A DNA stretch of 64,000 nt, taken from NCBI RefSeq assembly GCF_949628265.1, contig NC_088786.1, forward strand, positions 42,739,681-42,803,680, written 5' to 3'. A program made the translations under genes and the position numbers. The notes below the pieces were generated by a model that saw only the letters and a program-made list of their open reading frames with translations, was not told the DNA's origin and searched no databases. Below, one piece after another: positions 1-64,000 of the stretch. Each line of letters starts with the position of its first letter. Position 1 is the stretch's first letter. Source of the DNA: Cloeon dipterum. Its lineage: Eukaryota > Arthropoda > Insecta > Ephemeroptera > Baetidae.

Positions 1-19
1 ACAAATTAATGTTCCTATT

Positions 20-400
20 TGAAACTCTTGGAGAGTGCAGCGTTTTAGAGCCAAGAGTTTTCTGACTTTCATCCATCGTAATTTCCCTAATCAATTATTT
101 TTTTTTAATTTTAAATTTAAACAGTTGCGTTTCATGAGGTTGGTGGTCAACAGCAACAAAACAAAAATGTTCTGGCTTTAGTGGATGCTTTAATTTCGAA
201 TCTCACCATTAAATCAACTTTATTTAGATATTATTTAAATTGAAGCGAAAAATACGTGTCACAGGGTCAAGTGTACAAACACAAAAGCGACGCCTTTTTT
301 ATCGCACCAAACAGCTCGCTGGCGCGATCGCTGTGGCGGCAATGAAAAAAGTGAGCATTCAAGCGTTAAGAGCAGACCGTCCATACCTGATTATTTTAGG
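20..400 (+). repeat. Dispersed repeat family R2, copy 1
   Basis: This stretch matches at least six others in the window, all in the same orientation (about 38650-38850, 42640-42960, 47400-47760, 51290-51545, 55330-55560, 60180-60570). Shared landmarks in order are a TCAGCAACAAA-like stretch, TTCTGGCTT, GGGTCAAGTG, GACGCC, AACAGCTCGC and GAGCATTCAAGCG. No copy keeps a reading frame, so it looks non-coding. It may be the tail of a larger repeat unit cut by the window edge. Confidence 0.6.
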
Positions 401-1910
401 AATTATCCCTTCCTTTGCCAAGTATTTTCCCCGTATTTTAGTTAGTTTAAAACATTCTCTCGATTTTAACATTTTTTGATACATTTTTCTTTTAAACTAA
501 CGAATGCAGCCAACGCACACCCTGAAAGCGAGACAAATAGATAGAATTGTCACACATACGCGTTTACCGTGCACACTCAGAGTATTAATTAGAAATAATA
601 AAATAAAATTACGTAGGTAAATTTAATTTAAATTTGCACACTTTCTATCACTTTTTTGCGGGTTAAAATTATTCTAACGATTTTTGATTAATTATTTTGA
701 TAATCTGCATTTAAGCTAACGCTGATTCCATCATGAAACCAATTAGATATCGAAAGAGGCATTTCATTTTTTTGAATGCAACGCAACTGGCTAGAAGAAG
801 GAACCGAGAGACCGACCGACACTCACTGCTGTGTTTTTTTTTATCAACGGCCAGCGGCAAAAAACGCTGCACACTCAAATAATGGCTAAACGAGGAAGGT
901 GATTCTGTGACCATAAAAAATATTGACGAAAAAATTGCGATAGGAGAGAAAAAAGCCGATGAAGCGGTGCATTATCCCGTCCGAGTACTCGTTGCAGCTC
1001 TCCGAGGGGGCAAAATAGTCATAAAAAGAGAATTGCAAACCGACAGCGCTGGCAAAACCACAAAATAACAGTTTTAATTTTTCTTTGCATCGATTTGAGG
1101 CCTTTCCTTCTTTGCTGCGTGCGTGCGGAAAATTCTAAAAGCGAAGAAAATTGTCGTTGCGACGCGGAATGCCGGTGTGCTTGTGCAACACGGTGGATCA
1201 CTTCGCGGGTCCAAAGCAAAAAATGGAAGCAGGAGTTGGGCTGCATCGATGTGGTTCGCAAGAATTCGCGAAAACCCATGGGTGCACACGCACTCGCTGT
1301 TTCTCCAACTTTAAATATAAGTCTGCTTTTCTGGAAACGCAGCTTTATTCTTTATGTACGTAATAATCTAGCGCCCGTGCCCGCTGTCCGGGAAATCCAG
1401 GGGTCCCATAGCGGCTGCCTAGGTAAAACACATCCCTATTTTTCTGGGTTAAAATATTGCCAAAATCGCGAATTTCGGCTCCAAACCCGGCCGATCGACG
1501 CGAGACGATGCCACGTGAAGTGTCATGCAGTCAAAATCACCCTCCAGCTTATAGGAAAATTAGAAAAAAATCTTTTTTGAGTCTTTTGGTCAATTTACCG
1601 CATCGATGGATACTTGCCCGAAGCACTCGTCTGGAGAAACGCAGGCTACTTGTTATGTTTAAATACATTTTACGAAATTGTCGTATATTATATTCCTTTG
1701 AAAAGCGCCTTCAGCGAGTGAAAGTATGCAGCCGGCGTTGATTTATTGTCTAGCGAGTTGCATATCGTTCGTGCCGCGGAAAAGTCTGATCTCTAAACTG
1801 CGGCCACTTTGCAGCAATAGAGTCCACCGGACTCTTTCGCCAACGGTAAAATTGTCCGAACTCGATTGTGACCAGAGTCACGTGATCAGGGGGACGTCAG
1901 CTTCAATTTG
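401..1910. other. Intergenic stretch, no gene recognised
   Basis: I see no convincing gene. Bases 840-865 share a short stretch with 38970-38996. Bases 1436-1570 resemble 48990-49140 and 57720-57850 (a dispersed repeat containing AAACCCGGCC). Short open frames overlap on both strands and shadow one another, which is what GC-richer repeat DNA gives by chance. Confidence 0.4.
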
Positions 1911-2191
1911 AGGCCCACCTTGTGATTTATGTATCAATTTTTTATTTTGCAATGATTAGATATTTTAAAGAAACGCACTTCTTCAGTCCAATTTAATTCT
2001 TTTTATTAAAATAATTTCAACATAGTTGATCACATAGTTTTTAATTGAAATTTTCTAGAATTATTCTCTGATCTTGTTATTCTTGTTTCAAAAATCAAAT
2101 TTAACACATTTTAAAGAGCACAAATTCTTTCCCAAAATGACGTGAATTGGTCTAATCACTCATGCCAATTTTATCCAGAAAAATTTACATT

Positions 2192-5100
2192 TTACATTGG
2201 TTCACACAAAAAGGTCTCATAATTTTGGTCCCTATTCGGATACTTTTGCGGATTAATGTAGTAGTCGTGAATGTCCAGGTCAAATTTAGAAATCATGTCG
2301 ATTATTGGTACTGTAAAGCCGAACGTGGAGGCGATCGACTCGGCGCAGGGATACCTAGCGGATGGATCAGGGCTGAGCATGTCGTCGGTGAGCAGGGTGC
2401 GGCTGCGACACCACACCTCGTGCGTCCTGTTGATGAACTCCGTCTCTCCAATTAACATCATGTTGAAATAACGCCCTGAAAATCATTATATATTGAATTT
2501 TAATAGTATTATTCTGAAATTGGTCACCGCACTATTTCGTAATATATTCAATCAAAAACTGAACGTAAGCATAATTTGAGAGTTTTTATTTAAATCTTGT
2601 CAGATCGATGCTAAAAAATCTGCTAGAAAGAGTGTTCTACAAAATATATGAGTTGAAACATACATAAGCGTAATTTAAGTGATTTTTTTAGTTTCGGAAC
2701 GGCATGCCTGACGATAAAATTTAAAAATCTTGCTTAATAAATGTGAAATATTTTGATGGCGTCATTGGCACTGAGCGAACGCACCAATATTGTACAAGAC
2801 TGATTCAATTAAACCATGTCATTGAACCAATAAATAATGGTAAATATTTTGCTTGAACGCATTACCAGGACTGTGGAACCAACTGACACGCGAATTGAAA
2901 AACCTGAGAGATGAAAATGCAGTAAAGAATTGATGATCATCGTGTGACTAACTATTTGTACTTTATTATTGCACACTATTATTTATAAATAAATAAATTA
3001 AATGATTTTACACTTTTATTTTTGTTAAAGAGCTGCTGCAAGCGAGCACCAGCCAAAAATTCGTCCTGAATTGGCTGGACTTCTAATGTTTTTTCAAATT
3101 TATAAAATCTTAAAAAAAATTGTTTACGAGAAAAATTGGCGTGTTTTTACCAACAATATTTGTCCTTGCGTTACTAATATCTGCAAGAGTCTGAGGCTCG
3201 AAAAGCCTCATGCCGAGTTCACAGCAACGCTGGAATGCCGTCACAGGATTCTGCAAAAATGTCATAATAAATTACAATTTCATTGAAAATTATCTTACGG
3301 TGTTTCCTTTCACAGTATCAAAATTTCCAACGTAATAATCCTTGCCAGCATAACTTGTCTTGATCCCCATATCATCTTGTAAAATCAATGAAAGTTTTTT
3401 ATATTGCTAAATTCATAAATCGTCGGGTCTACACGCACCTTTGCCCTGGCTGTTCAGTAAATCGATAGCTGATTGCTGCAGAAATTTTTTTCGATTTTAA
3501 TACGATGATTAAATTCTCAGAAAAATTTAACAATGTTTACTTTTCTAACGCAAGGAAAATTATTCGAAAGCCAACAAGTCCTGCGTATCGGAATGCACGG
3601 AGAAGGTGGTTCGATCTTTGGGATTTAATTTGTATTTTTAATAAAATTAATTAAGTTGATTCTAACCACAGGATCGCTGCCTAGGTTTTTCGAAACCATA
3701 TTCAAAACTAAGTCTGGAGTCTTCTCCAAGCCGCATTTGTAAGTTTCGTAAGCAGTCACGCACTCATCGTCCGCATCTTTAAATATTAAAGCTTATAATT
3801 TCGCAAGTTTAGAAAATGAATGTCAACTTTTTCCACTGCACTCGTCGAAAGCAACGAATCCCCGCTCCATTTTCTCAGGCTCCTCCATGGATGCGAGTTC
3901 CACTTGTCGCAACATGGCGATGAAATTCAATCCTCCGACACCAAACTAAGATTTAATTCAGTAAATCCATTTATACAGTGGTTGATTAATCTATGGGTTT
4001 AAAAATTCATTAAAATATTTTCGGCTTTGATCACTAATCGGGGCTTTATATGGTGAAAATTTACCAATCCAAAGTTGACTCCAATGCATTTCAAAAAGCA
4101 CTGAAACATTTATTAATCAACTCTTTAATTCAAAATAAGAAAATCAATGCACCTTCAGTTCGAAAGAGATGTTCGCAGTCAGAAATGCAGCGGCGTTAGT
4201 AAGCAAGTAAAGTTCGGCTAAGGTAAAATAAGATTTTAAACCGTTTAATAAAATGAATCTATAAATTATACCATCAGTGATTTGCCAGGTTTCCAAGCAT
4301 TCGTTCTGCAAAGCGACCTGGCTGGTGCCCGTTTTGCGCACTTCACAAACGAACAGCTTCTGTTCATCGCAATTCGCGGTGGCCAACACCACCGATCCGT
4401 TTCTTGCCTCGACGTAAACGCAGTCCAGTCCTGCTTTCGGGTGTCCCTGCTTCCACCTGAGCTCAGGGTCAACGAAATCACGGCCCAGAGAGCACCAACG
4501 AAAGTTCGAATCGCAACCTAGGTCGGTTCCAGAAAGCCAGTAGTCGCCAACAGTAAAGCGGGCATATCCTATATTGATCGTTATGAATTGGAATTTATTG
4601 GGAAAGCTAAGAAAAATCTTACTTGTGACAAGTTTAGAAAAGCATTTTGTTTTATCTTTGGACTCCAAGGAGGTCAGGGTCAAACCCAAACTGCAGCAAA
4701 GGTCCGATGCACTGCCCCAATCCAACTACAGTTTTATATTTATGTTTATTTAATTTATTTCAGTTAAATCAGTACTCTAGTCATATCGTAGAACAAGAAA
4801 TGGCGTCCGCATCCGTTAAACCAATCACCGTAATAGGGATAATCTGGAAAATACTAATTTTAAGGACTGCATGGTAAATATGAGGGTATATATCCTACTG
4901 AGCAGTTGATTTTCAGGGCCAAACAGGGTGAGCTTGTTGCATAATTTTTATTTTATTAATTTTTAGCGTATTACTTATTAAATTTGAATTTTTACGTTTC
5001 GCTGACAGGGCTTTTTTGGACACGAAGCTACGCATGGTTTTGGAGTAATCAAAATGGGCATCTAGGATTTTCACAAATTAATAACTAAGTTTTTCCATCC

Positions 5101-6601
5101 TTATATGTATATGATCCCGTACCTTGCAGGCGTAGATGTATTTGCTGGCACAATTTCGGTCCGTCAGTATAGTAACAGTCGAGTTCAAAACAAAGCGGAA
5201 GTGGATGCAGCTTTCGGTTCCGTTCTTGTTGTCTGGTTGGCCGCTTTCCCACGTTAGACCCTGGTCGAGGATGGTGGGCCCGTGGGGCTCGCACCACGAC
5301 CACTCGCCCACCGGAGCCCCTTTCCACGTACCGCTGGTCCAGTAGTTGAAATTCGCTTTCCAGTCGTCTTAATTTGTAATATTATTATATTTATAGAGTT
5401 GATTTTTTTTAAGATCAGGTGGAGTAGACCTTTAAAAACGACTGTCATGTTTGTGAGGCCCGCTTGCTCCTCAACATCGTCGATTTTGAGAGTCTGCATT
5501 CCCAAAGCACAACACTGACGCCAGCTCGCCTCCCAACTCATCTTTATCCAAATAATTTTTATTTTTGTTACAACTTATGATATAAAATAATTACTGGTTT
5601 GTTTCCCAAGAGATACGTGTATTTGCCTACATCAATCCAAATTCCGTAGGATGTTTTTTCTAAAGAATTAATTATATTATTGATTGAATAACTTATCAAA
5701 GTTGTATTTTACTCAGCAAGTTGCCAGCCGTGTCAAATAAGGACGTCTGAAAGCGTATTTATTTATAAGCGTAAAAATTATTTAAAAGTAAAGAACGTTT
5801 TTGGTGCACGTCTTAGGACAGTCTACTGCGAACTGGCAGATGTAGGGCAGAAGATCGTCGCAATTCCTATGCACCATCCCCTTCTTATCAGGGGATGAAA
5901 TCAAAACAGCCAGACAGCTTTCTAGACTGGAAGGAGGGACGTCCGATGGCATCCAGAAGTTGGACAAAGAGACCAGCGCCGAGGACATGATGTGGCCAGT
6001 CGAACACCACTTATACTTTTTTCCGGATTCGCATTTTTCGTCAACATTCGAGCCACTCGTCCAGAACGAACCAACAACTGTGTCTTTTGAAATCGAATTC
6101 TATTTTGAGATTAGTTGAAGTTAACCTGTTTTCAAACTGGCAAGACAGCTCAGTTCCTCGAGGGAAGTGACAGCCAAGAGCGACATGTCCATCGCCTTGC
6201 AACGCAATCCGGCTTCGTTTCTCGCCACCTTCAAGGGATTAGTGGATTTGAAGATTTTTTAGTTTGTTTTTCTCACATTAACACTAGAGACGAAATATTT
6301 CTTGTTGCACAAGGTCGCGGTTAGCACTGAGCCCTCCGCTGAAAGTGACGTTTTTTTTAAATTAATTTTATACGCATATGCCCAACGATTTCTATCTTTA
6401 ACCTGATGAAGGCTTAGATGTTGGTTTTCCCTGCATATATGATTGACAGTTAATCTTAAAATCATATGAAGATTAGGTTTAAATTACCAAAAGTTTTTTG
6501 TCATAGTCTGAGCACATCATTGAACAGGATTTATGCTGAAAAACAAATATTTTCAAATATAAGAGTTAATTTTTCGATAGGTTATCCTACTGTCGTAATG
6601 G

Positions 6602-6632
<31 letters not shown>

Positions 6633-7683
6633 GCTCGTAGTTGTTGATACACTATTGATGGTCGAAGTGGTTGTTGGCTCCTCGGCTTTGGCTGAACCAT
6701 TTGCCGTTGGAGATTTTGTAGTTGTCGTCATTTTCGAAGTTGATTCAGATGAAGATGCTGATTTGCCCAAAGAATTTTTTAAAACGGGTTGAAAAGTTGG
6801 CGAGTTTGTGATTGACGAGACGATAATTCTCTCGGTGGTAACGATTTCTATGATATCACTCGACTCAGTCCGTTCAGATGTGTTTGAGCCTTTGCTCGAG
6901 CTGTCCAACTCTTGATCTTAAAAATGTAAATTTCAATTTTTACGATCATTTTTAATATGAAATTATAAGAGCAATATTCTTCAATTTATTTCATTAGGAT
7001 TGAATGATAAAATATTTAAAAAGACAAAAAATGTTACATCAAATAATCCAAGCATTTTTTCGTCATATTAATATATCTGTTAAAACTCGTTTGGAAAAAA
7101 ACCGTAGCATTCCTAACGCTATAATATTCTGAGAGCTGTAGCAAAGCGCTGTTCTTCAGAAATTTTTCAAAATAATATACCCTGCTCCGTCGTGTGCACG
7201 TGTGGGTCCGTGAATGTTGGCGCAACACTATTGACGTCATCAGAACTTCCTGTCGAAACGAATGTTTTGTTCACCGATGCTGGCAGGCTGGCAAGCTAGG
7301 AGAACAAAACTGTTGCTAGGTTGTTCGAAATGATGGGGGATTTTAACTCACTTTGCTCGATGTCGTTCGGGCCCTCTTGGACTTCGGCAGACATCTTTTG
7401 AAACCGCAGCACTTGATAATTGCGATCCTCCGCGATGATTTCGGATAATGAACAGCTTCCAAATTTGTTAGATAACATTATTTTTAAAATAATGAAAACC
7501 GTTTTTGAGCCTACCAGAAATTTCTTTAACACGTCTTGAGTTATGTTTTTTCCTATTCTGTAAGTGAGCAATGGAAGAAGAATTTAAACGTCTACGCATG
7601 AATTTTAAACTCACGAGAGAGATGGCTTCTCCAAAAATGATCAGTAATGAGGAAAATACGACGAACATGAATAGAAAATTCAT
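2192..7683 (-). CDS. Gene A: secreted CTLD-OBP chimeric protein
   Basis: Twenty-eight exons give about 1,034 residues with no frame break seen. Exons, from the start: 7615-7683, 7515-7557, 7352-7455, 7181-7295, 6591-6916, 6488-6535, 6403-6430, 6277-6338, 6126-6228, 5797-6077, 5713-5746, 5595-5659, 5430-5541, 5123-5367, 4996-5061, 4899-4932, 4776-4843, 4623-4725, 4272-4568, 4153-4217, 4065-4100, 3828-3945, 3667-3776, 3541-3615, 3439-3475, 3299-3375, 3151-3250, 2192-2475. Order of parts: signal peptide (MNFLFMFVVFSSLLIIFG), Cys-Cys basic module, Ser/Thr linker with a poly-Thr run, CTLD1, CTLD2 with a QPDN motif, CTLD3, OBP-like domain, CTLD4. The OBP part has CFLKC (C2-X3-C3) and C5-X8-C6 in CVTAYETYKC. 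It is nearly identical to gene B through CTLD3 but clearly different in CTLD4. Role inferred: extracellular sugar and/or small hydrophobic ligand binding. A polyadenylation signal is likely at 2002-2007. Confidence 0.85.
2640..3005 (+). mobile_element. LINE 3' fragment in last intron of gene A
   Basis: The last intron of A is about 675 bp against about 83 bp in B. The extra DNA carries a frame around 2865-2935 reading LWNQLTRELKNLRDENAVKN then stop. This is the WN-x-L...EL pattern typical of the C-terminal end of non-LTR retrotransposon reverse transcriptase proteins. An A-rich AAATAAATAAATTAAATG tail follows. The start of the insertion is approximate. It probably inserted after the A/B duplication. 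Confidence 0.5.
6601..6632 (+). repeat. (GTT)n microsatellite coding poly-Thr in gene A
   Basis: About ten GTT units read as ACA (Thr) on the minus strand inside exon 5 of gene A. Gene B lacks the run and its exon 5 is 20 codons shorter, so the mucin-like linker varies in length by repeat change. Confidence 0.9.
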
Positions 7684-9253
7684 GTTTTCCGAGCCGACTC
7701 TGCAGCTGGACTGCGTCGTGCTAATGGGGAATCACATTTTCATTTACCAGCAACTCGTTTTAATGGTATGGACGAACATATGCATCCGGTCTTGCTGCCG
7801 TCTGAGTGCTCTTTTCCATGATGGCCGCTCGCTGCCCTAAATTGTCGAGATGTAATCGTTGATGAGAGGACTGCGCTTCAGCTACAGGCTGAAGGTATTG
7901 TTTGATACAAATTTTTGTGCAATTTAACGGTTTTATCTTTTTTATTTAGATTGCTAAGTAATTGTTTTTGATAAATTTGTAAGATCCAAAAATAATTAAA
8001 TTAAAATCAACAAATATACAGTGATATAATTTTTCTTTTCGGCACAATGACAACCTTTTTCAGGGTATCCTGGCCTGTGATCGTGTCCACCGCCGGTTTT
8101 TATAGCTTTTTCTTTAGATTCGAGCTCATTTGACGAGACATGGATACGATTTTTCACCGCGTCACCTGTCACCGACCTTCCTCAGGTCACGCCAACTGAG
8201 TACAAATTTTATGTGGTTCTTTTCGGCTCCTTTGAGTTCCTCAGACTTATTCGATTATGCACTCGCGGAGAACTGCTACGTGCGCACACAGGCGCGGTTC
8301 GGCTCCGCGGCCTCCTGCCAATCGATCAACCTCGCCAGGTCGCACCACCTGAGCTCATTTCCAGTGCTCACAGGCGTCTTTGGGTACAATCATTACCATT
8401 CCTGAAAGATTACCGCACGATTTTATGGCCACTTTCAGCCACCTGACCAGCGCCGACCTCGTGACAATTTTTAGCAATTGAATCATACCGGGGGGAGTTA
8501 AAAGAAAGTCAAATCTCGAGTTTGATCACTGGGACTTTGCTAAAATTCTACTTTATATTGATACACAAAACTCCAGAAAAAAATGCATTGCGCTATTCGA
8601 TTATGTATTCAAAACTGACAGTTAGAAATCAAACAAAATATTGTTGACCGGACCAACACAATAAGATTCACAGAGCATGAGCGACAAAAATAACAATTCA
8701 TCTCCCTGTGACTGTTACTTGTATGAAAGTACTAGTTTTATGAACTAAGCATTAAATAACCGCAATGTTTTTTATATCAGAAAATTAAAACAGAGGTAGG
8801 TCACTGTTTTGCAAAATTATTTGGAAGAGGAAATAATAAACAATGGACTATAGCACACAGGAAGTTACATTTCTGTCAAATTTTTATTCAATATATGTTT
8901 CCACTATCTGACTAAACTCTAAAGAAAACAATGCCAGCAGTTTATTTTTTAAATTCTGCCGTAAATATGAACACTAATTTTTTTCATTAATTGTTTTGTG
9001 TCATGAACTAGAACATGGCATATTGTTGCACTAAATACCTGAATTTTATTTAAATGTAAGTTAGGTAAAAATTTGGGCCACACCAAATATTTATGATGCA
9101 GTTTTGTGGTTGGGTTGTGGTTTTTTTGGTGAGGGTCGGTTACGTTTTTGGTTTTAAAATCTATAGTAGAAGCGGTTTCCTTATTGAATAATTCAAATTA
9201 GAATATTTACCTTTTTTCTGTTAAAGTTGAGAATCGTGTTGAACGGCGGGTGG
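7684..9253. other. Upstream region of gene A
   Basis: No gene is seen. The stretch is mirrored at 18673-20169. Around 8040-8560 it contains parts of the dispersed complex repeat also found at 41.1, 46.3 and 58.6 kb, marked by CTCGAGATTTGACTTT-like and TCAGGGTA motifs. The promoter of gene A is expected close to 7684 but no TATA box is obvious. Confidence 0.5.
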
Positions 9254-9340
9254 TTAGGGGGACGTCTTTTTCTTTTGAGCATGCCCGCGGATTGTCTGAA
9301 GAACAACAATCACAAGCAAAGTCCAGAAACAGAAATTCAT
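9254..9340 (-). pseudogene. Relic signal-peptide exon (left arm)
   Basis: On the minus strand this reads a hydrophobic leader starting MNF and matching the first exon of gene C. It ends at a stop after a Lys-rich tail, with no usable GT donor where gene C splices. It mirrors 18586-18672. It is either a dead first exon from an ancestral C-type gene or a former alternative start for gene A. Confidence 0.6.
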
Positions 9341-9737
9341 TGCTTTGCGCAATGATTGCTTTTTCCGAACTAAACTTTATAATATTATTGCTCGGCAGAG
9401 AGTGATCATACCTTTTGCGAATCAGTTTCACTGACGTCCCATCCTGTTTCCTCTTTCTGAATAATAATTTTTATCATAATTATTTGCTCTATAATTCTTT
9501 ATATTATTTGAAAATGGGATGGCTGATTTTTCAATTTTCAGCTCAGAGTATGATTAAAATTTTCAGGCCTTTTAATTATCTGATTTGCGTTTTGTATATT
9601 TTTAGCATCACGCTTTCAATAAATTGAAATTAATGCATCTTGAAAATTCGAAAATCACACGCACACGTTGTTTTCTTTTATATAACCATGGCTTTAGTTT
9701 TCAATGCCAATTTGGGCTAGAATTTTTCAATAATTCA

Positions 9738-9935
9738 GAATATTGTTGCTCGCTCAGTGCTTCTGACATCCGTGCCAAAGAATCGTCCCCGTCAGCGCAG
9801 TGCAGTGCTTTCAGGGCCGTTGATGGTTACACCGGAAAAAGGCCTCGCTGGCGTATACTATTACTTTCAGAAAAATGTCTGGCGTTGCTTTATTGACCTC
9901 GTTATTGCAGCTTTCGCATTTTGACTAAAGAGGGC
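9738..9935 (-). promoter_or_regulatory. Conserved upstream block, copy 1
   Basis: About 200 bp closely matching 10843-11062 and 17998-18190. Shared motifs are AATGACGTCAATAAAGCAAC-like sequence, GGCCTTTTTCCGGTGTAACC and CTGACGGGGACGATTCTT. Each copy lies roughly 80-400 bp upstream of a gene C-type first exon, so it probably holds proximal promoter elements. It is more diverged than the other two copies. Confidence 0.55.
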
Positions 9936-10203
9936 TCTTATTTTGGTTCAAAAACATGCGCGGTTCTTTTCATTTCCAATTTTGTGTAAATTCCTTCCTT
10001 ACTAAACTATAACGCGTGGAGTGACGATTTTCGGTTCATGCGACGCTATTTATTCGCATCTGAAAGGGACAGTTTTACGGGGATTAAGAGATCGCCTTTT
10101 TCACCTCCAAAAACACATGAACCAAATTTGAATAAAAAAACACGCACTCGAATGATTCTCCATCAGTACATCGCAGTCCAGCTGCAGAGTCGGCTCGGAA
10201 AAT

Positions 10204-10272
10204 ATTAATTTTCTATTCATGAGCGTCGTATTTTCCTCATTACTGATCATTTTTGGTGAAGCCATTTCTCTC
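10204..10272 (+). pseudogene. Stray partial copy of the A/B first exon
   Basis: This matches exon 1 of genes A and B (the same 69-base span up to the CTCTC|GTGAG donor), but the start codon position reads ATT. An in-frame ATG lies six codons in. No second exon follows in family order. It is an isolated duplicate on the plus strand outside both arms. Confidence 0.6.
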
Positions 10273-10299
10273 GTGAGTTTCAAATTCATGTGTATTGAC

Positions 10300-10842
10300 G
10301 TTTAAGTTCTGCTGGTCGGGTCTCGAGCGAATACAAATTATAGGTCGATAAAAAATGTCAGTGGATGGCGGCCCAAAAATTGACAAAAACCACGTTTTCG
10401 GGACTTAAAAGTAAATAATAGCTCCGTGCTTGTGGGTCTGACAAGGCAACAATAAAAATAAAATTGATGCTCACTAAATTCCGCGTCGAACGGTGCGAAA
10501 ACCGACCCGATTAGTGGTCATAGGGGCCCCGCGGGCAACTGAAAATGCGAAAAAACCGGTTCGTCATGAAGAGATCAATCGCGAATGCGTGTTTTTTAAT
10601 CCAAATTCGGTTCATGTGTTTTTGGAGGTGAAAAAGGCGATCTCTTACTGTTAGCCCCCTTTCAGATGCGAGCAAAAAGCGCGTCACAGAGGAAACGAAA
10701 ATCGCCACACCCACGCTTATTAGTATTTAGTAAGGATAGGAATTCCTAAACATTTTGACGAGAAAAAAAGAGATTTCGACTAGATTGGAAATGAAAAGAA
10801 CCGCGCTAGTTATTTGAAACAAAATAATATCCCTCATTGATC
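10300..10842. other. Spacer, nothing recognised
   Basis: No gene, RNA or clear repeat end is recognised. A short stretch near 10570-10660 repeats sequence from 10070-10150 in inverted orientation (a motif containing TTTTTCACCTCCAAAAACAC), consistent with rearrangement at the palindrome junction. Confidence 0.35.
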
Positions 10843-11062
10843 AAAATTGCGAAAGCTGCAAGAATGACGTCAATAAAGCAACGCCAGACAATTTTCCGAG
10901 AGTAATATACGTCAGCGAGGCCTTTTTCCGGTGTAACCAACGGCCTGGAAAGCACTGCGCACTCTACTGACGGGGACGATTCTTCGCCAACGGATGTCAG
11001 CTGCAGAGAAACAGAAAGGAAACAGGATATAGGACGTCATTCGAACTGATTGCGAAAGGTAT
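10843..11062 (+). promoter_or_regulatory. Conserved upstream block, copy 2 (gene C promoter region)
   Basis: It is nearly identical to 17998-18190 and matches 9738-9935 in reverse. Its 3' end lies about 75-100 bp before the gene C start codon. An AT-rich ATATTATATGG stretch at about 11088-11098 is a possible TATA element. Confidence 0.6.
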
Positions 11063-11138
11063 GGTCGCACGTACACTGCCGAGCCACAATATTATATGGA
11101 CTTTAGTTCGGAACAATCCATCATTGCGCATTGTAGCA

Positions 11139-14100
11139 ATGAATTTTGGTTTCTGGACATTGCTTGTGATTGTGATTCTTCAAACAATCGTGCATGCCAA
11201 AAATCATGTAAGTTCATTTCTTAATAAATTATCGGGATCAGGTTTTGATTGAAATGAATTATAGGGAAAGAAAATTAAAACCTTCAAAATCACATATAAC
11301 AAACATAACTATGGTAGGTTTTAACTTGAAAAAGAAGTAGTAGTAACTATAATTTCATTCAGGCCCTATTAAAATCCTCAAAATTCGTCGGCAAAACAAA
11401 TTTCGAAGAAATTATATCATCACGTGCTGCGGGTTTAAAAAATGTCTAGCAAATGCAAATGTTACGGTAAAAAAGACAACTCCAACCAGCTCGGTATATA
11501 TGCTTTAAACTAGAAATTTCGAATCATCATAAAATTGCGTTTTATCAAAGACCAATAGCAAACTAAGAGCAACATCCACGTTGGAATCGACAACCAAAGC
11601 AGGAATAAGCTCCGCTGATGAATCATCAGCATCAGAACCAACTGAAGCCATCACTATAGAGAGTAAAATGAAAATTGCGAATAAAAATCGATGCTCAAGC
11701 GGTCGAAAAATCAGGTTACGATTCCACTCCTAGCCCCCTTGATGTGACAGAAGTTCCAACTGACGTTCCGGGTGAGGTCATAACTGACCTTAAAACTGAC
11801 ATCACGACGAAAGCAACCAAAACGGCGCAATATGGCACCAAATCGACATCCACTTCGACCATTGCGGCCTTTCCATCCACGCAGGTTTTCCAGAAGACAA
11901 CTGCAATCGATGCGATTCCATCAAAAGATGGAACAACTTCACGATCATCAACGTTATCTTCAACAACTTCGCAAGCGATGACAAAAACCGCACCCTCTTT
12001 GACGTCAATAACTACACCCGTGATGATAACAACTATGCCAACGGTGACGACAGTTACTACATCTACAACGCTGAAAACAACTACATCCACGGCACTGAAA
12101 ACTTCTACATCCCCGATGACAACAACCACAACCACAGTACGTAAATAAATTGTATTAACCGTATGGAAATTGAACTGGATGAAAATTACAGCCAATTCCG
12201 CGCACTTTATCTTGTGTAGCTTACAACACTTTTCTTGCGGTATGTAATATTCTTTATTCTTCTTTTGTGCCACATCAACAATTAACCGACTCCTTAGGAT
12301 CGAATTAGGTTAGGTGGCTGATTTACTCAACATGGCGAATTATAAAAAATTGATAAAACAATTGGTGAATTTTGGTCTAAACCAAGCAAAGCCACAACTA
12401 GACATGGCAAAATTAAAATCGATTTTTAATGACGATGTTTATTCTGGGGGTGATTCACGGCAACGTAACCTTGAAAGAAAATGGCATTGCTGGGGGCATA
12501 AAAGGATAGCATTGCACAGTGTAAAAAGGTGAAGCTAAAAAACCCGCACCTGGATTTTACCATCGACGTGTTTTCAGAAGATATATAGATATGTGGCCTA
12601 GAAATATTCATATAAAACTCAATTTTTATAAACGATGTTATTTCTGACGATCATGATCGATAATCAAAATCATTTGGGCAGGACTACATTTATTCTCTGA
12701 TTGAGTCGTCCCTATGGTATGCTAAATTCCCTAAATTCGCTAGTTTATTCAGATCAAAAAGTAACTGTGATTACATTTCCGCGAATTTTCGGTAAGGTAG
12801 GTAAAATTTTCGTTTGGATTAAATCAGCTACCTTACCATATTTGAGCCTCCAGCATAAAACAAGCTATTTTAAAATGTGTGTATATAATTTAGAGTAACC
12901 CAACCCCAGGAGCACTGCAAAGTAAGATTTTTTATGAAATAGCGAATAATGAATATTTTTAAATTCATCTCAGCCAAAGGCACGAAGAAAACATCAAATT
13001 GTGGCCTGGAGTATTTTGTTTCCACCTCTACAGTAAGATTTCGTATTTCTAATTCTGGAAAAAATTAAAATACTAAATCAGGCAACGAGAAACGAGGCAG
13101 CAATACAGTGTAAGGCGCTAAACATGACCCTTTTGACAGTGACCTCTCTTGAGGGATTGGAATGCGTGAACAATTTTGAAGGTTTTAACTCAAATTTTAG
13201 TAATATGACCAGTACTAATATTCTCATTGAAGCCAACACTTTCTGGACGAGCGGCTCGAACGAAGATGATCAATTGTATTTGGCAAAAAAATACGCTTGG
13301 TGCTCGACGGGCTTCGATATGTCGAAAGAAATAATCGAATCGGAAAAACTTTGGTTGCCGCCCAAAAACACGATCCCTTCTGCCACGGAGCGTTGTTTGG
13401 CCGTTTCTATTTCCACAGTTTCTTCGAAACAGGGCCTGGTGCAGAGAAAGTGCGACGACGCCCTGCCCTTCATCTGCCAGTATTCCGTCGACTGCCCAAA
13501 GCTCTGCAACCGAAACGTTCTTTCTAGAAAACATACCATTTCATTAAGTTTATATCTATCCCATTTCAGAACTCCCTATTTGACTCCTCAGGACTTTTGA
13601 AAGGTATGTAAATAAATTAGAAGAATTATCAATAGTTAAATCTAAATACATATGAAGATAAAAAATCGTACGGAATTTGGTTTGACATCGGTGCCTACAC
13701 GTATCTCTTGGGCAACAAGCCAGTTCGTATCCGAGACTCTCGTGAATCCAAAGTCTAATTTTTGGTCTGATAGATGACGTGGGTGGACAGTTACCGCCAG
13801 TGTTGCGCTTTGGGAATGGAGGCGCTCAACATCGACAACGCAGCTGAGCAGTTGGGGCTAACTGCCATGACCGGGCGAGCAAATAAAGGTTATTAATCAT
13901 CTCTTTAAAAACAAACAACTTTATTTTTTATTAATGTTTATTCTGCCTCGTCATTAATACATAAAATAATTGGATATAAAATCACATAACGTTTTTGGAC
14001 AGAATTGGCGAACAATGCTGGCAAAATAGAGCCAAAACGATTAATTACTACAGCTATTCACTTTCCACAAATGCTTTTTGCAAAGGGAGGGGAAATCGGC

Positions 14101-17100
14101 CACGGTGCACTCTTTTGAGTTCAGGTGGCAGATCGTTCCACGGTTGCACCACTCTGAAGGAAAAGGCCCGCTGGCCGAAAACACTACGCACTGGCGGCGG
14201 CTGCAGACGCTGGTGCCGTTCGTTTGCGTCGCCTCGTAGCTGTCATCGTTTCTCGATGATGCGCGCACGGTGGTTAAAATCGATAGCACCTCCCTCGCAT
14301 TATTCCTTAGCCTCCCCCGCACATTCTTAGGAGATATTTTAAAATTTCAGACAACTGGACCGCAAATTTCAATTATTGGACCAGTGGCAGTTGGAAGGGT
14401 GCACCTGAGAACCAGTGGTCTTGGTGCGAGCCCAATGGACCCACAGTTTTCGCAAAGGGTCTTGTCTGGGAATCCCCGCAGCCCGACAATAAAGGAGGCA
14501 ACGAGAGCTGCGTGCATTTCCGCTTTACTTTGAATTCGACGGGCACCATCATGACAGACCGCAACTGCGCGAATAAATTTATATTCGCGTGCAAGGTATA
14601 CAGAGCTTGAAATTTATAGAGGAACCATATAACTATAAATTGAAAATTCAGAGTGCATTGCAAACCACCCCAAAACCTTGCGTTGCATCCTGCCCAACAG
14701 AGAGCTGTGAAATAAATGTAAAATCTAATGTTATGAAAGATGAATCGATAAATGTGGCATTTATGAATTCTAGAACAACCTCTTTGTCACAGAGCCGGAT
14801 ACTAATGCGAAAACTTTACGGGGTTTGTAAATAGTTTTTATGTTCAAATGGATGTTAATGATCTCTACTGTTGTCCAGACTATTTCTCTTATGGAAACTG
14901 GTACGATGGATGTGGCCGCAATTTTTTGACTTACACCTCAATATTAGTAAGACATCAAAAAATATTATGGAGTACCAAAAAAAAAAATAACATAAAAAAT
15001 AACCAAAAGGCAGACTGGATTGCCGCCCGTGGTCATTGCTGTGATATTGGTCTGACCCTGGCCTCAATGGAATCAGTTGGGAAGTCTAGTTGCTTTTCCA
15101 GAATAGTCTCAAGTAAGTAAATAATGTGATAGTGACGAAATAGAGACTTAATATAAACAATCAACTCGAGAATTCGCTCCGGCGACCTTTGGAGACTACT
15201 GGCTCTCCGGAACTGATCTGGGGTGTGATTCGAACTTCCGGTGGTGCACCCTGGGCCGGGACTTGGTCAACCCTGAGGTGAAGTGGAAGGTGGGACACCC
15301 GAAACCCGGCCTGGACTGCGTTTATCTCGAAGTGAGGAATGGATCCGAGTTGCTGGCCACCGATGACTGCGCCCAAAAGAAGAGTTTTCTCTGCGAAGTG
15401 AGAAAGAAGGCAACCTTCCAAAGGGCCATGCAGTCCGAATGTGCAGATATCTGGGACATCACCGTTGGTATGGCCCAAAACCATCCTGGTGTGAATGACT
15501 AAACGGAAAATTAATATCGTGCAGACCAAATCGATCTGCTATTGAATGTCAGCGCTTTTCTCACGACAACTATAACGCTAAATTTGAAGGTTGGCCGGGA
15601 ATTTATATTCCCTTCATGACCTGATTAAAAATTCTCATTTTTATAGTGCTTCTTGAAATGCGTCGGAGTGGAAATTGGATTGGTACGTAAAGAAAGATAA
15701 AAGTTGGATTAAATCCCCCTCCTGATTAATTTCTATTTGAAATTCACCTTCACAAAAGAACAATCTAAATAATAATTTTAATAGAAAAATATAAAATTTA
15801 TAAAAACAACCCTCAATTTAATTATTATTCTGAAGTTTGGCGTTGGGGGATTGGACGCGTTAGCAACGCTGCGACAAATCGAACTCGTGTCCCAAGAGGA
15901 TCCTGTAGAACTGGAGACGGGATTTGTGGCTTACGATCAATGCAGCGGCATCAGTTTGTTTTCTTTTTTTTTTTAATTAATTGCTAGAAATTAATTTTTG
16001 AATAGATTCCGACGACGAGTGCGTGATTGCCTACGAAACTTACAAGTGCGGACAGCAAAAAGCACCTGACTTGGTCTCAAAAATCATCACCAACCACTAC
16101 GATAACGATACCATGGTCTGATTAAAAAAATGGCATATGTGGTTTTATTTTTCCTTTTTAAAGCTGTACCCACCAACTCCTTGTGTTTATTCCCGCCGAA
16201 GTTGTTGGCTTTCAAAAAATCTTCCTTGCGTAAAAAACGTAACATCGTCGTTGGTTTTCAGGACATATTAATATAGATTTTATTTTTATTGTAGCAAACC
16301 GCAATCGACTTATTGTATAAGAATAGATGCGGTAATTATGCTTATCTAAAATCCCACTGAAATCCCATTTTTTTAAATTACTTTCGATATTCCTGAGGGT
16401 CGAAATAGTTGAAAAAATTTTAACCCCAGCTATTTGTCGACTGTCGAACCTCAGAAAATGATTAGATCTTACAAAAATGTGGTTTTAGTGATGCTTGAAG
16501 CTTATGAAAAATTATGTTTTACAAATCCACATTATATATATAGATGATTACGGATGCATGGTGACAACTGAAGATAGGATATTTTATTATACCAAACAAA
16601 AAATAGATACAGTAAATATTCACCATGTTTGACAATTGATATTTAAACGCTCTTGTAATTTTAGCTTCCACATGATGCCTACACTCACTGCTGCGAGCTT
16701 GGAATGTTTCTCATGGAACCTCAGACAAAACTCGATATTTACATAATATCAACAACTCTTGGTATGGTTTGAATGATATTTCCTTTAAAATATTATTAAA
16801 TATTACATGGAGCGAATATTTCATTTTTACAAAAATGATTCCATCTTTTTTAAACAATTGGTTACAAAGTAAACGCAAAAATTAATAAACACCACCTTTG
16901 GTTTGTGCAGACTATTACTCTTTAATTATGGTGGGCGATACCGAATTCATCAACCAGACGCACGAGGTTTGGTGTCGCAGCCGCACCGTTTTGACAGATG
17001 ACATGTACAATCCGCTATTGAGATACCAGTGCAATCCATCACACCTCAGTATTGTCCCATTCTATTATGGGTATAATCTTGTATCCAGCGGACTTAACAT

Positions 17101-17206
17101 AACTGATCCCAAGACCGGTCGACAAGTAGAAGCCACTGGAGCAGTGTACCCTGCTTTTACAGATATTGTTTCGAAGGTTAAGCGGTATGTCTGCGAGCAA
17201 CCTTAG
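11139..17206 (+). CDS. Gene C: secreted CTLD-OBP chimeric protein
   Basis: About 28 exons and 1,070-1,080 residues. Exons: 11139-11207, 11265-11313, 11363-11493, 11551-11662, 11715-12136, 12192-12239, a tiny exon 7 (perhaps 12298-12313, uncertain), 12974-13032, 13082-13181, 13233-13516, 13570-13603, about 13657-13722, 13774-13888, 14351-14595, 14652-14717, 14774-14822, 14879-14946, 15010-15112, 15171-15467, 15525-15589, 15647-15682, 15836-15953, 16006-16115, 16164-16238, 16295-16331, 16544-16611, 16665-16761, 16911-17206. The start was chosen at MNFGFWTLLVIVILQTIVHA because it gives a signal peptide ending at the family's first splice site. The upstream in-frame ATG at 11061 has no such leader. 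The order is as in gene B, with the longest Thr-rich linker (exon 5, 141 codons). CTLD2 keeps QPDN. The OBP part shows all six Cys with spacing 30-3-42-8-8. Introns 7 and 13 hold inserted DNA. Confidence 0.82.
12314..12960. other. Inserted DNA in gene C intron, origin unclear
   Basis: The matching interval in gene B is under 100 bp, so most of this is an insertion or an expansion. A short open frame near 12314-12532 has no recognisable domain. A nearby reading frame, VIHGNVTLKENGIAGG, faintly recalls beta-sheet lipid-binding secreted proteins, but that is too short to call. The small family exon 7 should lie near 12298. Confidence 0.3.
13930..14335 (-). mobile_element. LINE 3' fragment in intron 13 of gene C
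   Basis: On the minus strand, bases about 14075-14225 read SVFGQRAFSFRVVQPWNDLP followed by PELKR and a stop after FVESE. This is the F..RA...WN.LP.EL signature at the C-terminus of non-LTR retrotransposon reverse transcriptase ORFs (Jockey/CR1-like style). The rest of the element is missing. It lies wholly within the intron and so need not harm gene C. Its boundaries are approximate. Confidence 0.65.
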
Positions 17207-17929
17207 CAAAAATTGAATCTAAAATGCAATCAAGATGCGCACGTTGTTTGTTCTAAAAATGTTTGACTACTTTTGATCGATTTTTCTCTTTTGGAACGCA
17301 ATATACATGTGTTCGGTTTGTAATATTGAATAATCAATTTATTTGACTGCACATTTCATTATAATATGCTATATTCTGTCCTGTCAAAGAATTTTCACAT
17401 TTAACAAACTTCATGTTTGAACACTGATATGTATGTTGAGAATAAATAGTTAATTTCACGGTGGAGGCTTGAAATTGCTATATATTTTATTGATTACTTT
17501 TCCAAACCTTATTTAGGCTTTGCGTATACGTTGATGTCCGTACACTTTTGCTGGCAACAAGTCAAAATTAATCAGACGAAAGTTTTTTCCTCGTGATTAA
17601 AATTGACGCAAATAAATTAATGAAAAATGAGTTAAGTTTGTTAAACTCACCGGTCAGGTATTCGGCATCAAAAGTGGAGATCGAGACAAGCCCATAGCGG
17701 TGGGTAGTTTTTGAAATTTGCATTCGTTAGTGGTTATGTGTTCCGAGATTTGGTGGTGCAATTAACACATAATAAACTCTTAAAGTAGCACATTTTTCAC
17801 ATTTCCTTAAATTTGTGCCTCAAAATCTCGGATTCTAACCATTAGAGTTGAAAAAACTAACCACAGTTGGACTCGTAGCGTATGATACGTGAGCAATTTT
17901 CATTATGTAACGGCCAACGAAACATTCTC
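17207..17929. other. Gene C 3' flank
   Basis: AT-rich sequence follows the gene C stop. Candidate AATAAA signals lie near 17440-17450. No other gene is seen before the right arm of the inverted duplication begins. Confidence 0.4.
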
Positions 17930-17997
17930 TTATGATTTCGACTAGATTGGATAAGGAAAAAAACCACGCTAGTTATTTGAAACAAAATAATATCCCT

Positions 17998-18190
17998 CTT
18001 TGATAAAAATTGCGAAAGCTGCAAGAATGACGTCAATAAAGCAACGCCAGACAATTTTCCGAGAGTAATTATATACGTCAGCGAGGCCTTTTTCCGGTGT
18101 AACCAACGGCCTGGAAAGCACTGCGCACTCTACTGACGGGGACGATTCTTCGCCAACGGATGTCAGCTGCAGAGAAACAGCAACAATTTT
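17998..18190 (+). promoter_or_regulatory. Conserved upstream block, copy 3
   Basis: Near-identical to 10843-11062, with the same GACGTCAATAAAGC and CCGGTGTAACCAACGGCCTG elements. A TATAAAG motif at about 18545 sits 40 bp before the relic first exon at 18586. The layout resembles an intact promoter in front of an exon that no longer has a splice donor. Confidence 0.55.
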
Positions 18191-18585
18191 CTGCATTATT
18201 GAAAAAAATCAAGCCCAAATTGGTATTGAAAACTAAAGCATGTAAAAAAAAGAAGACAATATGTTTGTGTGCAATTTTCGAATTTTTAAAAGATGTTAAA
18301 AATTTTCAACATACGTAAATTTTAATTTATTAAAAGTGTAGAAAATGCACATCAGATAATTCTATAAAAATTTAATGATCCTGTGCTGAAAATTGAAATA
18401 TTAGCCATCATGCACATTTTCAAATATGAAGAATTATATAGCGCAAATATGATAAAAATTATTATACAGAAAGAGGAAACAGGATGGGACGTCAGTGAAA
18501 CTGATTCGCAAAAGGTATGATCACTCTCTGCCGAGCAATAATATTATAAAGTTTAGTTCGGAAAAAGCAATCATTGCGCAAAGCA

Positions 18586-18672
18586 ATGAATTTCTGTTTC
18601 TGGACTTTGCTTGTGATTGTTGTTCTTCAGACAATCCACGGGCATGCTCAAAAGAAAAAGACGTCCCCCTAA
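18586..18672 (+). pseudogene. Relic signal-peptide exon (right arm)
   Basis: It encodes MNFCFWTLLVIVVLQTIHGH followed by a Lys-rich tail and a stop. It matches gene C exon 1 (MNFGFWTLLVIVILQTIVHA) but has lost the GTAAGT donor. It lies 1.6 kb upstream of the gene B start. Read as is, it would give only a 28-residue leader peptide. Confidence 0.6.
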
Positions 18673-20169
18673 CCACCCGCCGTTCAACACAATTCTCAAC
18701 TTTATCCGAAAAAAGATAAAAATATTATAATTTGAAATATTCAATAAGGAAACCGCTTCTACTATATATTTTAAAACCGAAATCGTAGCCGACTCTCGCC
18801 AATAAAACCACAACCCAACCACAAAACAGAATCATAAATATTTGGTGTGGCCCAAATTTATACCTAACTTATATTTTAATAAATTTCAGGTATTAAAGTG
18901 CACCAATGTGCCATATTCTATTTAATGGTAGAAAACAATTAATGAAATGATTTAGTGAGCAGATTTACGGACGAATTTAAAAAATAAACTGATATGGCAT
19001 TGTTTTCTTTAGAGTTTAGGCAGATAGTGGAAAAAAATAAAAAGAATTTGACAGAAATGTAACTTCCTGTGTGCTACAGTCCATTGTTTATTATTTCCTC
19101 TTCCAAAAAATTTGCAACACACTGACCTGTCTCTGTTTGTATTTTCTGACATAAAAAATATTGCGGTTATTTAATGCTCAGTTCATAAAACTAGTACTTT
19201 CATACAAGTAACAGTCACAGGGAGATGAATTATTATTTTGGTTGCTCATGCTCTGTGAATCTTATTGTGTTGGTCCGGTCAACAATATTTTGTTTGATTT
19301 CTAACTGTCAGTTTTGAATACATAATCGAATAGCGCAATGCATTTTTTTCTGGAGTTTCGTGTATCAATATAAAGTTGAATTTTAGCAAAGTCCCAGTGA
19401 TCAAACTCGAGATTTGACTTTCTTTTAACTCCCCCCGGTATGATTCAATCGCTAAAAATTGTCACGAGGTCGGCGCTGGTCAGGTGGCCGAAAGTGGCCA
19501 TAAAATCGTGCGGTAATCTTTCAGGAATGGTAAAGATAGTACCCAAAGACGCCTGTGAGCACTGGAAATGAGCTCAGGTGGCGCGACCTGTGCGCACGTA
19601 GCAGTTCTCCGCGAGTGCATAATCGAATAAGTCTGAGGAACTCATAGGAGCCGAAAAGAACCACATAAAATTTGTACTCAGTTGGCGTGACCTGAGGAAG
19701 TTTGGTGACAGGTGACGTGGTGAAAAATCGTAGCCATGTATCGTCAAATGAGCTCGAAACTAAAGAAAAAGCTATAAAAACCGGTGGACACTATCACAGG
19801 CCAGGATACCCTGAAAAAGGTTGTCACTGTGCCGAACAGAAAAATTATATCTCTGTATAGTTGTTGATTTTCATTTAATTATTTTTGGATCTTACAAATT
19901 TATCAAAAACAATTACTTTGCAATCTAAATAAAAAAATATAAAACCTTTAAATTGCACACAAATTTGTATCAAACAATACCTGCAGCCTGTAGCTGATGC
20001 GCATCGACAATTTAGTGCAGCGAGCGGCCATCATGGAAAAGAGCACTCAGACGGCAGGAAGACCGGATGCATTTGTTCGTCCATACCATTAAAACGAGTT
20101 GCTGGTAAATGAAAATGTGATTCCCCCATTAGTACGACGCAGTCCAGCTGCAGAGTCGGCTCGGAAAAC
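18673..20169. other. Upstream region of gene B
   Basis: Mirror of 7684-9253. It includes fragments of the dispersed complex repeat around 19370-19800. No gene is seen. Confidence 0.5.
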
Positions 20170-23100
20170 ATGAATTTTCTATTCATGTGCGTCGTATTTT
20201 CCTCATTACTGATCATTTTTGGAGAAGCCATCTCTCTCGTGAGTTTAAAATTCATGCGTAGACGTTTAAATTCTTCTTCCATTGCTCACTCACAGAATAG
20301 GAAAAAACCTAATTCAAGACGTGTTAAAGAAATTTCTGGTAGGCTCAAAAACGGTTTTCATTATTTTAAAAATAATGTTATCTAACAAATTTGGAAGCTG
20401 TTCATTATCCGAAATCATCGCGGAGGATCGCAATTATCAAGTGTTGCAGATTCAAAAGATGTCTGCCAAAGTCCAAAAGGGCAAGAACGACATCAAGCAA
20501 AGTGAGTTAAAATTCCCAGTCATTTCGAACAATCTAGCAACAATTTTGTTCTCCTAGCTTGCCAGCCAGTCAGCCTCGTTGAACAATACAGTCGCTTTGA
20601 CAGGAAGCTCTGATGACGTCAATGTTGCGCCATCATTCACGGATGCCAACGTTGAAATGACGGGTAAATGTTCTGTGCAGTTCTCATAATGTGTAGCGTT
20701 GGGAAATTTGAAAGTTTGATCATTCGATCCTAATTAAATGAATCGAAGCATTTTAATTGACTTTCTTTGGAATTTAAATTTAAGATCAAGAGTTGGACAT
20801 CTCGAGTAAAGGCTCGGATTTATTTGAAAGGACCGAGTCGATTGACATCAAAGAAATCCCTACAACCGAAAGAATTATCGTCTCGGCCATCTCAAACTCA
20901 CCAACCCCCGTTGTTGTATCAAAATTTCCACCCATTTTTAAGAGCACTAGTAATACTTCTGCAATTCCAACTACTAAAAAGACATCTGGAACATCTCCAA
21001 CGGAGACTGGTTCAGCCATAATCGAGGTGCAAACAACAACTTCGAGGACAGTAGGACAAAAACCGAAAAAATCGACTCATATATAAATTGAAACTTAATT
21101 GGGGTTTCAGCTCAAATCCTGTTCAATGACGTGCACAGACTTTGAGGAATTTGTTTTGGTAATTGAAACCTCTAAAATATGATTTTAATGTCAATATTGA
21201 TTATAAACGCAGGAAAAACCTATATCTAAGCCTTCGTCAGGTAGAAAATAGAACTTAAATAGGCTAACAATTCATACATAAAAATCGACATTAACTTTCA
21301 GCGGAGGGTTCAGTGCTATCCGCAACCTTGTGCAAGAAAAAATATTTCGTTTCTAGTGTTAATGTGAGAATAAATAGACTTAAAAATCTAAATATCCACT
21401 AATCCCTTAAAGGTGGCGAGAAACGAAGCCGGATTGCGTTGCAAGGCGATGGACATGTCGCTCTTGGCTGTCACTTCCCTCGAGGAACTGAGCTGTCTTG
21501 CCAGTTTGAAGGAAGGTAAAATTAAACCAAAGTCTTAAAATTGAAATCGATTAACTAAAAACAGTTGTTGGTTCGTTCTGGACGGGTGGCTCGAATGTCG
21601 ACGAGAAATGCGAATCCGGAAAAAAGTATGAGTGGTGCTCGACTGGCCACATCATGTCCTCGGCGTTGGTCTCTTTGTCCAACTTCTGGATGCCATCGGA
21701 CGTCCCTCCTTCCAGTCTAGAAAGCTGTCTGGCTGTTTTAGTTTCGTCCCCTGAGAAGAAGGGGATGGTGCATAGGAATTGCGACGATCTTCTGCCCTAC
21801 ATCTGCCAGTTCGCAGTAGACTGTCCTAAGACGTGCACCAAAAACGTGAATATCCTAATTTTTTAAATGATTAATTATTTCTTTTAATTATTGTGCTGTC
21901 AGACCTCTTTATTTGACACGGCTGGCAACTTGATGAGTAAGAGAACACTTTGATAAGTTATTCAGTCAATAATTTAATTAATATATTAGACAAAATATCG
22001 TATGGAATTTGGACTGATATTGGAAAATACACGTACCTCCTGGGAAACAAACCAGTAAATTCATTTAATAAGTTGTAACAAAAATAAAGATTATTTGGAT
22101 AAAGATGAGTTGGGAGGCGAGCTGGCGTCAGTGCTGCGCTTTGGGAATGCAGACTCTCAAAATTGACGATACAGAGGAGCAAGCAGGCCTCACAAACATG
22201 ACAGTCGTTTTTAAAGGTATAAACCAATGATCTTATAAGAATTAACTCGATAAATATAATATTACACATTCAGACGACTGGAAAGCGAATTTCAACTACT
22301 GGACCAGCGGTAAGTGGAAAGGGGCTCCGGTTGGCGAGTGGTCGTGGTGCGAGCCCCACGGGCCCACCATCCTCGACCAGGGTCTAACGTGGGAAAGCGG
22401 CCAACCAGACAACAAGAATGGAAACGAAAGCTGCATCCACTTCCGCTTTGTTTTGAACTCGACTGTTACTATCCTGACGGACCGAAATTGCGCCAGAAAA
22501 TACATCTACGCCTGCAAGGTACGGGACCATATAAGGAGTGAAAAACTTAGTAATTAATTTGTGAAAATCCTAGATGCCCATTTTGATAACTCCAAAACCA
22601 TGCGTAGCTTCGTGCCCAAAAAAGCCGTGTCAGCGAAACGTAAAAACTTAATAAGTAATACGCTAAATATTAATAAAATAAAAATTATGCAACAAGCTCA
22701 CCCTGTTTGGCCCTGAAAATCAACTGCTCAGTAGGATATAACCTCATATTTACCAAGCAGACCTTAAAATTAGTATTTTCCAGATTATCCCTATTACGGT
22801 GATTGGTTTAACGGATGCGGACGCCATTTCTTGTTCTACGATATGACTAGAGTACTGATTTAACTGAAATAAATTAAATAAACATAAATATAAAACTGTA
22901 GTTGGATTGGGGCAGTGCATCGGACCTTTGCTGCAGTTTGGGTTTGACCCTGACCTCCTTGGAGTCCAAAGATAAAACAAAATGCTTTTCTAAACTTGTC
23001 ACAAGTAAGATTTTTCTTAGCTTTCCCAATAAATTCCAATTGATAACGATCAATATAGGATATGCCCGCTTTACTGTTGGCGACTACTGGCTTTCTGGAA

Positions 23101-24867
23101 CCGACCTAGGTTGCGATTCGAACTTTCGTTGGTGCTCTCTGGGCCGTGATTTCATCGACCCTGAGATCAGGTGGAAGCAGGGACACCCGAAGGCAGGACT
23201 GGACTGCGTTTACGTCGAGGCAAGAAACGGATCGGTGGTGTTAGCCACCGCGAATTGCGATGAACAGAAGCAGTTCGTTTGTGAAGTGCGCAAAAAGGGC
23301 ACCAGCCAGGTCGCTTTGCAGAACGAATGCCTTGAAACCTGGCAAATCACTGATGGTATAATTCATTAGTTTATTTATTAATTGCTTATTGGTATTTTTA
23401 TTTAGCTCAACTTGCTTTGCTTACTAACGCCGCTGCATTTCTGACTGCGAACATTTCTATCGAACTGAAGGTGCATTGATTTTCTTATTTTGAATTAAAG
23501 AGTTGATTAATGACTTTTTTAGTGCTTTTTGAAATGCATTGGAGTCAACTTTGGATTGGTAAATTTTCATCTTTTGAAGCCTGATTAGTTTTCAATGCCA
23601 AAAATAATTGGTGGATTTTAAAAGAAAACTTAAAACCGTAGCTTTTATTGCTGTACAGGTGATTTACTGAATTAATTCTTAGTTTGCTGTCGGAGTATTC
23701 AATTCCATCGCCATGTTGCGACAAGTGGAACTCGCGTCCATGGAGGAGCCTGAGAAAATGGAGCAGGGATTCGTTGCTTTCGACGAGTGCAGTGGAAAAA
23801 GTCAACTTTTAATTTCTAATAACCGACCAAATTTTAACTAAAATTTTTTAAGATGCGGACGATGAGTGCGTGACTGCGTACGAAACTTACAAATGCGGCT
23901 TGGAGAAGACTCCAGACTTGGTTGCGAACATGGTTTCGAATAACCTAGGCAGCGGTCCTGTGGTCAGAATTAAATTAATTTAACTTAATAATACTAAACG
24001 GAAAACACATAGATTTACCCTCCTACTCCATGCATTCCGATTCGCAGGACTTGTTGGCTCTCGAATAATTTTCCATGCGTTAGAAATGTAAACATTGCTA
24101 AATTTTTCTGGGAATATATTTATCGTATTTAAATCGGAAAAAAATTTCTGCAGCAATCAGCTATCGATTTACTGAACAGCCAGGGCAGTGGTGTGTAGAC
24201 CCGACGATTTATAAATTTAACGAAACTAATTTATTTCCATTGATTTTGTAAGACGACATAGGGATCAAGACGACCATTACAGGCAAGACTTATTACTATG
24301 GAATTTACGACCTTACTTATGGATCCCACGTAAGATAATTTGCAATGAAATTTTAATTTTTTACATGATAATTTTGCAGAACCCTGTGACGGCATTCAAA
24401 CGGTGCTGTGAACTCGGCATGAGGCTTTACGAGCCTCAGACGCTTGCAGATTATATTAACGCTAGGGACAAAATAACCGGTAAATTAATCTTGAATACCA
24501 AAGATATGCGGCAACCATTTTCTGATTATTCCCTTTTAATTCTGCTCTTCGATGTTTTTTAGGGAGTACCGGTGTACCCCAACTGATACTTGGAGAGACG
24601 GAGTTCATCAACAGGACGCACGAGGTGTGGTGTCGCAGCCGCACCCTGCTCACCGACGACATGCTCAGCCCTGATCCGGCCCGCAGGTATCCCTGCATCG
24701 AGTCGATCGTCAGCGTTTTCGAATATAGAGGTGCAGGAACAATCCAAATGTTTTCAAGATCGGATGAACGGGACTTACTGGACATTCACGACTACTACAT
24801 TAATCCGCTAAAGTATCCGAATAAACACTATCATTTTCAGAGCTTTATTTGTGAACCAATGGATTAA
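20170..24867 (+). CDS. Gene B: secreted CTLD-OBP chimeric protein
   Basis: Twenty-eight exons, 3,057 coding bases, 1,018 residues. Exons: 20170-20238, 20296-20338, 20398-20501, 20558-20663, 20785-21050, 21111-21158, 21213-21240, 21302-21363, 21413-21515, 21565-21845, 21903-21936, 21990-22054, 22105-22216, 22274-22518, 22574-22639, 22697-22730, 22784-22851, 22902-23004, 23059-23355, 23406-23470, 23523-23558, 23683-23800, 23853-23962, 24013-24087, 24154-24190, 24253-24329, 24380-24479, 24563-24867. Parts in order: signal peptide; IIKCCRFKRC module; Ser/Thr-rich linker (about residues 75-200); CTLD1 (exons 8-10, ends CDDLLPYICQ); CTLD2 (exons 12-14, with SGQPDNKNGNESC and DRNCARKYIYAC); CTLD3 (exons 17-19); OBP-like domain (exons 19-23, cysteine spacing 30-3-42-8-8); Cys-rich linker (exon 24); CTLD4 (exons 26-28). 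Each CTLD is followed by a CPKTC-like linker. Only CTLD2 has a QPD motif, which in the family favours galactose-type, Ca-dependent binding. Likely secreted; function inferred only. Confidence 0.87.
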
Positions 24868-25204
24868 AATATGGAAAAAGTTTCAGGGTAAAATTGGAAT
24901 GAATAACAATTCGGGTTGTTTTGGGATAAGTTTTGCACTCTTTTTAAAAAAATGTTTATTCAATATTTCTTTTTAAATTAGTAATGATGATTTTTTGAAT
25001 TGATTTTAATAAAAATGGTTAAATTGAACATAGGAACGGTGTTTCTTTTAAGAAATCTAATCATTACAAAATGAGTCGAAGAGTTTCAAAGCTGAGCAAA
25101 GGTGCGATTGTTATTGTGTGTATTATAATAAATATCACATTTTCCTTGTTGCTCCCTTCAATGCCAGCAAGAGGGAAAAAGATATTCATTTATTCGCCAG
25201 CAGA

Positions 25205-25500
25205 ATGCCGTCGGTGAAGGTTGTCCTCAGCGTATTTGTTTGCTTCAAGCTCCCCTCACGTACAATTCTTTGTTGAATTTTGGTTTTCCCTGATATATTT
25301 CTTTTTTCAGTTTCTGTGAGCCAGGTGATAACTGATGTCAATCCTCCAGATTTCCCCTATGTAGTAGTACGAGATTTCTAAAATTTTGTGAATGATTGAA
25401 CAGAGAATTTCTCAGAGTTTGCCTCCATCCGCGTTTCTTTTCCAGCAGCGAGGGTGACCAGCTCCACCCCTGTGGTGATAGTCATAGAGTATTTTTTTAG
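25205..25500 (+). pseudogene. Truncated 5' fragment of a gene F/G-type gene
   Basis: Exon 1 (25205-25259) encodes a leader, MPSVKVVLSVFVCFKLPS. Exon 2 (25311-25363) encodes SQVITDVNPPDFPYVV. Both match genes F and G in size and intron phase. A third-exon match (IRVSFPAARVTSSTPVVIVI) follows at about 25425-25495 but is out of step with the expected splice. Similarity stops where a complex repeat begins at about 25500, so this looks like a gene broken by that insertion. It lies on the opposite strand to F and G. Confidence 0.65.
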
Positions 25501-26720
25501 TTCCAATTTTAATTCGGCCACGATTACTCGCCTATCCTCTTCTAATTGACGAACAATGATCCGAAACCGAGTTTGAGAATTTTCCGGCCCATTGGCGAAT
25601 TACGGCGATTTATTTTCAATGGTCGGTTTTGGCGCTCTCGGCGCGCACACACACAAGCAGCGTAAAAGAGCACACATTCGGGCGCCACGCGCCGACCTGC
25701 TGGCCAATTCCTTCCCGTTTCCTTCCCACAGAGAAAACGTGGTTTTCGCGTCTAAAATCATCGAATTGAGAGGTTTCATGGAGTTCTTGCCAAGGATCAG
25801 AAAACTGTGGCAGTTGCTACGCGAGGGCAGCACCTGTTTCACCGCAGCAGAAGCTTTGCTTTGAAGCTTTTAATACCGGCAATCAAGATGATCCAAAACT
25901 CGCGAAATAAACCTATTTTCGCCCTGATTAAGCATTAAAAGCAATAAAACAATTAATATTTTTATAAATTTTAGTGATTCTTGGTTTCAGTTGCTAATGA
26001 AACTGAAAATATTCTATACAGCGACTTTTTAAACCGGTATTTTGTAGCAAGGTGCGCAGAAAAGGACGACCTGAGAGGCAACTCGCAGGTGGAGCAGCAG
26101 CACCGCGACTCCACGCGGGCGTCGGTGTCGAGCGGCCGCAAGTCGAACCTTTCGCGCCAGGGCCAGGTGCGCACCTCCAGCATGGAGCAGCAAATTTATG
26201 AAAAACAGACGCACAATTTCACGGCGACTCTATTTATTTTACTTTGCGACCCATTGAAGCAAAGTTATTAATTTTTTAAGTCGAACAAACGCGAAATGTG
26301 ACATTTAAAACTTTAGTTTTTGGAGCCCTGAGGTCAGGACGGCGCTGATTTCAGCACCAATCGATGCCCCTAGATGGGGCACATTCTTCCGTGTAAGGTT
26401 TTCCAAAATCGGTCTATTTTTCGATTTTTTTTCGGCTGATTTTTCGAAAAAGTCGAAATGTTTTAAAAATGGTTTTATTTTTATTTAAATTCGGCCGCCT
26501 GTCCGATCGTCAACCACGAACCCTCATCAGGCAGGTATCGGACGGGGCTTCTACCTGGCATATCATAACGACCTTTTTCAGGGTACCCCGACCTGAAATC
26601 CGCTCCAAGGCTGGTTTTCAATGCTTTTTCAGTAATTTTGAGCTACTCGGTGATGATTTTTACCCTTGACTGTCACCAACTTTCGTCAGGTCGTGTGACC
26701 TGAAGACTATTTTTTGTTGG
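25500..26720 (+). repeat. Complex repeat K, copy 1 (with exon-like segments)
   Basis: Nearly identical to 49480-50730 in the same orientation, and in part to 43230-43860, 40918-41420 and 46085-46600 in the opposite orientation and to 58370-58960. Landmarks: CCGAAACCGAGTTTGAG, a (CA)n run in GGCGCGCACACACACA, an exon-like frame at about 26060-26185 (RDSTRASVSSGRKSNLSRQG, with VRTSS after it), CCCCTAGATGGGGCAC, and a TCAGGGTACCCCGACC end region. The exon-like piece keeps its frame in copies 25971-26270 and 49961-50260. The parent gene is not recognised. No transposase or other mobility gene is seen. Confidence 0.7.
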
Positions 26721-26830
26721 TTTACCGACGCCGTCGCTTATATACCAGTGAACTTTCGTGAAATATCTAATATAATTACAAAAAATGAAATCCAGCATCC
26801 ATGAAAATTAATATTTCCTCTTTTTTTTAG

Positions 26831-26946
26831 GCTCGCAGCTGCGGTTTGGTCACCTGGTGGGGTTCGGCGCCAGGTATAACTCGTACCTGTTGTTGCGGGC
26901 GATCGTGTCCTGGATCTGGCAGCACTACTCCGAAGAGAACCTTTGA
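26831..26946 (+). pseudogene. Isolated exon of a mitochondrial intermediate peptidase-like gene
   Basis: After a TTTTTTTAG acceptor the frame reads [20 protein letters not shown], then [16 protein letters not shown] and a stop. From memory this closely resembles the segment HLVGYGA-x-YYSYL-x-SRAVAS near the C-terminus of mitochondrial intermediate peptidase (M3 metallopeptidase family). The catalytic HExxH part is absent and no other exon of the family was found nearby, so it is a fragment. It sits just beyond the end of repeat K. Confidence 0.65.
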
Positions 26947-27179
26947 TCGTGAATTGAATGATTTTCCGCAACGGTATCTGTATATTTTATTTTTTGTTAG
27001 ATTCTTTCAAGTAAAATAAATCCATATTAAGATAGGGATTTGTTTTGTTTTTCTCTTAAATTCTTTCAGCCGCGAAATCAGCGGTAAATTACCTTACGGT
27101 GGTGTTTTTAATTTTTTTTAATACGGCTCCTGGAACCGGAAGATTCCGGGAGTCCCGAGCCATTCCCGTCCCGATATAG

Positions 27180-29138
27180 ATTACCCCTTATACGGCGAGT
27201 GGTACGATGGCTGTGGCCGAAGTATTTTGACCTACACTAAAACTAAGGTTAAAAATTTTAAAAATCCATACCCACATCTATAATTGATCAAATAATAGTC
27301 GTCCTGGAAGAAATCCAGGGATCGGTGCTGCGCTATTGGATTGAATTCAACGCCTATAGAGTCGTCTGGAAAATTGAATTGCATTTCCAAACTGATGACA
27401 AGTAGAACGGAAGCCTTTTATTTAATTTTTAAATTAAATTTAATTCGAAGAATTCGCGTCTTTGACCGTGGGCGATTACTGGCTTTCCGGAACGAACCTG
27501 GGGTGCACCTCAAATTTCAGGTGGTGCACCCTAGACCGCGATTTCGTCAACCCTGAGCTCAGGTGGAAGGAGGGACACCCGGTGAAAGGCCTAAATTGCG
27601 TTTATCTCGAGGCGAGAAACGCATCTTCGCTTCTCGCCACCGCCGACTGCGCCGCGGAAAAGAATTTTTTGTGCGATATTGGGAAAAGTGCGGCCTCGTC
27701 TCAGCTCCAGATCCAATCTGAATGCGCAGAAATTTGGAATATTAGCAGCTGTACAGATTTGAATTATTTTTATATTTAAAAAAGCTGATAATTTTTTTTT
27801 TTAGATGAAATTGACTTGCTTTCGAACGATAGTGGTTTAAGTTCAGCAAATGTCTCGTTAAATCTGAAGGTGCGCGGTACAAAATTTATATTTTGGTTAA
27901 ATATAATTTAGTTTTTAATTGTAGTGCTTCTTGAAATGCGTTGGCACCGAGGTTGGAATGGTATTTGAGGGGAAAATCCACGTTGGACCATTTTTAATAT
28001 TATTTTAACAGTTTAAATCCGGCGGAGTGAGCAGCATTGAAATGCTGCGTCAAGTAGAAATCGCCGCTGAAGACGATCCCGTCAAGATGGAACACGGATT
28101 CACTGCTTATGACGGATGCAGCAGCAAAAGTTTGATAATTATTTAAAAATATATTATATTATGATTTCATAGAATCTGACGACGAGTGCGTGGTTGCCTA
28201 CGAAACATACAAATGCGGTCTGAAAAATGAGCCAGATTTGGTCGCGAAAATCGCCAATAATAGTGCTCAAAGTGACAACGCGTCATCAGTGGTCGCTGTA
28301 TTCAAAAGATTTTATTTTTTTCTGGGATTAAAATTATTTTTAAAGCAACCCCCTCCCCTTCCTTGTGTTCCAAAGCGTCGAAGTTGCTGGATGTCTGATC
28401 GCTATCCGTGTACTTCGAATGTATGCATTATTTTTTTTAATTTCTTTAAATAATTTTATTTAAATTGAAGGCAACGGTCATCAACACCTTCAACAGCCAG
28501 GGGAAAGGTAATTAGATTAAAATGTGAAAAGCCAAAATTCGAATTAATTTTCCACGCAGACCAATTCGGCAGTAGGGTGATTGTGAACGGAAGGACCTAC
28601 TTTTTCGGTACCGTTGGCAACACGGTGGGAGATTTCACAAATATGTTTTCGACCTTTTGATCGAGTTGAATAATCTGTGTTCAGCATGCGATTGCAGCGT
28701 TCAATCATTGCTGCGCTCTTGGAATGAAACTCTTTGAACCAGCGACCCTGGCAGACCTGCAATTGGCCCTGAAAATATCAAGTAAACAAATTATTCTTTG
28801 CTGTCAAATAAATACGAAGATGGAGGTGACATTAAGGCACTTTTAATTTCGCCTTTGCAGACAAAAAAACCCCATTCAACATACTTTTGGGCGAAACAGA
28901 ATCGATCGACCAGACGCGCGAGGTGTGGTGTCGCAGCCGCAAGATGTTGCCTCAGGATATCTACGGCTACTCAACCGGAATATTCAGGTATCCGTGCACC
29001 GAATGCGTCGTCACGTTCCACGTGAACCTTCTCAAACTGCTCTTGGTCAACCTGCCAACTGCGAACATCCACGAAATGTTCTACAATTTTACTAATTGGT
29101 TGTCACCTTTAAAATCGTTTATATGCGAGCAACTGTGA
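27180..29138 (+). CDS. Gene D: 5'-truncated CTLD-OBP family member
   Basis: Twelve exons stay in frame for about 453 residues: 27180-27247, 27299-27401, 27451-27750, 27805-27869, 27925-27960, 28012-28129, 28173-28291, 28346-28420, 28471-28507, 28560-28624, 28685-28781, 28861-29138. They correspond to exons 17-28 of gene B: CTLD3, the OBP-like domain (cysteine spacing 30-3-42-8-8, with CVVAYETYKC) and CTLD4. No signal peptide, linker, CTLD1 or CTLD2 is found. Upstream lie the peptidase exon fragment and repeat K. The splice sites look sound, with one shifted donor at 27750. Either the gene lost its 5' half to rearrangement or its first exons lie outside the expected place. A pseudogene is possible despite the open frame. 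Confidence 0.7.
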
Positions 29139-29943
29139 TCGCTAATTTTGTTTGCATTTTGAAACGTACGCGTGTTTGTTTTAAAATAAATTGGCTGCGA
29201 GCTATTAAATCATTTATTTCAAAAATCTGTAAATAATTACGTTAAAAAGAGAATTGATTTTTCTCTGTAGCGAGAGTAGTGGCGACTGAATTTAAGACTT
29301 ATCAAAAACTTACAAGAATTTAATATTTCTGCTGTAAAATAAAAGAAAAATTAACTCGACCCATTTTTCTTGAGCAATAAAGTATAATTTGTAAGCTTGC
29401 GACGGAGATAAAAGACATGTTTATGATATCGAGTGCCAAAAACGCAGTTCGGCTTTTTGCCAAGCGTGCGTGACGCGCCGGTTGCATATCTCCCACAATT
29501 ATCTCTGCCCAGGGAGCGTTTATTTTAATTATGAACGCTCGTTGCCGCTGAAATGAAGAAATTTGTTCCAATTTCACAGGACCGCACGGGGTTCTACTAG
29601 GCTGAGTTTTCTCTGTGAAAATCCGAATATTTTTCGAGGCTGTACAGCAATTTTAGAGGATTGCAACGATTGAAAAGTCGAAATTTTGAATTTTCAGCTT
29701 AAATCTCCTACGAGCTCTGCATTTTTTAAAACAGCCATCGGATGGGTGTCAACCCCGGAGTCGAGTGGTCATTTCGCTCGGAGTAACAACCCTTTTTCAA
29801 GCCTTTTGGCAAAAATATTTAGATATCCTTGGTTTATAATTGTAAGAAAACTAAACTTTTAACAACCCACCATTTTTATTAAGAGCGAAAGTTCCGAAAC
29901 CAGCTTCCAAATTATATTTATTTAAAAAGGTGGGAAACATTTT
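29139..29943. other. Convergent intergenic region between D and E
   Basis: The 3' ends of D (plus) and E (minus) face each other here. AATAAA-type signals occur near 29187. Around 29465-29530 lies a short dispersed motif, GCCGGTTGCAT, also seen at 34755, 43075 and 62400. No gene is seen. Confidence 0.45.
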
Positions 29944-32900
29944 CTATTCACAAATAAAAAATGGGACAGTGGTTAAACAGTCATAATAAGCAATCGTGGC
30001 GACGGGTGGAACAGATTTGTTTTGAATGTTTAAAAAGGGGCAGTTGGAAATTTTAAAACATGGATTTTTGGGGACAGTTGCATTTGGAAATAATTCTTTT
30101 GGGATCGGAGCGCCGGATGAGCACCAAGCGACCAAATCGCCGTTTCCGTCCTCCGCCATCGGGCCGATTACAGTTCGATTAAATGCTGTAACTAAATTTC
30201 ATCCAGTTTTTATGCTATCAATTGTCACAAAATTTAAATTCCTTACTGGAGGTATCGAACAGAAAAATTTCTTGCAGCTCTTTGGCGCTTTCAAGCTCCA
30301 AAAGACGCTTCCCGACGGAGCAGCAGTATGATTTCGCGTCTTGGTAAAGCTGAGATTATATAAATTTCAAGACAGATTAATGAATTGTAATTATAATTAA
30401 TGTCCTGACAAAGTTCAGAGGAAGCCTCTTGCCGATGAAGTACGCTTTGTTGCTGGGCAAAGTGACCAAGTCTCCGATATCAGCTTAGAATTTAAATTAT
30501 TATAATGGGATGTGGTTTAAAAATTATTCTGGTTACTTTTCCCTGAAGCAGTTAGCTGGATCGTTAGTGAATTCTATTTTTTTCGTTTTAATTTAGTTAA
30601 TTTCATCAAAATCATGGCATGTTTTTCATTACATTTACGACGCAGTCGGAGGTCTCATTGCAAAAGTGGTAGTTTGGAAGACACATAATCGGCGGTGGGA
30701 TCTAAGCCAAATTAAAATTAGAATTTCACGTTTTATGGTAAGTCCGTGCAAACCATGACAGAATTACTGATGGCGTTGGCCATCAAACCCTGCACAAGCT
30801 GGTATGCGTTCGTCATGATGCACTTCAAAACCAAGTACGTAAATTCACAAAGCCTCGTTTCATCTATGGAATAAATTTATTGATTTCATTGGTCTCTTGC
30901 AATTTTTTCTCTTACTGAAATGTATGCATTGCTCTACGAGTTTGTAAGCGTCCTGCAACACTTTCTCGTCTTTGATTTGATCCTCCAAATATCTCAGCAC
31001 GCTCTGAGTGTTTACCGTGTTGTCTAGAATCTGCAAAAAAGATCCAATGAGCAATTTTGAAAATTAATTGTATAAAAAAAAACCTTCTGATATTTCTGGC
31101 CCATGCATCTTCCATAGCACTGTAAAAATATGTATTATGATGTCTGTTTAAAACTATTAAAGACCGCCTGTGACGAAGTTTCTGAGCCCACCGATCGATT
31201 CCTGAGGGTCGAATTAAGTAAAATGGACATTTTTACCGTCCCAAAAGTGCAGCGTGAATGAATAATTTTTTTCCCGCTAAAAAAATATGAACGTTTTTAT
31301 GAGAAGTGCGCATGCGTTAGAGCAGCCGGTCTGAGCACTTGCAGAGAGACCACCTGGACGAATCCCTTCTTTGTCAGCTCTGACGCATGCGCACTTCTCG
31401 CATTCATATTGTTTTGGCGGGAAAAAAATCGCTGGACGTTCTGATCGGAAAAAACATCCCCTTTACCTAATTCGACCCTTAAAAATCGATTGGTGGGCTC
31501 GGAAACTCGGTCAAAGACGGTCTTTAAGGTGAAGCAGAGTTCTCACCAACAATGTCGAGCTTGGAGGCGGCCCAAAAACATTGAGCAGCGCGTCTTCATC
31601 ATCTATTTAATAAATAACACAATTTAAAACAGTTAAATTGAAAATATGGAATAAGTTAAAAAAATACCTGTCTTAAGTCCGAAAGATTTGAGGCAGTCCC
31701 ACCAAATTTGTACAGCGCGTGTATGATGTTTATGATAAGCCTAAAAATAATATAAATTTATAAAAACCAGCACTTTATTGATCAACGAACCGAGCACATA
31801 AACTGCTGCTCCTGCTCGCAATCGGCGGTTTTCAGCTCCAATTTTCCGCTGCTCTGGTTCATCGCCGTTGAAACGCAACCGTGTTCGATCTTCGGGAATC
31901 CAGCCTCCCAAATCACTTCTCTGGGGTAAATGTACGATTCCTCCGAGCACCAGTAAAGCTTGCCGGATATTTTGGTTGATCGGCCAGAAGTCCAGTATCT
32001 TCCATTCAGGCGAGAAGGAAATGCTAGTGATTTAATTAAAAATAATATTTTCCCTCATTTTAAATTTGACTTGCTTTGGTAGAGGCTGGCCAAACAATCA
32101 CTCCTCACTGCCAGTGGGAAACTGGCCAAATCCATTCCGATACTGCAGCAGTAACTCCTCGCATTTGACCAGGTTTTCTGTGAGAATTACCTGAAGGTTT
32201 AAAATATCTTAAATTTTCTTAACTTCACTTTCAATCTCGAAAAATAAAAAATTCTGCCGCAACTCTCGAGGAAAGTACCTTTCACCGAACTTGGCTCTGA
32301 AATTTAATTTTTATAAATATTGGGAACTTTAATTCTTCTTATCAAACCTTGAATCAAATCGATGCCAGTATATATTGCCGACTGAAAACGAGAATTTAGT
32401 GTAACACGTCAAACGTTTCACTAGAGACAAATCAAACGTTTTTGACGCAGTTCTGTTGCGACGGACATCCGTTTTCAAGCAACAGCCCTGGATTTTCCAT
32501 CCCAGCCTGACAATAAATTGAAATGAATTTTATAAAAGTGTTCCGTCTATCAGAACACACCTCGCACGCGTAAGCAAACCGCTTCGCACACGCTTCACGC
32601 CTCAATAAAAATTGATTTCCCGCCTCTGCCGTCGCGCTGACGCAGGTTCCAGGTGAATCCTTTTGATTTCCATTCGGGTGCCACATTTCTTTGGCGAAAT
32701 TATTGCTCGGAATCGAACACCAAATTAAAGACGGCGACAGAGCAGTGCCGTTGCATTCGGTGAACGTCCCACTGGTCCAAAATTTAGTGTTGAAAGTCCA
32801 GTCTTTATTAGAATTTGAAATGAGATCAATTGCGATGTAAGAGGAGAATAAAAACCTTTGAAGAACTCTCCAACTGATTGCAGTTTCTGGACTGATTCAA

Positions 32901-33974
32901 AACTAATCGGCTTCATTCCCAAAGCACAACATTTCGGCCAAATTTTCTCCCACAACACCTTTAGATTTTTCTTTAGTACAAATTGTAATTTACAAAAAAA
33001 AAATTGTTATCAAACAGCTTCATTTCCAAGCAAGTAGGAATATTTTCCCAGGCTTCTCCACTCTCCAAACGATTCCGGGTCTATATTTTCAAGATTTAAT
33101 TAAATTTCAATATTAATTCTAATACTTGTTAACAATTCTCTTCTTTTCGTGCTCTCCTATTTAAACAAATTGCCATGAGAAGGCTTGTCAAATAGTTTAT
33201 TTCTTCACCGATAAATCGCATTGGGTGGGGCAGTTGCAGAAAAAGGTTGGCGCAGCTTCTGTAGTACTAGCTGTTGTTGTTGTTGTTGTTGGCTCAATTG
33301 TTGATGTCACTGTACTTTCGTCAGCAATTATTCGAGCAGTCGCCTCAGAAATTGCAGAAGCAGTTTCAGCTGCATTTTTATCAAATTAGATCTCGATTAT
33401 TAATAATACCTAGTCAAACCTTGATCCTCCAGAGTTTGATCATTGCCATTCGTGATTTGGCCAGAGGCTTCAGTCGGCGCGTTCTTCAAATTTGTTTCGG
33501 CTATTTCTTTTAAGGTCTCTGCCGATTTAGTCGAGATAGGGCCTGGCTTTCGAGTTATTTGTGTTGTGGTTTTATTCTGTCGATATTTGGTTATTTTGTC
33601 TGGTGGGTCCAAACACGAGTTGCCACCACAGCACTTGATTATCAAATTCCGCCTTTTTTTATTCCATTTCGTCATCCGCAATTTTCGAGCTATAAATTTT
33701 TAAAGCATTTAAGAAAGACATTTTTATAAATTTACTGTTAGCCTGGTGTCCACTGTCGTTTGGAACGCCGCCTCTTACGGATATTTTCTAAAACAAAAAA
33801 TTATCAAAGAAAAAAAACTACACTCTATTTCCATACTTTTGCGTGTTTCCCTGCGACACCTGAATAGTACGTCTAAAGAAAAGAATAATCAGTGTCCTAA
33901 AAATTGGAAAATTATTGAAATACGCAGTGGAAAAGAGCTGCGCAAAAGAGGAGATAGATCCTGACAACGTCCAT
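29944..33974 (-). CDS. Gene E: divergent CTLD-OBP chimeric protein
   Basis: Twenty-four exons give 802 residues: 33924-33974, 33837-33872, 33736-33787, 33420-33689, 33209-33369, 33126-33156 (weak), 33016-33080, 32856-32958, 32561-32802, 32438-32506, 32348-32381, 32229-32296, 32075-32177, 31791-32023, 31668-31740, 31547-31602, 31084-31119, 30916-31030, 30754-30863, 30639-30701, 30537-30555 (weak), 30410-30483, 30247-30349, 29944-30185. The leader is MDVVRIYLLFCAALFHC. The basic module NLIIKCCGGNSC matches the family. The Ser/Thr linker ends in FFCNCPTQCDLS, which is only the tail of CTLD1; the body of CTLD1 is absent. Then come CTLD2 (HPN in place of QPD), CTLD3, the OBP-like domain (spacing 27-3-41-8-8, CYGRC as C2-X3-C3) and CTLD4. 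The exon at 32075 needs a GC-AG intron to keep the family size and phase. Confidence 0.75.
31161..31523. mobile_element. Foldback (MITE-like) element in an intron of gene E
   Basis: Two imperfect inverted arms of roughly 150 bp (starting AAGACCG... and ending ...CGGTCTT at the tips; GAGAAGTGCGCATGCGT near the loop) surround a loop of about 50 bp. Both ends abut TTAA (31157-31160 and 31524-31527), a target duplication typical of piggyBac-type elements, although TTAA is common in AT-rich DNA. No coding capacity. Confidence 0.75.
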
Positions 33975-34251
33975 AATATATCGTGCAGTCAATTTACTGC
34001 TGTTGCAATCACACAGCGCGAAACTGTTTGAAAACTCGCAACCGCAACAGGAAGTAGCGCACGTGATATATGAAGCCCAGCACGCGAAACTGCACGAAAA
34101 GTTACATCCTGAAAAGACTGGTCATTTTCAAATCAGAAATCATTTTTTGACGTCATGTGTGCTATTTATCGTACTACTTGTGCTTTTATCGATTTAACAT
34201 CGCAGAAACACATTTGAAGTTGATTTAATTGCAAATAAAAACACGAAAAAT

Positions 34252-34353
34252 AATCGTCGACGCTGATTGGCTGACGCAACGCGCTTGTCAACAGCTTAGA
34301 ATTGCGCTAGAGAATGTGACATGCGCGTTGTCAGCCAATCAGCGTCGACGATT
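34252..34353. mobile_element. Short foldback palindrome
   Basis: AATCGTCGACGCTGATTGGC begins a 33-bp arm at 34252-34284. Its near-perfect reverse complement lies at 34323-34353, with a 38-bp spacer. It could be a small MITE or an inverted-repeat regulatory structure. It lies about 280 bp upstream of gene E. Confidence 0.65.
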
Positions 34354-34399
34354 CTTCAAGAAACGGATTTTTGCTGTTTTTTTTTTCAGGTGCAAATCA

Positions 34400-34989
34400 A
34401 ACTTTTAATGGGTTACTCCGATAGTAAATCGATATACAACCTCTGAAGACACCAAACACTCATTAAAAGTCATAATAGAAAATTTTAATTAAATTTAAAA
34501 TCACTTTCAGCATTTTTGGAAGTTAATCCAACTGACAGGAAAATTGTAATACGAAATTTCACAGGTTTCATAGACACACGGAAGCGGCGAAGGTAGTTAT
34601 TCTGGCTAGGATGGATGAAAATCTGGAAAAGTAACCAACAGCCTATTTTTTCCTGTTTTTGCAGTGTGTATTTCCGCCCGTTGGAAATATTTTCTACAAA
34701 CACAATAGTGTTATCTTTTACCTGAGAATATGCACCTCGCAAAGCATTAAATCTACGCCGGTTGCATGCTTCCACTTTCTGCAGGCGCGTGTTTTCAAAC
34801 GAATTTTATAAAATATCTAAATTATTGAGATATAAAATAAATTATTGTGTCTACGAAAATAATATTTTTCTCCCCTGTAAATAAAATATTTCCCGACTGA
34901 TTGAAACTGGCAGAAATTTATGTGACCCAGGATTGCAAAAAAAAAAAATAATAAAAGACTGAACGCACTAGTGATTTTCTCGCCAGTTA
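34400..34989. other. Intergenic, nothing assigned
   Basis: A 96-codon open frame on the minus strand (34485-34775) has no recognisable domain and overlaps a dispersed motif (GCCGGTTGCATGC at about 34755). I do not call it a gene. Confidence 0.35.
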
Positions 34990-35150
34990 AAACATCTAAG
35001 ACGAAAGAGTAAGGAAATTTGCGGTTCGTACTCAATGCTGAGAGAAAAAATAGGGAAAAAGCACGAATCCAACCTCGAGTGAGTAATTCATACCTGATTG
35101 TGAATTGTGAGTGAGACGAGCAGCTGACAAAGCTGGCAATGCTGATATTT
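34990..35150 (-). pseudogene. Relic first exon and intron of a gene F/G-type gene
   Basis: It matches 45170-45300 and 57055-57190, which cover intron 1 and exon 1 of genes F and G. Shared blocks are CTCAATGCTGAGAG and GACGAGCAGCTGACAAAGC on the plus strand. Relative to G there is an insertion of about 20 bp near the exon 1 donor, and no start codon or later exons are present. Confidence 0.6.
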
Positions 35151-35429
35151 TGCTCTTTAAATATGCCGCAGAAAAATTGCATCGATTTTGTTAATATTAA
35201 TTTGACAGTCTGTTTGGCTTGTAACTCAATTTTTGAGCCGAGTGGCCACACCTGCATATATTACGCGTTCTGATTTTATTTTTGGGATCGGCGAGTCCAT
35301 TGGCTAGCTTAACACTTTCAGATTTTTTGGGATGTAGCTTAGCTGCTTCTTTTGAACGTCTCTCTCGGCTCTCGTTTTATTTTTAAATCTAAGATAAATT
35401 TCACCTGCTGCCGACGTCATTTCACCAGG

Positions 35430-38400
35430 AAATTATTTTCCTGAAGGACGAAGCACATGCACGATACAAACCTTTTTATCACTTCCACCAAGAGCAGAGT
35501 AGTTAAATGGAAATGTGGGGAAGGGTGGCGGCTCGAGGGTGCCGTTGGGGTGCAGCTGCCGTCCACTTTGACGACGTGCCGCTGCCGTGCGCCTGCAAAA
35601 GTCGCAACTATGCAACCGGCAAGACACGCAAAGCTTTTTTTATTTATCTAATCAGCGAATTTAATCAATTTTACTAGAGCAATTGGCCTGCTTTCAGAGC
35701 AAATAAATAATTAAGTGTTTAGAGAAAAAAATGATACACGCATCTTGTAGATTATTTAAACAAATAAAACATTTATTTTAATAACAGGATTGAGAGGCAG
35801 TTGGCAAACGAAGCGGTGGGTGTCGGAGCAGCAGCTTCTCGTCGGACTGGTACTCGACGTGGACGCACAAGGTTTTGCCCTTTTTTCGCCGTCGTTGGGG
35901 TCTCCGCCGGACCAGAGAGCGCTGTTTTTGGCCAGCAACTCGCCCGAATAATAAAAGGCGTCATTTACTGATTAAATAATTGCCTTAATCGGGGTTGGTC
36001 GCTGTGCCTGACGAGGTAGCTGCCCTCAGGGTGCAGTCGCAGTTCAGCCTCGACGCGCGTGATGGCGCCATGCAACCACCTGAGCCGCACGCAAAATGTG
36101 ACAAAAATTTAGAGTCAAACCGAAAGGCTCACCCTTGCCGCTCGAGGGGGATGCTGACGTCGACGTCGACGCCCCTGGCGCTCAGGGCGGAGCAGCCCAG
36201 GTTCACGTTCAATTTTTACTGTCTTTCAGCATGTCCCACGGCAGCTCGTGTGTCGCCACCGGCGTCGCGGCCGCTTCCTCCCCTCCGGCGACGCCTTTTC
36301 TGCCACTTTCTGCAAAAAAAACCCAGCGTTCAAATCTCCGCCGAAATTAATTTCTCAAAAACTCACCTGTTACTGTCCGAGGTTCGGAGGCTGGCTCGTG
36401 CGACTTGTCCGAAATGTGCAGTTTGTTGGAGAGCAGGCCGAGGGGCGGGCACCGGCCGCTCACGGCCCTACGAAGGTCGCCGCCAGAGTCGGCCGGACGA
36501 GTGCGAGCTCAGCGAGTCGCTGCGTCTGCAAAATAAATATTTAATACCAAGCACTTTTCTTCCTGAAAATAAAAAAATACACGCTCGTGGAACTGGTGGT
36601 GCAGCTGCGCGGCGAGTCGGGGCTGGACAATTGGACAATGCTGCTGCTGCTGCTGCTCGTGGCCATCGACTCGGCGCTCGAGTACTTGGGCCTGGTGGCC
36701 GCCGGCGGCCACCAGTAGCGACGTGGGCCGCTTGGTGCGCCGGGCGGGCGCCCGCAAGTTGCTCGTGGGCACGGCGCCACTTGGCGAGAAACGGCGCCGT
36801 CGCCGGAGGTATGTGTGCATGCCAGCCGGCGCCGCAGACATTAGGTGGATGCTCACAGGGTCCACCTGAAAGCGGATTTTTTTAAAAATGCATGGAAACA
36901 CGTAGAATTGCGTATAATTGAAATAAATCCCCATTTTTATAGATTTTTTGGGCCTACAAATAGACTGGACATGCATTGAAGCAAATTTATCCATGATTCG
37001 GGTAGAATATCGATTATCTATGTTCACAAAATTCTGAATTTTATTTTTGAGATTGGTGTTTTTTGAAATTAATTTTGCTATTTTCGCGATCACATCAAAT
37101 ATTACATAATTGTTGATAATCATTTTACAGTGAATAATGCAGGTAATTCACCTGTTTGAAGCAATAAGATCACAAATTACAGTTAAAAATCAGATCGTGC
37201 CTTTTGCTGTCGTGCGTAATTTTAATCAGCACAATTTTTAATAAATTAACTTACGAGAGTGCGACTCAACGCTCGAAGGTGGAGTGGCGGTGCTGCTGCT
37301 CCACCTGCGATTCCCTGCCCAGGGTATCATTTTCTCAGCGCCTCCTGCTTCTGCCAATAATCGGCAACCCTCGTCAGCTCAGAGAGCTCCTCACGCTACA
37401 GGGTCTGCAAAAAAAATATTTTTTTCAGGGTCGATATTTTAAATTTTGTTTCAAAAAGCTCTTTATTTTCCAATTTAACACCGGTTTTTGATTACTTGGA
37501 GAGCCGAAAATTGGTTTTGCTGGTTTTTTAATAAAACTTTAAAACCTTCCCGACGTCGACCTGGGACTGGGACTGGACCTGGGCCGACAGCACCACCTGC
37601 ACCCTCCGCTAATACTTTCCACGGCCCTCCAGTCGAACCAGAATTTTATTTAAAAACTTTAATCTGGAAATTCAGGGTCAGGGTAAAAGGCACCTTTGAG
37701 ATTCTAAGTAGACCTGGCGCCTCACGGTCTCACGGTACCACCTGAAAGGTCAAATAGTAATTATTTTGAGGAAAAATTGAATACCCTGAGGGACAGGAGC
37801 CTGGTAAAAAATTTAAAGGTTCTCAAAATTTCGGTGATAAAAAATATTTCCCTTGAAGGCGCGCCCTGAAGGGTTAGAGGGCCCTTTACACCTATGCAGT
37901 TTTTTTTTACCTTGGCTACGTGGTTTCCGCAGTTCCTGAGGGCTTTTATGCACTATATGAACGTGTCGCCGCTCTTTTTCCGCAGCTTGCCGGGCGTGGC
38001 CTTGTCTGGCGGCGCCGACAGCGGCGCCGACGAGTGCAACAGCCGCTGCATCCCCGCCAATCGTCTGCAAAACGCGAAAAACGTGACAAATGTGCGCAAT
38101 TCGCGAGAAAAACACGGCCGCCGGCTCAATCAGCTTGTTTACCTTTTGACGTTTGTGTTTGTTTGTGTCATCATCAGGTGCCAGGTGCCAGGTGCCGGTT
38201 GGTCGGTTAAACAAACCGGTTTAAATAAATGTCAAATAACAAATTTAAGTTTATTCTAAAACTGAAAAAAAACTAAAATTTTAATAAAAAAAATACCATT
38301 TATTTGCTTTAAATGGACGTTTTTGGTAAAAAGAGGTTTATTTCGTGGAAATTTTATCGAATTGTTAACCGGTATGAAAAAGCAAAGGAGGTGCTGCCCT

Positions 38401-38850
38401 CGCGTAGCAACCGCGCCGCTCTGACGTCTCTCAATTCGATCACTTTGGGCGCGAAAACCACGTTGCTTCCTTGGAATAGGTGCGGCAGTTGCGTGTCGAC
38501 GGCCTAATTTTCAAAGGAGACGAGAGGAAGTGAGGATTAATTATAAAAACCGTGCAGGATCGAACAATGTGCAACATTTTTTATGTTATGAATCGTTAAA
38601 AAATTAATAATAATTTTTACAAATTTCCCTGAATGAAATTGGGCTCTGCTTTGACTCTCTGCAACCTGCGCCTTTGGTCAGGTGGAACTGAAATGAACTT
38701 TTTAAAGGGAAGCACGAAATTCGTCTCGTAGGGTCAAGTCGTCAAGTGCAAAGCACAAAAGTTAACGCGCAGCAAACACCTCGCGGTCGCTGTGGTGGCT
38801 GGCAATCAACAATAAAAATGAGCATTCAAGCGCTATAAGCCACAATAATT
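35430..38850. repeat. Segmental duplication, copy 1
   Basis: It matches 51990-55560 in the same orientation and order over about 3.4 kb. It is unusually GC-rich and broken into exon-like pieces bounded by splice-like AG and GT on the minus strand, e.g. LNVNLGCSALSARGDDVDVS and VAITRVEAEVELRLHPEGS at 36.0-36.2 kb, and LRKKSGDTF at 38.0 kb. Copies share stops inside some pieces, so this looks like a duplicated broken gene of unknown identity. Several short pieces recur in repeat K (25.7-26.2 and 49.7-50.2 kb). Confidence 0.65.
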
Positions 38851-40917
38851 TTATTATTTTTGGAATCGAGTCAATTTATTAATTGACTTTATTACTAAAG
38901 AGGGCAATTCCTTTTTTAACGCAATGCAGCAGAGGAAATTGACCGACCGACACTCACTATGCCGTTTATTTTTCTATCAACGGCCAGCGGCAGATAACGC
39001 AAATTGAATGCTCGTTGAAACAGTGGTGGAGGAAGGTTGAAAATACGGAAATAAAGAAATGCATTTTATTGCGACACTCGAATGCGGTTCCTCGACTCTC
39101 TCGCGGTGCACAATCTGAGAATTAATTTCGTGAATGGAGGCGAAAGGCAAATCGACACGCGGAGATGAGCTCTCATTATTGTGCGGCGATGCTTTGGCAC
39201 CGCGGATTCGTCTTTCGTGTAGGTAAGTGTCTGCCCGAGTGTGTTTTTTCAAAATTTGACCATTTTTGGAAATAAAGTGAATTTTTTTCGCCAAATTTTC
39301 AAAACAATCACAATTTTCGGAATTTGTTTCCACCGTGACCAATATTTTAGTCGGATATGCCTGATCCACCAAACCAGGACGACAAACACGCGTCTGCGTA
39401 CCAAATTTGGGATTTTTAAAACCCATCGAAAAATTAAAATTATTTTTTTCGGGTTTTTGATCGGTCCCTTGCGACGAGTCCACGGCCGGCAATGGTTTTA
39501 TTTTCCGCAAATTTCGACCGCTCGTGCTATCCTGGACCTCAGATAGGTATTTAGCTCGGCTTTCATGAGAAATACCCTGACGACATTTTTCAGGGTTCCC
39601 CGACCTGAGATCACTACAGAAGCGTGATTTTCGTGCTTTTTTCTGCACTTTCAAGCACGGTCGGCGGTACTTGGCACCGATTTTTCACCCTCGCCCGCCA
39701 CCGACCTTCCTCAGGGCTGCTATTACGTGTTTTTGCCGGTGCAAACGCTTCTTTTCGGCTTCGCTGAATGAGTTCCGCAAATGCTCATTTGTGCGCTGAA
39801 GTCGGCAACTTGCACACCGGCGCGTCGACTTTTTTCGGATTTTTCGATTTTTTTTTTATTACAAAATTGTTGAATGCTTCCTAAATATCGCGTAATTATC
39901 GCGGGCCGTTCCGCCGATTTCTCCCATATGTTAACCTTATGCACACGAATTGAGAAAATGGGCACAGGGCGCCACCGACCCTCTGGGCATTATAATCCCG
40001 CTATATCAAATTCTGAGCACCGGGCGCGTTGACACAAACTCAAATCTTGAGATTCGTCGTTGTGGCTTCGCTTGAATTTTTTATTTCGATTTTTAAGTAT
40101 TTGCGCTCGCCGGCGTGTGAAAGGCGGCAGCAGCACGGCCCGCTCCCGTGCACACCTCGCGGGCGGCGCGCGGTTCGAACGAGTGCTTCAGGCGTGCGGC
40201 GGGGCGGTTTAAATATTATTATTTATTTATTTTAATTAACTATTTTACTAAACGCATATATATATAATATTGACTCCGGTTTTTTTCTTTTGAATTGTTA
40301 AACATGGAATAATTTAGCGTCCACTCTTTAACATTTTCCTCTTAAATTTTAGTCAGAGATTATCGGACCAATTTTCAGGAACACTTGGGAAATTTCTAAA
40401 TGAAATAAAACGCGCTGTTTCCGGAAATGTTGACTGCAAGTGAAATTTAACAAGTGGGTGATGAGGACACGCAATGAGAGAGCGGGTGATTTGGACCTTT
40501 TTTCATTTCTCCCAAATTCTACTCGTCCTCCGGCAGCTGCTGCCCTCAAAGCCGCCTTTGATGAAAACTCACCCTCTTCTACTGGTTTTGTCACACTGAC
40601 CTATATTTTTCAGTAGGTCGGAGAAAGAGCGAGTGCCGTGCGGATTTTGGACTCGTGTTGCAGTGTTGTGGTCGGCGTGCGAGAGGTGGCAGCAGTGGCG
40701 TCGCGCCGCTTCTCTGACTCGCACCGCCGCGACCTGAGCGAAGCCGAGAGTGCCACCTTTCGCGCGCACCACAATCACCACCTTCTAAATCAACGTCTTG
40801 CCATTGAATATCATTCGCCCCTCTCACCCCTACTCGACCTCTCAAAAATAAAATTCACTGCGCGTTGACTGACCAAAATCTCAAATTTTAATTCGGACTA
40901 GAAAATTTTGCTGAAAA
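38851..40917. other. Repeat-rich intergenic stretch
   Basis: Near 39570-39720 lie pieces of the K end region (TTTTTCAGGGTTCCCCGACC). A long minus-strand frame (38977-39654) has low-information composition and no domain, and I do not accept it. A GC-rich island lies at 40090-40200, and 40620-40870 is GC-richer than the background. No gene is recognised. Confidence 0.4.
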
Positions 40918-42960
40918 TGCATTTAAAAACGCACTACGGGCAGTAAATCAGGTCAGGGCACCCTGAACCAGGTCGTCAGGGTATGTCGAGTCGAAGCCCC
41001 ATCAAAGACCTGTCCGATGAGGGTTCGTGGTCGTCGATCGGCCAAGCGGCCGAATTTTGACAAAAATAAAACCATTTTTGCGAGTGCAAATCAGAAAAAA
41101 AACGCTTAAAATTAATTTTAGCAAAGTCTCAAGGATAAAAAAACTCGAGATTTGACTTTGTTTAATCTCCCCCGGTGTGAATCAATCGCTAAAACGGGAA
41201 GAAATTGGTCAGGAGGTCGGCGGCGCCCGAATGTGTGCTCTTTTACGCTGCTTGTGTGTGTGCGCGCCGAGAGCGCCAAAACCGACCATTGAAAATAAAT
41301 CGCCGTAATTCGCCAATGGGCCGGAAAATTCTCAAACTCGGTTTCGGATCATTGTTTGACAATTAAAAGAGGATAAGCTAGTAATCGTGGCCGAATTAAA
41401 ACTAAAAGTAAAAAAATTACTGAATTAATTTTTCCCGTGTAATTCTTATGGGAGTTTCGGTTTTTTGCAGTTTTTCACGCTTCCAACCTGAATATCAGCG
41501 GCGCCAATAACGTGAAAAATTCGGCAGTTGTAGCTTTTTGGATGCCATTTGATTTGAGAGTAAGTGGTAGATCGGTGTTCCCATCGGGACCCCACGAAAA
41601 AAATTATTAATGTCCGAACCACGTTTTTCGGCCTTTAAAAATTAACAACTTGGCTCCTATTGGTCGTAGATTCAAAACCCAAAGTTCGTTGCACTCGCCT
41701 TAAAATTTCGCGTCTTTTAAGCACCATCGCCGTGGCTTTCAATGCTCTGAAAATTCGCGCAAATGGGTGCTGTTAACCAATTCAATAATGACGATTGTTG
41801 AGAACTTATTAACGGTTTGAAACCATTTTTGGCCATTTGCTGCAGCTGCCGTGTTTTTGATCGACAAATTTTGTGTGAGTTTAAACGCGACACGCACGCC
41901 TTATCAAATTTACCGCGAGTCGCATCGCACACACATGACACTTTTTTCTTGGCGTATTTTTCTTACAGTTTGCAGAATTAACAACTTGTAGCCATCATCG
42001 ACTATTCCAAATATTTGACAGACACAAATGAAAAGGGGATTTTTATTTTGTGGTTTAATGGTTTCAAATCCAACTTACAAATCCATTTACAAAACCATTT
42101 GTAGGAGGGAATATTTACGAGAAAGAAAAATTGTTACGTAGAACACCTTGAGATTAAGAATTAATAAGGTTTTCATGTCGGGGTGAGAGCATCTGATTTT
42201 TGGAAATTATTCAAGCACACAACACCAATGGACCAATGAGCATTTCTATTTTGGCAGCTCAAAATGTGTACCTCAAATTAGTTAAATAGAATTTTATCGC
42301 TTCGCTATCCGATTTAATTTTTTTTATTAAAATTATTCCGTCAGATGGACTTTTAAAAAACGCCGCACAACCTGATCGGCTGACAAAAAAGCAATGTCAC
42401 GTGGTCCGCACCGGCTCTTACAGCAGAATAGAAAACAGATTTTCAAGCGTGATTTGTTATTTATTCTTTGGATTTGTTCTTAGCAAGCTCTCGTATAATT
42501 CACTGACTTAAATAGTTATTTAGGACAAAAAGTTGTGAGCTTTTCGGAACTTTTTTTACATTTTTTTTAATGTTCTACTCGCATTTTACACCTTTCTTAA
42601 TTTTCTGAGAACTGTGTGCACTTGAAAAATTTTCTTATTTAAAACCCTCGTGGAAAAAACCCAAGTGACTGGACAAAGGTGTAACGGAACCGGCGATGTT
42701 GGTCAGCAACAAATATGCGTTCTGGCTTCGGTGAATATGCTCCAGAATCCGCGGATTTGTCTAAATATTATTTAAAGTGAAGCGTAAAATGTGTGTCACG
42801 GGGTCAAGTTTACTGCACAAAAGGGACGCCTTATCGCGCACGAAACAGCTCGCGGCCGCTGTTCGTGGCAATCAACACTCTCACGTTGGAACAGGATTTT
42901 TTGCTGCACTCGCTATTTCACAGTCGCTGCACGCGCGGCGCATTTATCAAAAAATATAGG
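40918..42960 (+). repeat. Large repeat unit U, copy 1
   Basis: It begins GCATTTAAAAACGCACTACG and carries, in order, reverse-orientation K pieces (to about 41420), a GGGAGTTTCGGTTT block, a CCTATTGGTCGTAGA block, and a TGATTGGCTG-type block, ending with an R2 copy. The same order recurs at 46085-47760 with an internal deletion and, rearranged, at 57720-60570. No protein-coding capacity is seen. Confidence 0.6.
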
Positions 42961-43229
42961 GACAAGGAAAGTGGGAATCGAAATTACGTCGTTTTATACG
43001 AGTTATCTTCAGGCATAGATTGAGGTCTTCATTTTAACCTGTGAGAATAAGCAACTTGCAAAGCAAAAAAAAAACGCCGGTTGCATACTTCCAATTGCTG
43101 CAGGCGCGTGTTATCAGAGGAATAATTAATACATTACGCATTTTGCAACAATAAAAGGTATCAATGTGAGAATCTTCGCCGAGTATCACCAAATATGCTC
43201 GAATTTACTGAAAAAGCGTAAAAAACCGG

Positions 43230-43860
43230 CTTCGGAGAGGATCTCAGGTCGGGGTACCCTGAAAAAGGTCGTTATGATATGCCAGGTCGATGCCCCGTCC
43301 GCGATACCTGTCTGATGAGGGGCCGTGGTTCACGATCAAACGAGCGGCCGAATTTAAATAAAATAAAATAATTTTTAAGAAAATTTCGACATTTTCGAAA
43401 ACAATTGGAAATAAAGTCTGATTTTGGAAAACTGAACACGGCTGGATGTGCCCCATCTAGGGACATCGTCTAGTGCTACAATCAGCACCGTCAGGACCAC
43501 AGGGCCCCACCTGGGCCCCGAAAAAAAGTTTTAACACGTCACATTTCGCGTTTTTTGAACTTACAAAATTAATCCCTCGGTTGCTATGCGTCGCAAAGTA
43601 AAAAATTAGAGTCGCCGTGAAATTCTGCGTCTTTTTTACATAAATTAACTGCTCCATGCTAAATTTAAAAAAATGGAAAATGTGGCTGGAGTAGCCGCTG
43701 GAGGTGCGCACCTGGCCCTGGCGCGAAAGGCTCGACTTGCGGCCGCTCGACATACCGACGCCCGTGGAGTCGCGGTGCTGCTGCTGCTGCGCCACCTGCG
43801 AGTCACTTCCCAGGTCGTCCCGGTTTAACAAGTTGGCAGTTTTATTAGCAATTGAAACCA
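43230..43860 (-). repeat. Complex repeat K, copy 2 (inverted)
   Basis: Reverse-orientation match to 25990-26600, including the SSGRKSNLSRQGQ-type exon-like piece (here reading SSGRKSSLSRQGQVRTSS) and a CATCTAGGGACATCG-like region. It is more diverged than the 25.5 and 49.5 kb copies. Confidence 0.65.
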
Positions 43861-44161
43861 AGAATCACTCAAATTTATTAATAATATTTTGTTTTATTGC
43901 TTTTAATGCTAGTACTGTTCGCCATTTCTTGCTATTACATTTTTTTTATTCAATGTATTTATTGTATTGACCTTTCCAAGAATAATAATGACACCCAAGC
44001 AAAACTACATTTAATTCGCAAAAAAAAACATTTCTAAGAAAAAAAACTCATCTCAGACAGGAATTTGTAAATGTGTTGCACTTTTAATGAAAGAAACGAG
44101 TCTTGCAAGGTTGAGAATTGATTTCTTTATTTCATGAAATTGCACAGAGTTTCGTCAGAAA

Positions 44162-45322
44162 TTATTTAATGTCAATCTCGGGAATTGCAGCAATGATTGA
44201 TTGGCGGTAGAAATCGAAGTTAAGAAAGTACCATGTATCAGACATTTGGCCAATCGTGGTGTTACAAAAAATGGTATACAGTTGTGCCTGAACCTGGCTT
44301 CCAAATGCAATTAACGCCCTATTGGTGTAGGTGGGCGTTGAATCCGAATAAAACTGCAAATAACGGAATAAATCATTCAGTCTTCGGTATAGAGATATAG
44401 ATAGTAGGAGAACTCACTGAACAGTAACCGGGAGTGGAGTCCTGGTACTGGCAAACAAATGCACCTCCGAAGGAATAAAAGCAGTTTGCATTACTCTTCG
44501 CGGAGGCAGGCAATTTTCTCAAGACGTGCTTAATAAAACGAGTAAACAGGAGGTTTCAATGTAAAAAGGTAAAACTAACCGATGACGCATTGTAGAAGAG
44601 CAAAAAACCGGTGCTATTCACGTCAGCAGAAAGGTCGTTGAAGCTGGAGGCCGTCATCGGCAGGGTTGCCCCTTTAAATTTGTCACACACTTTCACATAA
44701 GCCATGGCATCGCTCAAAAAGGCTAGAACCTTTGCTACGGGCCGAACCTTTCCTGATTGATCCGTCACACCCAAATTTGATGGTCTGCAAAATAAATGGT
44801 CAGTTACGTCGAGCGATTGATTTTAAAATTATATTTATATTCACGAGAAATTTCTTATGTTTCCTGAGGCCAGTATGTATCTCTTGCTGACAACTGCTGC
44901 AGCTTCGGTGTAAGGGTAACCCGAACCTTGATGATTAATCTTCACCTGAAATTAAAGCTTGGATGTTCAAGTTTGGTAAAGAATTGAGTCGAGGACACTC
45001 ACGACGTAGGGGAATTCATTGGGTCCGGCATCAGTAATCACCGACTGACTCCAAACAACTGAAACAACAGGTTAATTACACGATCAACTTAATTCTTACT
45101 ACAATTTGAAGCTTTCGTGAAGGTTAAGGATTTTTCAAACATGTCAAGCCTTAATGCCCTGGTGATTCAAAGCATCTAAGACGAAACAGTATAGGAAAAT
45201 TTGAGGTTCGTTCTCAATGCTGAGAGGATAAATGGGGGAAAAAAGCTCGAATGCAACCTAGAGAGTGAGGAAGTCGTACCTGAGACGAGCAGGCCGCTAA
45301 GGAGAAGCGCAGCCAACGCCAT
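44162..45322 (-). CDS. Gene F: secreted trypsin-fold pseudoprotease (serine protease homologue-like)
   Basis: Six exons, 708 coding bases, 235 residues: 45280-45322, 45003-45058, 44845-44945, 44580-44784, 44418-44528, 44162-44353. The leader is MALAALLLSGLLVS. The frame recalls a chymotrypsin fold: a SKRYILASGN segment where active enzymes have the R-x-VLTAAHC helix, DAMAYVKV at the place of the DIALLKL strand, and YSFGGAFVC where the catalytic DSGGP loop should be. So the His and Ser positions are lost and a position matching Asp remains. Length fits a protease domain without a clip domain. A TATA box lies at 45361-45367, a TCAGT-like initiator follows it, and a polyadenylation signal lies at 44126-44131. 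The fold call is from pattern only; the gene itself is well supported by a matching paralogue (gene G). Confidence 0.72.
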
Positions 45323-45360
45323 CGTGTCACTGACAGTGCCAATCGACGCTTTTCTGCCCT

Positions 45361-45367
45361 TTTTATA
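45361..45367 (-). promoter_or_regulatory. TATA box of gene F
   Basis: TATAAAA on the minus strand about 40 bp before the start codon, inside GAATATAAAAAGGGCAGAAA. The same sequence occurs at the same place in front of gene G. Confidence 0.75.
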
Positions 45368-45539
45368 TTCACAGACAAGGCACTGAATAGATAGCAAATA
45401 AATCGTGGACGAATCACGTTCGTCCGCGTTCGAACACTTTTCTCTTTTATTTTTTAAATTGATAACTCTACGGAGCTCGTTAAATTTTATCGTCCCCGCT
45501 TCTGACGTAAAATATGGAAAAAAAATATTCAAACGCAGT

Positions 45540-46084
45540 TCGGCCTGCTTTTTATGATAAAAAAGCGAGGATTGTTATCAATATTCAGATAGGACAAAAA
45601 TAAAATAGGTGAAAAGGCCGAGGCACAACTGCATGCGTAGTGGAAATTTCAACGCGTGCGAGTCGGCATTGGTAATTGGCACAGAATTTTGTGCCTGTTA
45701 AGAAAAAATTGAATAAATCTTATTATCAAGCGCAAGTGGACCCTTTGGGTGCGGCGTCCATCGAGCCAATCTGCTTTTGCGAGAATCGTGTTGAAAAAAG
45801 CCGAAAGTTCGGAATCCGTCAAAGTGGTCGGCGTGGCGACGGAAAAATCTCGAAAAGTGGCTCCGGGACCGATATCAGGGTGGGCTACCCTGGTAAAGGT
45901 CGTCTCAGGCAGTGCTCATTTCAACCAACTCGTTGAATTATTGCGGCGTGGTAAACAAATTTGTCAAAAAGAAGTGACGGCATAAACCGACATTATCCGG
46001 TTTCAGGTCGTGTGACCTGACGGATGATGAGTGACAGGTGAGGGTGAAAAAGTATATCGACCATTTTGCACGAAACTGCCGAAA
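45540..46084. other. Upstream of gene F, repeat fragments
   Basis: No gene is seen. Bases 45860-46050 carry pieces of the K end region (TATCAGGGTGGGCTACCCTG). Confidence 0.4.
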
Positions 46085-47760
46085 CTGCATTTAAAAACGC
46101 ACTACGGGCAGTAAATCAGGTCAGGGTACCCTGAACAAGGTCGTCAGGGTATGCCGAGTCGAAGCCCCATCAAAGACCTGTCCGATGAGGGTTCGTGGTC
46201 GTCGATCGGCCAAGCGGCCGAATTTTGACAAAAATAAAACCATTTTTGCGAGCGCAAAACCGAAAAAACGCTTAAAATTAATTTTAGCAAAGTCTCAAAG
46301 ATAAAACTCGAGATTTGACTTTGTTTAATCTCCCCCGGTGATAATCAATCGCTGAAACGAGAAGAAATTGGTCAGGAGGTCGGCGGCGCCCGAATGTGTG
46401 CTCTTTTACGCTGCTTGTGTGTGTGCGCGCCGAGAGTGCCAAAACCGACCATTGAAAATAAATCGCCGTAATTCGCCAATGGGCCGGAAAATTCTCAAAC
46501 TCGGTTTCGGATCATTGTTCGTCAATTAGAAGAGGATAGGATAGTAATCGTGGCCGAATTAAAATTAAAACTAAAAATAACTAAATTAATATTTCCCATG
46601 TTCATTTTAAGGGAGTTTCGATTATTTTCAGTTTTTCACCCTTCCAACCTGAATATCAGCAGCGCCAAAAACGTAAAAATTCTTCATTTGTACCATTTTG
46701 GATGCAATTTCATTTGAGAGTAAGCGCCGGCTCGGCGGGCCCCGTGAAAAAAAATCTATTACCGTCCGAACCGCGTTTTTCGGCATTTAAAAATTTATAA
46801 CTCGGCTGCTATTGGTCGTAGAGTCAAAACCGAATGTTCGTTGCACTCGCCATTAAATTTCGCGTCTTTTAGGAACCATCGCCGTGGCTTCCAATGCCCT
46901 GAAAATTCGTTTAGTTTGGATCTTTGCAAATTTTTCAATCACAGAACACGAATGGATATTTTTATTTTCGCAGCTCAAAAAGTATCTCAAAATGTTTAAT
47001 TATAATTACGATAATTACTTCGCTTCATGATCCGATTTAATTGTTACAAAATTTTCCTAATAAACAAATGTTTGAAGCAGTGAGCTTTTATAAAATTGTC
47101 GGAGGTGCTGCGGGAGGAAAAACACGCATGGCCGCCGCGCGACCTGATTGGCTGGCCTTGTCACGTGGTCCGCACTGGCTCTTGCAGCAGAATAGAAAAC
47201 GGATTTTCGCGGTCTATTTATTCTTCGGATTTGCCCTCGCATAATTCACTGACTTAAATATTTATTTAGGACTAAAAGCTTTAACCTTTTTGGCGCTCGT
47301 TACATTTTCTTTAATTATTATTTTTTAATCTTTTCCCCGCATTTCACATCTTTATTAATTTTCTGAGGAGTTCACACTCGAAATAATTAATTTTCCAATT
47401 TAAAACCCTCGTGGAATGCAGCCCGGCGGCTTTCGACCAATCGTTATTTCCCTATTCAATTAATTAACAATCTTCTTAATTCTACACGCACTGAACCGGC
47501 GATGGTGGTCAGCAACAAATATGTTCTGGCTTCGGAGAAAATGCTTTAGAATCCGCGTTTCCACCATTAAAAACGCCAATTTGTTTAAATATTGTTTAAA
47601 GTGCAGAGTAAAATAAAATGTGTGTCAGAGGGTCAAGTGCACGGCACGAAAGCGACGCCTTATCGCAGCTAGCAGCTGGCGCGGCCGCTGTTCGTGCCAA
47701 TCAAAAATATAAATTGAGCATTTAGCGCTTTTAATAATGCAGGCCGTCCACAACAACATT
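46085..47760 (+). repeat. Large repeat unit U, copy 2
   Basis: Highly similar to 40918-42960 over its first 800 bp, then lacks a piece of several hundred bases before the TGATTGGCTG block (about 47140) and the R2 copy (47400-47760). Confidence 0.65.
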
Positions 47761-48179
47761 TTATTTATTAATTTTTTGTATCCCTGTCCTCTCGGAGCGG
47801 GAAGGGCGCTTACTGCACTGCCACGAATGCTCACACCCTCGTGCGAATATTACCGCGAACGGATTGAATAGGCGCACCTTGCCGCACAGGGACCCAGCCT
47901 TGCACTCAAGGGCCACTTGCCTCCGCACCGAGGCCTTTTTTTGAAACGCTAGACATTCGTTCGGTGAAGCCAAATCACGCATGCTGGAAAGGTGCAAAGC
48001 AGCAAGTAATGCGCACGCACCCTAGACAATTAATTAATTGAATAGGAAATCCCGCTGAATTCTCCAAGGGGTTTAAAAAGAAAATTTGAATTATTTTCTC
48101 GAGTATAAGAGTCCTCGTGAGGAGTTTGAAGCAGAGCAACACGCTGAACATCATTTTGGCCATGTCAATAATCAAAGTA
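47761..48179. other. Unassigned stretch between inverted repeat copies
   Basis: A short minus-strand frame (47761-47997) is open but has no recognisable domain. This is close to the centre of symmetry between unit U copy 2 and the inverted copy that follows. Confidence 0.35.
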
Positions 48180-50730
48180 GAGCTTGCTTTAACAACAAAT
48201 CCAAAGAATAAATATTAAACCACGCGTGAAAATTTGTTTTCTATTCTGCTCTGAAAGCCACCGTGGCCCACGTGTTTTGGTCAGCCAATCAGGATGCGCG
48301 GCGGCCATGCGTGTTTTTGCTCCACCTCCTCCGACAATTTTATAAAAGCATTTTTATTAGGAAAGTTTTATTAAAATTAAATTGATCGTATATATTACAA
48401 ATTTTTAAATACCTTTTGAGCTGCGATAATAAAAATGTACATTCGTGTTCTGTGTGTTTGAAAAATTTCCAATGCGAATTTTAAAATCAGATGGTTTTAC
48501 CCCGATATGAAAACCTTATTAATTCTTAATCTCAAGGTGCTCTACGTTATTATTAAAATTAATTACGAACGCAATGACTTTTCTTTCTCGTTAATATTCC
48601 CTCCAACAAACGGATTTGTATTTTGGGATCGTTGCATTAGGAACCATTAAACCTTAAAATAAAAATCCTCTTTTCGTTTGTGTCTGTCGAACACTTGAAT
48701 TAGTCGGTGAATTTCCCGTCGGTAGGTTTTGCACGTTGTTAATTATGCAAACTGTAAGAAAAATTCGCCAAGAAAAAAGTGTCATGTGTGTGCGATGCGA
48801 CTCGCAATAAATTTGATAAGGCGTGCGTGTCGCGTTTAAACTCACACACTCACGACTCGCGGCGGCAGCAAAATTTGTCCATCAGAAACACGGCAGCTGC
48901 AGCAAGAGGCCAAAAATGGTTTCAAACAATTCATTCGTTCTCAATCGTCATTATTGAATCGGTCATCGCAACCCCTTGGACCTTTTGGGGCCTCTGCAAG
49001 GGGCTTTGGGCATTGCTCCTAATTCTCCTCTTTATAAAAATGGGATTTTTGGCTCGAAACCCGGCCAATCTTGGAGCCTAATCAAGTTTCCAGCAGTCAA
49101 AATCGACCTCCAGTCCATAGGATAATTTAGAAAAAATTCAAAAGAGAATGTGACATTCTGCGCGAATTTAGAGGGCATTGGAAGCCACGGCGATGGTGCC
49201 TAAAAGACGCGAGATTTAATGGCGAGTGCAGCGAACATTCGGTTTTGACTCTACGACCAATAGGAGCCAAGTTATTAATTTTTAAATGCCAAAAAACGCG
49301 GTTCGGACAGTAATAGATTTTTTTTCACGGGGCCCGCCGAGCCGGCGCTTACTCTCAAATGAAATTGCATCCAAAAAGCTACAAAAATGCCTAATTTTTA
49401 CGTTTTTTGCGCCGCTGAAATTCAGGTTGGAAGCTTGAAAAACTGCAAAAAAATCGAAACTCCCTTAAAATGAAAATGGGAAATATTAATTTAGTTCTAA
49501 TTTTAATCCAGCCACTATTACTATCCTATCCTCTTCTAATTGACAAACAATGATCCGAAACCGAGTTTGAGAATTTTCCGGCCCATTGGCGAATTACGGC
49601 GATTTATTTTCAATGGTCGGTTTTGGCACTCTCGGCGCGCACACACACACACAAGCAGCGTAAATGAGCACACATTCGGGCGCCGCGCGCCGACCTGCTG
49701 GCCAATTCCTTCCCGTTTCCTTCCCACAGAGAAAACGTGGTTTTCGCGCCTAAAATGATCGAATTTTGAGGCGTCCTGGAGTTCTTTCCAAGCAGCAGAA
49801 AACTGTGGCAGTTGCTACGCGAGGCCAGCACTTGTTTCACCGCAGCAGAAGCTTTGCTTTGAATACCGGCAATCAAGATGATCCAAAACTCGCGAAATAA
49901 ACCTATTTTCGCCCTGATTAAGCATTAAAAGCAATAAAACAATTATAATTTTTATAAATTTTAGTGATTCTTGGTTTCAGTTGCTAATGAAACTGAAAAT
50001 ATTCTATTCAGCGACTTTTTAAACCGGTATTTTGTAGCAAGGTGCGGCGAAAAGGACGACCTGGGAAGTGACTCGCAGGTGGAGCAGCAGCACCGCGACT
50101 CCACGCGGGCGTCGGTGTCGAGCGGCCGCAAGTCGAACCTTTCGCGCCAGGGCCAGGTGCGCACCTCCAGCATGGAGCAGCAAATTTATGAAAAACAGAC
50201 GCACAATTTCACGGCGACTCTATTTATTTTACTTTGCGACCCATTGAAACAAAGTTATTAATTTTTTAAGTCGAACAAACGCGAAATGTGACATTTAAAA
50301 CTTTAGTTTTTGGAGCCCTGAGGTCAGGACGGCACTGATTTCAGCACCAATCGATGCCCCTAGATGGGGCACATTCTTCCGTGTAAGGTTTTCCAAAATC
50401 GGATCATATTTCGAATTACTACAAATTTTTCCACCGATTTTTCGAAAAAGTCGAAATGTTCTAAAAATGATTTTATTTTTATTTAAATTCAACCGCTGAT
50501 CCGATCGTCGTCCACGACCCCTCATCGGACAGGTCTCGGATGGGGCTTCGACCTGGCATACCCTGACGACCTTTTTCAGGGCACTCGACCTGAGTTCCGC
50601 CCCAAAGACCGGATTTTGATGTGCTCGATTTGATTGCACGATTTCGTCAGGTCCCACCACCTGATCTCAGGACCCAACGCGTGTGGCGCGATCGTCTCGA
50701 CGGTCAGGTGAGTTGCCCGCAGGGCGGAAG
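48180..50730 (-). repeat. Unit U and K, inverted copy
   Basis: Read on the minus strand, 50730 to 48180 runs through K, the GGGAGTTTCG-type block, the CCTATTGGTCGTAGA block (49230-49270) and the TGATTGGCTG block (48270-48300), the order of copy 1. With 46085-47260 it forms a large imperfect inverted repeat centred near 47.7 kb. The 49480-50430 part is nearly identical to 25500-26470. Confidence 0.65.
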
Positions 50731-51289
50731 GCGCCTGAAGGACAGCGCGGGCAGCCGTCGCGGCGCGCGCCGCGCCAACCGCTTGTTAATAAATTCTTTA
50801 TTAAATATTCAACTCAAATTATGAAAGATTTTACGCTCGCCGTGCTGGCAGATCTTGCACGATCGAGTTTATGACAAATCATCTGGCCGAAGATGAAAAA
50901 ATGCTCGCGCGTCTGCAGGAAATCTGAATATTTTCACTAATTCCACGCAAGAGATTATAAATTTTCCTCCTTCTTTCTCACTATTCTTTTAAATTGACAG
51001 CTTGTTTAGGGAATCTGCTTGAAATTAAGATGAATTTTCATAATCTTTTAATGTGGAGAAAACGGCGTCAGCGAGTGCAAGGGCGATCGACAGATGATCG
51101 CTTTTGCTCAGCGTGGCCATTTAATTTAATATTGCTGCTTCTTGGTGAGTAGCAAAATATTAATTTAATTCGTGATATCGCGACATGGGCAGGGTTCGCA
51201 AAAACCCACATTTTTCCGGAAAAAACAACTGCATGTCTTTTGCGGGTTTTTCTGCAATTTTAAGCATTTTTCGAAACACGTGCATTCTT
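50731..51289. other. Repeat-derived stretch
   Basis: Bases 50700-50960 match 58920-59170 (GCCCGCAGGGCGGAAGGCGC and a later CTCGCGTCTGCAGGAAAT). No gene is seen. Confidence 0.45.
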
Positions 51290-51545
51290 ATGAAAGATGA
51301 AAACACTTCGGTGGAATAGTGGACGCTCCTAATTCCCCGGGGAAATCTAATCTCGCTAATAAAACCACCAATTTGTTTATTAATTTATTATTTAAATTGA
51401 GGCGTAAAATCTGTGTAAGAGGCGGTCGATTGCACAGTAGGAAAGAGACGCCTTTTATTATCGCAGCAAACAGCTCGCGGTCGCTGCGGTGTACCAATGA
51501 AAAAACAAAAAGCGAGCATCAAGCGCTGAGAGCAGGCCGCTGCCA
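51290..51545 (+). repeat. Dispersed repeat R2, copy
   Basis: Shares GAGGCGTAAAAT, GACGCCTTTT, CAAACAGCTCGCGGTCGCTG and GAGCATCAAGCGCT with the other R2 copies, in the same orientation. Confidence 0.55.
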
Positions 51546-51989
51546 CATTTTAATTTTAGTATTAACTCTTTCTTTGCAGAGTATAAGAATTCATTTGGCA
51601 ACATTTGAAAATAAATTAATTAAAAATCTTGCTATCTCCTCTAATTTTTCTGCTTTGGTCTTAGCTTTTCCTGGCTGAAACGATAATTTCAATAATATTC
51701 AATTGAATTAACACAAACGGATATTTAAACTATCGAGCTTTGTATTTGAAAAAAAAAAACTTAAAATTTGGTTCCTGATATTGAGAGGGACACTGGAATC
51801 TGTCAAGCATCCAGACGAACTGGGGTGGCGACCTGGCGACGCATGGATATTTTCAAGAATGCCGAAGCCTATCCTGTCATAAGGTCCGCCAAATCCAGGA
51901 AGAATCCAATGCAAACTTATATAAAAACTCCATTCTAAAATCCCAAAAATGGACAACTTTTTAATATATTTGCAGAGCTGCAGAGGTGG

Positions 51990-54900
51990 TTGAAGCGCGG
52001 CACCTGAGGAGGGAGGGCCGAGTGGACATCGGGTCGGAGGAAGGGTGGCGACTCGAGGGTGTCGTTGGGGTGCAGCTGCCGTCCACTTTGACGCCGCTGC
52101 CGTGCGCCTGCAAAAGTCGCAACTATGCAACCGGCGAGACCTGGAAAGCTTTTTATTTATCTAATCAGCGAATTTAATCAATTTTACTCGAGCACTTGGC
52201 CTGCTTTCAGAGCAAATAAATAATTAAGTGTTTAGAGAAAAAAATAATACACGCATCTTGTAGATTATTTAAACAAATAAAACATTTATTTTAAAACAAA
52301 AAAATGAATAACAGTAATTATCGTGAGATATTATCGATTTTATTGTTGATTTTAGCCTAAAAGTATTGAGGCAGTTAACAAATGAAGCGGTGGTTGTCGG
52401 AGCGTCAGCTCTCGTCCCTCAGCTTCTCGTCGGCCTGGTTCTTGACGTGGACGCACACGTTTTTGCCCTTTTTCGCCGTCGTTGGGGTCTCCGCCGGACC
52501 AGAGGACACCTTTTTTGGCCAGCATCTCGCCCGAATAATGGAGGCCATTATTTACTGATTAAACAATTGCCTTAATCGGGATTGGTCGCCGTTCCTGACG
52601 AGTTAGCTGCCCTCAGGGTGCAGTCGCAGTTCGACCTCAGCCTCGACGCGCGTGATGGCCACCTGAGTCACACGCAAAATGTGACAAAAATTTAGAGTAA
52701 GCCGAAAGGCTAGCTCACCCTTGCCGCTCGAGGGGGATGCTGACGTCGACGTCGTCGCCCCTGGCGCTCAGGGCGGAGCAGCCCAGGTTCACGTTCAATT
52801 TTTACTGTCTTTCGGCATGTCCCACGGCAGCTCGTGTGTCGCCACCGGCGTCGCGGCCGCTTCCTCCCCTCCGGCGACGCCTTTTCTGCCACTTTCTGCA
52901 AAAAAACCCAGCGTTCAAATCTCCGCCGAAATTAATTTCTCAAAAACTCACCTGTTATTGTCCGAGGTTTCGGAGGCTGGCTCGTGCGACTTGTCCGAAA
53001 TGGGCAGTTCGTTGGAGAGCAGGCCGAGGGGTGGACACCGCCCAGTCACGGCCCTCCGGAGGTCGCCGCCAGAGTCGGCCGGACGAGTGCGAGCTGAGCG
53101 AGTCGCTGCGTCTGCAAAATAAAAAATGTTGAATACCAAGCATTTTTATTCTTAAAAATAAAAAAACCTGCTAGCGGAGGTGGTGGTGGAGCTGCGCGGC
53201 GAGTCAATGCTGGACATTTGGACATGCTGCTGCTCGTGGCCATCGACTCGGTGCTCGAGTACTTGGGCCTGTTGGCCGCCGGCGGCCAGCAGTAGCGACG
53301 TGGGCCGCTTGGTGCGCCGGGCGGGCCCGCAAGCTGCTCGTGGGCGCGGCGCCACTTGGCGAGAAACGGCGCCGTCGCCGGAGGTATGTGTGCATGCCAG
53401 CCGGCGCCGCAGACATTAGGTGGATGCTCACAGGGTCCACCTGAAAGCAGATTTTTTAAAATTGCATAGAAATACGCAGAATTGCGTAAAATCGAAATAA
53501 ATTTAGAGTTTCTGGCCTAGAACAGACTGGAAAAAATGTATTGAAGCAAATTTATCCTTGATTCGGGTAAAATATCTATTATCTATGTTAACAAAATGCA
53601 AATTATTTTCGTTTTCAAGCACATTATTTGGCTATTTCTTAATTTTAAATTAATTTTGCCGTTTTACAATTTTTCATGAGAAGATCCCAAATTACAGCTA
53701 AAAATCAGATTGTGCATTTTATTTTCGTGCGTTTGCTTAATGAATAAACATTTTAATAAAAATAACCTTACGAGAGCGCGACTTGCGGCCGCTCAACGCT
53801 CGAAGGCGACCTCTCGGAGGACGAGGTGGAGCCGCCGCGCGGTGCTGCTGCTCCGCCTTCACCTGCGAGTCGCTGCTCAGGGTACCATTTACTCCGCACC
53901 TCCTGCTTCTGCCAACCTTCGTCAGGTCTGCAAGCTCCTCACGCAACAGGTACCTGCCAAAAATATTTTTTTAGAATCGATTTATATATTTAGTTTCAAA
54001 AAGCTCTTTATTTACCAATTTAACACCGGTTTTCGATTACTTAGAGAGCCGAAAATTGATTTTTAATAAAATTTTCAAACCTTTCCGATGTCGACCTGGG
54101 ACGACAGCACCTCCTGCACCCTGCCAAAATTCTTTCCACGGCCCACCAGTCAAACCTGAGTTTTATTTTGAAAAATTAATAACGCAAATTTAGGGTCAGG
54201 GTAAAACGCACCTTTGAGATTCTTAAGAGACCTGGTGGTACCAGGGGAATTCGCTGACCGACGGCCATCGGCAGCAATTTCTTCGCAGTCCTCACGATAC
54301 CACCTGAAAGGTCAAATAGTAACTATTTTGAGGAAAAATTGAATGCCCTGAGAGACAGCTAGGAACCTATGGTAAAAATTTAAAGGTTCTCAAAAATTTG
54401 CTACTAAAAAAATATTTCCCTCGGAGGTGCACCCTGCAGGGTCGGAGGACCCTTTACACCTCTGCAGGTTTTTTTCGGTACCTTGGCGACGTGGTTTCCG
54501 CAGTTCTTGAGCGCCTTTATGCACTATCTGAACGTGTCGCCGCTCTTTTTCCGCAGCTTGCCGAGCGAGGCCTTGTTTGGCGGCGCCGACAGCGGCGCCG
54601 ACGAGTGCAACAGCCGCTGCATCCCCGCCAATCGTCTTCAAAACGCGAAAAACGTGCCAAATGTGCGCAATTCGCGAGAAAAACACGGCCGCCGGCTCAA
54701 TCAGCTTGTTTACCTTTTGACGTTTGTGTTTGTTTGTGTCATCATCAGGTGCCAGGTGCCAGGTGCCGGTTGGTTGGCCAAACAAACCGGTTTAAAAACA
54801 TGTAAAAAATTCAGTTAATTAAAAAACTGAAACTAAAAATACCATAAATTTCAAAAAATTACTATTTATTGCTTTATAAATGCGATTGATGATCATTTTT

Positions 54901-55560
54901 AGTAAAAAGAGGTTTTATTCGGGGATATTCTAATAATTTGCTAACCGGTATCAAAAAGCAAAGCGGTCACGGAGGTGCAGTGCCCGAGTGCCCTCGCGTA
55001 GCAACTGCCAGAGTTATAAGCTGCTTGGACGTCTCTCAATTCGATCACTTTGGGCGCGAAAACCACGTTTTTGTAATGCATGTGGTGGCAGCAGTTGCGT
55101 GTCGATGGCGTAATTTTCAAAGAAGACGAGAGGAAATGAGGATTTGACGTGAAAATTATATATAAAAACCGCGCAGAATCGAACCATGCACATTTATTAT
55201 GTTATGAAGCATTAAAAATTAAATAATATTTTTTATTACAAATTCTCCTGGATGAAATTGAGCTCTGCTTTGACTCTCTGCAACCTGCGCCTTTGGTCAG
55301 GTGGAATTGAAATGAACTTTTTAAAGCAATTCGTCTCCTAGGGTCAAGTGCAACTGTTCTGCACTCGGTGGTTAATTGCTCCAGATTCCGCGTGAAAATC
55401 GAATCTCACCTTTAAAACCACCAATTTGAATTAATATAATTTAAAATAAAGCATGAAATATATGTCAGAGCGTCAAGTGCCTTATCGCAGTCGCTGCTCC
55501 TGGCAATGAACAAATATAAAGCGAGCTGACAGCAGGCCGTCCGTAGCAAAATTTTATTTT
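51990..55560. repeat. Segmental duplication, copy 2
   Basis: Direct counterpart of 35430-38850, including the exon-like GC-rich pieces (e.g. the minus-strand frames at 52735-52790, 53110-53050 and 54640-54485) and an R2 copy at its end. The copies differ by scattered substitutions and small indels. Gene G follows about 270 bp downstream, whereas gene F lies more than 5 kb beyond copy 1, separated by unit U and K. Confidence 0.65.
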
Positions 55561-55830
55561 ATTAAAACTTGACGACCAGCTTTTTCAGGTCTGCCAGGGT
55601 GAAGCAGTTTGAACGCCGCCAGCAAGTTCATCTGTCTCTCGTCGCTCATTTTTTTTATCTCAATGACAAATTAAATTGACAAGCAAAATTAAATTTTATT
55701 CGATGGAAAAAAACAGGAATTTGTAAATACGTTTCAACTTAAATAAAAGACGAGTGTTGAAAGGTTGAGGGTTGATTTCTTTATTGCATGAAATTCCACA
55801 GAGTTTCAAAAGAAATTATTTAATGTCAAC

Positions 55831-57218
55831 CTAGGGAATTGCAGCAATGATATATGGGTAGAGGAAGCCGTAGTTAAGAAACGCCCAAGTATCGTTCATA
55901 GTGCCAGTCGCGAAATCACAATTTATATCCACCGAAAATCCTTGAACTTGAGTTCCAAAAGAAATTAGCGCCAGATTGTAGTAGGTTTCTGCTACATCAC
56001 TCACAAACTGCAGATAATGGAAATGAATGTCAGTCTTCGTCCGCAGAGGATTATATAAAGCAAGAAAGAACTCACCGAGCAAAATCCTGGAGTGGGATCC
56101 TGGTACATGCAAAGAAAAAAACCTCCCGTGGATAAAGGGCAGCTTGCATCGCTCATCGCGGAGGCAGGCAATTTTCTCAAGACGTGCTTCAAGAGAAAAA
56201 AAGATTAAAAAGGAGGTTTCGTGCAAAGGACAAAACTAACCGACGACGCATTGTAGAAGAGCAGAAGTCCGGTACTATTGACATCAGCAGAAAGGTCGTT
56301 GAAGCTGGAGTTTGTCAACGGCATGGTCGCCCCTTCAAAATCCTTGCACACTTTCAGAAAAGCCACGAGACCGCCCACAATGGGATACACCCTGGCTACA
56401 GGCCGAACCACTCCAGATTGTTCCGTGACTGTCAAGTTCGATGCTCTGGAAAAATTGTCAATAGCATCGCGCGAATAATTTTAAAATTGTATTTATTCAC
56501 GGGATTGAGAGGCTACGACTATTGAGCCTAGGACGTATTTGTTGCTTATGACTGCTGCTGCTTCGGTATAAGGGTAGGACGCTCCTAGAACAGATACCTT
56601 CACCTGAAATTAAAGCTTGTGAGCTCATATATGACGGAGAATTTAATTGAGCACACTCACGACGTAGGGAAACTCTGAGGGGCTGACGTCAACAATCGAC
56701 TGGCCCCAGCCAACTGAAACAATAGATAATCAATCGATTCGCTAGGGGTAAGGATTTTAAAAATATCAAGCGCCTTTCAACAGTGTCGGCGATTTATCTG
56801 ACGACAATACTGGTACTGAAGTAGTCCAAGTAATTATTGTTGGGCGCCCAAAGGGGAGAGTGGAGGGAGGTGATCAGAAGGAGAGAAAGAGAGAGAGCAC
56901 TCCCCTCCGTGAGGGGTGCTTATTTCCCTGATTGTGTTGTGCACTCTCCCCTGGGTGCCCGACTACAATAGATCGATTACATCGGTACCAGTATTATTGA
57001 TCGATCGTAATGTATATCAAACATAGTTGTTCACTAGCAATTTTCTCGTCACCTTAAACATCAAGCACGAAAGAGTAAAAAAATTTGTGGTTCGTTCTCA
57101 ATGCTGAGAGAATAAATAGGGAAAAAAGAACGATTCCAAGCCTGAGTAAGTATAAAAGTCGCATACCTGAGACGAGCAGCTGACAAAGCAGAAGCACCTT
57201 ACAATTAGTCGAGGGCAT
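55831..57218 (-). CDS. Gene G: paralogue of gene F, pseudoprotease-like
   Basis: Six exons, 699 coding bases, 232 residues: 57167-57218, 56661-56713, 56501-56603, 56241-56443, 56076-56186, 55831-56007. The leader is MPSTNCKVLLLCQLLVS. It aligns with gene F throughout (YPYTEAAAV, SSFNDLSADVNSTG and LRKLPASA are shared). The aspartate-like position is Gly (VGGLVAFLKV) and the serine-loop region reads CPLSTGGFFLC, so no catalytic triad is left. The stop TAG stands where F has GAG, which removes the last five residues; the rest of the ancestral end and its TAA are still readable downstream. The exon 4 acceptor seems to have moved 2 bases to keep frame with a 2-base longer exon 3. Polyadenylation signal at 55780-55785. 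Confidence 0.72.
56803..56999. mobile_element. Foldback (MITE-like) element in intron 1 of gene G
   Basis: Inverted arms of about 55 bp (CAATACTGGTAC at the tip, GGGCGCCCAAAGGGGAGAGTG further in) surround a GA-rich centre. It is absent from intron 1 of gene F, so it arrived after the F/G duplication. No coding capacity. Confidence 0.7.
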
Positions 57219-57260
57219 CGTGCCAATGACAGTATGTGCCACTCAACGCTTTTCTGCCCT

Positions 57261-57267
57261 TTTTATA
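57261..57267 (-). promoter_or_regulatory. TATA box of gene G
   Basis: TATAAAA on the minus strand within GAATATAAAAAGGGCAGAAA, 43 bp before the start codon, identical in context to gene F. Confidence 0.75.
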
Positions 57268-57719
57268 TTCACAGAAGAAGGCACTGAATAGATAGCAAGA
57301 AAATTTCGACGAATCACGTTCGTCCGCGTTGGAAATTTTCTCTTTTCCGCATTGATAAACCTACAAACGTCATTCCACAAGAAATAATATTTTATCACGG
57401 CCTGTTTCCGTCTTGATAAAAATTGAAGTGCTATTTCACCAGGCCATTAGTTGTCCTCTTTTTCCGTAGAGTGGAAACGATAAAAACTTTTTTATCGCTT
57501 CCATGAAGAGAGAAATAAAATAGAAATATGGGAAAGCAATGACCTCGTGTCAGATAGCAGCACACAATTTTTCTTCGGTACGTGCGGTTTCTTTTCAACA
57601 TAGGCGGAAAATTGCACAGCAATTTGTGTGCCGCACATGCGTGAAATAACTTATTTTGTTTTAAACGTGGATCGGTTTTTTCGTGTGGCCCTGCAAGGGG
57701 TGATTAAACCACTTCCTTA

Positions 57720-60570
57720 TCTTCCCGGATTAAATATTCACCAAATCCGCCAATTTTAGCTTGAAATCCGGTCAATGGACGCCTCTCGGTGCGAAATAAA
57801 GTGTCTTGAAGCCTATAATACTCGATCCAGCCCGTAGGTGAATTAAGAAAATTTGTCTTCTTGCTCGAAATTCGGGAGCTGCGGGCGTTCACGGGGGTAG
57901 AATTTGTGAATAAATTTCCTACCGAGTCTGAGAAGGTTTTGCTTTTCTACCCTACATACGGCCCATATCAGCAGCGCAGCGTTATTACTTTTTTAAGGCG
58001 GAAAAACGCGGTTTGGACGCACCAAGTTTTTGCGGCGCCCGTACGGGCCCGCCGGCACACCGCTCGCTCTCATTCAAAAGTGCACACACACAATGTGCTG
58101 CCTTTGCACGGTATTAGCGCCGCAGATAGTCGGGGTGAAAGGCTAAAGAATTGGATAAAATCGAAACTCCCCTTGAGAATAACCATCCCTCCACTCTAAC
58201 ATTAGATTAAAGAGATTTCGAGATTAATTTCAAATTCCAAAAATTAATTTGGCCTATTTTAAGGCTTTCCTGACAAAAGTTTTACTCGTGCGGCCACCTC
58301 AGGGCTGAAGGAAGGAGAGACTTTTAAAAATAAGGATAACATGGAAAATCATTTACTTTAATTTTAATTCTGCCACAATTAGTGCCCTATCCTCTTTTAA
58401 TTGACGAAAAATAATGCGAAACCGAGTTTGAAAATTATGTGGCTCAAAGACGAATTATGGCGATTTTTTTCCAAAAATTTTTCCACTCTCAACATCAACG
58501 AGCAGCGTAAACGGGCACTCCTGGCAAATTTCTTTCTCTTTTAGCCACTGAATCACATCGGGGGAGTTAAAATAAACCCAAATTTCGAGTTTCATCTTTG
58601 AGGCTTTGCTAAAATTAATTTTTGAGTTTTTTTCGGTTTTGCGCTCGTGGAGATTTGAAAATGGTTTTATTTTTGTTGAAATTCGGCCGCTAATCCGATC
58701 TTCAACCAAGATCCCTCGTCGGACAGGTCTTTGATGGGGCTTCGACCTGGCATACCGTGACGACCTTTTTCAGGGTACCCCGACCTTAAAACCGCACCCA
58801 GGCCGGTTTTTGATGCATTTTCAGCGATTTCGAGCGAAAAAATTAGTGGATGCTGCCCTTCAACGATTTCGTCAGGTCACACCACCTGAGCTCAGGGCTC
58901 AACGCGTGTCGACGGTCAGGTCAGTTGCCCGCAGGGCGGAAGGCGCCTGAAGGACCGCGCGTGCAGCCTTGTTAAATGCCTTATTAAATATTTAACTCAA
59001 ATATGAACAATTTTACAATTTTGCAGTTGTGTCGGATCTTGCATGATCACATTTATGAAACATCAAAAGCGGCCGAAGATAAAATGCTCGCGTCTGCAGG
59101 AAATCCGATAATTTTGGATGCCATTTTCACCAATTTCACGCAAGAGATTATAAATTTTGGTCCTCCTTCCTCACTTCTTTTAAATTAACAGCTTTTTTAT
59201 TAACATTTTAGCTCTCATCGTGATTTTCCAAAATTGCTGACTTTTTAGCGTGAAATTTTTCCAGTGGCACCTTTTCGCGCGTTGCAAAATTGGCGAACCC
59301 TGGATATGGGCGGGGGGATGATAACGAACTAAATAATGATGATTCAGGAACCAATTAAGGATTTTAGATCATTTTTGCCCTGGTGTTGCGGCTTTTTTGA
59401 TCGAAAAATTGAGCCCGCCGCCGCGAGCGAGTGTGTGAATCGTGAATTTAACAGCGACAGAGCCTTATCAAAATTTGAACGACTCGCATCGCACACACAA
59501 CTGCGACTACTAAAGACCCGCTTTTTCTTGGCTCTCGGGAGAGAATAATTTCACAGTGTTTTTGTTTCAGGGTGAAAAACAGCGAGCAAACATCGGATTT
59601 TTAAATTTCGCCTAGTTTCAACTTTGAAATTTAAAAACAAACAAATCATAAAAAATATTTTTCATTTTCACGCTGGAAAAAGTGTCTCAATATTTTTAAA
59701 TACAATTTTTTGCTTCTTTTAATTTTTTTAATCATAAAACTTACTTGTCAGATGGACTACATAATAGAAAAATGTTTCTCAAAAATTGTCAGAGGAGGTG
59801 GAGGAAAAACTGGCATGGCCGCCGCCGCACAAGCTGCGATAGCGTGCGTGTCACACACGCATAACACGCTGCTTTTTGTCACTGGCTCTTCCAGCAGAAT
59901 AAAATAAAGATTTTCGCGGTCTATTTAATCTCGGGATGTGGTTTTTTCAGCGATCGCTCGTCACATTCACATCTTCAGCGTGTTCCTCTGCGTCAAAATC
60001 TTCACACGCAAAAGAAATCGATATTTTATGGTGTCTGAATAATTAATTAGGACAAAAAGTTGCAAGAGTTTTCGACATTTTCTATACTTTTTATAGTTTT
60101 CAATAATGTTTTCCTAGCATTCCACACCTTTATTAATTATCTCATGACTATATACTTGGATAAAAAATTAATTTTATTATTTAAAACCCTCGGCGAATGC
60201 AGAGCCAAGAGATTTTCGACCTTGGCCCATCGCAATAATTTCCCTATTAAATTAATTAACAATCTTTTTAATTATAAATAAAAAAATGTGGTTGGACAAA
60301 GGATTCATCGGCGCGGAACCGTCCATGCTGGTCAGCAAACAAATATGTTTTGGTTTTCGAATGATGCTCCTAAATCCGCGGCAAAATCAAATTTCGCCAT
60401 TAAAACCATCAACTTGTTGATTAATTAATTTTTTTATCCAAATTGAAGCGTAGAATTGTGTCAGAGGGTCAAGTGCACGGCACGAAAGGGACGCCGTATC
60501 GCACGAAACAGCTCGCGGTCGCTGTTCGTGGCAATCAAAATTACCAAGCGCTGAATGCGGGCCGTGCACT
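57720..60570 (+). repeat. Large repeat unit U, rearranged copy 3
   Basis: Contains the AAATCCGGTC-type block (57720-57850), a CGGAAAAACGCGGTTTGGAC block (58000), K-like sequence in forward orientation (58370-58960), sequence shared with 50700-50960 (58920-59170), the block with GCATGGCCGCCGCC (59810) and an R2 copy (60180-60570). It is more diverged than copies 1 and 2. No gene is seen. Confidence 0.5.
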
Positions 60571-60645
60571 CACAAAATTTGTACTTCAGAATTTCGTCAG
60601 TTTGTCGTAATTAGCTCTTTTCCTCTGCTGAGATTTCCGCACTCC

Positions 60646-61499
60646 TGTGAGGCGTTAATTATTCAATTATAACGCCCCTGACTTACTTTCGCTGGTCGCC
60701 GTGCTCGCGGTGCATTCCTCGTCTCGCTGAGTAGGCGGATGCCTTCCGCCGGTCAGCGCCCTTCTTCTTCACCGCTCGGACACTCCGCTACGCTGCCGCA
60801 TCACCTGTGCTCCGCAAACTTAACTCTACCCTTCTAACCTGCCTACCCTTAATCTAAGCCCTAACAACTCGCCCGGGGAAGACCCGTGAGGGAGGGAAAC
60901 GACAAACATTGGGAACAACCACGTACCTTTATTTTCGCAAACATGATGATAATACACGATGAGGTCGCGTCAGGAGAGAGAGAGAGGACCACGGGATGGA
61001 TTTCCAAACGGATCTCTTGATGATGACTTCTCCTGGGCTCCAGACACCAACAGTTTCTAATCCTTCACTCGGTAGCACTTCACTTCACTCAACTGCACCC
61101 TCGGCCGCACCCGACCGAACTGTCCTTTTCGTCCGTCCTTTTTCCACGTCGTCACCCCGTTTCTCTCTCTCCTTCCACGCCTCTACTAATTGCAAGCACA
61201 TGCTTTCACACATAGACATAATATTGATACATTGTTTCTCTTTTTATTTCTCGACCCAAGCCATTCCGTTTTAATTACCCAACTTGGGTCCGCACACAAG
61301 CAATGCTTTTCTACATTTCCAGCTAACTCGTTAATTTTATGTTTTCGCCAGCTCGTTCAGTTTTATGCATTATCGACTGTTTTTAAGCGATTGTTTTCGT
61401 TTCGACACTTCACGCCTCGCCGGCGTGAACGTTTTAATGATCTGCTGGCGCCAACTAACGACTGATCACGTGACCGAATTCTCCAGAATTCCGGTCACA
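60646..61499. mobile_element. Solo LTR of an LTR retroelement (fossil)
   Basis: An 854-bp insertion that starts TGTGAGGCG and ends GGTCACA (TG...CA ends), flanked on both sides by the same five bases, ACTCC (60641-60645 and 61500-61504). A 5-bp duplication and TG/CA ends are the marks of an LTR-element insertion. No internal region is present, as after recombination between two LTRs. Family not determined (5 bp fits Bel/Pao or Copia, and some Gypsy). The intact target duplication suggests a fairly young insertion. Confidence 0.7.
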
Positions 61500-61504
61500 A
61501 CTCC

Positions 61505-63747
61505 GTTAGCGTGTTGTCTCGGCGAACGCTAACCGAATCTCGAGTTTCAAGGCCGCTAGGGACCTCGCGCACGGTCAAAACGAAGCCGTGTGTGTTATTC
61601 TTAGGGGAGTTTCGACTTTATTAACTTTTTTACCCTTTTACCCTGATTATCTGAGCACTTTGTACGCGAAAAATTCTAATTAGCAATGAATGTAAGTGCA
61701 GGCGCATCGCTGGGCCCATTAAATTAATAATTAAATATTTAAATCGCGTTTTTCTGCATTTAAAAAATCGTAGCTCTGCTCCAATGGGTCGTACAGGACG
61801 AAATCAATGTTGGCTAGAATCGCCATTAAATTCTGCGTAAATCTGGAACCATTGCCGCCTCCGCGGTTACCTCCGGCACTTGCAACTCCCCCAAAAATCC
61901 GACAAAAAAAGAAGCCAACTTTTGTTTAATATTTTTCTCAATTGTCCTGTTGGCCGGATCGAGATTTTGACTGCAGGAAACACCATTCGGCACCTCCCCG
62001 CATTGACTGGCTGCGTTTCGGGCCGAAATTCACGTTTTTCGCCATAGTTTTTACACGGGAAGATAAAGGAAGCGTTTTACTATGAAAAAATGGCTGGGAC
62101 GCCGACAAACTTTTGGTTAAGGGAAAAGGAAAAAGGAAGGGAAAGCTCCTTAGCTGCGCAAAAGTGTGAACTGATCCTCTTTTATATAGTTTAAGTTGGA
62201 GGCGTGAAATAAAATGAGGAAAGTAGAAAACACCGCACGTTCATTCTGATAAAACCTTGAAACTATGCAACCGGTTCGACTTGTTTGCGGCGCAGGTTGC
62301 ATGCGTTTTCTTTTTCTGAGCGCCTTTGGATAATATTGAGAGAGAGAGATCTCGATTTCAACGCATGGTAAAGAGAACGTATGCAACTCGCTAAGCAATA
62401 ACTCAACGCCGGTTGCAGAAATCCACTCGCAGCAGGCGCTGGTTTTCAAAGGAATATTAATTACGTATTTTACTAGAATAAAAGTTCTCAATGTTGGAAT
62501 CGGAGCAAATGCTCACATTTGACTCTCTTGCGTTGCAATGACGAGCGCTCGCCAGCACTCTTTTAAAATTAATAGGAAACTGGCGTGCGATGGCAAAATT
62601 GGCAAACACGTAGCCGCGTGTGAAATAATTTATTTATTTTCGCATAAAAAAGCGAGATGAAAAATATTGTTTTATCGCCCGGAGACAATTGTCATTTAGT
62701 TTTCCAGTCAAGGTTTGTTTTTATAATCAAGGCTTATTTGATTAAAATGAAAAAAAAAAGATAAGGAAATGTTTGCAAATGAAGTAATTCAGAGAAAAGG
62801 CAGAGTTGTGCGTGCGACGCGGCGAGCAGATAAGCGACTTTTCCGCTTTTGGCTCGGCGTGCAGGTAATTTACATTGAGTTATCAAAGCTATTGTCAGCG
62901 ACCGCCAGAGAGGTGTGAAATTGGCCTCTAATCGCACCTTCCTTATAAAAACATTTTATTTTAAGAAAAAAAGCTTAAATATTTGTCAAAAATATGTTTT
63001 AGAAATTATTTAATTATTCATTGTAGTTCGTCGGCTCATTTCTTTCTTTTCACACGAAAATTTATAAATGTACAGCGCATCAAATATCCTTTTTAATATG
63101 TTTGGAAAAAAACACTGTGTAATCCTGATTTTTGCGATCAGATGTAAAGTTATACACATTGTGAAACACTGTAATTTAAATTTATGATAGTTTTTTGGAG
63201 CAGAAGATGGTTTCCTAATTGCCTACTGCCTAAATGATATTGATCAAATTTTCAAAGTAAAAGAGGAATTATTCGAAGACGAAGAATAGTTGGAATACCT
63301 GTTTCATGTAAATGTGAGTACGACATCGAAAAAGAGAATTTTTCTCGCTTTTAAAATTCTCGAGCACTAACGTCAAGATTTCCTTTTCACTTATTGTCAC
63401 TGACTCTAGAGTCAGCTGTTTTTAATAAAGTGGTTGCAGCAACAAAGAGCATACCAAAATACGATTCGGTTTCTCGAGGCTTTAGTTGAAAAAAAATAAA
63501 TTAGTTGAGAAAATTTGTTGTTTTTATAAATATGTTATTGAATTCCTATTGTTGATTATCTATATAAGACAAATAATACCATTTGTTGGTATTGTAGATG
63601 TTTAAATGCAGTGTGTATCAAATGAAATCAGTTTGTCTGCTTTCCACAGTCATAATTTAATCTTAAAGGGTTAAATTCTACATTTCCTTGGCACAAATTC
63701 CAGTTCTATTGCGATTTGCCAAAATTGGATTATGGTTCAATTTAAAC
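61505..63747. other. Repeat-derived and AT-rich intergenic DNA
   Basis: Bases 61600-61850 match the GGGAGTTTCG and CAATGGGTCGTA blocks of unit U. Bases 62395-62480 carry the GCCGGTTGCA motif seen at 34.8 and 43.1 kb. From 62950 the sequence is plain AT-rich. No gene is seen. Confidence 0.45.
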
Positions 63748-64000
63748 TCATTTAATTGTGGCTTTATATTGTCTTCCTATCTCGCTAACCAGATGGTCCG
63801 GGTTTTTTGTAATGTGACGATGCTTTTCCTTGTACGCCATGGTTACTTCGCACTCGCGGCATTCCCACTTTTCAACGTGGATGTTATATACGTGTTTTTT
63901 CAGCCGTTGCTCCGTTGAAAATAACTTTGGACAAAACTCGCATTTTTTTAGCTCAGCTGGAAAATGCTTTCCTATGATGTGTTTTTTTAAATCGTCCTTT
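63748..64000 (-). CDS. 3' end of a C2H2 zinc-finger gene (runs off the window)
   Basis: On the minus strand an open frame enters at the window edge and ends at TGA (63748-63750). It reads CEFCPKLFSTEQRLKKHVYN then IH, a full C2H2 finger (C-X2-C-X12-H-X4-H), followed by WECRECEVTMAYKEKHRH, a shorter degenerate finger, and a Lys-rich tail. The residues before the full finger (KDDLKKHIIGKH) look like the end of another finger. Probably a DNA-binding transcription regulator; the upstream part is not in the window. No start codon is visible, so it is partial at the 5' end. Confidence 0.75.
   Translation of the reverse strand, partial: KDDLKKHIIGKHFPAELKKCEFCPKLFSTEQRLKKHVYNIHVEKWECRECEVTMAYKEKHRHITKNPDHLVSEIGRQYKATIK

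What the first reader, a model, noticed from the sequence alone, without database searches (positions are those of the whole stretch)
20170..24867. Lectin-OBP chimeric proteins: an odorant-binding-protein domain set between C-type lectin domains
In genes A, B, C, D and E the exons after CTLD3 encode a segment whose six cysteines fit the insect OBP rule: C1-X27/30-C2-X3-C3-X41/42-C4-X8-C5-X8-C6, with CFLKC or CYGRC as C2-X3-C3 and, for example, CVTAYETYKC as C5-X8-C6. The intervening sequence looks helical, as expected. This segment is joined in frame to two or three CTLDs before it and one after it, behind a signal peptide and a mucin-like linker. I know of no described family with this architecture. 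It could couple sugar recognition to capture of a small hydrophobic ligand.
Basis: partly seen in the sequence, partly recalled or inferred. Interest (0 to 1): 0.92.

Follow-up and report, generated by a model that had tools for sequence, protein, structure and literature searches.

The report
Lectin proteins carrying an odorant-binding domain
This insect-like DNA holds a small gene cluster whose predicted secreted lectin-type proteins each carry an insect odorant-binding domain built into the chain, an unusual combination that could tie an odour carrier to sugar-coated surfaces.

Summary
Gene B splices into 28 exons (20170-24867, +), 27 GT-AG introns, one open frame of 1018 aa: signal-peptide-like start, mucin-like stalk, three CTLDs, OBP domain, Cys linker, degenerate fourth CTLD. 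The OBP segment matches Pfam PBP_GOBP at E 9.7e-11, and 5 of 5 paralog segments scanned alone match (E 3.7e-8 to 9.7e-11). A profile of the five hits 21 PDB sequences, 18 named OBPs and 3 with gene numbers only. Cys spacing is X30-3-42-8-8 in A-D and X27-3-41-8-8 in E. In A-D, CTLD3 and OBP meet inside one exon. In E a 50-nt phase-0 intron sits there. The OBP is a phase-0/0 five-exon module, with equal intron places in A and E: exon shuffling is the likely origin. Between older paralogs A-D the OBP is under purifying selection (dN/dS 0.10-0.21). The OBP-CTLD4 joint rests on weak donor sites. Fold, ligand binding and expression were not tested. Likely function, inferred: glycan-tethered capture of a small hydrophobic ligand. 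Seven targeted literature searches listed no such fusion; protein databases were not searchable.

The parts
20170..24867 (+). Gene B, 28 exons, 1018 aa: signal-peptide-like start, stalk, CTLD1-3, OBP, linker, CTLD4
   Evidence: All 27 introns GT-AG, consistent phases, one open frame
20170..20238 (+). Exon 1: signal-peptide-like start MNFLFMCVVFSSLLIIFGEAISL
   Evidence: Sequence; signal peptide judged by eye, not predicted
20558..21050 (+). Exons 4-5: mucin-like stalk, 124 aa, 40% Ser/Thr/Pro
21413..21845 (+). CTLD1 (exons 9-10)
   Evidence: Lectin_C E 1.1e-5, 26.6 bits against 22.6
21903..22518 (+). CTLD2 (exons 11-14), carries QPDNKNGNESC
   Evidence: Lectin_C E 8.6e-5, 23.7 bits (provisional string); solved lectins
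22574..22639 (+). Cys linker exon 15 (phase 0-0)
22697..23288 (+). CTLD3 (exons 16-19, ends ...FVCEV)
   Evidence: Lectin_C E 9.5e-7, 30.0 bits
23059..23355 (+). Exon 19: single exon that holds the end of CTLD3 and the start of the OBP (C1)
   Evidence: Open frame across the junction; same in A, C, D
23322..23962 (+). OBP domain of B (exon 19 tail, exons 20, 21, 22, 23)
   Evidence: PBP_GOBP E 9.7e-11; PDB OBPs
24013..24087 (+). Cys linker exon 24 (phase 0-0), like linker exon 15 by eye
24154..24867 (+). CTLD4, degenerate (exons 25-28)
   Evidence: hhalign of CTLD4 profile to CTLD2/3 profile, probability 91.5%, E 8.4e-7; no Pfam hit
2192..7683 (-). Gene A: close inverted copy of B, 28 exons modelled on B, 1014 aa without internal stop; OBP segment about 4305-3667
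   Evidence: PBP_GOBP E 4.8e-10
11139..17206 (+). Gene C: three CTLDs, OBP about 15434-16115, CTLD4; first exon at 11139 (or 10219), stalk exons not fully modelled
   Evidence: PBP_GOBP E 3.7e-8
27180..29138 (+). Gene D: 5' part not found; CTLD3, OBP (about 27717-28288), linker, CTLD4 remain
   Evidence: PBP_GOBP E 2.3e-10
29944..33974 (-). Gene E: divergent paralog without CTLD1; OBP in five exons 31740-30754; one small exon near 33209-33080 unresolved
   Evidence: PBP_GOBP E 6.9e-10 for the domain alone

Best explanation
A tandem family of chimeric lectin genes. Shown by sequence: a signal-peptide-like start, a Ser/Thr-rich stalk, an array of C-type lectin-like domains, and a six-cysteine insect OBP domain in frame between the third CTLD and a Cys linker that leads to the last CTLD. 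Inferred: the five mature-domain exons of an OBP gene were moved as a phase-0/0 module into a phase-0 intron of a multi-CTLD gene, once, before the five paralogs split, and the boundary intron was later lost in the A-D lineage. Inferred, less certain: the protein is secreted and works as a glycan-tethered ligand carrier: one or more CTLDs and the stalk hold it on a mucous, cuticular or microbial surface, and the OBP pocket captures a small hydrophobic or lipid molecule there. My own step estimates: architecture about 0.95, OBP fold 0.93, single exon-shuffling origin 0.75, OBP domain still binds a ligand 0.55, tethered carrier role 0.3. The overall figure below is for the architecture and OBP identity, not for the role.
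For: Single open frame over 28 exons in B and in A, whose exons were chosen by likeness to B. Junction inside one exon in A-D. PBP_GOBP in 5 of 5 OBP segments scanned alone. 21 of 21 PDB hits are named OBPs (18) or mosquito gene numbers that I take for OBPs from recall (3); in the two printed alignments the cysteines align, five and six of them. Cys spacing classical in 5 of 5. OBP intron places compared in A and E are identical relative to the cysteines: 8 aa after C1, directly before C2, 12-aa exon, 3 aa after C4, 22 aa after C6; B, C and D fit the same exon phases (C and D were modelled on B). Module borders are phase 0 on both sides. dN/dS of the OBP 0.10-0.21 in 5 of 5 comparisons that involve C or D (E not included). 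CTLD2 carries QPDNKNGNESC, at the place of EPN...EDC in codakine and E-selectin in the printed alignments.
Against: No transcript or protein evidence. Intron 23 (OBP to linker) has non-consensus GT donors in all five genes (B GTCAGA, A GTTAGA, C GTCTGA, D GTGGTC, E GTTTGC), so a short isoform ending after the OBP is possible. One search did not list the OBP in the joined E sequence. dN/dS is higher between the young copies A and B (OBP 0.50, linker+CTLD4 0.70), which may mean relaxation. CTLD1, CTLD3 and CTLD4 of B and CTLD2 and CTLD3 of E show no EPN/QPD motif (motif knowledge recalled). E has one small exon without usable splice sites. The fold was not predicted; ligand and tether roles are untested. 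Synonymous distances to C and D are near saturation (dS 1.3-3.4, one infinite).
Confidence: 0.85

Rival explanations
1. Humoral pattern-recognition protein: the CTLDs bind the sugar part and the OBP domain the acyl or lipid part of an amphipathic microbial molecule such as a glycolipid.
For: Multi-CTLD array with mucin-like stalk, in a cluster with inverted duplication. Between A and B the nonsynonymous change is highest in linker+CTLD4 (pN 0.19) and stalk (0.16), then OBP (0.05), against 0.01-0.02 in CTLD1-3.
Against: No expression or binding data; only one CTLD has a sugar-type motif.
Confidence: 0.25
2. The OBP domain is only a rigid all-helical spacer in the lectin array and has lost ligand binding.
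For: The embedded position between domains is unusual for a carrier; A/B dN/dS in the OBP is 0.50.
Against: Between older paralogs the OBP is about as constrained as CTLD1 and CTLD3 (dN/dS 0.10-0.21 against 0.16-0.18 and 0.11-0.22), though less than CTLD2 (0.08); Pfam scores are 12-20 bits over cut-off.
Confidence: 0.25
3. Lectin and OBP exons belong to separate neighbouring genes that were joined by mistake.
For: No RNA evidence available; weak donors at intron 23.
Against: CTLD3 and OBP C1 share one uninterrupted exon in 4 of 4 genes A-D, with no start or signal sequence between them in B; intron 23 is 48-57 nt in all five genes, in my judgement too short for a gene border; same order in five paralogs.
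Confidence: 0.03
4. Not an OBP: a helical cysteine-rich domain that resembles OBPs by chance or convergence.
For: Structure not predicted here; Sol_i_2 (an ant venom allergen family) also matches E, weakly and below its cut-off (E 0.014).
Against: Five of five PBP_GOBP matches with six cysteines at OBP spacing; 21 of 21 PDB profile hits are OBPs by name or by gene number as I take it.
Confidence: 0.03

Closest known systems
Classic insect odorant-binding proteins (PBP/GOBP, Pfam PF01395; LUSH and other PDB OBPs)
   Same: Six-Cys pattern and spacing, profile match over nearly the whole Pfam model
   Different: Classic OBPs are small secreted proteins of about 120-170 aa (passage of PMC13205551); here the domain sits inside a 1018-aa lectin
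Mosquito and sand fly D7 salivary proteins
   Same: OBP-family domains inside a multidomain secreted chain (passages of PMC6440969)
   Different: Mosquito D7 proteins hold one or two OBP domains, and the passages read name no other domain; here one OBP domain lies among four CTLDs
Multi-CTLD animal lectins (mannose-receptor and immulectin kinds; named from recall)
   Same: Repeated C-type lectin-like domains; Lectin_C matches, PDB profile matches to mosGCTL-1, LY75, mannose receptor and others (60 of 83 shown)
   Different: No OBP domain is part of the names listed; I know of none from recall
Cloeon dipterum OBP expansion (191 OBP genes, PMC7250882)
   Same: Possible source lineage, a guess; large OBP repertoire with gill expression (passages)
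   Different: The main text holds the word lectin 0 times; supplements were not readable

Membership tests
Insect OBP (PBP/GOBP) domain | Six cysteines with C2-X3-C3 and C5-X8-C6 | tested here: met
   30/3/42/8/8 in A-D, 27/3/41/8/8 in E
Insect OBP (PBP/GOBP) domain | Match to Pfam PF01395 above its cut-off | tested here: met
   33.9-42.2 bits against 22, 5 of 5 segments alone; in full-length B 40.1 bits; not listed in the 610-aa E join
Insect OBP (PBP/GOBP) domain | Six-helix fold with three interlocked disulfides | not tested
   Spliced protein not sent to structure prediction, whose rule asks for letters that the DNA gives directly; only inferred from homology to solved OBPs
Insect OBP (PBP/GOBP) domain | Binds small hydrophobic ligands | not testable with these tools
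   Needs protein
Classic OBP gene | Small single-domain secreted protein | tested here: not met
   1018 aa, OBP at residues 701-821; contains an OBP domain but is not a classic OBP
C-type lectin-like domain proteins | Lectin_C match | tested here: met
   Three stretches in B, E 1.6e-14 for the whole protein; the E join is just under cut-off at 22.5 against 22.6 bits
C-type lectin-like domain proteins | Calcium/sugar motif (EPN or QPD, plus WND) | tested here: inconclusive
   QPD in CTLD2 of A, B, C, with TD at the WND place; not seen in B CTLD1, 3, 4 or E CTLD2, 3; motif meaning recalled
D7 / dimer OBPs | Two OBP domains, or OBP domains only | tested here: not met
   One PBP_GOBP stretch in B, plus Lectin_C

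The most novel reading that the evidence does not exclude
A new class of chemosensory or immune carrier, 'tethered OBPs': a lectin array made by exon shuffling anchors an OBP to glycan surfaces, so that a normally diffusible odorant carrier works in place, for example in mucus of an aquatic or wet epithelium, or binds sugar and lipid of one ligand at once.
Probability: 0.35. Interest if true: 0.85.

Novelty: new variant of a known kind. Interest (0 to 1): 0.7.

Why it matters
OBPs are usually described as small free carriers of one domain, or as D7-like doubles. A lineage that built an OBP into a lectin chain, kept it under purifying selection and multiplied it would show that the OBP fold can be recruited as a module. 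It gives a concrete, testable link between chemosensory carriers and glycan recognition. The phase-0 borders and the boundary intron kept in gene E also make it a clear candidate example of exon shuffling.

Tried and rejected
Separate-gene reading: rejected on the N side by exon 19. Pseudogene array: rejected for A and B (open frames); D lacks its 5' part and E has one unresolved exon. A frame for exon 3 of B that I first took for coding (starting KFGSCSL) was dropped because only another frame joins its neighbours in phase. Relatives elsewhere: the OBP profile gave 31 pattern matches and 0 relatives in viral contigs and 19 and 0 in genome contigs; neither collection covers insects. NCBIfam gave nothing relevant (one of five members, TafE, E 0.039). 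tRNA and Rfam scans gave 0, so no help with the organism. No whole genome is held. Pfam also listed a viral glycoprotein family for the E join far below its cut-off (13.8 against 25 bits); taken as chance. Literature: seven searches were aimed at a fusion and three at mayfly OBPs or OBP introns. Listings were capped (20 of 123, every one with 0 occurrences of odorant-binding protein, so this search says little; 20 of 34). Searches found 0 papers, 13 five, 28 one, 39 eight. No listed title or abstract start describes an OBP-lectin fusion. One search gave no dN/dS for CTLD4 of C because exon 26 of C was found only later, and none for E.
Full report
What is there. Gene B can be read as 28 exons from ATG 20170 to stop 24867. 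All 27 introns are GT-AG, all phases fit, and the product is 1018 aa with no internal stop. 23 of its 27 introns are 49-62 nt long; the others are 66, 83, 121 and 124 nt. Domain positions in B: CTLD1 243-359, CTLD2 404-522, CTLD3 579-689, OBP 701-821, Cys linker 822-846, CTLD4 859-1018. A signal-peptide-like start (by eye), a basic stretch with a CC...C motif and a stalk with 40% Ser/Thr/Pro precede them.

The OBP domain. Pfam PBP_GOBP matches the B segment at E 9.7e-11, 42.2 bits, cut-off 22; the segments of A, C, D and E match at 4.8e-10, 3.7e-8, 2.3e-10 and 6.9e-10. Full-length B keeps the match at 40.1 bits. A profile of the five segments matched 21 distinct PDB sequences at E up to 0.01: 18 are named OBPs, led by 4pt1 and LUSH, and 3 carry only AGAP gene numbers, which I take for mosquito OBPs from recall. 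The spacing of the six cysteines is 30/3/42/8/8 in A-D and 27/3/41/8/8 in E. E is 19% identical to B in this domain. The A-D profile still scores E at 20.2 bits, while the best of 1000 cysteine-preserving shuffles scores 11.8. One result goes the other way: when I joined most of gene E into one 610-aa string, Pfam did not list PBP_GOBP. I put this down to HMMER's filters, because the same stretch alone scores 39.5 bits, but did not test that.

One protein, not two genes. In A, B, C and D the last strand of CTLD3 and the first OBP cysteine lie in the same uninterrupted exon (exon 19), with 11 residues between FVCEV and the OBP segment in B and no start or signal sequence there. In E the same place holds a 50-nt phase-0 intron. 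After the OBP comes an intron of 51 (A), 50 (B), 48 (C), 57 (D) and 52 nt (E), and then a linker exon with three cysteines that by eye resembles the linker between CTLD2 and CTLD3. (The linker profile was built from both kinds and is no independent test.) The donors of this intron are poor in all five genes, so the exon 23-24 join is the least certain step, and a form ending a few residues after the OBP cannot be excluded.

Origin. In B the CTLD units follow the exon phases 0-1, 1-0, 0-1, 1-0 with 0-0 linkers, apart from exon 19, where CTLD3 runs on into the OBP. E shows the same phases where resolved. The OBP in E is a five-exon block with phases 0-1, 1-0, 0-0, 0-1, 1-0. Its inner introns are at the same places in A and E when counted from the cysteines. 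Such a block, with phase 0 on both sides and placed between a CTLD end and a linker, is what exon shuffling of an intron-bearing OBP gene into a phase-0 intron would leave; a retrocopy would have no introns. The shared places favour one event before A-E split. A mayfly study reports OBP genes of 6-8 exons (passage of PMC13205551), which would fit a signal-peptide exon plus five, but I did not compare intron places with any free OBP gene.

Selection. Nei-Gojobori ratios for the OBP (132 codons, with the 11-residue joint) are 0.11 (A/C), 0.21 (A/D), 0.13 (B/C), 0.21 (B/D) and 0.10 (C/D). CTLD1 gives 0.16-0.18, CTLD2 0.08 and CTLD3 0.11-0.22 between older copies; linker plus CTLD4 gives 0.17 for B/D and is saturated for A/D. 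Synonymous sites are near saturation. For the young pair A/B the ratios are OBP 0.50, linker plus CTLD4 0.70, stalk 0.46, CTLD1 0.23, CTLD2 0.12, CTLD3 0.27. So the domain has been kept as coding sequence over long times, and the recent copies may be relaxed or diversifying. E was not included.

CTLDs. Pfam finds three in B. CTLD4 has no Pfam match in A or B, C and D, but aligns with the profile of CTLD2/3 over its first 94 columns (probability 91.5%, E 8.4e-7). CTLD2 of A, B and C keeps QPDN followed by ESC, at the place of EPN in codakine and E-selectin in the printed alignments. CTLD1, 3 and 4 of B and CTLD2 and 3 of E do not. So at most one CTLD per chain looks like a classical calcium and sugar binder.

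Function. Shown: sequence, exon structure, homology, constraint. Inferred: secretion, OBP fold, ligand binding, glycan tethering. My preferred mechanism is a tethered carrier. The immune reading and the spacer reading are close rivals, and nothing here separates them.

Organism. Not known. OBPs of this kind point to an insect (recalled). Cloeon dipterum, with 191 OBP genes (passage of PMC7250882), is a guess only.

Novelty. Seven searches of the open-licence library aimed at a fusion listed no paper on an OBP-lectin fusion; two of these listings were capped, and ranked papers without the OBP term first. I saw listings for these, passages for PMC7250882, PMC13205551 and PMC6440969, and no whole text. 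Protein databases could not be searched, so automatic annotation may already hold the architecture. Both domain kinds are well known; the combination is the new element, hence 'new variant of a known kind'.

Noticed in passing
4251-9481 and 18445-23376: Genes A and B lie on the arms of a large inverted duplication: six paired blocks of 278-641 nt, 95-97% complementary (blocks of 250 nt or more), with gene C between the arms.
   Followed up: partly
2192-7683 and 20170-24867: A/B synonymous distance differs strongly by domain (0.04 in CTLD3, 0.31 in linker+CTLD4), which suggests gene conversion in part of the palindrome.
   Followed up: no
18550-18672 and, by the inverted pair I5, within 9203-9481: Orphan copies of a signal-peptide exon like that of gene C (MNFCFWTLLVIVVL...; pair I5); my exon profiles found no CTLD or OBP exon directly behind them.
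   Followed up: no
35759-35971, 44556-44822, 52355-52558, 56205-56480 (- strand): Open frames that look CTLD-like by eye (WSGGDPNDGE..., CDKFKGATLPM...), apparently two copies of one gene, but with no Pfam match at E up to 10 and only weak matches to my CTLD profile (best E 0.021).
   Followed up: partly
25866-26165 / 49856-50155; 37900-38199 / 54471-54770; 41140-41414 / 46303-46577: Direct repeats of 96-97% identity, probably transposable elements or a segmental duplication.
   Followed up: no
32075 and 33209-33080 (- strand): Gene E has a GC donor after exon 18, and I found no usable splice sites for the small exon expected between 33209 and 33080.
   Followed up: no
23963: Weak GT donors after the OBP in all five genes could allow a short isoform that ends after the OBP domain.
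   Followed up: no
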